A stretch of DNA of 64,000 nt from Ulva prolifera (lineage: Eukaryota; Chlorophyta; Ulvophyceae; Ulvales; Ulvaceae). Both the position numbers and the translations under genes were made by a program. This document shows positions 1-64,000 of this stretch, piece after piece (within the stretch, counting starts at the first letter, position 1; every line of letters starts with the position of its first letter). The DNA lies in NCBI GenBank assembly GCA_023078555.1, contig CM041197.1, forward strand, positions 6,221,810-6,285,809. The letters are read 5' to 3'. The notes beneath the pieces were generated by a model, which searched no databases, was not told the DNA's origin, and saw only the letters and a program-made list of their open reading frames with translations.

Positions 1-3000
1 GTTTACATTGGCGCGCTCATTTCTTCATGTTGTATACATAAAAATCCTGTTAATGTGTGTCCGATATACTGATTAACATTGAGCCCATGCCCGCGTGCAT
101 AATAAATGGTGTGTAGACCACAATCTTCAAAAAATGTGTACTTTCGAAGCTGGCAGGCATGGGAGTACGTTTACACTGGCGCGCTCATTTCTTCATGTTG
201 TATACATAAATATACTGTTATTGTGTGTCAGATATACTGATTTACATTGAGCCCATGCCTGCTTGCATTCTAGCTGTTGTGTAGTCCACGTTCTTCAAAA
301 ATTGTGTACTTTCGGAGAAGACATGCATGGGTGGTCCTTTACACGCCGCGCTCATTTCTTCATGTTGTATACATACATATCATGCCAATGGGTGTCAGAT
401 GGAAAATTTTCATTGACCTCGTGCCCGCGTGCATTCCTACTAGTGTGTAGACCACGTTCTGCGAAAACTGTGTACTTTCGAAGCAGGCAGGCCTGGGAGT
501 ACCTTTACATCGACGCGCTCATTTCTACATGTTGTATACATACATATAATGTTAATGTGTGTCAGATATACTGATTTACATTGAGCCCATGCCTGCTTGC
601 ATTCTAGCTGTTGTGTAGTCCACGTTCTTCAAAAACTGTGTACTTTCGGAGAAGACATGCATGGGAGGGCCTTTACACACCGCGCTCATTTCTTCATGTT
701 GTATACATACATATCATGGCAATGTGTGTCAGATGGATAATTTTCATTGACCTCGTGCCCGCGTGCATTCCTACTAGTGTGTAGACCACGATCTTCAAAA
801 ACTGTGTACTTTCGAAGCTGGCAGGCATGGGAGTACGTTTACATTGGCGCACTCATTTCTACATGTTGTATACATAAATATCCTGTAAATTTGTGTCAGA
901 TGTACTGATTTACATTTAGCCCATGCCTGCTTGCATTCTAGCTGTTGTGTAGTCCACGTTCTTAAAAAACTGTGTACTTTCGGAGAAGACATGCATGGGA
1001 GGGCCTTTACACACCGCGCTCATTTCTTCATGTTGTATACATACATATCATGCCAATGTGTGTCAGATGGATAATTTTCATTGACCTCGTGCCCGCGTGC
1101 ATTCCTGCTAGTGTGTAGACCACGATCTTCAAAAAATGTGTACTTTCGAAGCTAGCAGGCATGGGAGTACGTTTACATTGGCGCGCTCATTTCTTCATGT
1201 TGTATACATAAAAATCCTGTTATTGTGTGTCAGATATACTGATTTACATTGAGCCCATGCCTGCTTGCATTCTAGCTGTTGTGTAGTCCACGTTCTTCAA
1301 AAACTGTGTACTTTCGGAGAAGACATGCATGGGAGGGCCTTTACACACCGCGCTCATTTCTTCATGTTGTATACATACATATCATGCCAATGTGTGTCAG
1401 ATGGATAATTTTCATTGACCTCGTGCCCGCGTGCATTCCTGCTAGTGTGTAGACCACGATCTTCAAAAAATGTGTACTTTCGAAGCTAGCAGGCATGGGA
1501 GTACGTTTACATTGGCGCGCTCATTTCTTCATGTTGTATACATAAAAATCCTGTTAATGTGTGTCCGATATACTGATTAACATTGAGCCCATGCCCGCGT
1601 GCATAATAAATGGTGTGTAGACCACAATCTTCAAAAACTGTGTACTTTCGAAGCTGGCAGGCATGGGAGTACGTTTACACTGGCGCGCTCATTTCTTCGT
1701 GTTGTATACATAAATATCCTGTTATTGTGTGTCAGATATACTGATTTACATTGAGCCCATGCCTGCTTGCATTCTAGCTGTTGTGTAGTCCACGTTCTTC
1801 AAAAACTGTGTACTTTCGGAGAAGACATGCATGGGAGGGCCTTTACACACCGCGCTCATTTCTTCATGTTGTATACATACATATCATGCCAATGTGTGTC
1901 AGATGGATAATTTTCATTGACCTCGTGCCCGCGTGCATTCCTGCTAGTGTGTAGACCACGATCTTCAAAAAATGTGTACTTTCGAAGCTAGCAGGCATGG
2001 GAGTACGTTTACATTGGCGCGCTCATTTCTTCATGTTGTATACATAAAAATCCTGTTAATGTGTGTCCGATATACTGATTAACATTGAGCCTATGCCCGC
2101 GTGCATAATAAATGGTGTGTAGACCACAATCTTCAAAAACTGTGTACTTTCGGAGAAGACATGCATGGGAGGGCCTTTACACACCGCACTCATTTCTTCA
2201 TGTTGTATACATACATATCATGCCAATGTGTGTCAGATGGATAATTTTCATTGACCTCGTGCCCGCGTGCATTCCTGCTAGTGTGTAGACCACGATCTTC
2301 AAAAAATGTGTACTTTCGAAGCTAGCAGGCATGGGAGTACGTTTACATTGGCGCGCTCATTTCTTCATGTTGTATACATAAAAATCCTGTTAATGTGTGT
2401 CCGATATACTGATTAACATTGAGCCCATGCCCGCGTGCATAATAAATGGTGTGTAGACCACAATCTTCAAAAAATGTGTACTTTCGAAGCTGGCAGGCAT
2501 GGGAGTACGTTTACACTGGCGCGCTCATTTCTTCATGTTGTATACATAAGTATACTGTTATTGTGTGTCAGATATACTGATTTACATTGAGCCCATGCTT
2601 GCTTGCATTCTAGCTGTTGTGTAGTCCACGTTCTTCAAAAATTGTGTACTTTCGGAGAAGACATGCATGGGTGGTCCTTTACACGCCGCGCTCATTTCTT
2701 CATGTTGTATACATACATATCATGCCAATGGGTGTCAGATGGAAAATTTTCATTGACCTCGTGCCCGCGTGCATTCCTACTAGTGTGTAGACCACGTTCT
2801 GCGAAAACTGTGTACTTTCGAAGCAGGCAGGCCTGGGAGTACCTTTACATCGACGCGCTCATTTCTACATGTTGTATACATACATATAATGTTAATGTGT
2901 GTCAGATATACTGATTTACATTGAGCCCATGCCTGCTTGCATTCTAGCTGTTGTGTAGTCCACGTTCTTCAAAAACTGTGTACTTTCGGAGAAGACATGC

Positions 3001-5970
3001 ATGGGAGGGCCTTTACACACCGCGCTCATTTCTTCATGTTGTATACATACATATCATGGCAATGTGTGTCAGATGGATAATTTTCATTGACCTCGTGCCC
3101 GCGTGCATTCCTACTAGTGTGTAGACCACGATCTTCAAAAACTGTGTACTTTCGAAGCTGGCAGGCATGGGAGTACGTTTACATTGGCGCGCTCATTTCT
3201 TCATGTTGTATACATAAAAATCCTGTTATTGTGTGTCAGATATACTGATTTACATTGAGCCCATGCCTGCTTGCATTCTAGCTGTTGTGTAGTCCACGTT
3301 CTTCAAAAACTGTGTACTTTCGGAGAAGACATGCATGGGAGGGCCTTTACACACCGCGCTCATTTCTTCATGTTGTATACATACATATCATGCCAATGTG
3401 TGTCAGATGGATAATTTTCATTGACCTCGTGCCCGCGTGCATTCCTGCTAGTGTGTAGACCACGATCTTCAAAAAATGTGTACTTTCGAAGCTAGCAGGC
3501 ATGGGAGTACGTTTACATTGGCGCGCTCATTTCTTCATGTTGTATACATAAAAATCCTGTTAATGTGTGTCCGATATACTGATTAACATTGAGCCCATGC
3601 CCGCGTGCATAATAAATGGTGTGTAGACCACAATCTTCAAAAACTGTGTACTTTCGAAGCTGGCAGGCATGGGAGTACGTTTACACTGGCGCGCTCATTT
3701 CTTCGTGTTGTATACATAAATATCCTGTTATTGTGTGTCAGATATACTGATTTACATTGAGCCCATGCCTGCTTGCATTCTAGCTGTTGTGTAGTCCACG
3801 TTCTTCAAAAACTGTGTACTTTCGGAGAAGACATGCATGGGAGGGCCTTTACACACCGCGCTCATTTCTTCATGTTGTATACATACATATCATGCCAATG
3901 TGTGTCAGATGGATAATTTTCATTGACCTCGTGCCCGCGTGCATTCCTGCTAGTGTGTAGACCACGATCTTCAAAAAATGTGTACTTTCGAAGCTAGCAG
4001 GCATGGGAGTACGTTTACATTGGCGCGCTCATTTCTTCATGTTGTATACATAAAAATCCTGTTAATGTGTGTCCGATATACTGATTAACATTGAGCCTAT
4101 GCCCGCGTGCATAATAAATGGTGTGTAGACCACAATCTTCAAAAACTGTGTACTTTCGGAGAAGACATGCATGGGAGGGCCTTTACACACCGCACTCATT
4201 TCTTCATGTTGTATACATACATATCATGCCAATGTGTGTCAGATGGATAATTTTCATTGACCTCGTGCCCGCGTGCATTCCTGCTAGTGTGTAGACCACG
4301 ATCTTCAAAAAATGTGTACTTTCGAAGCTAGCAGGCATGGGAGTACGTTTACATTGGCGCGCTCATTTCTTCATGTTGTATACATAAAAATCCTGTTAAT
4401 GTGTGTCCGATATACTGATTAACATTGAGCCCATGCCCGCGTGCATAATAAATGGTGTGTAGACCACAATCTTCAAAAAATGTGTACTTTCGAAGCTGGC
4501 AGGCATGGGAGTACGTTTACACTGGCGCGCTCATTTCTTCATGTTGTATACATAAGTATACTGTTATTGTGTGTCAGATATACTGATTTACATTGAGCCC
4601 ATGCCTGCTTGCATTCTAGCTGTTGTGTAGTCCACGTTCTTCAAAAATTGTGTACTTTCGGAGAAGACATGCATGGGTGGTCCTTTACACGCCGCGCTCA
4701 TTTCTTCATGTTGTATACATACATATCATGCCAATGGGTGTCAGATGGAAAATTTTCATTGACCTCGTGCCCGCGTGCATTCCTACTAGTGTGTAGACCA
4801 CGTTCTGCGAAAACTGTGTACTTTCGAAGCAGGCAGGCCTGGGAGTACCTTTACATCGACGCGCTCATTTCTACATGTTGTATACATACATATAATGTTA
4901 ATGTGTGTCAGATATACTGATTTACATTGAGCCCATGCCTGCTTGCATTCTAGCTGTTGTGTAGTCCACGTTCTTCAAAAACTGTGTACTTTCGGAGAAG
5001 ACATGCATGGGAGGGCCTTTACACACCGCGCTCATTTCTTCATGTTGTATACATACATATCATGGCAATGTGTGTCAGATGGATAATTTTCATTGACCTC
5101 GTGCCCGCGTGCATTCCTACTAGTGTGTAGACCACGATCTTCAAAAACTGTGTACTTTCGAAGCTGGCAGGCATGGGAGTACGTTTACATTGGCGCGCTC
5201 ATTTCTTCATGTTGTATACATAAAAATCCTGTTATTGTGTGTCAGATATACTGATTTACATTGAGCCCATGCCTGCTTGCATTCTAGCTGTTGTGTAGTC
5301 CACGTTCTTCAAAAACTGTGTACTTTCGGAGAAGACATGCATGGGAGGGCCTTTACACACCGCGCTCATTTCTTCATGTTGTATACATACATATCATGCC
5401 AATGTGTGTCAGATGGATAATTTTCATTGACCTCGTGCCCGCGTGCATTCCTGCTAGTGTGTAGACCACGATCTTCAAAAAATGTGTACTTTCGAAGCTA
5501 GCAGGCATGGGAGTACGTTTACATTGGCGCGCTCATTTCTTCATGTTGTATACATAAAAATCCTGTTAATGTGTGTCCGATATACTGATTAACATTGAGC
5601 CCATGCCCGCGTGCATAATAAATGGTGTGTAGACCACAATCTTCAAAAACTGTGTACTTTCGAAGCTGGCAGGCATGGGAGTACGTTTACACTGGCGCGC
5701 TCATTTCTTCATGTTGTATACATAAATATCCTGTTATTGTGTGTCAGATATACTGATTTACATTGAGCCCATGCCTGCTTGCATTCTAGCTGTTGTGTAG
5801 TCCACGTTCTTCAAAAACTGTGTACTTTCGGAGAAGACATGCATGGGAGGGCCTTTACACACCGCGCTCATTTCTTCATGTTGTATACATACATATCATG
5901 CCAATGTGTGTCAGATGGATAATTTTCATTGACCTCGTGCCCGCGTGCATTCCTGCTAGTGTGTAGACCA
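1..5970. repeat. Higher-order repeat: 14-mer (2340 bp) and 12-mer (2006 bp) copies
   Basis: The sequence starting at 1 recurs almost identically at 2341 (offset 2340, 14 monomers) and again at 4347 (offset 2006, 12 monomers). A diagnostic segment beginning at 263 recurs at 2603 and 4609. Copies 1 and 2 differ by one dimer (334 bp), which is present in copy 1 near 837-1170 and missing from copy 2. The third copy tracks the second until about 5970 and then diverges. This is the pattern left by unequal exchange between higher-order units. Confidence 0.85.
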
Positions 5971-6782
5971 CGATCTTCAAAAACTGTGTACTTTCGAAGC
6001 TGGCAGGCATGGGAGTACGTTTACACTGGCGCGCTCATTTCTTCATGTTGTATATATAAATATCCTGTTATTGTGTGTCAGATATACTGATTTACATTGA
6101 GCCCATGCCTGCTTGCATTCTAGCTGTTGTGTAGTCCACGTTCTTCAAAAACTGTGTACTTTCGGAGAAGACATGCATGGGAGGGCCTTTACACACCGCG
6201 CTCATTTCTTCATGTTGTATACATAAAAATCCTGTTAATGTGTGTCCGATATACTGATTAACATTGAGCCCATGCCCGCGTGCATAATAAATGGTGTGTA
6301 GACCACAATCTTCAAAAACAGTGTACTTTCGAAGCTGGCAGGCATGGGAGTACGTTTACACTGGCGCGCTCATTTCTTTATGTTGTATACATAAATATAC
6401 TGTTATTGTGTGTCAGATATACTGATTTACATTGAGCCCATGCCTGCTTGCATTCTAGCTGTTGTGTAGTCCACGTTCTTCAAAAATTGTGTACTTTCGG
6501 AGAAGACATGCATGGGAGGGCCTTTACACACCGCGCTCATTTCTACATGTTGTATACATACATATCATGCCAATGTGTGTCAGATAGATAATTTTTCATT
6601 GACCTCGTGCCCGCGTGCATTCCTACTAGTGTGTAGACCACGATCTTCAAAAAATGTGTACTTTCGAAGCTAGCAGGCATGGGAGTACGTTTACATTGGC
6701 GCGCTCATTTCTTCATGTTGTATACATAAAAATCCTGTTAATGTGTGTCCGATATACTGATTAACATTGAGCCCATGCCTGC

Positions 6783-9700
6783 TTGCATTCTAGCTGTTGT
6801 GTAGTCCACGTTCTTCAAAAACTGTGTACTTTCGGAGAAGACATGCATGGGAGGGCCTTTACACACCGCGCTCATTTCTTCATGTTGTATGCATACATAT
6901 CATGCCAATGTGTGTCAGATGGAAAATTTTCATTGACCTCGTGCCCGCGTGCATTCCTACTAGTGTGTAGACCACGTTCTGCGAAAACTGTGTACTTTCG
7001 AAGCAGGCAGGCCTGGGAGTACCTTTACATCGACGCGCTCATTTCTACATGTTGTATACATACATATAATGTTAATGTGTGTCAGATATACTGATTTACA
7101 CTGAGCCCATACCTGCTTGCATTCTAGCTGTTGTGTAGTCCACGTTCTTCAAAAACTGTGTACTTTCGGAGAAGACATGCATGGGTGGTCCTTTACACGC
7201 CGCGCTCATTTCTTCATGTTGTATACATACATATCATGCCAATGGGTGTCAGATGGAAAATTTTCATTGACCTCGTGCCCGCGTGCATTCCTACTAGTGT
7301 GTAGACCACGTTCTGCGAAAACTGTGTACTTTCGAAGCAGGCAGGCCTGGGAGTACCTTTACATCGACGCGCTCATTTCTACATGTTGTATACATACATA
7401 TAATGTTAATGTGTGTCAGATATACTGATTTACATTGAGCCCATGCCTGCTTGCATTCTAGCTGTTGTGTAGTCCACGTTCTTCAAAAACTGTGTACTTT
7501 CGGAGAAGACATGCATGGGAGGGCCTTTACACACCGCGCTCATTTCTTCATGTTGTATACATACATATCATGGCAATGTGTGTCAGATGGATAATTTCAT
7601 TGACCTCGTGCCCGCGTGCATTCCTACTAGTGTGTAGACCACGATCTTCAAAAACTGTGTACTTTCGAAGCTGGCAGGCATGGGAGTACGTTTACATTGG
7701 CGCACTCATTTCTACATGTTGTATACATAAATATCCTGTAAATTTGTGTCAGATGTACTGATTTACATTTAGCCCATGCCTGCTTGCATTCTAGCTGTTG
7801 TGTAGTCCACGTTCTTAAAAAACTGTGTACTTTCGGAGAAGACATGCATGGGAGGGCCTTTACACACCGCGCTCATTTCTTCATGTTGTATACATACATA
7901 TCATGCCAATGTGTGTCAGATGGATAATTTTCATTGACCTCGTGCCCGCGTGCATTCCTGCTAGTGTGTAGACCACGATCTTCAAAAAATGTGTACTTTC
8001 GAAGCTAGCAGGCATGGGAGTACGTTTACATTGGCGCGCTCATTTCTTCATGTTGTATACATAAAAATCCTGTTATTGTGTGTCAGATATACTGATTTAC
8101 ATTGAGCCCATGCCTGCTTGCATTCTAGCTGTTGTGTAGTCCACGTTCTTCAAAAACTGTGTACTTTCGGAGAAGACATGCATGGGAGGGCCTTTACACA
8201 CCGCGCTCATTTCTTCATGTTGTATACATACATATCATGCCAATGTGTGTCAGATGGATAATTTTCATTGACCTCGTGCCCGCGTGCATTCCTGCTAGTG
8301 TGTAGACCACGATCTTCAAAAAATGTGTACTTTCGAAGCTAGCAGGCATGGGAGTACGTTTACATTGGCGCGCTCATTTCTTCATGTTGTATACATAAAA
8401 ATCCTGTTAATGTGTGTCCGATATACTGATTAACATTGAGCCCATGCCCGCGTGCATAATAAATGGTGTGTAGACCACAATCTTCAAAAACTGTGTACTT
8501 TCGAAGCTGGCAGGCATGGGAGTACGTTTACACTGGCGCGCTCATTTCTTCATGTTGTATACATAAATATCCTGTTATTGTGTGTCAGATATACTGATTT
8601 ACATTGAGCCCATGCCTGCTTGCATTCTAGCTGTTGTGTAGTCCACGTTCTTCAAAAACTGTGTACTTTCGGAGAAGACATGCATGGGAGGGCCTTTACA
8701 CACCGCGCTCATTTCTTCATGTTGTATACATACATATCATGCCAATGTGTGTCAGATGGATAATTTTCATTGACCTCGTGCCCGCGTGCATTCCTGCTAG
8801 TGTGTAGACCACGATCTTCAAAAAATGTGTACTTTCGAAGCTAGCAGGCATGGGAGTACGTTTACATTGGCACGCTCATTTCTTCATGTTGTATACATAA
8901 AAATCCTGTTAATGTGTGTCCGATATACTGATTAACATTGAGCCCATGCCCGCGTGCATAATAAATGGTGTGTAGACCACAATCTTCAAAAACTGTGTAC
9001 TTTCGAAGCTGGCAGGCATGGGAGTACGTTTACACTGGCGCGCTCATTTCTTCATGTTGTATACATAAATATACTGTTATTGTGTGTCAGATATACTGAT
9101 TTACATTGAGCCCATGCCTGCTTGCATTCTAGCTGTTGTGTAGTCCACGTTCTTCAAAAATTGTGTACTTTCGGAGAAGACATGCATGGGAGGGCCTTTA
9201 CACACCGCGCTCATTTCTACATGTTGTATACATACTATCATGCCAATGTGTGTCAGATAGATAATTTTTCATTGACCTCGTGCCCGCGTGCATTCCTACT
9301 AGTGTGTAGACCACGATCTTCAAAAAATGTGTACTTTCGAAGCTAGCAGGCATGGGAGTACCTTTACATCGACGCGCTCATTTCTACATGTTGTATACAT
9401 ACATATAATGTTAATGTGTGTCAGATATACTGATTTACATTGAGCCCATGCCTGCTTGCATTCTAGCTGTTGTGTAGTCCACGTTCTTCAAAAACTGTGT
9501 ACTTTCGAAGCTAGCAGGCATGGGAGTACGTTTACATTGGCGCGCTCATTTCTTCATGTTGTATACATAAAAATCATGTTAATGTGTGTCCGATATACTG
9601 ATTAACATTGAGCCCATGCCCGCGTGCATAATAAATGGTGTGTAGACCACAATCTTCAAAAACTGTGTACTTTCGAAGCTGGCAGGCATGGGAGTACGTT

Positions 9701-12400
9701 TACACTGGCGCGCTCATTTCTTCATGTTGTATACATAAATATCCTGTTATTGTGTGTCAGATATACTGATTAACATTGAGCCCATGCCTGCTTGCATTCT
9801 AGCTGTTGTGTAGTCCACGTTCTTCAAAAACTGTGTACTTTCGGAGAAGACATGCATGGGATGGCCTTTACACACCGCGCTCATTTCTTCATGTTGTATA
9901 CATACATATCATGCCAATGTGTGTCAGATGGATAATTTTTCATTGACCTCGTGCCCGCGTGCATTCCTTCTAGTGTGTAGACCACGATCTTCAAAAAATG
10001 TGTACTTTCGAAGCTGGCAGGCATGGGAGTACGTTTACATTTGCGCGCTCACTTCTACATGTTGTATACATACACATCATGCCAATGTGTGTCAGATATA
10101 CTGATTTACATTGAGCCCATGCCTGCTTGCATTCTAGCTGTTGTGTAGTCCACGTTCTTCAAAAACTGTGTACTTTCGGAGAAGACATGCATGGGATGGC
10201 CTTTACACACCGCGATCATTTCTTCATGTTGTATACATACATATTATGCCAATGTGTGTCAGATGGAAAATTTTCATTGACCTCGTGCCCGCGTGCATTC
10301 CTACTAGTGTGTAGACCACGTTCTGCGAAAACTGTGTACTTTCGAAGCAGGCAGGCCTGGGAGTACCTTTACATCGACGCGCTCATTTCTACATGTTGTA
10401 TACATACATATAATGTTAATGTGTGTCAGATATACTGATTTACACTGAGCCCATACCTGCTTGCATTCTAGCTGTTGTGTAGTCCACGTTCGTCAAAAAC
10501 TGTGTACTTTCGGAGAAGACATGCATGGGTGGTCCTTTACACGCCGCGCTCATTTCTTCATGTTGTATACATACATATCATGCCAATGGGTGTCAGATGG
10601 AAAATTTTCATTGACCTCGTGCCCGCGTGCATTCCTACTAGTGTGTAGACCACGTTCTGCGAAAACTGTGTACTTTCGAAGCAGGCAGGCCTGGGAGTAC
10701 CTTTACATCGACGCGCTCATTTCTACATGTTGTATACATACATATAATGTTAATGTGTGTCAGATATACTGATTTACATTGAGCCCATGCCTGCTTGCAT
10801 TCTAGCTGTTGTGTAGTCCACGTTCTTCAAAAACTGTGTACTTTCGGAGAAGACATGCATGGGAGGGCCTTTACACACCGCGCTCATTTCTTCATGTTGT
10901 ATACATACATATCATGGCAATGTGTGTCAGATGGATAATTTTCATTGACCTCGTGCCCGTGTGCATTCCTACTAGTGTGTAGACCACGATCTTCAAAAAC
11001 TGTGTACTTTCGAAGCTGGCAGGCATGGGAGTACGTTTACATTGGCGCACTCATTTCTACATGTTGTATACATAAATATCCTGTAAATTTGTGTCAGATG
11101 TACTGATTTACATTTAGCCCATGCCTGCTTGCATTCTAGCTGTTGTGTAGTCCACGTTCTTCAAAAACTGTGTACTTTCGGAGAAGACATGCATGGGAGG
11201 GCCTTTACACACCGCGCTCATTTCTTCATGTTGTATACATACATATCATGCCAATGTGTGTCAGATGGATAATTTTCATTGACCTCGTGCCCGCGTGCAT
11301 TCCTGCTAGTGTGTAGACCACGATCTTCAAAAAATGTGTACTTTCGAAGCTAGCAGGCATGGGAGTACGTTTACATTGGCGCGCTCATTTCTTCATGTTG
11401 TATACATAAAAATCCTGTTATTGTGTGTCAGATATACTGATTTACATTGAGCCCATGCCTGCTTGCATTCTAGCTGTTGTGTAGTCCACGTTCTTCAAAA
11501 ACTGTGTACTTTCGGAGAAGACATGCATGGGAGGGCCTTTACACACCGCGCTCATTTCTTCATGTTGTATACATACATATCATGCCAATGTGTGTCAGAT
11601 GGATAATTTTCATTGACCTCGTGCCCGCGTGCATTCCTGCTAGTGTGTAGACCACGATCTTCAAAAAATGTGTACTTTCGAAGCTAGCAGGCATGGGAGT
11701 ACGTTTACATTGGCGCGCTCATTTCTTCATGTTGTATACATAAAAATCCCGTTAATGTGTGTCCGATATACTGATTAACATTGAGCCCATGCCCGCGTGC
11801 ATAATAAATGGTGTGTAGACCACAATCTTCAAAAACTGTGTACTTTCGAAGCTGGCAGGCATGGGAGTACGTTTACACTGGCGCGCTCATTTCTTCATGT
11901 TGTATACATAAATATCCTGTTATTGTGTGTCAGATATACTGATTTACATTGAGCCCATGCCTGCTTGCATTCTAGCTGTTGTGTAGTCCACGTTCTTCAA
12001 AAACTGTGTACTTTCTGAGAAGACATGCATGGGAGGGCCTTTACACACCGCGCTCATTTCTTCATGTTGTATACATACATATCATGCCAATGTGTGTCAG
12101 ATGGATAATTTTCATTGACCTCGTGCCCGCGTGCATTCCTGCTAGTGTGTAGACCACGATCTTCAAAAAATGTGTACTTTCGAAGCTAGCAGGCATGGGA
12201 GTACGTTTACATTGGCGCGCTCATTTCTTCATGGTGTATACATAAATATCCTGTTAATGTGTGTCCGATATACTGATTAACATTGAGCCCATGCCCGCGT
12301 GCATAATAAATGGTGTGTAGACCACAATCTTCAAAAACTGTGTACTTTCGAAGCTGGCAGGCATGGGAGTACGTTTACACTGGCGCGCTCATTTCTTCAT
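6783..12400. repeat. Higher-order repeat with 3344-bp (20-monomer) offset
   Basis: Segments beginning at 6783 and 7117 recur at 10127 and 10461, both displaced by 3344 bp, which is 20 monomer lengths. The matching ground continues through the variants with 'actcatttctacatg' and 'tgtaaatttgtgtc' (about 7700 and 11045). The right edge of the second copy is approximate, because class-specific variants start to differ near 12400. Confidence 0.7.
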
Positions 12401-14352
12401 GTTGTATACATCAATATTCTGTTATTGTGTGTCAGATATACTGATTTACATTGAGCCCATGCCTGCTTGCATTCTAGCTGTTGTGTAGTCCACGTTCTTC
12501 AAAAACTGTGTACTTTCGGAGAAGACATGCATGGGAGGGCCTTTACACACCGCACTCATTTCTACATGTTGTATACATACATATACTGTTAATGTGTGTC
12601 AGATATACTGATTTACATTGAGCCCATGCCTGCTTGCATTCTAGCTGTTGTGTAGTCCACGTTCTTGAAAAACTGTGTACTTTCGGAGAAGACATGCATG
12701 GGAGGGCCTTTACACACCGCGCTCATTTCTTCATGTTGTATACATACATATCATGCCAATGTGTGTCAGATGGATAATTTTCATTGACCTCGTGCCCGCG
12801 TGCATTCCTGCTAGTGTGTAGACCACGATCTTCAAAAAATGTGTACTTTCGAAGCTAGCAGGCATGGGAGTACGTTTACATTGGCGCGCTCATTTCTTCA
12901 TGTTGTATACATAAAAATCCTGTTAATGTGTGTCCGATATACTGATTAACATTGAGCCCATGCCCGCGTGCATAATAAATGGTGTGTAGACCACAATCTT
13001 CAAAAACTGTGTACTTTCGAAGCTGGCAGGCATGGGAGTACGTTTACACTGGCGCGCTCATTTCTTCATGTTGTATACATAAATATCTTGTTATTGTGTG
13101 TCAGATATACTGATTTACATTGAGCCCATGCCTGCTTGCATTCTAGCTGTTGTGTAGTCCACGTTCTTCAAAAACTGTGTACTTTCTGAGAAGACATGCA
13201 TGGGAGGGCCTTTACACACCGCGCTCATTTCTTCATGTTGTATACATACATATCATGCCAATGTGTGTCAGATGGATAATTTTCATTGACCTCGTGCCCG
13301 CGTGCATTCCTGCTAGTGTGTAGACCACGATCTTCAAAAAATGTGTACTTTCGAAGCTAGCAGGCATGGGAGTACGTTTACATTGGCGCGCTCATTTCTT
13401 CATGTTGTATACATAAATATCCTGTTAATGTGTGTCCGATATACTGATTAACATTGAGCCCATGCCCGCGTGCATAATAAATGGTGTGTAGACCACAATC
13501 TTCAAAAACTGTGTACTTTCGAAGCTGGCAGGCATGGGAGTACGTTTACACTGGCGCGCTCATTTCTTCATGTTGTACACATCAATATTCTGTTATTGTG
13601 TGTCAGATATACTGATTTACATTGAGCCCATGCCTTCTTGCATTCTAGCTGTTGTGTAGTCCACGTTCTTCAAAAACTGTGTACTTTCGGAGAAGACATG
13701 CATGGGAGGGCCTTTACACACCGCACTCATTTCTACATGTTGTATACATACATATACTGTTAATGTGTGTCAGATATACTGATTTACATTGAGCCCATGC
13801 CTGCTTGCATTCTAGCTGTTGTGTAGTCCACGTTCTTGAAAAACTGTGTACTTTCGGAGAAGACATGCATGGGAGGGCCTTTACACACCGCGCTCATTTC
13901 TTCATGTTGTATACATACATATCATGCCAATGTGTGTCAGATGGATAATTTTCATTGACCTCGTGCCCGCGTGCATTCCTGCTAGTGTGTAGACCACGAT
14001 CTTCAAAAAATGTGTACTTTCGAAGCTAGCAGGCATGGGAGTACGTTTACATTGGCGCGCTCATTTCTTCATGTTGTATACATAAATATCCTGTTAATGT
14101 GTGTCCGATATACTGATTAACATTGAGCCCATGCCCGCGTGCATAATAAATGGTGTGTAGACCACAATCTTCAAAAACTGTGTACTTTCGAAGCTGGCAG
14201 GCATGGGAGTACGTTTACACTGGCGCGCTCATTTCTTCATGTTGTATACATCAATATTCTGTTATTGTGTGTCAGATATACTGATTTACATTGAGCCCAT
14301 GCCTGCTTGCATTCTAGCTGTTGTGTATTCCACGTTCTTCAAAAACTGTGTA
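12011..14352. repeat. Tandem 7-monomer higher-order repeat (1171 bp)
   Basis: The rare variant CTTTCTGAGAAG (instead of CTTTCGGAGAAG) occurs at 12011 and 13182, offset 1171 bp or 7 monomers. The accompanying variants CATCAATATTCTG and CTTGAAAAACTG follow at the same displacement. The CTTTCTGAG variant appears again at 15022, 1840 bp (11 monomers) further on, which shows that block sizes change along the array. Confidence 0.7.
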
Positions 14353-17300
14353 CTTTCGGAGAAGACATGCATGGGAGGGCCTTTACACACCGCACTCATT
14401 TCTACATGTTGTATACATACATATACTGTTAATGTGTGTCAGATATACTGATTTACATTGAGCCCATGCCTGCTTGCATTCTAGCTGTTGTGTAGTCCAC
14501 GTTCTTGAAAAACTGTGTACTTTCGGAGAAGACATGCATGGGAGGGCCTTTACACACCGCGCTCATTTCTTCATGTTGTATACATACATATCATGCCAAT
14601 GTGTGTCAGATGGATAATTTTCATTGACCTCGTGCCCGCGTGCATTCCTGCTAGTGTGTAGACCACGATCTTCAAAAAATGTGTACTTTCGAAGCTAGCA
14701 GGCATGGGAGTACGTTTACATTGGCGCGCTCATTTCTTCATGTTGTATACATAAAAATCCTGTTAATGTGTGTCCGATATACTGATTAACATTGAGCCCA
14801 TGCCCGCGTGCATAATAAATGGTGTGTAGACCACAATCTTCAAAAACTGTGTACTTTCGAAGCTGGCAGGCATGGGAGTACGTTTACACTGGCGCGCTCA
14901 TTTCTTCATGTTGTATACATAAATATCCTGTTATTGTGTGTCAGATATACTGATTTACATTGAGCCCATGCCTGCTTGCATTCTAGCTGTTGTGTAGTCC
15001 ACGTTCTTCAAAAACTGTGTACTTTCTGAGAAGACATGCATGGGAGGGCCTTTACACACCGCGCTCATTTCTTCATGTTGTATACATACATATCATGCCA
15101 ATGTGTGTCAGATGGATAATTTTCATTGACCTCGTGCCCGCGTGCATTCCTGCTAGTGTGTAGACCACGATCTTCAAAAAATGTGTACTTTCGAAGCTAG
15201 CAGGCATGGGAGTACGTTTACATTGGCGCGCTCATTTCTTCATGTTGTATACATAAATATCTTGTTAATGTGTGTCCGATATACTGATTAACATTGAGCC
15301 CATGCCCGCGTGCATAATAAATGGTGTGTAGACCACAATCTTCAAAAACTGTGTACTTTCGAAGCTGGCAGGCATGGGAGTACGTTTACACTGGCGCGCT
15401 CATTTCTTCATGTTGTACACATCAATATTCTGTTATTGTGTGTCAGATATACTGATTTACATTGAGCCCATGCCTGCTTGCATTCTAGCTGTTGTGTAGT
15501 CCACGTTCTTCAAAAACTGTGTACTTTCGGAGAAGACATGCATGGGAGGGCCTTTACACACCGCACTCATTTCTACATGTTGTATACATACATATACTGT
15601 TAATGTGTGTCAGATATACTGATTTACATTGAGCCCATGCCTGCTTGCATTCTAGCTGTTGTGTAGTCCACGTTCTTGAAAAACTGTGTACTTTCGGAGA
15701 AGACATGCATGGGAGGGCCTTTACACACCGCGCTCATTTCTTCATGTTGTATACATACATATCATGCCAATGTGTGTCAGATGGATAATTTTCATTGACC
15801 TCGTGCCCGCGTGCATTCCTGCTAGTGTGTAGACCACGATCTTCAAAAAATGTGTACTTTCGAAGCTAGCAGGCATGGGAGTACGTTTACATTGGCGCGC
15901 TCATTTCTTCATGTTGTATACATAAAAATCCTGTTAATGTGTGTCCGATATACTGATTAACATTGAGCCCATGCCCGCGTGCATAATAAATGGTGTGTAG
16001 ACCACAATCTTCAAAAACTGTGTACTTTCGAAGCTGGCAGGCATGGGAGTACGTTTACACTGGCGCGCTCATTTCTTCATGTTGTATACATAAATATCCT
16101 GTTATTGTGTGTCAGATATACTGATTTACATTGAGCCCATGCCTGCTTGCATTCTAGCTGTCGTGTAGTCCACGTTCTTCAAAAACTGTGTACTTTCGGA
16201 GAAGACATGCATGGGAGGGCCTTTACACACCGCGATCATTTCTTCATGTTGTATACAACCATATCATGCCAATGTGTGTCAGATGGATAATGTTCATTGA
16301 CCTCGTGCCCGCGTGCAATTCTGCTAGTGTGTAGACCACGATCTTCAAAAAATGTGTACTTTCGAAGCTAGCAGGCATGGGAGTACGTTTACATTGGCGC
16401 GCTCATTTCTTCATGTTGTATACATAAATATCCTGTTAATGTGTGTCCGATATACTGATTAACATTGAGCCTATGCCCGCGTGCATAATAAATGGTGTGT
16501 AGACCACAATCTTCAAAAACTGTGTACTTTCGGAGAAGACATGCATGGGAGGGCCTTTACACACCGCACTCATTTCTTCATGTTGTATACATACATATCA
16601 TGCCAATGTGTGTCAGATGGATAATTTTCATTGACCTCGTGCCCGCGTGCATTCCTACTAGTGTGTAGACCACGATCTTCAAAAACTGTGTACTTTCGAA
16701 GCTGGCAGGCATGGGAGTACGTTTACATTGGCGCACTCATTTCTTCATATTGTATACATAAATATCCTGTTAATGTGTGTCAGATATACTGATTTACATT
16801 GAGCCCATGCCTGCTTGCATTCTAGCTGTTGTGTAGTCCACGTTCTTCAAAAACTGTGTACTTTCGGACAAGACATGCATGGGAGGGCCTTTACACACCG
16901 CGCTCATTTCTTCATGTTGTATACATACATATCATGCCAATGAGTGTCAGATGGATAATTTTCATTGACCTCGTGCCCGCGTGCATTCCTGCTAGTGTGT
17001 AGACCACGATCTTCAAAAAATGTGTACTTTCGAAGCTAGCAGGCATGGGAGTACGTTTACATTGGCGCGCTCATTTCTTCATGTTGTATACATAAAAATC
17101 CTGTTAATGTGTGTCCGATATACTGATTAACATTGAGCCCATGCCCGCGTGCATAATAAATGGTGTGTAGACCACAATCTTCAAAAACTGTGTACTTTCG
17201 AAGCTGGCAGGCATGGGAGTACGTTTACACTGGCGCGCTCATTTCTTCATGTTGTATACATAAATATCCTGTTATTGTGTGTCAGATATACTGATTTACA

Positions 17301-18710
17301 TTGAGCCCATGCCTGCTTGCATTCTAGCTGTCGTGTAGTCCACGTTCTTCAAAAACTGTGTACTTTCTGAGAAGACATGCATGGGAGGGCCTTTACACAC
17401 CGCGCTCATTTCTTCATGTTGTATACATACATATCATGCCAATGTGTGTCAGATGGATAATTTTCATTGACCTCGTGCCCGCGTGCATTCCTGCTAGTGT
17501 GTAGACCACGATCTTCAAAAAATGTGTACTTTCGAAGCTAGCAGGCATGGGAGTACGTTTACATTGGCGCGCTCATTTCTTCATGTTGTATACATAAATA
17601 TCCTGTTAATGTGTGTCCGATATACTGATTAACATTGAGCCCATGCCCGCGTGCATAATAAATGGTGTGTAGACCACAATCTTCAAAAACTGTGTACTTT
17701 CGAAGCTGGCAGGCATGGGAGTACGTTTACACTGGCGCGCTCATTTCTTCATGTTGTATACATAAATATCCTGTTATTGTGTGTCAGATATACTGATTTA
17801 CATTGAGCCCATGCCTGCTTGCATTCTAGCTGTCGTGTAGTCCACGTTCTTCAAAAACTGTGTACTTTCTGAGAAGACATGCATGGGAGGGCCTTTACAC
17901 ACCGCGCTCATTTCTTCATGTTGTATACATACATATCATGCCAATGTGTGTCAGATGGATAATTTTCATTGACCTCGTGCCCGCGTGCATTCCTGCTAGT
18001 GTGTAGACCACGATCTTCAAAAAATGTGTACTTTCGAAGCTAGCAGGCATGGGAGTACGTTTACATTGGCGCGCTCATTTCTTCATGTTGTATACATAAA
18101 TATCCTGTTATTGTGTGTCAGATATACTGATTTACATTGAGCCCATGCCTGCTTGCATTCTAGCTGTTGTGTAGTCCACGTTCTTCAAAAACTGTGTACT
18201 TTCGGAGAAGACATGCATGGGAGGGCCTTTACACACCGCACTCATTTCTACATGTTGTATACATACATATACTGTTAATGTGTGTCAGATATACTGATTT
18301 ACATTGAGCCCATGCCTGCTTGCATTCTAGCTGTTGTGTAGTCCACGTTCTTGAAAAACTGTGTACTTTCGGAGAAGACATGCATGGGAGGGCCTTTACA
18401 CACCGCGCTCATTTCTTCATGTTGTATACATACATATCATGCCAATGTGTGTCAGATGGATAATTTTCATTGACCTCGTGCCCGCGTGCATTCCTGCTAG
18501 TGTGTAGACCACGATCTTCAAAAAATGTGTACTTTCGAAGCTAGCAGGCATGGGAGTACGTTTACATTGGCGCGCTCATTTCTTCATGTTGTATACATAA
18601 ATATCCTGTTAATGTGTGTCCGATATACTGATTAACATTGAGCCCATGCCCGCGTGCATAATAAATGGTGTGTAGACCACAATCTTCAAAAACTGTGTAC
18701 TTTCGAAGCT

Positions 18711-19560
18711 GGCAGCCATGGGAGTACGTTTACACTGGCGCGCTCATTTCTTCATGTTGTATACATCAATATTCTGTTATTGTGTGTCAGATATACTGAT
18801 TTACATTGAGCCCATGCCTGCTTGCATTCTAGCTGTTGTGTAGTCCACGTTCTTCAAAAACTGTGTACTTTCGGAGAAGACATGCATGGGAGGGCCTCTA
18901 CACACCGCACTCATTTCTACATGTTGTATACATACATATACTGTTAATGTGTGTCAGATATACTGATTTACATTGAGCCCATGCCTGCTTGCATTCTAGC
19001 TGTTGTGTAGTCCACGTTCTTGAAAAACTGTGTACTTTCGGAGAAGACATGCATGGGAGGGCCTTTACACACCGCGCTCATTTCTTCATGTTGTATACAT
19101 ACATATCATGCCAATGTGTGTCAGATGGATAATTTTCATTGACCTCGTGCCCGCGTGCATTCCTGCTAGTGTGTAGACCACGATCTTCAAAAAATGTGTA
19201 CTTTCGAAGCTAGCAGGCATGGGAGTACGTTTACATTGGCGCGCTCATTTCTTCATGTTGTATACATAAAAATCCTGTTAATGTGTGTCCGATATACTGA
19301 TTAACATTGAGCCCATGCCCGCGTGCATAATAAATGGTGTGTAGACCACAATCTTCAAAAACTGTGTACTTTCGAAGCTGGCAGGCATGGGAGTACGTTT
19401 ACACTGGCGCGCTCATTTCTTCATGTTGTATACATAAATATCCTGTTATTGTGTGTCAGATATACTGATTTACATTGAGCCCATGCCTGCTTGCATTCTA
19501 GCTGTCGTGTAGTCCACGTTCTTCAAAAACTGTGTACTTTCGGAGAAGACATGCATGGGA
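18711..19560. repeat. Copy of a dispersed higher-order block marked by GGCAGCCATG
   Basis: The private variant GGCAGCCATG followed by GGGCCTCTACACACC occurs here, and again at 27905 and 33088. The displacements are 9194 bp (55 monomers) and 5183 bp (31 monomers). The three places share the same order of monomer variants downstream, so they are copies of a multi-kilobase block and not independent mutations. Confidence 0.7.
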
Positions 19561-22500
19561 GGGCCTTTACACACCGCGATCATTTCTCCATGTTGTATAC
19601 AACCATATCATGCCAATGTGTGTCAGATGGATAATGTTCATTGACCTCGTGCCCGCGTGCAATTCTGCTAGTGTGTAGACCACGATCTTCAAAAAATGTG
19701 TACTTTCGAAGCTAGCAGGCATGGGAGTACGTTTACATTGGCGCGCTCATTTCTTCATGTTGTATACATAAATATCCTGTTAATGTGTGTCCGATATACT
19801 GATTAACATTGAGCCTATGCCCGCGTGCATAATAAATGGTGTGTAGACCACAATCTTCAAAAACTGTGTACTTTCGGAGAAGACATGCATGGGAGGGCCT
19901 TTACACACCGCACTCATTTCTTCATGTTGTATACATACATATCATGCCAATGTGTGTCAGATGGATAATTTTCATTGACCTCGTGCCCGCGTGCATTCCT
20001 ACTAGTGTGTAGACCACGATCTTCAAAAACTGTGTACTTTCGAAGCTGGCAGGCATGGGAATACGTTTACATTGGCGCGCTCATTTCTTCATGTTGTATA
20101 CATAAATATCCTGTTAATGTGTGTCCGATATACTGATTTACATTGAGCCTATGCCCGCGTGCATAATAAATGGTGTGTAGACCACAATCTTCAAAAACTG
20201 TGTACTTTCGGAGAAGACATGCATGGGAGGGCCTTTACACACCGCACTCATTTCTTCATGTTGTATACATACATATCATGCCAATGTGTGTCAGATGGAT
20301 AATTTTCATTGACCTCGTGCCCGCGTGCATTCCTACTAGTGTGTAGACCACGATCTTCAAAAACTGTGTACTTTCGAAGCTAGCAGGCATGGGAGTACGT
20401 TTACATTGGCGCACTCATTTCTTCATATTGTATACATAAATATCCTGTTAATGTGTGTCAGATATACTGATTTACATTGAGCCCATGCCTGCTTGCATTC
20501 TAGCTGTTGTGTAGTCCACGTTCTTGAAAAACTGTGTACTTTCGGAGAAGACATGCATGGGAGGGCCTTTACACACCGCGCTCATTTCTTCATGTTGTAT
20601 ACATACATATCATGCCAATGTGTGTCAGATGGATAATTTCCATTGACCTCGTGCCCGCGTGCATTCCTGCTAGTGTGTAGACCACGATCTTCAAAAAATG
20701 TGTACTTTCGAAGCTAGCAGGCATGGGAGTACGTTTACATTGGCGCGCTCATTTCTTCATGTTGTATACATAAATATCCTGTTAATGTGTGTCCGATCTA
20801 CTGATTAACATTGAGCCCATGCCCGCGTGCATAATAAATGGTGTGTAGACCACAATCTTCAAAAACTGTGTACTTTCGAAGCTGGCAGGCATGGGAGTAC
20901 GTTTACACTGGCGCGCTCATTTCTTCATGTTGTATACATAAATATTCTGTTATTGTGTGTCAGATATACTGATTTACATTGAGCCCATGCCTGCTTGCAT
21001 TCTAGCTGTTGTGTAGTCCACGTTCTTGAAAAACTGTGTACTTTCGGAGAAGACATGCATGGGAGGGCCTTTACACACCGCGCTCATTTCTTCATGTTGT
21101 ATACATACATATCATGCCAATGTGTGTCAGATGGATAATTTTCATTGACCTCGTGCCCGCGTGCATTCCTGCTAGTGTGTAGACCACGATCTTCAAACAA
21201 TGTGTACTTTCGAAGCTAGCAGGCATGGGAGTACGTTTACATTGGCGCGCTCATTTCTTCATGTTGTATACATAAATATCCTGTTAATGTGTGTCCGATA
21301 TACTGATTAACATTGAGCCCATGCCCGCGTGCATAATAAATGGTGTGTAGACCACAATCTTCAAAAACTGTGTACTTTCGAAGCTGGCAGGCATGGGAGT
21401 ACGTTTACACTGGCGCGCTCATTTCTTCATGTTGTATACATAAATATCCTGTTATTGTGTGTCAGATATACTGATTTACATTGAGCCCATGCCTGCTTGC
21501 ATTCTAGCTGTCGTGTAGTCCACGTTCTTAAAAAACTGTGTACTTTCGGAGAAGACATGCATGGGAGGGCCTTTACACACCGCGATCATTTCTCCATGTT
21601 GTATACAACCATATCATGCCAATGTGTGTCAGATGGATAATGTTCATTGACCTCGTGCCCGCGTGCAATTCTGCTAGTGTGTAGACCACGATCTTCAAAA
21701 AATGTGTACTTTCGAAGCTAGCAGGCATGGGAGTACGTTTACATTGGCGCGCTCATTTCTTCATGTTGTATACATAAATATCCTGTTAATGTGTGTCCGA
21801 TATACTGATTAACATTGAGCCTATGCCCGCGTGCATAATAAATGGTGTGTAGACCACAATCTTCAAAAACTGTGTACTTTCGGAGAAGACATGCATGGGA
21901 GGGCCTTTACACACCGCACTCATTTCTTCATGTTGTATACATACATATCATGCCAATGTGTGTCAGATGGATAATTTTCATTGACCTCGTGCCCGCGTGC
22001 ATTCCTACTAGTGTGTAGACCACGATCTTCAAAAACTGTGTACTTTCGAAGCTGGCAGGCATGGGAGTACGTTTACATTGGCGCACTCATTTCTTCATAT
22101 TGTATACATAAATATCCTGTTAATGTGTGTCAGATATACTGATTTACATTGAGCCCATGCCTGCTTGCATTCTAGCTGTTGTGTAGTCCACGTTCTTGAA
22201 AAACTGTGTACTTTCGGACAAGACATGCATGGGAGGGCCTTTACACACCGCGCTCATTTCTTCATGTTGTATACATACATATCATGCCAATGTGTGTCAG
22301 ATGGATAATTTTCATTGACCTCGTGCCCGCGTGCATTCCTGCTAGTGTGTAGACCACGATCTTCAAAAAATGTGTACTTTCGAAGCTAGCAGGCATGGGA
22401 GTACGTTTACATTGGCGCGCTCATTTCTTCATGTTGTATACATAAATATCCTGTTAATGTGTGTCCGATCTACTGATTAACATTGAGCCCATGCCCGCGT

Positions 22501-25500
22501 GCATAATAAATGGTGTGTAGACCACAATCTTCAAAAACTGTGTACTTTCGGAGAAGACATGCATGGGAGGGCCTTTACACACCGCGATCATTTCTTCATG
22601 TTGTATACAACCATATCATGCCAATGTGTGTCAGATGGATAATGTTCATTGACCTCGTGCCCGCGTGCAATTCTGCTAGTGTGTAGACCACGATCTTCAA
22701 AAAATGTGTACTTTCGAAGCTAGCAGGCATGGGAGTACGTTTACATTGGCGCGCTCATTTCTTCATGTTGTATACATAAATATCCTGTTAATGTGTGTCC
22801 GATATACTGATTAACATTGAGCCCATGCCCGCGTGCATAATAAATGGTGTGTAGACCACAATCTTCAAAAACTGTGTACTTTCGAAGCTGGCAGGCATGG
22901 GAGTACGTTTACACTGGCGCGCTCATTTCTTCATGTTGTATACATAAATATCCTGTTATTGTGTGTCAGATATACTGATTTACATTGAGCCCATGCCTGC
23001 TTGCATTCTAGCTGTCGTGTAGTCCACGTTCTTCAAAAACTGTGTACTTTCGGAGAAGACATGCATGGGAGGGCCTTTACACACCGCGATCATTTCTTCA
23101 TGTTGTATACAACCATATCATGCCAATGTGTGTCAGATGGATAATGTTCATTGACCTCGTGCCCGCGTGCAATTCTGCTAGTGTGTAGACCACGATCTTC
23201 AAAAAATGTGTACTTTCGAAGCTAGCAGGCATGGGAGTACGTTTACATTGGCGCGCTCATTTCTTCATGTTGTATACATAAATATCCTGTTAATGTGTGT
23301 CCGATATACTGATTAACATTGAGCCTATGCCCGCGTGCATAATAAATGGTGTGTAGACCACAATCTTCAAAAACTGTGTACTTTCGGAGAAGACATGCAT
23401 GGGAGGGCCTTTACACACCGCACTCATTTCTTCATGTTGTATACATACATATCATGCCAATGTGTGTCAGATGGATAATTTTCATTGACCTCGTGCCCGC
23501 GTGCATTCCTACTAGTGTGTAGACCACGATCTTCAAAAACTGTGTACTTTCGAAGCTGGCAGGCATGGGAATACGTTTACATTGGCGCGCTCATTTCTTC
23601 ATGTTGTATACATAAATATCCTGTTAATGTGTGTCCGATATACTGATTTACATTGAGCCTATGCCCGCGTGCATAATAAATGGTGTGTAGACCACAATCT
23701 TCAAAAACTGTGTACTTTCGGAGAAGACATGCATGGGAGGGCCTTTACACACCGCACTCATTTCTTCATGTTGTATACATACATATCATGCCAATGTGTG
23801 TCAGATGGATAATTTTCATTGACCTCGTGCCCGCGTGCATTCCTACTAGTGTGTAGACCACGATCTTCAAAAACTGTGTACTTTCGAAGCTGGCAGGCAT
23901 GGGAGTACGTTTACATTGGCGCACTCATTTCTTCATATTGTATACATAAATATCCTGTTAATGTGTGTCAGATATACTGATTTACATTGAGCCCATGCCT
24001 GCTTGCATTCTAGCTGTTGTGTAGTCCACGTTCTTGAAAAACTGTGTACTTTCGGAGAAGACATGCATGGGAGGGCCTTTACACACCGCGCTCATTTCTT
24101 CATGTTGTATACATACATATCATGCCAATGTGTGTCAGATGGATAATTTTCATTGACCTCGTGCCCGCGTGCATTCCTGCTAGTGTGTAGACCACGATCT
24201 TCAAAAAATGTGTACTTTCGAAGCTAGCAGGCATGGGAGTACGTTTACATTGGCGCGCTCATTTCTTCATGTTGTATACATAAATATCCTGTTAATGTGT
24301 GTCCGATCTACTGATTAACATTGAGCCCATGCCCGCGTGCATAATAAATGGTGTGTAGACCACAATCTTCAAAAACTGTGTACTTTCGAAGCTGGCAGGC
24401 ATGGGAGTACGTTTACACTGGCGCGCTCATTTCTTCATGTTGTATACATAAATATTCTGTTATTGTGTGTCAGATATACTGATTTACATTGAGCCCATGC
24501 ATGCTTGCATTCTAGCTGTTGTGTAGTCCACGTTCTTGAAAAACTGTGTACTTTCGGAGAAGACATGCATGGGAGGGCCTTTACACACCGCGCTCATTTC
24601 TTCATGTTGTATACATACATATCATGCCAATGTGTGTCAGATGGATAATTTTCATTGACCTCGTGCCCGCGTGCATTCCTGCTAGTGTGTAGACCACGAT
24701 CTTCAAACAATGTGTACTTTCGAAGCTAGCAGGCATGGGAGTACGTTTACATTGGCGCGCTCATTTCTTCATGTTGTATACATAAATATCCTGTTAATGT
24801 GTGTCCGATATACTGATTAACATTGAGCCCATGCCCGCGTGCATAATAAATGGTGTGTAGACCACAATCTTCAAAAACTGTGTACTTTCGAAGCTGGCAG
24901 GCATGGGAGTACGTTTACACTGGCGCGCTCATTTCTTCATGTTGTATACATAAATATCCTGTTATTGTGTGTCAGATATACTGATTTACATTGAGCCCAT
25001 GCCTGCTTGCATTCTAGCTGTCGTGTAGTCCACGTTCTTAAAAAACTGTGTACTTTCGGAGAAGACATGCATGGGAGGGCCTTTACACACCGCGATCATT
25101 TCTCCATGTTGTATACAACCATATCATGCCAATGTGTGTCAGATGGATAATGTTCATTGACCTCGTGCCCGCGTGCAATTCTGCTAGTGTGTAGACCACG
25201 ATCTTCAAAAAATGTGTACTTTCGAAGCTAGCAGGCATGGGAGTACGTTTACATTGGCGCGCTCATTTCTTCATGTTGTATACATAAATATCCTGTTAAT
25301 GTGTGTCCGATATACTGATTAACATTGAGCCTATGCCCGCGTGCATAATAAATGGTGTGTAGACCACAATCTTCAAAAACTGTGTACTTTCGGAGAAGAC
25401 ATGCATGGGAGGGCCTTTACACACCGCACTCATTTCTTCATGTTGTATACATACATATCATGCCAATGTGTGTCAGATGGATAATTTTCATTGACCTCGT

Positions 25501-27904
25501 GCCCGCGTGCATTCCTACTAGTGTGTAGACCACGATCTTCAAAAACTGTGTACTTTCGAAGCTGGCAGGCATGGGAATACGTTTACATTGGCGCGCTCAT
25601 TTCTTCATGTTGTATACATAAATATCCTGTTAATGTGTGTCCGATATACTGATTTACATTGAGCCTATGCCCGCGTGCATAATAAATGGTGTGTAGACCA
25701 CAATCTTCAAAAACTGTGTACTTTCGGAGAAGACATGCATGGGAGGGCCTTTACACACCGCGATCATTTCTTCATGTTGTATACAACCATATCATGCCAA
25801 TGTGTGTCAGATGGATAATGTTCATTGACCTCGTGCCCGCGTGCAATTCTGCTAGTGTGTAGACCACGATCTTCAAAAAATGTGTACTTTCGAAGCTAGC
25901 AGGCATGGGAGTACGTTTACATTGGCGCGCTCATTTCTTCATGTTGTATACATAAATATCCTGTTAATGTGTGTCCGATATACTGATTAACATTGAGCCT
26001 ATGCCCGCGTGCATAATAAATGGTGTGTAGACCACAATCTTCAAAAACTGTGTACTTTCGGAGAAGACATGCATGGGAGGGCCTTTACACACCGCACTCA
26101 TTTCTTCATGTTGTATACATACATATCATGCCAATGTGTGTCGGATGGATAATTGTCATTGACCTCGTGCCCGCGTGCATTCCTACTAGTGTGTAGACCA
26201 CGATCTTCAAAAACTGTGTACTTTCGAAGCTGGCAGGCATGGGAGTACGTTTACATTGGCGCACTCATTTCTTCATATTGTATACATAAATATCCTGTTA
26301 ATGTGTGTCAGATATACTGATTTACATTGAGCCCATGCCTGCTTGCATTCTAGCTGTTGTGTAGTCCACGTTCTTCAAAAACTGTGTACTTTCGGACAAG
26401 ACATGCATGGGAGGGCCTTTACACACCGCGCTCATTTCTTCATGTTGTATACATACATATCATGCCAATGTGTGTCAGATGGATAATTTTCATTGACCTC
26501 GTGCCCGCGTGCATTCCTGCTAGTGTGTAGACCACGATCTTCAAAAAATGTGTACTTTCGAAGCTAGCAGGCATGGGAGTACGTTTACATTGGCGCGCTC
26601 ATTTCTTCATGTTGTATACATAAAAATCCTGTTAATGTGTGTCCGATATACTGATTAACATTGAGCCCATGCCCGCGTGCATAATAAATGGTGTGTAGAC
26701 CACAATCTTCAAAAACTGTGTACTTTCGAAGCTGGCAGGCATGGGAGTACGTTTACACTGGCGCGCTCATTTCTTCATGTTGTATACATAAATATCCTGT
26801 TATTGTGTGTCAGATATACTGATTTACATTGAGCCCATGCCTGCTTGCATTCTAGCTGTCGTGTAGTCCACGTTCTTCAAAAACTGTGTACTTTCTGAGA
26901 AGACATGCATGGGAGGGCCTTTACACACCGCGCTCATTTCTTCATGTTGTATACATACATATCATGCCAATGTGTGTCAGATGGATAATTTTCATTGACC
27001 TCGTGCCCGCGTGCATTCCTGCTAGTGTGTAGACCACGATCTTCAAAAAATGTGTACTTTCGAAGCTAGCAGGCATGGGAGTACGTTTACATTGGCGCGC
27101 TCATTTCTTCATGTTGTATACATAAATATCCTGTTAATGTGTGTCCGATATACTGATTAACATTGAGCCCATGCCCGCGTGCATAATAAATGGTGTGTAG
27201 TCCACGTTCTTCAAAAACTGTGTACTTTCGAAGCTGGCAGGCATGGGAGTACGTTTACACTGGCGCGCTCATTTCTTCATGTTGTACACATCAATATTCT
27301 GTTATTGTGTGTCAGATATACTGATTTACATTGAGCCCATGCCTGCTTGCATTCTAGCTGTTGTGTAGTCCACGTTCTTCAAAAACTGTGTACTTTCGGA
27401 GAAGACATGCATGGGAGGGCCTTTACACACCGCACTCATTTCTACATGTTGTATACATACATATACTGTTAATGTGTGTCAGATATACTGATTTACATTG
27501 AGCCCATGCCTGCTTGCATTCTAGCTGTTGTGTAGTCCACGTTCTTGAAAAACTGTGTACTTTCGGAGAAGACATGCATGGGAGGGCCTTTACACACCGC
27601 GCTCATTTCTTCATGTTGTATACATACATATCATGCCAATGTGTGTCAGATGGATAATTTTCATTGACCTCGTGCCCGCGTGCATTCCTGCTAGTGTGTA
27701 GACCACGATCTTCAAAAAATGTGTACTTTCGAAGCTAGCAGGCATGGGAGTACGTTTACATTGGCGCGCTCATTTCTTCATGTTGTATACATAAATATCC
27801 TGTTAATGTGTGTCCGATATACTGATTAACATTGAGCCCATGCCCGCGTGCATAATAAATGGTGTGTAGACCACAATCTTCAAAAACTGTGTACTTTCGA
27901 AGCT

Positions 27905-30900
27905 GGCAGCCATGGGAGTACGTTTACACTGGCGCGCTCATTTCTTCATGTTGTATACATCAATATTCTGTTATTGTGTGTCAGATATACTGATTTACAT
28001 TGAGCCCATGCCTGCTTGCATTCTAGCTGTTGTGTAGTCCACGTTCTTCAAAAACTGTGTACTTTCGGAGAAGACATGCATGGGAGGGCCTCTACACACC
28101 GCACTCATTTCTACATGTTGTATACATACATATACTGTTAATGTGTGTCAGATATACTGATTTACATTGAGCCCATGCCTGCTTGCATTCTAGCTGTTGT
28201 GTAGTCCACGTTCTTGAAAAACTGTGTACTTTCGGAGAAGACATGCATGGGAGGGCCTTTACACACCGCGCTCATTTCTTCATGTTGTATACATACATAT
28301 CATGCCAATGTGTGTCAGATGGATAATTTTCATTGACCTCGTGCCCGCGTGCATTCCTGCTAGTGTGTAGACCACGATCTTCAAAAAATGTGTACTTTCG
28401 AAGCTAGCAGGCATGGGAGTACGTTTACATTGGCGCGCTCATTTCTTCATGTTGTATACATAAAAATCCTGTTAATGTGTGTCCGATATACTGATTAACA
28501 TTGAGCCCATGCCCGCGTGCATAATAAATGGTGTGTAGACCACAATCTTCAAAAACTGTGTACTTTCGAAGCTGGCAGGCATGGGAGTACGTTTACACTG
28601 GCGCGCTCATTTCTTCATGTTGTATACATAAATATCCTGTTATTGTGTGTCAGATATACTGATTTACATTGAGCCCATGCCTGCTTGCATTCTAGCTGTC
28701 GTGTAGTCCACGTTCTTCAAAAACTGTGTACTTTCGGAGAAGACATGCATGGGAGGGCCTTTACACACCGCGATCATTTCTTCATGTTGTATACAACCAT
28801 ATCATGCCAATGTGTGTCAGATGGATAATGTTCATTGACCTCGTGCCCGCGTGCAATTCTGCTAGTGTGTAGACCACGATCTTCAAAAAATGTGTACTTT
28901 CGAAGCTAGCAGGCATGGGAGTACGTTTACATTGGCGCGCTCATTTCTTCATGTTGTATACATAAATATCCTGTTAATGTGTGTCCGATATACTGATTAA
29001 CATTGAGCCTATGCCCGCGTGCATAATAAATGGTGTGTAGACCACAATCTTCAAAAACTGTGTACTTTCGGAGAAGACATGCATGGGAGGGCCTTTACAC
29101 ACCGCACTCATTTCTTCATGTTGTATACATACATATCATGCCAATGTGTGTCAGATGGATAATTTTCATTGACCTCGTGCCCGCGTGCATTCCTACTAGT
29201 GTGTAGACCACGATCTTCAAAAACTGTGTACTTTCGAAGCTGGCAGGCATGGGAATACGTTTACATTGGCGCGCTCATTTCTTCATGTTGTATACATAAA
29301 TATCCTGTTAATGTGTGTCCGATATACTGATTTACATTGAGCCTATGCCCGCGTGCATAATAAATGGTGTGTAGACCACAATCTTCAAAAACTGTGTACT
29401 TTCGGAGAAGACATGCATGGGAGGGCCTTTACACACCGCACTCATTTCTTCATGTTGTATACATACATATCATGCCAATGTGTGTCAGATGGATAATTTT
29501 CATTGACCTCGTGCCCGCGTGCATTCCTACTAGTGTGTAGACCACGATCTTCAAAAACTGTGTACTTTCGAAGCTGGCAGGCATGGGAGTACGTTTACAT
29601 TGGCGCACTCATTTCTTCATATTGTATACATAAATATCCTGTTAATGTGTGTCAGATATACTGATTTACATTGAGCCCATGCCTGCTTGCATTCTAGCTG
29701 TTGTGTAGTCCACGTTCTTGAAAAACTGTGTACTTTCGGAGAAGACATGCATGGGAGGGCCTTTACACACCGCGCTCATTTCTTCATGTTGTATACATAC
29801 ATATCATGCCAATGTGTGTCAGATGGATAATTTTCATTGACCTCGTGCCCGCGTGCATTCCTGCTAGTGTGTAGACCACGATCTTCAAAAAATGTGTACT
29901 TTCGAAGCTAGCAGGCATGGGAGTACGTTTACATTGGCGCGCTCATTTCTTCATGTTGTATACATAAATATCCTGTTAATGTGTGTCCGATCTACTGATT
30001 AACATTGAGCCCATGCCCGCGTGCATAATAAATGGTGTGTAGACCACAATCTTCAAAAACTGTGTACTTTCGAAGCTGGCAGGCATGGGAGTACGTTTAC
30101 ACTGGCGCGCTCATTTCTTCATGTTGTATACATAAATATTCTGTTATTGTGTGTCAGATATACTGATTTACATTGAGCCCATGCCTGCTTGCATTCTAGC
30201 TGTTGTGTAGTCCACGTTCTTGAAAAACTGTGTACTTTCGGAGAAGACATGCATGGGAGGGCCTTTACACACCGCGCTCATTTCTTCATGTTGTATACAT
30301 ACATATCATGCCAATGTGTGTCAGATGGATAATTTTCATTGACCTCGTGCCCGCGTGCATTCCTGCTAGTGTGTAGACCACGATCTTCAAACAATGTGTA
30401 CTTTCGAAGCTAGCAGGCATGGGAGTACGTTTACATTGGCGCGCTCATTTCTTCATGTTGTATACATAAATATCCTGTTAATGTGTGTCCGATATACTGA
30501 TTAACATTGAGCCTATGCCCGCGTGCATAATAAATGGTGTGTAGACCACAATCTTCAAAAACTGTGTACTTTCGGAGAAGACATGCATGGGAGGGCCTTT
30601 ACACACCGCACTCATTTCTTCATGTTGTATACATACATATCATGCCAATGTGTGTCAGATGGATAATTTTCATTGACCTCGTGCCCGCGTGCATTCCTAC
30701 TAGTGTGTAGACCACGATCTTCAAAAACTGTGTACTTTCGAAGCTGGCAGGCATGGGAGTACGTTTACATTGGCGCACTCATTTCTTCATATTGTATACA
30801 TAAATATCCTGTTAATGTGTGTCAGATATACTGATTTACATTGAGCCCATGCCTGCTTGCATTCTAGCTGTTGTGTAGTCCACGTTCTTGAAAAACTGTG

Positions 30901-33900
30901 TACTTTCGGACAAGACATGCATGGGAGGGCCTTTACACACCGCGCTCATTTCTTCATGTTGTATACATACATATCATGCCAATGTGTGTCAGATGGATAA
31001 TTTTCATTGACCTCGTGCCCGCGTGCATTCCTGCTAGTGTGTAGACCACGATCTTCAAAAAATGTGTACTTTCGAAGCTAGCAGGCATGGGAGTACGTTT
31101 ACATTGGCGCGCTCATTTCTTCATGTTGTATACATAAATATCCTGTTAATGTGTGTCCGATCTACTGATTAACATTGAGCCCATGCCCGCGTGCATAATA
31201 AATGGTGTGTAGACCACAATCTTCAAAAACTGTGTACTTTCGAAGCTGGCAGGCATGGGAGTACGTTTACACTGGCGCGCTCATTTCTTCATGTTGTATA
31301 CATAAATATTCTGTTATTGTGTGTCAGATATACTGATTTACATTGAGCCCATGCCTGCTTGCATTCTAGCTGTTGTGTAGTCCACGTTCTTGAAAAACTG
31401 TGTACTTTCGGAGAAGACATGCATGGGAGGGCCTTTACACACCGCGCTCATTTCTTCATGTTGTATACATACATATCATGCCAATGTGTGTCAGATGGAT
31501 AATTTTCATTGACCTCGTGCCCGCGTGCATTCCTGCTAGTGTGTAGACCACGATCTTCAAACAATGTGTACTTTCGAAGCTAGCAGGCATGGGAGTACGT
31601 TTACATTGGCGCGCTCATTTCTTCATGTTGTATACATAAAAATCCTGTTAATGTGTGTCCGATATACCGATTAACATTGAGCCCATGCCCGCGTGCATAA
31701 TAAATGGTGTGTAGACCACAATCTTCAAAAACTGTGTACTTTCGAAGCTGGCAGGCATGGGAGTACGTTTACACTGGCGCGCTCATTTCTTCATGTTGTA
31801 TACATAAATATCCTGTTATTGTGTGTCAGATATACTGATTTACATTGAGCCCATGCCTGCTTGCATTCTAGCTGTCGTGTAGTCCACGTTCTTAAAAAAC
31901 TGTGTACTTTCGGAGAAGACATGCATGGGAGGGCCTTTACACACCGCGATCATTTCTCCATGTTGTATACAACCATATCATGCCAATGTGTGTCAGATGG
32001 ATAATGTTCATTGACCTCGTGCCCGCGTGCAATTCTGCTAGTGTGTAGACCACGATCTTCAAAAAATGTGTACTTTCGAAGCTAGCAGGCATGGGAGTAC
32101 GTTTACATTGGCGCGCTCATTTCTTCATGTTGTATACATAAATATCCTGTTAATGTGTGTCCGATATACTGATTAACATTGAGCCTATGCCCGCGTGCAT
32201 AATAAATGGTGTGTAGACCACAATCTTCAAAAACTGTGTACTTTCTGAGAAGACATGCATGGGAGGGCCTTTACACACCGCGCTCATTTCTTCATGTTGT
32301 ATACATACATATCATGCCAATGTGTGTCAGATGGATAATTTTCATTGACCTCGTGCCCGCGTGCATTCCTGCTAGTGTGTAGACCACGATCTTCAAAAAA
32401 TGTGTACTTTCGAAGCTAGCAGGCATGGGAGTACGTTTACATTGGCGCGCTCATTTCTTCATGTTGTATACATAAATATCCTGTTAATGTGTGTCCGATA
32501 TACTGATTAACATTGAGCCCATGCCCGCGTGCATAATAAATGGTGTGTAGACCACAATCTTCAAAAACTGTGTACTTTCGAAGCTGGCAGGCATGGGAGT
32601 ACGTTTACATTGGCGTACTCATTTCTTCATGTTGTATACATAAATATCCTGTTAATGTGTGTCAGATATACTGATTTACATTGAGCCCATGCCTGCTTGC
32701 ATTCTAGCTGTTGTGTAGTCCACGTTCTTCAAAAACTGTGTACTTTCGGAGAAGACATGCATGGGAGGGCCTTTACACACCGCGCTCATTTCTTCATGTT
32801 GTATACATACATATCATGCCAATGTGTGTCAGATGGATAATTTTCATTGACCTCGTGCCCGCGTGCATTCCTGCTAGTGTGTAGACCACGATCTTCAAAA
32901 AATGTGTACTTTCGAAGCTAGCAGGCATGGGAGTACGTTTACATTGGCGCGCTCATTTCTTCATGTTGTATACATAAATATCCTGTTAATGTGTGTCCGA
33001 TATACTGATTAACATTGAGCCCATGCCCGCGTGCATAATAAATGGTGTGTAGACCACAATCTTCAAAAACTGTGTACTTTCGAAGCTGGCAGCCATGGGA
33101 GTACGTTTACACTGGCGCGCTCATTTCTTCATGTTGTATACATCAATATTCTGTTATTGTGTGTCAGATATACTGATTTACATTGAGCCCATGCCTGCTT
33201 GCATTCTAGCTGTTGTGTAGTCCACGTTCTTCAAAAACTGTGTACTTTCGGAGAAGACATGCATGGGAGGGCCTCTACACACCGCACTCATTTCTACATG
33301 TTGTATACATACATATACTGTTAATGTGTGTCAGATATACTGATTTACATTGAGCCCATGCCTGCTTGCATTCTAGCTGTTGTGTAGTCCACGTTCTTGA
33401 AAAACTGTGTACTTTCGGAGAAGACATGCATGGGAGGGCCTTTACACACCGCGCTCATTTCTTCATGTTGTATACATACATATCATGCCAATGTGTGTCA
33501 GATGGATAATTTTCATTGACCTCGTGCCCGCGTGCATTCCTGCTAGTGTGTAGACCACGATCTTCAAAAAATGTGTACTTTCGAAGCTAGCAGGCATGGG
33601 AGTACGTTTACATTGGCGCGCTCATTTCTTCATGTTGTATACATAAAAATCCTGTTAATGTGTGTCCGATATACTGATTAACATTGAGCCCATGCCCGCG
33701 TGCATAATAAATGGTGTGTAGACCACAATCTTCAAAAACTGTGTACTTTCGAAGCTGGCAGGCATGGGAGTACGTTTACACTGGCGCGCTCATTTCTTCA
33801 TGTTGTATACATAAATATCCTGTTATTGTGTGTCAGATATACTGATTTACATTGAGCCCATGCCTGCTTGCATTCTAGCTGTCGTGTAGTCCACGTTCTT

Positions 33901-34438
33901 CAAAAACTGTGTACTTTCGGAGAAGACATGCATGGGAGGGCCTTTACACACCGCGATCATTTCTTCATGTTGTATACAACCATATCATGCCAATGTGTGT
34001 CAGATGGATAATGTTCATTGACCTCGTGCCCGCGTGCAATTCTGCTAGTGTGTAGACCACGATCTTCAAAAAATGTGTACTTTCGAAGCTAGCAGGCATG
34101 GGAGTACGTTTACATTGGCGCGCTCATTTCTTCATGTTGTATACATAAATATCCTGTTAATGTGTGTCCGATATACTGATTAACATTGAGCCTATGCCCG
34201 CGTGCATAATAAATGGTGTGTAGACCACAATCTTCAAAAACTGTGTACTTTCGGAGAAGACATGCATGGGAGGGCCTTTACACACCGCACTCATTTCTTC
34301 ATGTTGTATACATACATATCATGCCAATGTGTGTCAGATGGATAATTTTCATTGACCTCGTGCCCGCGTGCATTCCTACTAGTGTGTAGACCACGATCTT
34401 CAAAAACTGTGTACTTTCGAAGCTGGCAGGCATGGGAA
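27905..34438. repeat. Higher-order duplication with 5183-bp (31-monomer) offset
   Basis: Two independent private variants are displaced by exactly 5183 bp: GGCAGCCATG at 27905 and 33088, and GGGAATACG (instead of GGGAGTACG) with ATAC at 29255 and 34438. The duplicated segment therefore spans at least the 1.35 kb between the markers. The GGGAATACG marker also lies at 20061, 23571 and 25577 (offsets 3510 and 2006 bp, or 21 and 12 monomers). Confidence 0.72.
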
Positions 34439-35773
34439 TACGTTTACATTGGCGCGCTCATTTCTTCATGTTGTATACATAAATATCCTGTTAATGTGTG
34501 TCCGATATACTGATTTACATTGAGCCTATGCCCGCGTGCATAATAAATGGTGTGTAGACCACAATCTTCAAAAACTGTGTACTTTCGGAGAAGACATGCA
34601 TGGGAGGGCCTTTACACACCGCACTCATTTCTTCATGTTGTATACATACATATCATGCCAATGTGTGTCAGATGGATAATTTTCATTGACCTCGTGCCCG
34701 CGTGCATTCCTACTAGTGTGTAGACCACGATCTTCAAAAACTGTGTACTTTCGAAGCTGGCAGGCATGGGAGTACGTTTACATTGGCGCACTCATTTCTT
34801 CATATTGTACACATAAATATCCTGTTAATGTGTGTCAGATATACTGATTTACATTGAGCCCATGCCTGCTTGCATTCTAGCTGTTGTGTAGTCCACGTTC
34901 TTGAAAAACTGTGTACTTTCGGAGAAGACATGCATGGGAGGGCCTTTACACACCGCACTCATTTCTTCATGTTGTATACATACATATCATGCCAATGTGT
35001 GTCAGATGGATAATTTTCATTGACCTCGTGCCCGCGTGCATTCCTACTAGTGTGTAGACCACGATCTTCAAAAACTGTGTACTTTCGAAGCTGGCAGGCA
35101 TGGGAATACGTTTACATTGGCGCGCTCATTTCTTCATGTTGTATACATAAATATCCTGTTAATGTGTGTCCGATATACTGATTTACATTGAGCCTATGCC
35201 CGCGTGCATAATAAATGGTGTGTAGACCACAATCTTCAAAAACTGTGTACTTTCGGAGAAGACATGCATGGGAGGGCCTTTACACACCGCACTCATTTCT
35301 TCATGTTGTATACATACATATCATGCCAATGTGTGTCAGATGGATAATTTTCATTGACCTCGTGCCCGCGTGCATTCCTACTAGTGTGTAGACCACGATC
35401 TTCAAAAACTGTGTACTTTCGAAGCTGGCAGGCATGGGAGTACGTTTACATTGGCGCACTCATTTCTTCATATTGTATACATAAATATCCTGTTAATGTG
35501 TGTCAGATATACTGATTTACATTGAGCCCATGCCTGCTTGCATTCTAGCTGTTGTGTAGTCCACGTTCTTGAAAAACTGTGTACTTTCGGAGAAGACATG
35601 CATGGGAGGGCCTTTACACACCGCGCTCATTTCTTCATGTTGTATACATACATATCATGCCAATGTGTGTCAGATGGATAATTTTCATTGACCTCGTGCC
35701 CGCGTGCATTCCTGCTAGTGTGTAGACCACGATCTTCAAAAAATGTGTACTTTCGAAGCTAGCAGGCATGGGA
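34438..35773. repeat. Local tetramer duplication (668 bp)
   Basis: The GGGAATACG marker (ATAC at 34438) recurs at 35106, 668 bp or exactly four monomers later, with the same order of monomer variants in between. The second copy departs from the first in its last part (GCGCTC in place of GCACTC), so its right limit is approximate. Confidence 0.65.
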
Positions 35774-38700
35774 GTACGTTTACATTGGCGCGCTCATTTC
35801 TTCATGTTGTATACATAAATATCCTGTTAATGTGTGTCCGATCTACTGATTAACATTGAGCCCATGCCTGCTTGCATTCTAGCTGTTGTGTAGTCCACGT
35901 TCTTGAAAAACTGTGTACTTTCGGAGAAGACATGCATGGGAGGGCCTTTACACACCGCGCTCATTTCTTCATGTTGTATACATACATATCATGCCAATGT
36001 GTGTCAGATGGATAATTTTCATTGACCTCGTGCCCGCGTGCATTCCTGCTAGTGTGTAGACCACGATCTTCAAACAATGTGTACTTTCGAAGCTAGCAGG
36101 CATGGGAGTACGTTTACATTGGCGCGCTCATTTCTTCATGTTGTATACATAAATATCCTGTTAATGTGTGTCCGATATACTGATTAACATTGAGCCCATG
36201 CCCGCGTGCATAATAAATGGTGTGTAGACCACAATCTTCAAAAACTGTGTACTTTCGAAGCTGGCAGGCATGGGAGTACGTTTACACTGGCGCGCTCATT
36301 TCTTCATGTTGTATACATAAATATCCTGTTATTGTGTGTCAGATATACTGATTTACATTGAGCCCATGCCTGCTTGCATTCTAGCTGTCGTGTAGTCCAC
36401 GTTCTTAAAAAACTGTGTACTTTCGGAGAAGACATGCATGGGAGGGCCTTTACACACCGCGATCATTTCTCCATGTTGTATACAACCATATCATGCCAAT
36501 GTGTGTCAGATGGATAATGTTCATTGACCTCGTGCCCGCGTGCAATTCTGCTAGTGTGTAGACCACGATCTTCAAAAAATGTGTACTTTCGAAGCTAGCA
36601 GGCATGGGAGTACGTTTACATTGGCGCGCTCATTTCTTCATGTTGTATACATAAATATCCTGTTAATGTGTGTCCGATATACTGATTAACATTGAGCCTA
36701 TGCCCGCGTGCATAATAAATGGTGTGTAGACCACAATCTTCAAAAACTGTGTACTTTCGGAGAAGACATGCATGGGAGGGCCTTTACACACCGCACTCAT
36801 TTCTTCATGTTGTATACATACATATCATGCCAATGTGTGTCAGATGGATAATTTTCATTGACCTCGTGCCCGCGTGCATTCCTACTAGTGTGTAGACCAC
36901 GATCTTCAAAAACTGTGTACTTTCGAAGCTGGCAGGCATGGGAGTACGTTTACATTGGCGCACTCATTTCTTCATATTGTATACATAAATATCCTGTTAA
37001 TGTGTGTCAGATATACTGATTTACATTGAGCCCATGCCTGCTTGCATTCTAGCTGTTGTGTAGTCCACGTTCTTGAAAAACTGTGTACTTTCGGACAAGA
37101 CATGCATGGGAGGGCCTTTACACACCGCGCTCATTTCTTCATGTTGTATACATACATATCATGCCAATGTGTGTCAGATGGATAATTTTCATTGACCTCG
37201 TGCCCGCGTGCATTCCTACTAGTGTGTAGACCACGATCTTCAAAAACTGTGTACTTTCGAAGCTAGCAGGCATGGGAGTACGTTTACATTGGCGCGCTCA
37301 TTTCTTCATGTTGTATACATAAATATCCTGTTAATGTGTGTCCGATATACTGATTAACATTGAGCCTATGCCCGCGTGCATAATAAATGGTGTGTAGACC
37401 ACAATCTTCAAAAACTGTGTACTTTCGGAGAAGACATGCATGGGAGGGCCTTTACACACCGCACTCATTTCTTCATGTTGTATACATACATATCATGCCA
37501 ATGTGTGTCAGATGGATAATTTTCATTGACCTCGTGCCCGCGTGCATTCCTACTAGTGTGTAGACCACGATCTTCAAAAACTGTGTACTTTCGAAGCTAG
37601 CAGGCATGGGAGTACGTTTACATTGGCGCGCTCATTTCTTCATGTTGTATACATAAATATCCTGTTAATGTGTGTCCGATCTACTGATTAACATTGAGCC
37701 CATGCCCGCGTGCATAATAAATGGTGTGTAGACCACAATCTTCAAAAACTGTGTACTTTCGAAGCTGGCAGGCATGGGAGTACGTTTACACTGGCGCGCT
37801 CATTTCTTCATGTTGTATACATAAATATTCTGTTATTGTGTGTCAGATATACTGATTTACATTGAGCCCATGCCTGCTTGCATTCTAGCTGTTGTGTAGT
37901 CCACGTTCTTGAAAAACTGTGTACTTTCGGAGAAGACATGCATGGGAGGGCCTTTACACACCGCGCTCATTTCTTCATGTTGTATACATACATATCATGC
38001 CAATGTGTGTCAGATGGATAATTTTCATTGACCTCGTGCCCGCGTGCATTCCTGCTAGTGTGTAGACCACGATCTTCAAACAATGTGTACTTTCGAAGCT
38101 AGCAGGCATGGGAGTACGTTTACATTGGCGCGCTCATTTCTTCATGTTGTATACATAAAAATCCTGTTAATGTGTGTCCGATATACTGATTAACATTGAG
38201 CCCATGCCCGCGTGCATAATAAATGGTGTGTAGACCACAATCTTCAAAAACTGTGTACTTTCGAAGCTGGCAGGCATGGGAGTACGTTTACACTGGCGCG
38301 CTCATTTCTTCATGTTGTATACATAAATATCCTGTTATTGTGTGTCAGATATACTGATTTACATTGAGCCCATGCCTGCTTGCATTCTAGCTGTCGTGTA
38401 GTCCACGTTCTTAAAAAACTGTGTACTTTCGGAGAAGACATGCATGGGAGGGCCTTTACACACCGCGATCATTTCTCCATGTTGTATACAACCATATCAT
38501 GCCAATGTGTGTCAGATGGATAATGTTCATTGACCTCGTGCCCGCGTGCAATTCTGCTAGTGTGTAGACCACGATCTTCAAAAAATGTGTACTTTCGAAG
38601 CTAGCAGGCATGGGAGTACGTTTACATTGGCGCGCTCATTTCTTCATGTTGTATACATAAATATCCTGTTAATGTGTGTCCGATATACTGATTAACATTG

Positions 38701-39945
38701 AGCCTATGCCCGCGTGCATAATAAATGGTGTGTAGACCACAATCTTCAAAAACTGTGTACTTTCGGAGAAGACATGCATGGGAGGGCCTTTACACACCGC
38801 ACTCATTTCTTCATGTTGTATACATACATATCATGCCAATGTGTGTCAGATGGATAATTTTCATTGACCTCGTGCCCGCGTGCATTCCTACTAGTGTGTA
38901 GACCACGATCTTCAAAAACTGTGTACTTTCGAAGCTGGCAGGCATGGGAGTACGATTACATTGGCGCACTCATTTCTTCATATTGTATACATAAATATCC
39001 TGTTAATGTGTGTCAGATATACTGATTTACATTGAGCCCATGCCTGCTTGCATTCTAGCTGTTGTGTAGTCCACGTTCTTCAAAAACTGTGTACTTTCGG
39101 ACAAGACATGCATGGGAGGGCCTTTACACACCGCACTCATTTCTACATGTTGTATACATACATATACTGTTAATGTGTGTCAGATATACTGATTTACATT
39201 GAGCCCATGCCTGCTTGCATTCTAGCTGTTGTGTAGTCCACGTTCTTGAAAAACTGTGTACTTTCGGAGAAGACATGCATGGGAGGGCCTTTACACACCG
39301 CGCTCATTTCTTCATGTTGTATACATACATATCATGCCAATGTGTGTCAGATGGATAATTTTCATTGACCTCGTGCCCGCGTGCATTCCTGCTAGTGTGT
39401 AGACCACGATCTTCAAAAAATGTGTACTTTCGAAGCTAGCAGGCATGGGAGTACGTTTACATTGGCGCGCTCATTTCTTCATGTTGTATACATAAAAATC
39501 CTGTTAATGTGTGTCCGATATACTGATTAACATTGAGCCCATGCCCGCGTGCATAATAAATGGTGTGTAGACCACAATCTTCAAAAACTGTGTACTTTCG
39601 AAGCTGGCAGGCATGGGAGTACGTTTACACTAGCGCGCTCATTTCTTCATGTTGTATACATAAATATCCTGTTATTGTGTGTCAGATATACTGATTTACA
39701 TTGAGCCCATGCCTGCTTGCATTCTAGCTGTCGTGTAGTCCACGTTCTTCAAAAACTGTGTACTTTCGGAGAAGACATGCATGGGAGGGCCTTTACACAC
39801 CGCGATCATTTCTTCATGTTGTATACAACCATATCATGCCAATGTGTGTCAGATGGATAATGTTCATTGACCTCGTGCCCGCGTGCAATTCTGCTAGTGT
39901 GTAGACCACGATCTTCAAAAAATGTGTACTTTCGAAGCTAGCAGG

Positions 39946-39948
39946 CAT
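39946..39948. other. Target site duplication CAT, left
   Basis: The satellite reads ...GCTAGCAGGCAT and is cut by the transposon immediately after CAT. Intact monomers elsewhere read GCAGGCATGGGAGTACG, so CAT is original target sequence. The matching copy is at 54698-54700. A 3-bp duplication is what CACTA elements are known to make. Confidence 0.93.
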
Positions 39949-39973
39949 CACTACAAGAAACCTGACCGGCCCA
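39949..39973 (+). repeat. Left terminal inverted repeat of the CACTA element
   Basis: The first 18 bases, CACTACAAGAAACCTGAC, are the perfect reverse complement of the last 18 bases of the element. Position 19 differs (C here, T in the complement of the right end), and GGCCCA then matches again, giving a 25-bp repeat with one mismatch. CACTA at the tip is the signature of the superfamily. Confidence 0.96.
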
Positions 39974-40160
39974 AGGAAGGACAAGGTGCCCCTTATGACT
40001 TGGGGGCTCGTTGGCAGAGGGCTGTAGTGCCCCATGCTAGTTCAGGGGCGGTTTCAGGATTCGGCAGCTGGGGGGGGTTCCGGCTCCAGGGTCACTTTGA
40101 AAGTCAGGGGCACATATGGGCCCCACGATGAGGGGGTGTTTGCTTGGGCATTCACCAAGC
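39974..40160. promoter_or_regulatory. Left subterminal region with TGCCCC/GGGGCA motifs
   Basis: TGCCCC occurs at 39987-39992 and 40028-40033, GGGGC at 40045-40049 and GGGGCA at 40107-40112, with other G-runs between them. The same motif, in either orientation, recurs close to the right end (TGCCCC at 54600-54605 and 54655-54660; CAGCCCC near 54561 and 54578). CACTA elements typically carry short subterminal motifs bound by their accessory protein, and this cluster is the natural candidate. Binding itself is inference. Confidence 0.5.
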
Positions 40161-41425
40161 TGCTCCATAAGGGGCCGTATTTGTGCCACCATGCCATGGC
40201 ACATTGGTGAAACGGTGCGATGCCCTGCTATGGACAATCGGGTCGCATTGAATATTACTATCTTGACAGATAAGGCACATAATCGATTGAATGTGCGAAC
40301 TGTGCACCGTGGGTGCTGATGACTGTTTCTGGCGGTTTGGTACATCGACGCACGGACATTGAGCAGGTGTCCCGTGGGTGGTGTGATGGGTCGGCTGTAC
40401 AGATTCATGAGTGCGTAAATCCTGGTCATGCTTTGCTTGATGTCGGCTTTCGTGGCGATCCTTGCGGCCGCCCGGAGGGAGCCAGCAGCTTTGTAGCCGA
40501 TGCATGCAGCTAACGCGGATGCGGCTTTGGGCTCGACATGATTATCGACTCGCGCAGGCCTGCACTGTGATCACGTTCCCACCGGTGCGTGTGCTCAGTC
40601 AGGTGATCCAACGGATGGCTTATGTGCCCCTAGTCTTCTTCATGCGCGGAGAACGGACTTGATTAGTCGGCGTGGATTTCGCGATGCTGCGAGTGAATCA
40701 ATTAGTGACCAGCGTGCTTCCCCAGTGGCTGCCAGACGCCAATATCCGAAGCAATGTAGTACGTTCCGGTAGGCTACATGCTCATGCTTCATCTGCCTTG
40801 GCTTGTGTGTTGCGCCACAGTTGCTCGTGACTGGTGTTCCATGATGGCGCCTGTAGCAAAACGCCATTTGAGGTGTAAACAATGAAAACGATTCTTACAC
40901 TGACATGCAGGTGATGATGCTCCACTGACGTATTCCTTCGGTGTATCGTGATCAGTGTTGCAGCGGCAGTTTGCTGCTACACTCCACCTAGCCCAAGACA
41001 TCATGATTATGGCAGCAGTAGAAGCTACTTGATCACAAGCTACTGAAGGTGTAGTTTACGGTGCAGTGGATAGCCCATTAACGATGAGGTAGGCTGCTGG
41101 CAAGTATTATCTGTGAGTATCCACGCTGAATTCTTGATGTGTGGAGATGCTATGTCTAGCTAGGGCATGGAACTCGTGTCGTGTCCAAGTGATACAGCAA
41201 AATGCTTTGAACACCATGTGCTGGCTGCTCATGTAGGTGCTGCATTCCTGTTGGTTGTAGGTGATCTGTGCGATAGGCATGGACCTCTATAGAAATCACG
41301 TGTTGCTGTCTCGACTCATAAACTTCGTCCAGCTCGGGTAAGCCGCATTATCAGCACAAGTACCTATGGTGTTACATGGTCGTAACTTTTCAACCGAAGG
41401 TTGACAGCTTCAAAGTGGGAATGAA
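40161..41425. other. CACTA left arm, no convincing gene
   Basis: This is non-repetitive sequence between the subterminal motifs and the internal array. Open frames of 66-130 codons exist on both strands (for example 40037-40429 and 40152-40505, both minus), but they overlap one another, lack a recognisable motif and show no clear codon bias. Untranslated, intronic or promoter sequence of an element gene is possible. Short exons cannot be excluded. Confidence 0.5.
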
Positions 41426-44400
41426 AAACTGCACAGTTCACTGCACATGTGAGTTGCCGAATGGATTTGCAGCTCAGGTGTGCCAGTGGCTGCCTCAGCT
41501 CCTTCACAAAAAATTCAGCATGCTCACAGAAGCGGGAAACCAGCATGCACGTGCGACGTATGCAGCCAGCACCCAACCCAGCCTTGGGCTGCTGGAGCTC
41601 AAACTGCACAGTTCACTGCACATGTGAGTTGATGAATGAATATGCAGCTCAGGCGCGCCAGTGGCAGCCTCAGCTCCTTCACAAAAAAGTCAGCATGCTC
41701 ACAGAAGCGGGAAACCAGCATGCACGTGCGACGTATGCAGCCAGCACCCAACCCAGCCTTGGGCTGCTGGAGCTCAAACTGCACAGTTCACTGCACATGT
41801 GAGTTGCCGAATGGATTTGCAGCTCAGGTGTGCCAGTGGCAGCCTCAGCTCCTTCACAAAAAATTCAGCATGCTCACAGAGCGGGAAACCAGCATGCACG
41901 TGCGACGTATGCAGCCAGCACCCAACCCAGCCTTGGGCTGCTGGAGCTCAAACTGCACAGTTCACTGCACATGTGAGTTGCCGAATGGATTTGCAGCTCA
42001 GGTGTGCCAGTGGCTGCCTCAGCTCCTTCACAAAAAATTCAGCATGCTCACAGAAGCGGGAAACCAGCATGCACGTGCGACGTATGCAGCCAGCACCCAA
42101 CCCAGCCTTGGGCTGCTGGAGCTCAAACTGCACAGTTCACTGCACATGTGAGTTGATGAATGAATATGCAGCTCAGGCGCGCCAGTGGCAGCCTCAGCTC
42201 CTTCACAAAAAAGTCAGCATGCTCACAGAAGCGGGAAACCAGCATGCACGTGCGACGTATGCAGCCAGCACCAAACCCAGCCTTGGGCTGCTGGAGCTCA
42301 AACTGCACAGTTCACTGCACATGTGAGTTGCCGAATGGATTTGCAGCTCAGGTGTGCCAGTGGCAGCCTCAGCTCCTTCACAAAAAATTCAGCATGCTCA
42401 CAGAGCGGGAAACCAGCATGCACGTGCGACGTATGCAGCCAGCACCCAACCCAGCCTTGGGCTGCTGGAGCTCAAACTGCACAGTTCACTGCACATGTGA
42501 GTTGCCGAATGGATTTGCAGCTCAGGTGTGCCAGTGGCAGCCTCAGCTCCTTCACAAAAAATTCAGCATGCTCACAGAGCGGGAAACCAGCATGCACGTG
42601 CGACGTATGCAGCCAGCACCCAACCCAGCCTTGGGCTGCTGGAGCTCAAACTGCACAGTTCACTGCACATGTGAGTTGCCGAATGGATTTGCAGCTCAGG
42701 TGTGCCAGTGGCTGCCTCAGCTCCTTCACAAAAAATTCAGCATGCTCACAGAAGCGGGAAACCAGCATGCACGTGCGACGTAAGCAGCCAGCACCCAACC
42801 CAGCCTTGGGCTGCTGGAGCTCAAACTGCACAGTTCACTGCACATGTGAGTTGATGAATGAATATGCAGCTCAGGCGCGCCAGTGGCAGCCTCAGCTCCT
42901 TCACAAAAAAGTCAGCATGCTCACAGAAGTGGGAAACCAGCATGCACGTGCGACGTATGCAGCCAGCACCCAACCCAGCCTTGGGCTGCTGGAGCTCAAA
43001 CTGCACAGTTCACTGCACATGTGAGTTGCCGAATGGATTTGCAGCTCAGGTGTGCCAGTGGCAGCCTCAGCTCCTTCACAAAAAATTCAGCATGCTCACA
43101 GAAGCGGGAAACCAGCATGCACGTGCGACGTATGCAGCCAGCACCAAACCCAACCTTGAGCTGCTGGAGTTCAAACTGCACAGTTCACTGCACATGTGAG
43201 TTGCCGAATGGATTTGCAGCTCAGGTGTGTCAGTGGCTGCCTCAGCTCCTTCACAAAAAAATCAGCATGTTCACAGAAGCGGGAAACCAGCATGCACGTG
43301 CGACGTATGCAGCCAGCACCAAACCCAGCCTTGGGCTGCTGGAGCTCAAACTGCACAGTTCACTGCACATGTGAGTTGCCGAATGGATTTGCAGCTCAGG
43401 TGTGCCAGTGGCTGCCTCAGCTCCTTCACAAAAAATTCAGCATGCTCACAGAGCGGGAAACCAGCATGCACGTGCGACGTATGCAGCCAGCACCCAACCC
43501 AGCCTTGGGCTGCTGGAGCTCAAACTGCACAGTTCACTGCACATGTGAGTTGCCGAATGGATTTGCAGCTCAGGTGTGCCAGTGGCTGCCTCAGCTCCTT
43601 CACAAAAAATTCAGCATGCTCACAGAGCGGGAAACCAGCATGCACGTGCGACGTATGCAGCCAGCACCCAACCCAGCCTTGGGCTGCTGGAGCTCAAACT
43701 GCACAGTTCACTGCACATGTGAGTTGCCGAATGGATTTGCAGCTCAGGTGTGCCAGTGGCTGCCTCAGCTCCTTCACAAAAAATTCAGCATGCTCACAGA
43801 AGCGGGAAACCAGCATGCACGTGCGACGTATGCAGCCAGCACCCAACCCAGCCTTGGGCTGCTGGAGCTCAAACTGCACAGTTCACTGCACATGTGAGTT
43901 GATGAATGAATATGCAGCTCAGGCGCGCCAGTGGCAGCCTCAGCTCCTTCACAAAAAAGTCAGCATGCTCACAGAAGCGGGAAACCAGCATGCACGTGCG
44001 ACGTATGCAGCCAGCACCAAACCCAGCCTTGGGCTGCTGGAGCTCAAACTGCACAGTTCACTGCACATGTGAGTTGCCGAATGGATTTGCAGCTCAGGTG
44101 TGCCAGTGGCAGCCTCAGCTCCTTCACAAAAAATTCAGCATGCTCACAGAGCGGGAAACCAGCATGCACGTGCGACGTATGCAGCCAGCACCCAACCCAG
44201 CCTTGGGCTGCTGGAGCTCAAACTGCACAGTTCACTGCACATGTGAGTTGCCGAATGGATTTGCAGCTCAGGTGTGCCAGTGGCAGCCTCAGCTCCTTCA
44301 CAAAAAATTCAGCATGCTCACAGAGCGGGAAACCAGCATGCACGTGCGACGTATGCAGCCAGCACCCAACCCAGCCTTGGGCTGCTGGAGCTCAAACTGC

Positions 44401-47400
44401 ACAGTTCACTGCACATGTGAGTTGCCGAATGGATTTGCAGCTCAGGTGTGCCAGTGGCTGCCTCAGCTCCTTCACAAAAAATTCAGCATGCTCACAGAAG
44501 CGGGAAACCAGCATGCACGTGCGACGTATGCAGCCAGCACCCAACCCAGCCTTGGGCTGCTGGAGCTCAAACTGCACAGTTCACTGCACATGTGAGTTGA
44601 TGAATGAATATGCAGCTCAGGCGCGCCAGTGGCAGCCTCAGCTCCTTCACAAAAAAGTCAGCATGCTCACAGAAGCGGGAAACCAGCATGCACGTGCGAC
44701 GTATGCAGCCAGCACCCAACCCAGCCTTGGGCTGCTGGAGCTCAAACTGCACAGTTCACTGCACATGTGAGTTGCCGAATGGATTTGCAGCTCAGGTGTG
44801 CCAGTGGCAGCCTCAGCTCCTTCACAAAAAATTCAGCATGCTCACAGAAGCGGGAAACCAGCATGCACGTGCGACGTATGCAGCCAGCACCAAACCCAAC
44901 CTTGAGCTGCTGGAGTTCAAACTGCACAGTTCACTGCACATGTGAGTTGCCGAATGGATTTGCAGCTCAGGTGTGTCAGTGGCTGCCTCAGCTCCTTCAC
45001 AAAAAAATCAGCATGTTCACAGAAGCGGGAAACCAGCATGCACGTGCGACGTATGCAGCCAGCACCAAACCCAGCCTTGGGCTGCTGGAGCTCAAACTGC
45101 ACAGTTCACTGCACATGTGAGTTACCGAATGGATTTGCAGCTCAGGTGTGCCAGTGGCTGCCTCAGCTCCTTCACAAAAAATTCAGCATGCTCACAGAGC
45201 GGGAAACCAGCATGCACGTGCGACGTATGCAGCCAGCACCCAACCCAGCCTTGGGCTGCTGGAGCTCAAACTGCACAGTTCACTGCACATGTGAGTTGCC
45301 GAATGGATTTGCAGCTCAGGTGTGCCAGTGGCTGCCTCAGCTCCTTCACAAAAAATTCAGCATGCTCACAGAAGCGGGAAACCAGCATGCACGTGCGACG
45401 TATGCAGCCAGCACCCAACCCAGCCTTGGGCTGCTGGAGCTCAAACTGCACAGTTCACTGCACATGTGAGTTGATGAATGAATATGCAGCTCAGGCGCGC
45501 CAGTGGCAGCCTCAGCTCCTTCACAAAAAAGTCAGCATGCTCACAGAAGCGGGAAACCAGCATGCACGTGCGACGTATGCAGCCAGCACCAAACCCAGCC
45601 TTGGGCTGCTGGAGCTCAAACTGCACAGTTCACTGCACATGTGAGTTGCCGAATGGATTTGCAGCTCAGGTGTGCCAGTGGCAGCCTCAGCTCCTTCACA
45701 AAAAATTCAGCATGCTCACAGAGCGGGAAACCAGCATGCACGTGCGACGTATGCAGCCAGCACCCAACCCAGCCTTGGGCTGCTGGAGCTCAAACTGCAC
45801 AGTTCACTGCACATGTGAGTTGCCGAATGGATTTGCAGCTCAGGTGTGCCAGTGGCTGCCTCAGCTCCTTCACAAAAAATTCAGCATGCTCACAGAAGCG
45901 GGAAACCAGCATGCACGTGCGACGTATGCAGCCAGCACCCAACCCAGCCTTGGGCTGCTGGAGCTCAAACTGCACAGTTCACTGCACATGTGAGTTGATG
46001 AATGAATATGCAGCTCAGGCGCGCCAGTGGCAGCCTCAGCTCCTTCACAAAAAAGTCAGCATGCTCACAGAAGCGGGAAACCAGCATGCACGTGCGACGT
46101 ATGCAGCCAGCACCAAACCCAGCCTTGGGCTGCTGGAGCTCAAACTGCACAGTTCACTGCACATGTGAGTTGCCGAATGGATTTGCAGCTCAGGTGTGCC
46201 AGTGGCAGCCTCAGCTCCTTCACAAAAAATTCAGCATGCTCACAGAGCGGGAAACCAGCATGCACGTGCGACGTATGCAGCCAGCACCCAACCCAGCCTT
46301 GGGCTGCTGGAGCTCAAACTGCACAGTTCACTGCACATGTGAGTTGCCGAATGGATTTGCAGCTCAGGTGTGCCAGTGGCAGCCTCAGCTCCTTCACAAA
46401 AAATTCAGCATGCTCACAGAAGCGGGAAACCAGCATGCACGTGCGACGTATGCAGCCAGCACCCAACCCAGCCTTGGGCTGCTGGAGCTCAAACTGCACA
46501 GTTCACTGCACATGTGAGTTGATGAATGAATATGCAGCTCAGGCGCGCCAGTGGCAGCCTCAGCTCCTTCACAAAAAAGTCAGCATGCTCACAGAAGCGG
46601 GAAACCAGCATGCACGTGCGACGTATGCAGCCAGCACCAAACCCAGCCTTGGGCTGCTGGAGCTCAAACTGCACAGTTCACTGCACATGTGAGTTGCCGA
46701 ATGGATTTGCAGCTCAGGTGTGCCAGTGGCAGCCTCAGCTCCTTCACAAAAAATTCAGCATGCTCACAGAGCGGGAAACCAGCATGCACGTGCGACGTAT
46801 GCAGCCAGCACCCAACCCAGCCTTGGGCTGCTGGAGCTCAAACTGCACAGTTCACTGCACATGTGAGTTGCCGAATGGATTTGCAGCTCAGGTGTGCCAG
46901 TGGCAGCCTCAGCTCCTTCACAAAAAATTCAGCATGCTCACAGAGCGGGAAACCAGCATGCACGTGCGACGTATGCAGCCAGCACCCAACCCAGCCTTGG
47001 GCTGCTGGAGCTCAAACTGCACAGTTCACTGCACATGTGAGTTGCCGAATGGATTTGCAGCTCAGGTGTGCCAGTGGCAGCCTCAGCTCCTTCACAAAAA
47101 ATTCAGCATGCTCACAGAAGCGGGAAACCAGCATGCACGTGCGACGTATGCAGCCAGCACCAAACCCAACCTTGAGCTGCTGGAGTTCAAACTGCACAGT
47201 TCACTGCACATGTGAGTTGCCGAATGGATTTGCAGCTCAGGTGTGTCAGTGGCTGCCTCAGCTCCTTCACAAAAAAATCAGCATGTTCACAGAAGCGGGA
47301 AACCAGCATGCACGTGCGACGTATGCAGCCAGCACCAAACCCAGCCTTGGGCTGCTGGAGCTCAAACTGCACAGTTCACTGCACATGTGAGTTGCCGAAT

Positions 47401-50400
47401 GGATTTGCAGCTCAGGTGTGCCAGTGGCTGCCACAGCTCCTTCACAAAAAATTCAGCATGCTCACAGAGCGGGAAACCAGCATGCACGTGCGACGTATGC
47501 AGCCAGCACCCAACCCAGCCTTGGGCTGCTGGAGCTCAAACTGCACAGTTCACTGCACATGTGAGTTGCCGAATGGATTTGCAGCTCAGGTGTGCCAGTG
47601 GCTGCCACAGCTCCTTCACAAAAAATTCAGCATGCTCACAGAAGCGGGAAACCAGCATGCACGTGCGACGTATGCAGCCAGCACCAAACCCAGCCTTGGG
47701 CTGCTGGAGCTCAAACTGCACAGTTCACTGCACATGTGAGTTGCCGAATGGATTTGCAGCTCAGGTGTGCCAGTGGCAGCCTCAGCTCCTTCACAAAAAA
47801 TTCAGCATGCTCACAGAGCGGGAAACCAGCATGCACGTGCGACGTATGCAGCCAGCACCCAACCCAGCCTTGGGCTGCTGGAGCTCAAACTGCACAGTTC
47901 ACTGCACATGTGAGTTGCCGAATGGATTTGCAGCTCAGGTGTGCCAGTGGCAGCCTTAGCTCCTTCACAAAAAATTCAGCATGCTCACAGAAGCGGGAAA
48001 CCAGCATGCACGTGCGACGTATGCAGCCAGCACCCAACCCAGCCTTGGGCTGCTGGAGCTCAAACTGCACAGTTCACTGCACATGTGAGTTGATGAATGA
48101 ATATGCAGCTCAGGCGCGCCAGTGGCAGCCTCAGCTCCTTCACAAAAAAGTCAGCATGCTCACAGAAGCGGGAAACCAGCATGCACGTGCGACGTATGCA
48201 GCCAGCACCAAACCCAGCCTTGGGCTGCTGGAGCTCAAACTGCACAGTTCACTGCACATGTGAGTTGCCGAATGGATTTGCAGCTCAGGTGTGCCAGTGG
48301 CAGCCTCAGCTCCTTCACAAAAAATTCAGCATGCTCACAGAGCGGGAAACCAGCATGCACGTGCGACGTATGCAGCCAGCACCCAACCCAGCCTTGGGCT
48401 GCTGGAGCTCAAACTGCACAGTTCACTGCACATGTGAGTTGCCGAATGGATTTGCAGCTAAGGTGTGCCAGTGGCTGCCTCAGCTCCTTCACAAAAAATT
48501 CAGCATGCTCACAGAAGCGGGAAACCAGCATGCACGTGCGACGTATGCAGCCAGCACCCAACCCAGCCTTGGGCTGCTGGAGCTCAAACTGCACAGTTCA
48601 CTGCACATGTGAGTTGATGAATGAATATGCAGCTCAGGCGCGCCAGTGGCAGCCTCAGCTCCTTCACAAAAAAGTCAGCATGCTCACAGAAGCGGGAAAC
48701 CAGCATGCACGTGCGACGTATGCAGCCAGCACCAAACCCAGCCTTGGGCTGCTGGAGCTCAAACTGCACAGTTCACTGCACATGTGAGTTGCCGAATGGA
48801 TTTGCAGCTCAGGTGTGCCAGTGGCAGCCTCAGCTCCTTCACAAAAAATTCAGCATGCTCACAGAGCGGGAAACCAGCATGCACGTGCGACGTATGCAGC
48901 CAGCACCCAACCCAGCCTTGGGCTGCTGGAGCTCAAACTGCACAGTTCACTGCACATGTGAGTTGCCGAATGGATTTGCAGCTCAGGTGTGCCAGTGGCA
49001 GCCTCAGCTCCTTCACAAAAAATTCAGCATGCTCACAGAAGCGGGAAACCAGCATGCACGTGCGACGTATGCAGCCAGCACCCAACCCAGCCTTGGGCTG
49101 CTGGAGCTCAAACTGCACAGTTCACTGCACATGTGAGTTGATGAATGAATATGCAGCTCAGGCGCGCCAGTGGCAGCCTCAGCTCCTTCACAAAAAAGTC
49201 AGCATGCTCACAGAAGCGGGAAACCAGCATGCACGTGCGACGTATGCAGCCAGCACCAAACCCAGCCTTGGGCTGCTGGAGCTCAAACTGCACAGTTCAC
49301 TGCACATGTGAGTTGCCGAATGGATTTGCAGCTCAGGTGTGCCAGTGGCAGCCTCAGCTCCTTCACAAAAAATTCAGCATGCTCACAGAGCGGGAAACCA
49401 GCATGCACGTGCGACGTATGCAGCCAGCACCCAACCCAGCCTTGGGCTGCTGGAGCTCAAACTGCACAGTTCACTGCACATGTGAGTTGCCGAATGGATT
49501 TGCAGCTAAGGTGTGCCAGTGGCTGCCTCAGCTCCTTCACAAAAAATTCAGCATGCTCACAGAAGCGGGAAACCAGCATGCACGTGCGACGTATGCAGCC
49601 AGCACCCAACCCAGCCTTGGGCTGCTGGAGCTCAAACTGCACAGTTCACTGCACATGTGAGTTGATGAATGAATATGCAGCTCAGGCGCGCCAGTGGCAG
49701 CCTCAGCTCCTTCACAAAAAAGTCAGCATGCTCACAGAAGCGGGAAACCAGCATGCACGTGCGACGTATGCAGCCAGCACCAAACCCAGCCTTGGGCTGC
49801 TGGAGCTCAAACTGCACAGTTCACTGCACATGTGAGTTGCCGAATGGATTTGCAGCTCAGGTGTGCCAGTGGCAGCCTCAGCTCCTTCACAAAAAATTCA
49901 GCATGCTCACAGAGCGGGAAACCAGCATGCACGTGCGACGTATGCAGCCAGCACCCAACCCAGCCTTGGGCTGCTGGAGCTCAAACTGCACAGTTCACTG
50001 CACATGTGAGTTGCCGAATGGATTTGCAGCTCAGGTGTGCCAGTGGCAGCCTCAGCTCCTTCACAAAAAATTCAGCATGCTCACAGAGCGGGAAACCAGC
50101 ATGCACGTGCGACGTATGCAGCCAGCACCCAACCCAGCCTTGGGCTGCTGGAGCTCAAACTGCACAGTTCACTGCACATGTGAGTTGCCGAATGGATTTG
50201 CAGCTCAGGTGTGCCAGTGGCTGCCTCAGCTCCTTCACAAAAAATTCAGCATGCTCACAGAAGCGGGAAACCAGCATGCACGTGCGACGTATGCAGCCAG
50301 CACCCAACCCAGCCTTGGGCTGCTGGAGCTCAAACTGCACAGTTCACTGCACATGTGAGTTGATGAATGAATATGCAGCTCAGGCGCGCCAGTGGCAGCC

Positions 50401-50780
50401 TCAGCTCCTTCACAAAAAAATCAGCATGTTCACAGAAGCGGGAAACCAGCATGCACGTGCGACGTATGCAGCCAGCACCCAACCCAGCCTTGGGCTGCTG
50501 GAGCTCAAACTGCACAGTTCACTGCACATGTGAGTTGCCGAATGGATTTGCAGCTCAGGTGTGCCAGTGGCAGCCTCAGCTTCTTCAAAAAAAATCCAGC
50601 ATGTACACAGAAGCGGGAAATCAGCATGCACGTGCGCCGCAAGCAGCCAGCACCAAACCCAACCTTGAGCTGCTGGAGTTCAAACTGCACAGTTCACTGC
50701 ACATGTGAGTTGATGAATGAATATGCAGCTCAGGTTTGCCAGTGGCTGCCTCAGCTCCTTCTCAAAAAATCCAGCATGCT
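41426..50780. repeat. 174/175-bp tandem array inside the CACTA element
   Basis: About 53 head-to-tail units of 174 or 175 bp. The two lengths differ by one A (CACAGAGCGGG versus CACAGAAGCGGG). Each unit contains CACATGTG, GCAGCTCAGG, CAGCTCCTTCACAAAAAA, CAGCATGCACGTGCGACG and CTTGGGCTGCTGGAGCTC. Main subtypes differ by TTGCCGAATGGATTTGC versus TTGATGAATGAATATGC, CAGTGGCTGCC versus CAGTGGCAGCC, and AGCACCCAAC versus AGCACCAAAC. The last units (50580-50780) are more diverged than the core, as usual at array edges. It has no similarity that I can see to the 167-bp satellite outside. It lies entirely within the transposon and so would move with it. Confidence 0.96.
45471..50359. repeat. Trimeric higher-order repeat (~524 bp) of the 175-bp unit
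   Basis: The TTGATGAATGAATATGC subtype works as a register mark. Its ATGAATATG occurs at 41636, 42160, 42858, 43906, 44604, 45478, 46002, 46526, 48097, 48621, 49145, 49669 and 50367. Most spacings are 524 bp (three units: 175+175+174), with others of about 698, 874, 1048 and 1571 bp (4, 5, 6 and 9 units). The array therefore expanded largely by amplification of a trimer, with occasional added single units. Confidence 0.85.
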
Positions 50781-51015
50781 TGTAACAGCTGCCATGCGTA
50801 ACATGTACATTTGCACCCAGGGAATGGTGGGACGTGTGGTTTGTGGACATGAAAGTGAACTCTGCGTATGGCAGGTGGACAGTGGAGAGGAGTCCATGCC
50901 GGTAGAAAAGGCAAATCTGTACAGATCAGTGTCACGAGTCGCGACACGTTTGGATTTGATGCAGTTTACATCCACGACTCTTTATTCTGAGCTAGAAAAC
51001 TTTATCGAAGTATGA
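50392..51015 (+). CDS. Open frame running from the last 175-bp units into unique DNA (uncertain)
   Basis: The reading frame covers about two final repeat units and then stays open for about 80 codons beyond the array, ending at a TGA at 51013. The unique part includes the residues VVCGHESELCVWQVDSGEES and ends STTLYSELENFIEV. The sequence ATCGAA followed by GTATGA at the end could be a splice donor (GAA|GTATGA), making the non-repeat part a possible exon. No domain is recognised and the start codon lies inside repeat sequence, so the ORF as a whole may be fortuitous. If it is transcribed, the repeat-derived part would give a Cys-rich peptide. It lies 700 bp upstream of, and on the same strand as, the candidate gene at 51720. 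Confidence 0.25.
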   Translation: MAASAPSQKNQHVHRSGKPACTCDVCSQHPTQPWAAGAQTAQFTAHVSCRMDLQLRCASGSLSFFKKNPACTQKREISMHVRRKQPAPNPTLSCWSSNCTVHCTCELMNEYAAQVCQWLPQLLLKKSSMLVTAAMRNMYICTQGMVGRVVCGHESELCVWQVDSGEESMPVEKANLYRSVSRVATRLDLMQFTSTTLYSELENFIEV

Positions 51016-51719
51016 TTTGGTGTGAAACACCGCGTCAAGCTGATTTAATTCCCACATACATTTCTGACTTGCTAGCTTTCGAGGTAAGCATCAGCAAGGC
51101 TGATGTCCCCAATGCTTGAAAAACTAATATTCGTGGAGGCAACCTTACTCCCCGCTTCCCTCTTAATTTGAGACCTGACGAATGGGAAATGGCATCGATT
51201 TTGCCCCTCGGCGAATGGACAGAGAGTTGGGTTTTCACCATTTCAGATTTATATCATGCTCGGATGCACCTGGCGCCTGCAAACACAGCCACAATACATT
51301 ATAATTACAGCCTCTTGACTTTTTCAGGTTAGCTGTGGCGAGACACAGGTCGTGTCATTGTCGAGTGCTAAAGGGCAGCAATCACAGACACATAAAAGGA
51401 GCAGCCACCATACCGCTCGTGCCATCTTTATGATGGCGTCGACGTTGACCTTTGACTTCAGCACGATGATGTGACGGCAGACATGGACCGTCGCGACTGG
51501 ATGGCGGAGCTGGGGTCTGGTGCTGCCTACGCCATCGCTGTGGGGTATCCTCCCCCTACGCCACACGCACGCGGTGGCAACGCGCCTGGAGAACTTTGTC
51601 ACGCCCAGCGAACGTCACTGAATCTGGCGACGGAATCCGGTCACAAGCGAGCGCATCTCCGCAGCATTGTGGTTTGACCGTCTACTCGTCGAGTGTGAGT
51701 TACTCCCAGATTTGCCACC
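51016..51719. promoter_or_regulatory. Region upstream of the candidate element gene, TATA-like box
   Basis: CATAAAAGGA at 51391-51400 resembles a TATA box and lies about 330 bp upstream of the ATG at 51720. An open frame with ATG at 51483 (starting MDRRDWMAEL, to 51677) lies between them and could be an upstream exon or leader ORF. I see no repeats here. The promoter assignment is inference from position only. Confidence 0.3.
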
Positions 51720-52148
51720 ATGCAAGCCGGCCAAGACGCTCCCGGGCTCCGGCCGTATACACTGTCTATTAAGGTGATTGACATTTACTCAGATGGCAAA
51801 CTCCTCGTGACAGCCGATACGTATACGAGCAAGCCACTAGGGGTGCCAGCAGATTGCCGCAGCCACGCTGAGGAAGTAATCTTGACTATATTGAGCGATG
51901 TCGGCAGGGCAGGGTCGAAGGAGTTCAGCGTGGAAGGCAGCTTGGAGAAGAAACAATTTAGTCTTCGGAAGATCATGGAACGAATCTACGCCATGAGACT
52001 CGAGGCAGCCGAGCCGGTGCACGAGGCGCTCACGCGACTGCAGAACACTACCCAGATTTAGGGCCACTACGAATTACGTCTGACGACGAAGAAGAAAGGT
52101 CGCGGCAAAAGCAGACCAAAGGTCGATGCGCAGCAGGCCAAGTACGAG
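51720..52148 (+). CDS. Candidate exon 1 of an unrecognised gene in the CACTA right arm
   Basis: The ATG at 51720 sits in GCCACCATGC, an excellent eukaryotic initiation context, which is why I chose it. The frame gives 113 residues starting MQAGQDAPGLRPYTLSIKV, meets TAG at 52059, and then stays open through a very basic stretch (TTKKKGRGKSRPK) to KYE at 52148, where GAG|GTACGC makes a good splice donor. The conserved-looking frame on both sides of the TAG suggests one ancestral exon. The TAG may be an inactivating change, be read through, or be removed with a 45-nt GT-AG segment (52017-52061) that also keeps the frame. The composition (charged, few low-complexity runs) looks like a real protein. 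I recognise no family. It could be a diverged element protein or a captured host gene fragment. Confidence 0.45.
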
Positions 52149-52304
52149 GTACGCAGCCACTTTAAAGCTGGCATTTGCACCAAGCGCGTTTCACGTTCAA
52201 TATTGGGCGCGCACTCGCGAGTGGTCGACAGTCGCATTCCGCGCCGTCTAACCGTTGGGTCTCTCGTAATGAATGGTTAACAGTGCCCCATATTCAACGT
52301 GCAG
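52149..52304 (+). other. Candidate intron 1 (GTACGC...GTGCAG)
   Basis: A 156-nt segment with GT-AG ends joins two open frames in phase 0 (codon GAG before, AAT after). The exon 1 frame remains open into the segment until TAA at 52278, but the sense then passes to another frame at the GTGCAG acceptor. This is inferred from splice signals and frame continuity only. Confidence 0.4.
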
Positions 52305-52535
52305 AATCCAGCAAGGAGGGAAGCTGGGCTGGCAACTATAGCGTACATGCCATCAAGCCTGTCCAAGGTAGCTCTCAATGCAGCATTGAAGGCCGATCCC
52401 GAATATCGCGTCAAGGTCAAGTTTCTGCCAAAGGCAGTAACATTCTGGGGACCAGAAGACCGATGGTGGCTACCGGGAATGCCTGTTGCCAGGCTTGGGC
52501 TGCGGGCCAAGCTGAGCTCTGAACTGTTTATCGAG
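52305..52535 (+). CDS. Candidate exon 2 of the same unrecognised gene
   Basis: Following the GTGCAG acceptor, 77 codons are open in phase 0, starting NPARREAGLATIAYMPSS, with an aromatic-rich centre (VTFWGPEDRWWLPGMPVARL) and ending SELFIE before GAG|GTCCTC. The open frame extends further to TGA at 52602 if this donor is not used. It is predicted soluble, with no membrane segment or zinc-binding pattern. No family is recognised. Phase-0 boundaries on both sides match those of its neighbours, which supports the gene model more than any single splice site does. Confidence 0.42.
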
Positions 52536-52658
52536 GTCCTCACCCTAGTCTGCCTTCGCTGTATTCCACAGAATTTACATGAGCAGTACTCAGGTGATCT
52601 CTGAACAATCAACTTTAGGATGCAATGGATTGCAAATGTCAGGTGCCACTCCTTGCAG
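52536..52658 (+). other. Candidate intron 2 (GTCCTC...TTGCAG)
   Basis: A 123-nt segment with a weak GT donor and a good CCTTGCAG acceptor joins exon 2 to the next open frame in phase 0. Alternative acceptors (CTTTAG at 52618, GTCAG near 52640) are less compatible with the frame. Assignment is tentative. Confidence 0.35.
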
Positions 52659-53051
52659 AACATTGAAGAAGACGCCATCGTTGGCTTCCAGAAGTTGCTG
52701 GCGCTCGCCTCATATGGCGAGGCAATGCGGCGCGATTTGGCCACAAAGCATCTTGATTATCAGACGAAAAAGCTGCATTTGAAAGTGCTGTCCAAGTATG
52801 ACATCTTTGCCCTTTCCATGTCGGTATCCTTCGCCAATGTCACGATTCTGTCCTCTGATTACGAATATGCCTATGTAGGGCCACAGATCTCTAGAGAACA
52901 TGCGCTCGAGATCCAGAGCAGCTTGTCTGATGGACTTTTTACTGTCTATTGGAGAGAAAGAAGCACTCGGTACACACCCAAGTGCATCCAAGTTGACAGG
53001 AGGGGGCCCCCTCCCGGGCACCTTCGGAGTGCAGTTCAAGGCTTTATTTGA
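52659..53051 (+). CDS. Candidate exon 3 of the same unrecognised gene
   Basis: After TTGCAG the frame reads NIEEDAIVGFQKLLALASYG, continues with helical, charged sequence (KHLDYQTKKLHLKVLSKYD), and is open to TGA at 53049-53051. A possible phase-0 donor TCG|GTATCC at 52824 would end the exon after about 55 codons; without it the frame runs for 130 codons. The segment looks protein-like and is not shadowed by a better frame on the other strand. I cannot assign it to the transposase or to any named family. It follows exons 1 and 2 on the same strand in the right arm of the transposon. Confidence 0.42.
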   Translation, partial: NIEEDAIVGFQKLLALASYGEAMRRDLATKHLDYQTKKLHLKVLSKYDIFALSMSVSFANVTILSSDYEYAYVGPQISREHALEIQSSLSDGLFTVYWRERSTRYTPKCIQVDRRGPPPGHLRSAVQGFI

Positions 53052-53559
53052 CAGCAGCTGTATCAACAGCATACAGTCTAGCTGCCATGGGTACGGCCAC
53101 TGCGGCGTGTGTGCTGTTCTTGCCCTAGCAGCAGCCTAGTGCACGTGGCGCCATGTTTGTACCCAAGATGACATGCTTCGATGTGCAGGTGCTGACATAG
53201 AATCCAACACAGAACAGTGCAACGCAGACCCACAGCTAAGCTTGCCATGTGCCAAGGTGTGTCACCAAACGTTGCATGTCCCCACTCCCTGCCTTGCAGC
53301 ATAAGGCAGTCGGGGAGCGCAATGAGCATGCTTGCTCGCATTGAATTCGCAGTTTTAACCATATCCAGGTTTGCTCACTGTCAATAGATGCTGTACGTAG
53401 TCGTGAGGCACTCTCTATGTCGCATTTCTGGTTTCCATTGCAATTATGGCATTTGTTGGTGTATCCTTCCCTGGCCACATCTTTCTGCTACGGCGGTCCA
53501 GCTCTGTTGCACACAACTATATGCCAGCAGCAATGAGTTCTGATTTGGCATTTCATGCA
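53052..53559. other. CACTA right arm, no gene seen
   Basis: This unique sequence has short overlapping frames on both strands and no recognised motif. It probably includes intron or untranslated sequence if the flanking candidate exons belong to one gene. Confidence 0.4.
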
Positions 53560-53793
53560 GAGGAAGAGGACGTCAGGGCGGCAGAGGTCGAAGAAGTATT
53601 GAGGCTAGATGCAGAGGTGCAGAACAAGACCACAGCTCCAGAGAGAGGCTGCAGCACATTTGAAGATTTTGTTTTGGACCGTTTTGTGTTGCTTGCTGAT
53701 TCATGTGTTGTTGTGATAGTGCAGCCCCCTCTCACCCTGCAGTGGCTTGTGCAATGGCGACCAGGTGTCATAGGAATGAGGGACGGGTATTAG
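53531..53793 (+). CDS. Possible acidic exon in the CACTA right arm
   Basis: From the ATG at 53533 the frame reads MSSDLAFHAEEEDVRAAEVE and then a charged helical stretch (EEVLRLDAEVQNKT) and FEDFVLDRFVLLADS, with a stop at 53793. The acidic, heptad-like part suggests a short coiled coil or helix. Candidate acceptors (CCAGCAG just before, or TGCAG near 53570) exist. The 3' part after about 53705 looks less protein-like and may be intron. No family is recognised. Confidence 0.3.
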
Positions 53794-54198
53794 CTGCCTC
53801 CAGCCTACAGATTGTAACCTTCACAAGCCATATGAGAACAGTAGGTCGCTTATCAGTACTGTACGGCTGCATGCTACATGTTTTCGAGCTCTGGAAGCAC
53901 CACCATGATCTCCTCCTAGCAATGCAGAGGAATGTGACCCTAATTGCATCAGTGGCAGATTCTGCCACCAGCTTATAATAATTGGCCCTGATACCCGAGA
54001 AACTGCCATTGGGCCAAGGGCACTTCCAGCCCCTTGGTGGTAAGGGTCACTTCTGTGCTCACATAGGAGCAGAATCATGGTGATGTGCCACAGCCTCCTT
54101 CTGCCTACTTCTATGCCCTGAAGCACCATCTTATAGTCACAAGGAACTCAAATTACACCAATGTTTGGTTGACACGTTTGCCACGATTTACTGCATAG
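53794..54198. other. CACTA right arm, non-coding or intronic
   Basis: I see no convincing frame. GGGCC and GCCCC motifs (around 53984-54033) resemble those of the subterminal regions. The stretch ends at GCATAG, a possible splice acceptor for the next candidate exon. Confidence 0.35.
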
Positions 54199-54417
54199 GT
54201 GGAAGACTTCCAGCTCGATCCCGCCACGACAAACACCACCCACTTCGGCGACTTCCAAGCATGCATCCAGCCGTCCAGTGCCGAAATCCCGTACACCACA
54301 CAACGCTGCATATACTTACGCAACTACCTACATCGCCCACTGCTTTCGCATCATTTATGCGTTATAAGCATTGCGCGTAGACCGGCTAACCATATAGTTA
54401 CTGCCCCACGGAGCTAG
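54199..54417 (+). CDS. Possible exon with C-rich third codon positions
   Basis: Directly after CTGCATAG the frame reads VEDFQLDPATTNTTHFGDFQ, then ACIQPSSAEIPYTTQRC, and is open to TAG at 54415. In the first 40 codons most third positions are C or G (GAC TTC, GAT CCC GCC ACG, CAC TTC GGC GAC TTC). This is a coding-type bias not seen in neighbouring frames. A possible phase-0 donor is TGC|GTTATA at 54361, which would make the exon 54 codons. The product is unknown. It is followed by another phase-0 candidate exon at 54531. Confidence 0.38.
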   Translation: MEDFQLDPATTNTTHFGDFQACIQPSSAEIPYTTQRCIYLRNYLHRPLLSHHLCVISIARRPANHIVTAPRS

Positions 54418-54530
54418 GCTCTGTATGATCCGAAGCGATCGCTGCACGCCAGAGTCGCCGCTTGCCACCACTAACGGACCTGTTACGTTTCATGTACTTG
54501 ATGTATTGAATGGATCTTGTTTCTGTACAG

Positions 54531-54665
54531 AATAACGCCACTCACGACCGCAGCCGGCTTCAGCCCCTTGCCAATGTCAGCCCCAGAGTTCAGGCAAATG
54601 TGCCCCCAGAGCTACACTCGGACTCATCCAACTGCACCAAGTGCGCCTCACAATGTGCCCCTTCT
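54531..54665 (+). CDS. Phase-0 exon ending beside the right terminal repeat
   Basis: A pyrimidine-rich acceptor TTGTTTCTGTACAG precedes exactly 45 open codons (NNATHDRSRLQPLANVSPRV ... NCTKCASQCAPS), and the exon closes with CCTTCT|GTAAGT, a perfect donor, at 54666-54671, one base before the inverted repeat begins. Third positions are C-rich and the peptide carries a CTKC...C cysteine group. If the donor is not used, the frame reads into the repeat and stops at its TAG (54693-54695). CACTA elements are known to supply splice sites near their ends. Here the transcript would leave the element and splice into flanking satellite, or the exon is the remnant of a captured gene. No family is recognised. 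Confidence 0.42.
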
Positions 54666-54672
54666 GTAAGTC
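54540..54672. promoter_or_regulatory. Right subterminal motifs (GCCCC/TGCCCC)
   Basis: CAGCCCC near 54561 and 54578, TGCCCC at 54600-54605 and TGCCCC at 54655-54660 mirror the motif cluster of the left end. The region overlaps the candidate last exon, so part of the GCCCC content could be codon usage instead of protein-binding sites. Confidence 0.4.
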
Positions 54673-54697
54673 TGGGCCAGTCAGGTTTCTTGTAGTG
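54673..54697 (-). repeat. Right terminal inverted repeat of the CACTA element
   Basis: The final 18 bases GTCAGGTTTCTTGTAGTG are the exact reverse complement of the first 18 of the element. The six bases TGGGCC(A) further in extend the match to 25 bp with one mismatch. Confidence 0.96.
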
Positions 54698-54700
54698 CAT
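54698..54700. other. Target site duplication CAT, right
   Basis: CAT follows the element directly and is continued by GGGAGTACGTTTACATTGG, the sequence that follows GCAGGCAT in intact monomers. It pairs with 39946-39948. Confidence 0.93.
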
Positions 54701-57700
54701 GGGAGTACGTTTACATTGGCGTGCTCATTTCTTCATGTTGTATACATAAATATCCTGTTAATGTGTGTCCGATATACTGATTAACATTGAGCCTATGCCC
54801 GCGTGCATAATAAATGGTGTGTAGACCACAATCTTCAAAAACTGTGTACTTTCGGAGAAGACATGCATGGGAGGGCCTTTACACACCGCACTCATTTCTT
54901 CATGTTGTATACATACATATCATGCCAATGTGTGTCAGATGGATAATTTTCATTGACCTCGTGCCCGCGTGCATTCCTACTAGTGTGTAGACCACGATCT
55001 TCAAAAACTGTGTACTTTCGAAGCTGGCAGGCATGGGAGTACGTTTACATTGGCGCACTCATTTCTTCATGTTGTATACATAAATATCCTGTTAATGTGT
55101 GTCAGATATACTGATTTACATTGAGCCCATGCCTGCTTGCATTCTAGCTGTTGTGTAGTCCACGTTCTTCAAAAACTGTGTACTTTCGGACAAGACATGC
55201 ATGGGAGGGCCTTTACACACCGCGCTCATTTCTTCATGTTGTATACATACATATCATGCCAATGTGTGTCAGATGGATAATTTTCATTGACCTCGTGCCC
55301 GCGTGCATTCCTGCTAGTGTGTAGACCACGATCTTCAAAAAATGTGTACTTTCGAAGCTAGCAGGCATGGGAGTACGTTTACATTGGCGCGCTCATTTCT
55401 TCATGTTGTATACATAAATATCCTGTTAATGTGTGTCCGATCTACTGATTAACATTGAGCCCATGCCCGCGTGCATAATAAATGGTGTGTAGACCACAAT
55501 CTTAAAAAACTGTGTACTTTCGAAGCTGGCAGGCATGGGAGCACGTTTACACTGGCGCGCTCATTTCTTCATGTTGTATACATAAATATCCTGTTATTGT
55601 TTGTCAGATATACTGATTTACATTGAGCCCATGCATGCTTGCATTCTAGCTGTTGTGTAGTCCACGTTCTTCAAAAACTGTGTACTTTCGGAGAAGACAT
55701 GCATGGGAGGGCCTTTACACACCGCGCTCATTTCTTCATGTTGTATACATACATATCATGCCAATGTGTGTCAGATGGATAATTTTCATTGACCTCGTGC
55801 CCGCGTGCATTCCTACTAGTGTGTAGACCACGATCTTCAAAAACTGTGTACTTTCGAAGCTGGCAGGCATGGGAGTACGTTTACATTGGCGCACTCATTT
55901 CTTCATGTTGTATACATAAATATCCTGTTAATGTGTGTCAGATATACTGATTTACATTGAGCCCATGCCTGCTTGCATTCTAGCTGTTGTGTAGTCCACG
56001 TTCTTGAAAAACTGTGTACTTTCGGAGAAGACATGCATGGGAGGGCCTTTACACACCGCGCTCATTTCTTCATGTTGTATACATACATATCATGCCAATG
56101 TGTGTCAGATGGATAATTTTCATTGACCTCGTGCCCGCGTGCATTCCTACTAGTGTGTAGACCACGATCTTCAAAAACTGTGTACTTTCGAAGCTGGCAG
56201 GCATGGGAGTACGTTTACATTGGCGCACTCATTTCTTCATGTTGTATACATAAATATCCTGTTAATGTGTGTCAGATATACTGATTTACATTGAGCCCAT
56301 GCCTGCTTGCATTCTAGCTGTTGTGTAGTCCACGTTCTTGAAAAACTGTGTACTTTCGGAGAAGACATGCATGGGAGGGCCTTTACACACCGCGCTCATT
56401 TCTTCATGTTGTATACATACATATCATGCCAATGTGTGTCAGATGGATAATTTTCATTGACCTCGCGCCCGCGTGCATTCCTGCTAGTGTGTAGACCACG
56501 ATCTTCAAAAAATGTGTACTTTCGAAGCTAGCAGGCATGGGAGTACGTTTACATTGGCGCGCTCATTTCTTCATGTTGTATACATAAAAATCCTGTTAAT
56601 GTGTGTCCGATATACTGATTAACATTGAGCCCATGCCCGCGTGCATAATAAATGGTGTGTAGACCACAATCTTCAAAAACTGTGTACTTTCGAAGCTGGC
56701 AGGCATGGGAGTACGTTTACACTGGCGCGCTCATTTCTTCATGTTGTATACATAAATATTCTGTTATTGTGTGTCAGATATAATGATTTACATTGAGCCC
56801 ATGCCTGCTTGCATTCTAGCTGTTGTGTAGTCCACGTTCTTCAAAAACTGTGTACTTTCGGAGAAGACATGCATGGGAGGGCCTTTACACACCGCACTCA
56901 TTTCTACATGTTGTATACATACATATACTGTTAATGTGTGTCAGATATACTGATTTACATTGAGCCCATGCCTGCTTGCATTCTAGCTGTTGTGTAGTCC
57001 ACGTTCTTCAAAAACTGTGTACTTTCGGACAAGACATGCATGGGAGGGCCTTTACACACCGCGCTCATTTCTTCATGTTGTATACATACATATCATGCCA
57101 ATGTGTGTCAGATGGATAATTTTCATTGACCTCGTGCCCGCGTGCATTCCTGCTAGTGTGTAGACCACGATCTTCAAAAAATGTGTACTTTCGAAGCTAG
57201 CAGGCATGGGAGTACGTTTACATTGGCGCGCTCATTTCTTCATGTTGTATACATAAATATCCTGTTAATGTGTGTCCGATCTACTGATTAACATTGAGCC
57301 CATGCCCGCGTGCATAATAAATGGTGTGTAGACCACAATCTTAAAAAACTGTGTACTTTCGAAGCTGGCAGGCATGGGAGCACGTTTACACTGGCGCGCT
57401 CATTTCTTCATGTTGTATACATAAATATCCTGTTATTGTTTGTCAGATATACTGATTTACATTGAGCCCATGCATGCTTGCATTCTAGCTGTTGTGTAGT
57501 CCACGTTCTTCAAAAACTGTGTACTTTCGGAGAAGACATGCATGGGAGGGCCTTTACACACCGCGCTCATTTCTTCATGTTGTATACATACATATCATGC
57601 CAATGTGTGTCAGATGGATAATTTTCATTGACCTCGTGCCCGCGTGCATTCCTACTAGTGTGTAGACCACGATCTTCAAAAACTGTGTACTTTCGAAGCT

Positions 57701-60700
57701 GGCAGGCATGGGAGTACGTTTACATTGGCGCACTCATTTCTTCATGTTGTATACATAAATATCCTGTTAATGTGTGTCAGATATACTGATTTACATTGAG
57801 CCCATGCCTGCTTGCATTCTAGCTGTTGTGTAGTCCACGTTCTTGAAAAACTGTGTACTTTCGGAGAAGACATGCATGGGAGGGCCTTTACACACCGCGC
57901 TCATTTCTTCATGTTGTATACATACATATCATGCCAATGTGTGTCAGATGGATAATTTTCATTGACCTCGTGCCCGCGTGCATTCCTGCTAGTGTGTAGA
58001 CCACGATCTTCAAAAAATGTGTACTTTCGAAGCTAGCAGGCATGGGAGTACGTTTACATTGGCGCGCTCATTTCTTCATGTTGTATACATAAAAATCCTG
58101 TTAATGTGTGTCCGATATACTGATTAACATTGAGCCCATGCCCGCGTGCATAATAAATGGTGTGTAGACCACAATCTTCAAAAACTGTGTACTTTCGAAG
58201 CTGGCAGGCATGGGAGTACGTTTACACTGGCGCGCTCATTTCTTCATGTTGTATACATAAATATTCTGTTATTGTGTGTCAGATATAATGATTTACATTG
58301 AGCCCATGCCTGCTTGCATTCTAGCTGTTGTGTAGTCCACGTTCTTCAAAAACTGTGTACTTTCGGAGAAGACATGCATGGGAGGGCCTTTACACACCGC
58401 ACTCATTTCTACATGTTGTATACATACATATACTGTTAATGTGTGTCAGATATACTGATTTACATTGAGCCCATGCCTGCTTGCATTCTAGCTGTTGTGT
58501 AGTCCACGTTCTTGAAAAACTGTGTACTTTCGGAGAAGACATGCATGGGAGGGCCTTTACACACCGCGCTCATTTCTTCATGTTGTATACATACATATCA
58601 TGCCAATGTGTGTCAGATGGATAATTTTCATTGACCTCGTGCCCGCGTGCATTCCTGCTAGTGTGTAGACCACGATCTTCAAAAAATGTGTACTTTCGAA
58701 GCTAGCAGGCATGGGAGTACGTTTACATTGGCGCGCTCATTTCTTCATGTTGTATACATAAATATCCTGTTAATGTGTGTACGATCTACTGATTAACATT
58801 GAGCCCATGCCCGCGTGCATAATAAATGGTGTGTAGACCACAATCTTAAAAAACTGTGTACTTTCGAAGCTGGCAGGCATGGGAGCACGTTTACACTGGC
58901 GCGCTCATTTCTTCATGTTGTATACATAAATATCCTGTTATTGTTTGTCAGATATACTGATTTACATTGAGCCCATGCATGCTTGCATTCTAGCTGTTGT
59001 GTAGTCCACGTTCTTCAAAAACTGTGTACTTTCGGAGAAGACATGCATGGGAGGGCCTTTACACACCGCGCTCATTTCTTCATGTTGTATACATACATAT
59101 CATGCCAATGTGTGTCAGATGGATAATTTTCATTGACCTCGTGCCCGCGTGCATTCCTACTAGTGTGTAGACCACGATCTTCAAAAACTGTGTACTTTCG
59201 AAGCTGGCAGGCATGGGAGTACGTTTACATTGGCGCACTCATTTCTTCATGTTGTATACATAAATATCCTGTTAATGTGTGTCAGATATACTGATTTACA
59301 TTGAGCCCATGCCTGCTTGCATTCTAGCTGTTGTGTAGTCCACGTTCTTCAAAAACTGTGTACTTTCGGAGAAGACATGCATGGGAGGGCCTTTACACAC
59401 CGCGCTCATTTCTTCATGTTGTATACATACATATCATGCCAATGTGTGTCAGATGGATAATTTTCATTGACCTCGTGCCCGCGTGCATTCCTACTAGTGT
59501 GTAGACCACGATCTTCAAAAACTGTGTACTTTCGAAGCTGGCAGGCATGGGAGTACGTTTACATTGGCGCACTCATTTCTTCATGTTGTATACATAAATA
59601 TCCTGTTAATGTGTGTCAGATATACTGATTTACATTGAGCCCATGCCTGCTTGCATTCTAGCTGTTGTGTAGTCCACGTTCTTGAAAAACTGTGTACTTT
59701 CGGAGAAGACATGCATGGGAGGGCCTTTACACACCGCGCTCATTTCTTCATGTTGTATACATACATATCATGCCAATGTGTGTCAGATGGATAATTTTCA
59801 TTGACCTCGTGCCCGCGTGCATTCCTGCTAGTGTGTAGACCACGATCTTCAAAAAATGTGTACTTTCGAAGCTAGCAGGCATGGGAGTACGTTTACATTG
59901 GCGCGCTCATTTCTTCATGTTGTATACATAAAAATCCTGTTAATGTGTGTTTGATATACTGATTAACATTGAGCCCATGCCCGCGTGCATAATAAATGGT
60001 GTGTAGACCACAATCTTCAAAAACTGTGTACTTTCGAAGCTGGCAGGCATGGGAGTACGTTTACACTGGCGCGCTCATTTCTTCATGTTGTATACATAAA
60101 TATTCTGTTATTGTGTGTCAGATATAATGATTTACATTGAGCCCATGCCTGCTTGCATTCTAGCTGTTGTGTAGTCCACGTTCTTCAAAAACTGTGTACT
60201 TTCGGAGAAGACATGCATGGGAGGGCCTTTACACACCGCACTCATTTCTACATGTTGTATACATACATATACTGTTAATGTGTGTCAGATATACTGATTT
60301 ACATTGAGCCCATGCCTGCTTGCATTCTAGCTGTTGTGTAGTCCACGTTCTTGAAAAACTGTGTACTTTCGGAGAAGACATGCATGGGAGGGCCTTTACA
60401 CACCGCGCTCATTTCTTCATGTTGTATACATACATATCATGCCAATGTGTGTCAGATGGATAATTTTCATTGACCTCGTGCCCGCGTGCATTCCTGCTAG
60501 TGTGTAGACCACGATCTTCAAAAAATGTGTACTTTCGAAGCTAGCAGGCATGGGAGTACGTTTACATTGGCGCGCTCATTTCTTCATGTTGTATACATAA
60601 AAATCCTGTTAATGTGTGTCCGATATACTGATTAACATTGAGCCCATGCCCGCGTGCATAATAAATGGTGTGTAGACCACAATCTTCAAAAACTGTGTAC

Positions 60701-61368
60701 TTTCGAAGCTGGCAGGCATGGGAGTACGTTTACACTGGCGCGCTCATTTCTTCATGTTGTATACATAAATATCCTGTTATTGTGTGTCAGATATACTGAT
60801 TTACATTGAGCCCATGCCTGCTTGCATTCTAGCTGTCGTGTAGTCCACGTTCTTCAAAAACTGTGTACTTTCGGAGAAGACATGCATGGGAGGGCCTTTA
60901 CACACCGCGATCATTTCTTCATGTTGTATACAACCATATCATGCCAATGTGTGTCAGATGGATAATGTTCATTGACCTCGTGCCCGCGTGCAATTCTGCT
61001 AGTGTGTAGACCACGATCTTCAAAAAATGTGTACTTTCGAAGCTAGCAGGCATGGGAGTACGTTTACATTGGCGCGCTCATTTCTTCATGTTGTATACAT
61101 AAATATCCTGTTAATGTGTGTCCGATATACTGATTAACATTGAGCCTATGCCCGCGTGCATAATAAATGGTGTGTAGACCACAATCTTCAAAAACTGTGT
61201 ACTTTCGGAGAAGACATGCATGGGAGGGCCTTTACACACCGCACTCATTTCATCATGTTGTATACATACATATCATGCCAATGTGTGTCAGATGGATAAT
61301 TTTCATTGACCTCGTGCCCGCGTGCATTCCTACTAGTGTGTAGACCACGATCTTCAAAAACTGTGTAC
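54698..61368. repeat. ~167-bp satellite array, right block
   Basis: This is the same satellite as 1-39948, resuming at the monomer position where the transposon cut it; about 40 monomers by length. The monomer order across the junction (the CAACCATATC/GCAATTCTGC type, then the AAATATCC/GAGCCTATGCCC type) is the order found in uninterrupted copies, for example 28780-29030. A local higher-order repeat is marked by GGGAGCACG with GCAC at 55541, 57380 and 58885 (offsets 1839 and 1505 bp, or 11 and 9 monomers). The array stops inside a monomer after CTGTGTAC at 61368. Confidence 0.96.
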
Positions 61369-61383
61369 ACATAGGCTATGCGT

Positions 61384-61410
61384 GGCACGCGCACCCTGGG
61401 TGCGCGTGCC
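61384..61410. repeat. Perfect 27-bp palindrome (13-bp arms, 1-nt centre)
   Basis: GGCACGCGCACCC is followed by T and then by its exact reverse complement GGGTGCGCGTGCC. The structure lies 16 bp from the end of the satellite array. Confidence 0.9.
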
Positions 61411-62528
61411 GGGTGCGCGGCGAAAGGTGAAATCTCAAGATCACCACAAACTCCTCTAAATCACCTCAACTTAACTGCTGAAGATAGCCTGTGGTCTTGG
61501 TATCTCAGTGAACTTGTTCCCAACACGATCGGTGAGGTACTCGCATTCCCACAGGTGTTTCCGCGAAGCAGGTCACTGGGGTCGTCGAGCCCCTACAGGT
61601 GATACCGCATGCCTACAAGCCAATACCACGACATGGTATCGCTGATATGATATTAAATTGAAGTTTGGGCTTCCGTCACAACCTGCCCGGGTTGTTCTCG
61701 GAGCGGAAGTGCGTTGTATAGGTTGCTCGCCCTGTCGCGCATCGTTGGCGTAAGTCCTTCAGAGTAACTTGAATTTGCGCGCCGGCGCTCGTGTAAGCTA
61801 AAAATATGTTTTTCTGAGGTTCCTGTTTGCCGTTTGCGCTGCGGTGCGCCGAGTTGGGTGGCACAGCTATGAAGTCGGTGAGCTGCCCCGGGGGTCACTG
61901 ACCGAAATTGAGGTGCTTCGGTGCTTTAAAAGGAATGTCACCGTTCCATAGCATTTTAATAAGCCAATGTGAAATACTTACGTGCGACTTGCGATGTTGG
62001 CGTGCGTGCTCGCACACTTATTCGAGTTGTGTGTGCACCAGAGGCTTACGCCGAGCCCAGTGCCCTGCACTCGTCCGGGTACGGTGTGACGCGGAACCGA
62101 AGTATCGATATAATTGACAGTTTCTTGGCATTACGATGCGTTTTGCGCGTCGCTATCTTTCGTAATCGCGTACATACAGTGTTCAGTAGCAGGCGAGGCT
62201 CTTGGACTTCCTCATCAGTCTAGGCGTCAGCATTAAAGGTTCCGGGTCGGCCAACCAGTCCATATAACGTCTTAGACTCTGTTATTGCAGATCCTTTAAT
62301 GTCGGTGGGAGTTGGGCTGTGATCGTATCTCCTGAGCTGTTGTTTCAACGTATCCGGCTTGCTCCATGCCACGCCAGGGCTCCGCCGCTTTGGCCCTTCC
62401 CGGGGATTAAACTATATATGTTCAGAGAGTATATACGCCTCTCCGCGAGCCTCGCGGCGATCCTGCGCTCTTCAAGGGTTCCGTTGCGCACCTGGTGGCG
62501 CGCACTTTCTAGCTTGCGCCGCCTCACT

Positions 62529-62603
62529 TAATCGGCGCACCTGGGGGGTGCGCCTGACTGTGCGCCTGCCTGGTGCGCAAGCAGCCGCGGCATGCGCCGA
62601 TTA
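62529..62603. repeat. Nested GC-rich hairpins
   Basis: TAATCGGCGC (62529-62538) is the reverse complement of GCGCCGATTA (62594-62603). Inside this pair, GGCGCACC (62534-62541) and GGTGCGCC (62547-62554) form an 8-bp stem with a 5-nt loop. Further GTGCGC copies lie up to 62610. Confidence 0.75.
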
Positions 62604-62640
62604 GGTGCGCAGACAAGACCACAGGGATCGATATCACGGG

Positions 62641-64000
62641 CAATCATCGCTATTATTGTATAGAACTGTCCCATGTCGTATCTGGTTGATTACTGTTCAT
62701 GTTTACAATCATATACATCCTGCTAGCTAGGCACTTGTCACAATGCGCTGCGAAACTGCAAGCACTCACCAACACAGAAAGACAAGTCAAGTGGACGAAG
62801 TCAACTAAATAAACTTCGAACTCTGTATTGTATCAGCGTGGCCTTCCCTTGGTCTTGCTAGTTGGCCAGCCTGCATAACAACACAATTGTCAGTGGTTGT
62901 ACTGCAACAATACACCCGAGTCAACCTTCCAGGTACCAAGTTCACCAGGCGGTCCGAAACAGTAGTAACGCTGTGTTGCACAAGTCTTCGGGCATGCGAA
63001 ACTCTAGCAGGAGGGTGAATACACACCTGTCATGCTAAGCAAGTAAATCATGTTGTCTGAATGAAGTTTAGGCAACCCTGACCTGCACTCAAGAGTTTGG
63101 CTGAGAGTGCTAGACCATGGAAGCAGCACAACAATCGCAATAACGGCTCAGCATCTTACCAGCCCGCCTCACAGACAGAGTACACCACAATGCCACAGGC
63201 TGACTGGGATACTTGCGGCCACAGCAAAGCATGCTTCTTGCATGACCATTGCGATGCGGATGCTGCAGACCTGCAAGAATGTGATATGGTAAGGGCTCAT
63301 GGTCGGACAGCCATGGCAAGCATTGTGGTACACTGCATGATGGCAGCATCAGATCTGATAAGATGCATAGATCGGTGTAACAGTCGCCGTACCTTGTGAT
63401 ACCTGACCATCTGTGCATATCGTCTTGTTTGTTTAATGACCATTGTCACCATGGCTTTTAGTCTCGATGTACGATTCTCCTGAAATGCCTGCATGCTGCA
63501 TAGGCACAGTTGCATAAGTTGCTATCAGCGTTTGATAGATCCAATGCACTGCCAAATCACATTGTTCAAGCACAGATTCACATTGCTTGGTAATCCCTGT
63601 GACAACGACGCTGTGAACGGTCAACATCAGGCGTAACAGACTAAGCTACGAATCTAGATAGTCGCATGTCCACAACATAAGGAGTTCCTGACTTGCATGA
63701 CGGCTGCCTTTGCATGTGGAGCCACACAAGTGACGCAAAACTGTACAGCACCAGCCCCCGACACAGTGCAACGGCAAGGTTTCAATTCGTGCGTATTCGC
63801 TGTACTGCATCAACTATTTGCGAAGGTTATCCATAACTATTTGTAAAACTTCAAGCATGAAGCTATGGTCTTTGCGAGGCCCGCGGGCCTGCTCGCGAGA
63901 CTCGCGAATCACCAACGCGCACTTGAATGAAGTGCCTTGACCCAGAACTGGAAGAGGGAGCATACCATGTAGGAAGATTATCGTTCTGGCGCGGAGTTGT
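62641..64000. other. Unique DNA to the window end; one weak exon candidate
   Basis: No satellite and no recognised repeat family. Frames longer than 60 codons occur on both strands and overlap, without domain signatures. The only stretch with both splice signals and a protein-like composition is 63199-63288. A compound palindrome (AGGCCCGCGGGCCT inside a GCGAG/CTCGC pair) lies at 63874-63896. Confidence 0.5.
63199..63288 (+). CDS. Weak candidate exon, Cys/His-rich, phase 0
   Basis: Between TGCCACAG (acceptor) and ATG|GTAAGG (good donor) lie exactly 30 codons in phase 0, in two parts ADWDTCGHSKACFLHDHC and DADAADLQECDM. The CG-x-x-K-x-CF spacing followed by further cysteines recalls the start of DOMON-type extracellular domains, but 30 residues are too few to claim it. 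The frame is also open on both sides (63097-63399), which weakens the splice argument. It could belong to a gene lying mostly beyond the window. Confidence 0.2.

Follow-up and report, generated by a model that had tools for sequence, protein, structure and literature searches.

The 64,000 nucleotides of Ulva prolifera contig CM041197.1 analyzed here (the window) contain a 14,749-bp CACTA-type element at positions 39949 to 54697 (no strand assigned), which is very probably a non-autonomous CACTA (En/Spm)-type transposon with satellite cargo that was moved in trans. A clean insertion of this type into a satellite, as proposed in the initial annotation, is supported by the matching ends, a 3-bp target duplication and copies of the empty insertion site within the same array. 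These features were observed directly, as was the highly homogenised and independent tandem array that forms the core of the element.

Both ends of the element are defined to the base. The tips CACTA and TAGTG, as read in the initial annotation, lie at 39949 and 54697; the originally given coordinates, 39946 to 54700, additionally take in both copies of the target duplication. The left terminal inverted repeat (39949 to 39973, forward strand, tip CACTA) and the right one (54673 to 54697, reverse strand, tip TAGTG) are each 25 bp long and agree in 24 of 25 positions, so the element carries the CACTA-tipped inverted repeats that are a feature of the superfamily. The sole mismatch is at position 19, in agreement with the single mismatch announced in the initial annotation, and the CAT duplication reported there on both sides is present at 39946 to 39948 and at 54698 to 54700 (forward strand in both cases). 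In the whole window, 107 pairs of CACTA and TAGTG are spaced 0.5 to 30 kb apart. The element's pair ranks first among them with its 24/25 identity and matching 3-bp flanks, and the runner-up reaches 13/25 with flanks that are unlike. A second copy of the element or of its arms was not found within the window.

The host satellite has a 167-bp monomer and a 334-bp dimer (168 and 334 bp as periods in TRF) and occupies positions 1 to 39948 on the left, extending past the left end of the window, and 54698 to 61368 on the right, with DNA free of the satellite from 61369 (no strand assigned to either part). When the two flanks were joined and one CAT was removed, the monomer across the insertion site measured 167 bp. 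In the entire joined array, 279 anchors define 278 monomer intervals, all of them 166 to 168 bp long, which bears out the claim that the satellite monomer is restored across the gap. The 3-bp target duplication expected of the superfamily was examined with three versions of the join, of which only the one-CAT version gave gapless full-span matches: with 334 bp on either side, 47 of 153 full-span matches were gapless, compared with 0/153 for a control join keeping both CATs and 0/248 for a control join from which three more bases had been taken.

With 668 bp on either side of the joined site, 99 of 286 BLAST pieces within the same array are end-to-end matches. The best of these copies, at 15711 to 17046 on the forward strand, is 99.70% identical to the joined flanks and aligns with them gaplessly over 1,336 bp with 4 mismatches. 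Such an identity is ordinary for the host array, as the best copies of 40 random array positions range from 94.25% to 99.92% identity and 18 of the 40 reach at least 99.70%. Around the junction, the copy at 15711 retains its similarity, with no change of offset, for about 1.1 kb leftwards and about 1.3 kb rightwards, and the flanks were therefore contiguous before the insertion. The arms do not recur anywhere in the window, so the duplicates of the insertion site are free of the element. The simplest order of events is that the satellite was duplicated first and that the insertion followed, in which case the insertion postdates a duplication whose copies now differ by about 0.3% at that site. 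The initial annotation had called the insertion dateable; this holds for the relative order, but an absolute date is withheld because gene conversion within the satellite could have reset the divergence clock.

Between the arms, as in CACTA elements with captured satellite DNA, lies an internal tandem array (41426 to 50780, forward strand) of 9,355 bp or 63.4% of the element. It is composed of 174- to 175-bp monomers, many of which follow a trimeric higher-order pattern of about 524 bp. The title and reasoning of the initial annotation are silent on this array, which is the most informative feature of the element. TRF reported 53.6 copies of a 175-bp unit with 96% matches. A monomer anchor allowing up to 3 mismatches was found 54 times and defines 53 intervals of 174 bp (19) or 175 bp (34). 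Only 17 of the 53 monomers are distinct, with the commonest type occurring 15 times, and pairwise identity averages 96.9% with a minimum of 88%. Clustering of the monomers revealed types that often repeat in threes, with other types between them. Among the self-match periods, 524 bp ranks third behind 3,318 bp and 4,191 bp, which points to larger-scale duplication in the array as well. A BLAST search for long duplications within the array returned no rows; an exact-repeat scan, used thereafter, detected exact repeats of up to 1,082 bp. Edge monomers diverge in arrays that are homogenised by unequal exchange, and the last monomer is, as expected, the most diverged (mean identity 0.914); the first monomer is free of edge decay (mean identity 0.978).

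The internal array is unrelated to the host satellite. A comparison of the two gave nothing above chance, the longest match being 11 bp, and a search of the rest of the window with 524 bp of the internal array gave no match at E <= 0.001. Exact patterns from the internal array and from the outer satellite occurred 0 times in viral contigs and 0 times in prokaryote genome contigs, results of little weight given that these collections are non-eukaryotic.

The CACTA superfamily has been described with 3-bp target site duplications and with subterminal repeats near both ends (PMC8978399). A candidate subterminal motif of this kind, AGGGGCACAT, is located on the reverse strand 35 bp from the left end (39984 to 39993, 1 mismatch) and, as an exact copy on the same strand, 35 bp from the right end (54653 to 54662). 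Further copies are found near the left end at 40106 and 40622 and near the right end at 54598 (1 mismatch). With up to one mismatch, the two 700-nt ends hold 5 copies, against a mean of 0.13 and a maximum of 3 in 300 shuffles, and no copy occurs in the internal array, the outer satellite or the right flank. As the motif was picked after looking at the sequence, a control using the best k-mer of each shuffle is fairer. In this control, the observed number of copies was reached by the best 10-mer of a shuffle (3 copies) in 2/300 cases, by the best 9-mer (4 copies) in 0/300 and by the best 8-mer (4 copies) in 4/300. The copies, few and chosen post hoc, would fit subterminal repeats of the CACTA type.

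The internal array is flanked by a left arm of 1,477 bp (39949 to 41425) and a right arm of 3,917 bp (50781 to 54697), neither with an assigned strand. Pfam searches covered the arms completely, in six frames, and the internal array in part; they found no protein domain in either arm and, in particular, no transposase in any frame there. For this reason, the earlier description of the element as complete is true of its ends only. When both arms and positions 61369 to 64000 were searched in six frames with stops written as X, three weak Pfam rows were returned, all below cut-off. Of 65 stop-to-stop ORFs with at least 80 aa, ten were also searched individually at E values up to 10 (nine located in the element, one in the right flank), and these gave solely matches below the curated cut-offs. 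The longest ORF does not stand out from dinucleotide shuffles in the left arm (p = 0.06) or in the right arm (p = 0.365), where the gene-like ORFs are not above chance length and the six longest ORFs in sum gave p = 0.085. On the grounds of these ORF lengths and of Pfam, the element is called non-autonomous: the transposase that marks autonomous CACTA members is represented by no Pfam family above cut-off in the arms, which excludes a recognisable autonomous member and is compatible with a non-autonomous one.

An alternative explanation is that a diverged or decayed autonomous element is present, whose right arm carries a multi-exon gene that Pfam misses. It could draw on three right-arm ORFs of 120, 107 and 148 aa, which lie on one strand between 51699 and 53051 with boundaries that look splice-like by eye only, and on a period-3 peak that the right arm shows with p = 0.015 (200 shuffles, one of three regions, uncorrected). 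We consider it unlikely, given the shuffle-like ORF lengths, the Pfam results, an in-frame stop at 52059 to 52061 within this ORF region and a search of PDB sequences that gave 0 matches. Structure models of two ORFs, calculated from single sequences without alignment, had mean pLDDT values of 32 and 40 and are uninformative either way, and a search of viral contigs with right-arm protein sequence found no locus, a result of little weight in a non-eukaryote collection. A captured gene or a transposase gene in the right arm was rejected as unproven on the Pfam, ORF-length and PDB results. The period-3 peak leaves room for some coding remnant in the right arm, and some chance remains that the element holds a gene that was not recognised. 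Searches for RNA genes yielded 0 Rfam matches at the gathering threshold and 0 tRNAs by ARAGORN with the bacterial code.

Satellites and tandem arrays are frequently misassembled, and the locus could in principle be an artefact in which an unrelated repeat joins two satellite contigs. This is very improbable, because a chance join would neither set matching inverted termini within a 3-bp duplication nor restore the satellite in register with gapless copies elsewhere; the number of monomers assembled in the internal array could nevertheless be wrong. Within the preferred reading of a non-autonomous CACTA element with satellite cargo, a further question is whether the core arose in situ, from a short sequence of the element itself, instead of being captured as a genomic satellite. 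We give this origin somewhat less than an even chance. The small number of distinct monomers and the exact repeats of up to 1,082 bp are what local amplification would give, but a captured array would look the same after recent homogenisation. Moreover, the arms contain no convincing source monomer, the weak matches shown there being 18 to 35 bp long with 69 to 89% identity and E >= 0.075.

For the non-autonomous element with satellite cargo, the following course of events is proposed. A transposase provided in trans by an autonomous relative at another genomic location would bind the terminal and subterminal sequences. By cut-and-paste, the element would then have been excised from a donor site and inserted into a monomer of the 167-bp satellite, with duplication of CAT. 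Its 9.4-kb core would be the cargo, either a captured satellite or the product of a short duplication within the element, and we infer that unequal exchange expanded and homogenised this array during its stay between the element ends. The element may thereby serve as a vehicle by which one satellite is brought into another.

The CgHINE elements of Crassostrea gigas are Helentrons and thus belong to another DNA transposon superfamily than CACTA; they are not known to have CACTA-tipped inverted repeats or 3-bp duplications. They are non-autonomous and contain central satellite-like tandem repeats (reviewed in PMC9659126), and in both respects they resemble the present element. A closer counterpart is found on scaffold 3389 of Chenopodium quinoa, where a 16,523-bp CACTA-like element harbors a 5,550-bp array of 32.5 copies of 171-bp monomers (PMC8978399). 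Both elements are of similar size and carry a tandem array of nucleosome-length monomers. In contrast, coding sequence that includes a transposase domain, of which none was found here, has been retained in the C. quinoa element, whose array is positioned near the 3' end and accounts for about 34% of the element length as compared with 63%. FISH showed the C. quinoa satellite to be scattered along the chromosomes, and the passages on it mention no insertion into another satellite (PMC8978399). In the Chenopodium CACTA-like element Jozin, a stretch of about 40 bp from the tnp2 transposase domain forms the start monomer of the satellite family CficCl-61-40 (PMC7320549). This case likewise ties a CACTA element to a satellite family, but its satellite was seeded by a transposase fragment, whereas the present arms yielded no transposase domain.

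The spread of captured satellites by CACTA elements has already been proposed (PMC8978399), and the DNA transposons listed for rice centromere 8 include CACTA elements (PMC4387472). Satellite cargo and CACTA elements at centromeres are therefore both known. The present element differs from these cases in the share of the array, in having no recognisable transposase and in the exact nesting of one tandem array in another. Among the titles and abstract openings of the literature matches listed, there was no satellite-core CACTA element inserted into another satellite, which is weak evidence of absence. With the principle published for Chenopodium, the value of the locus is that of a clean and well-bounded example with a larger array share, not of a new kind of system.

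The locus bears on how new satellites reach centromere-like arrays. Here, one nucleosome-length tandem array has been caught as it was carried by a transposon into another, and the exact boundaries together with the empty-site copies in the same array make the order of events readable. A far-reaching interpretation would be a mobile seeder of satellites, i.e. a non-autonomous CACTA family that delivers a nucleosome-length higher-order satellite into existing centromere-like arrays, where it can expand and replace the resident satellite. We regard this as decidedly unlikely; if true, it would represent a direct, transposase-driven route for satellite turnover.

A viral contig contains one stretch that matches a terminal-repeat pattern exactly; no further likeness was seen by eye (151 bases), and the match was taken as chance. 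Tandem units of four types of telomere repeat are absent from the window, and the canonical CENP-B box pattern occurs 0 times in the whole window and a looser pattern once. The designation of the host array as centromere-like is a guess. The outer monomer is of nucleosome length and shows higher-order periods, and the array terminates at 61368.

Three plus-strand ORFs lie in the right arm of the CACTA-type element (51699-53051), with splice-like boundaries judged by eye and one in-frame stop, and they look like gene remnants. Their lengths did not exceed those in dinucleotide shuffles; a period-3 peak was detected in the right arm (p = 0.015 from 200 shuffles, one of three regions, uncorrected). 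In the 4-mer composition, CATG and TGCA were among the top over-represented words in both element arms (39949-41425 and 50781-54697) as well as in the right flank (61369-64000), with over-representation ratios of 1.8 to 3.1 among the values listed for these regions.

The outer satellite, the host array of 167-bp monomers and 334-bp dimers on both sides of the element, ends abruptly at 61368 and is followed up to position 64000 by satellite-free DNA with a GC content of about 51% (61369-64000), in which six-frame scans gave no Pfam matches above the cut-off. Within the outer satellite, a 2,079-bp segment at window position 27548 recurs without any difference at a distance of 5,183 bp, which points either to a recent segmental duplication in the array or to a duplication in the assembly.

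Beside the insertion, 25 bases to the right of the end of the element, position 54722 carries a T where the best empty-site copy (15711-17046) has a C. The 25-mer ending just past this position is unique within the joined array, i.e. the satellite flanks fused after removal of the element and one CAT. The T could be a CpG change which arose after the insertion.
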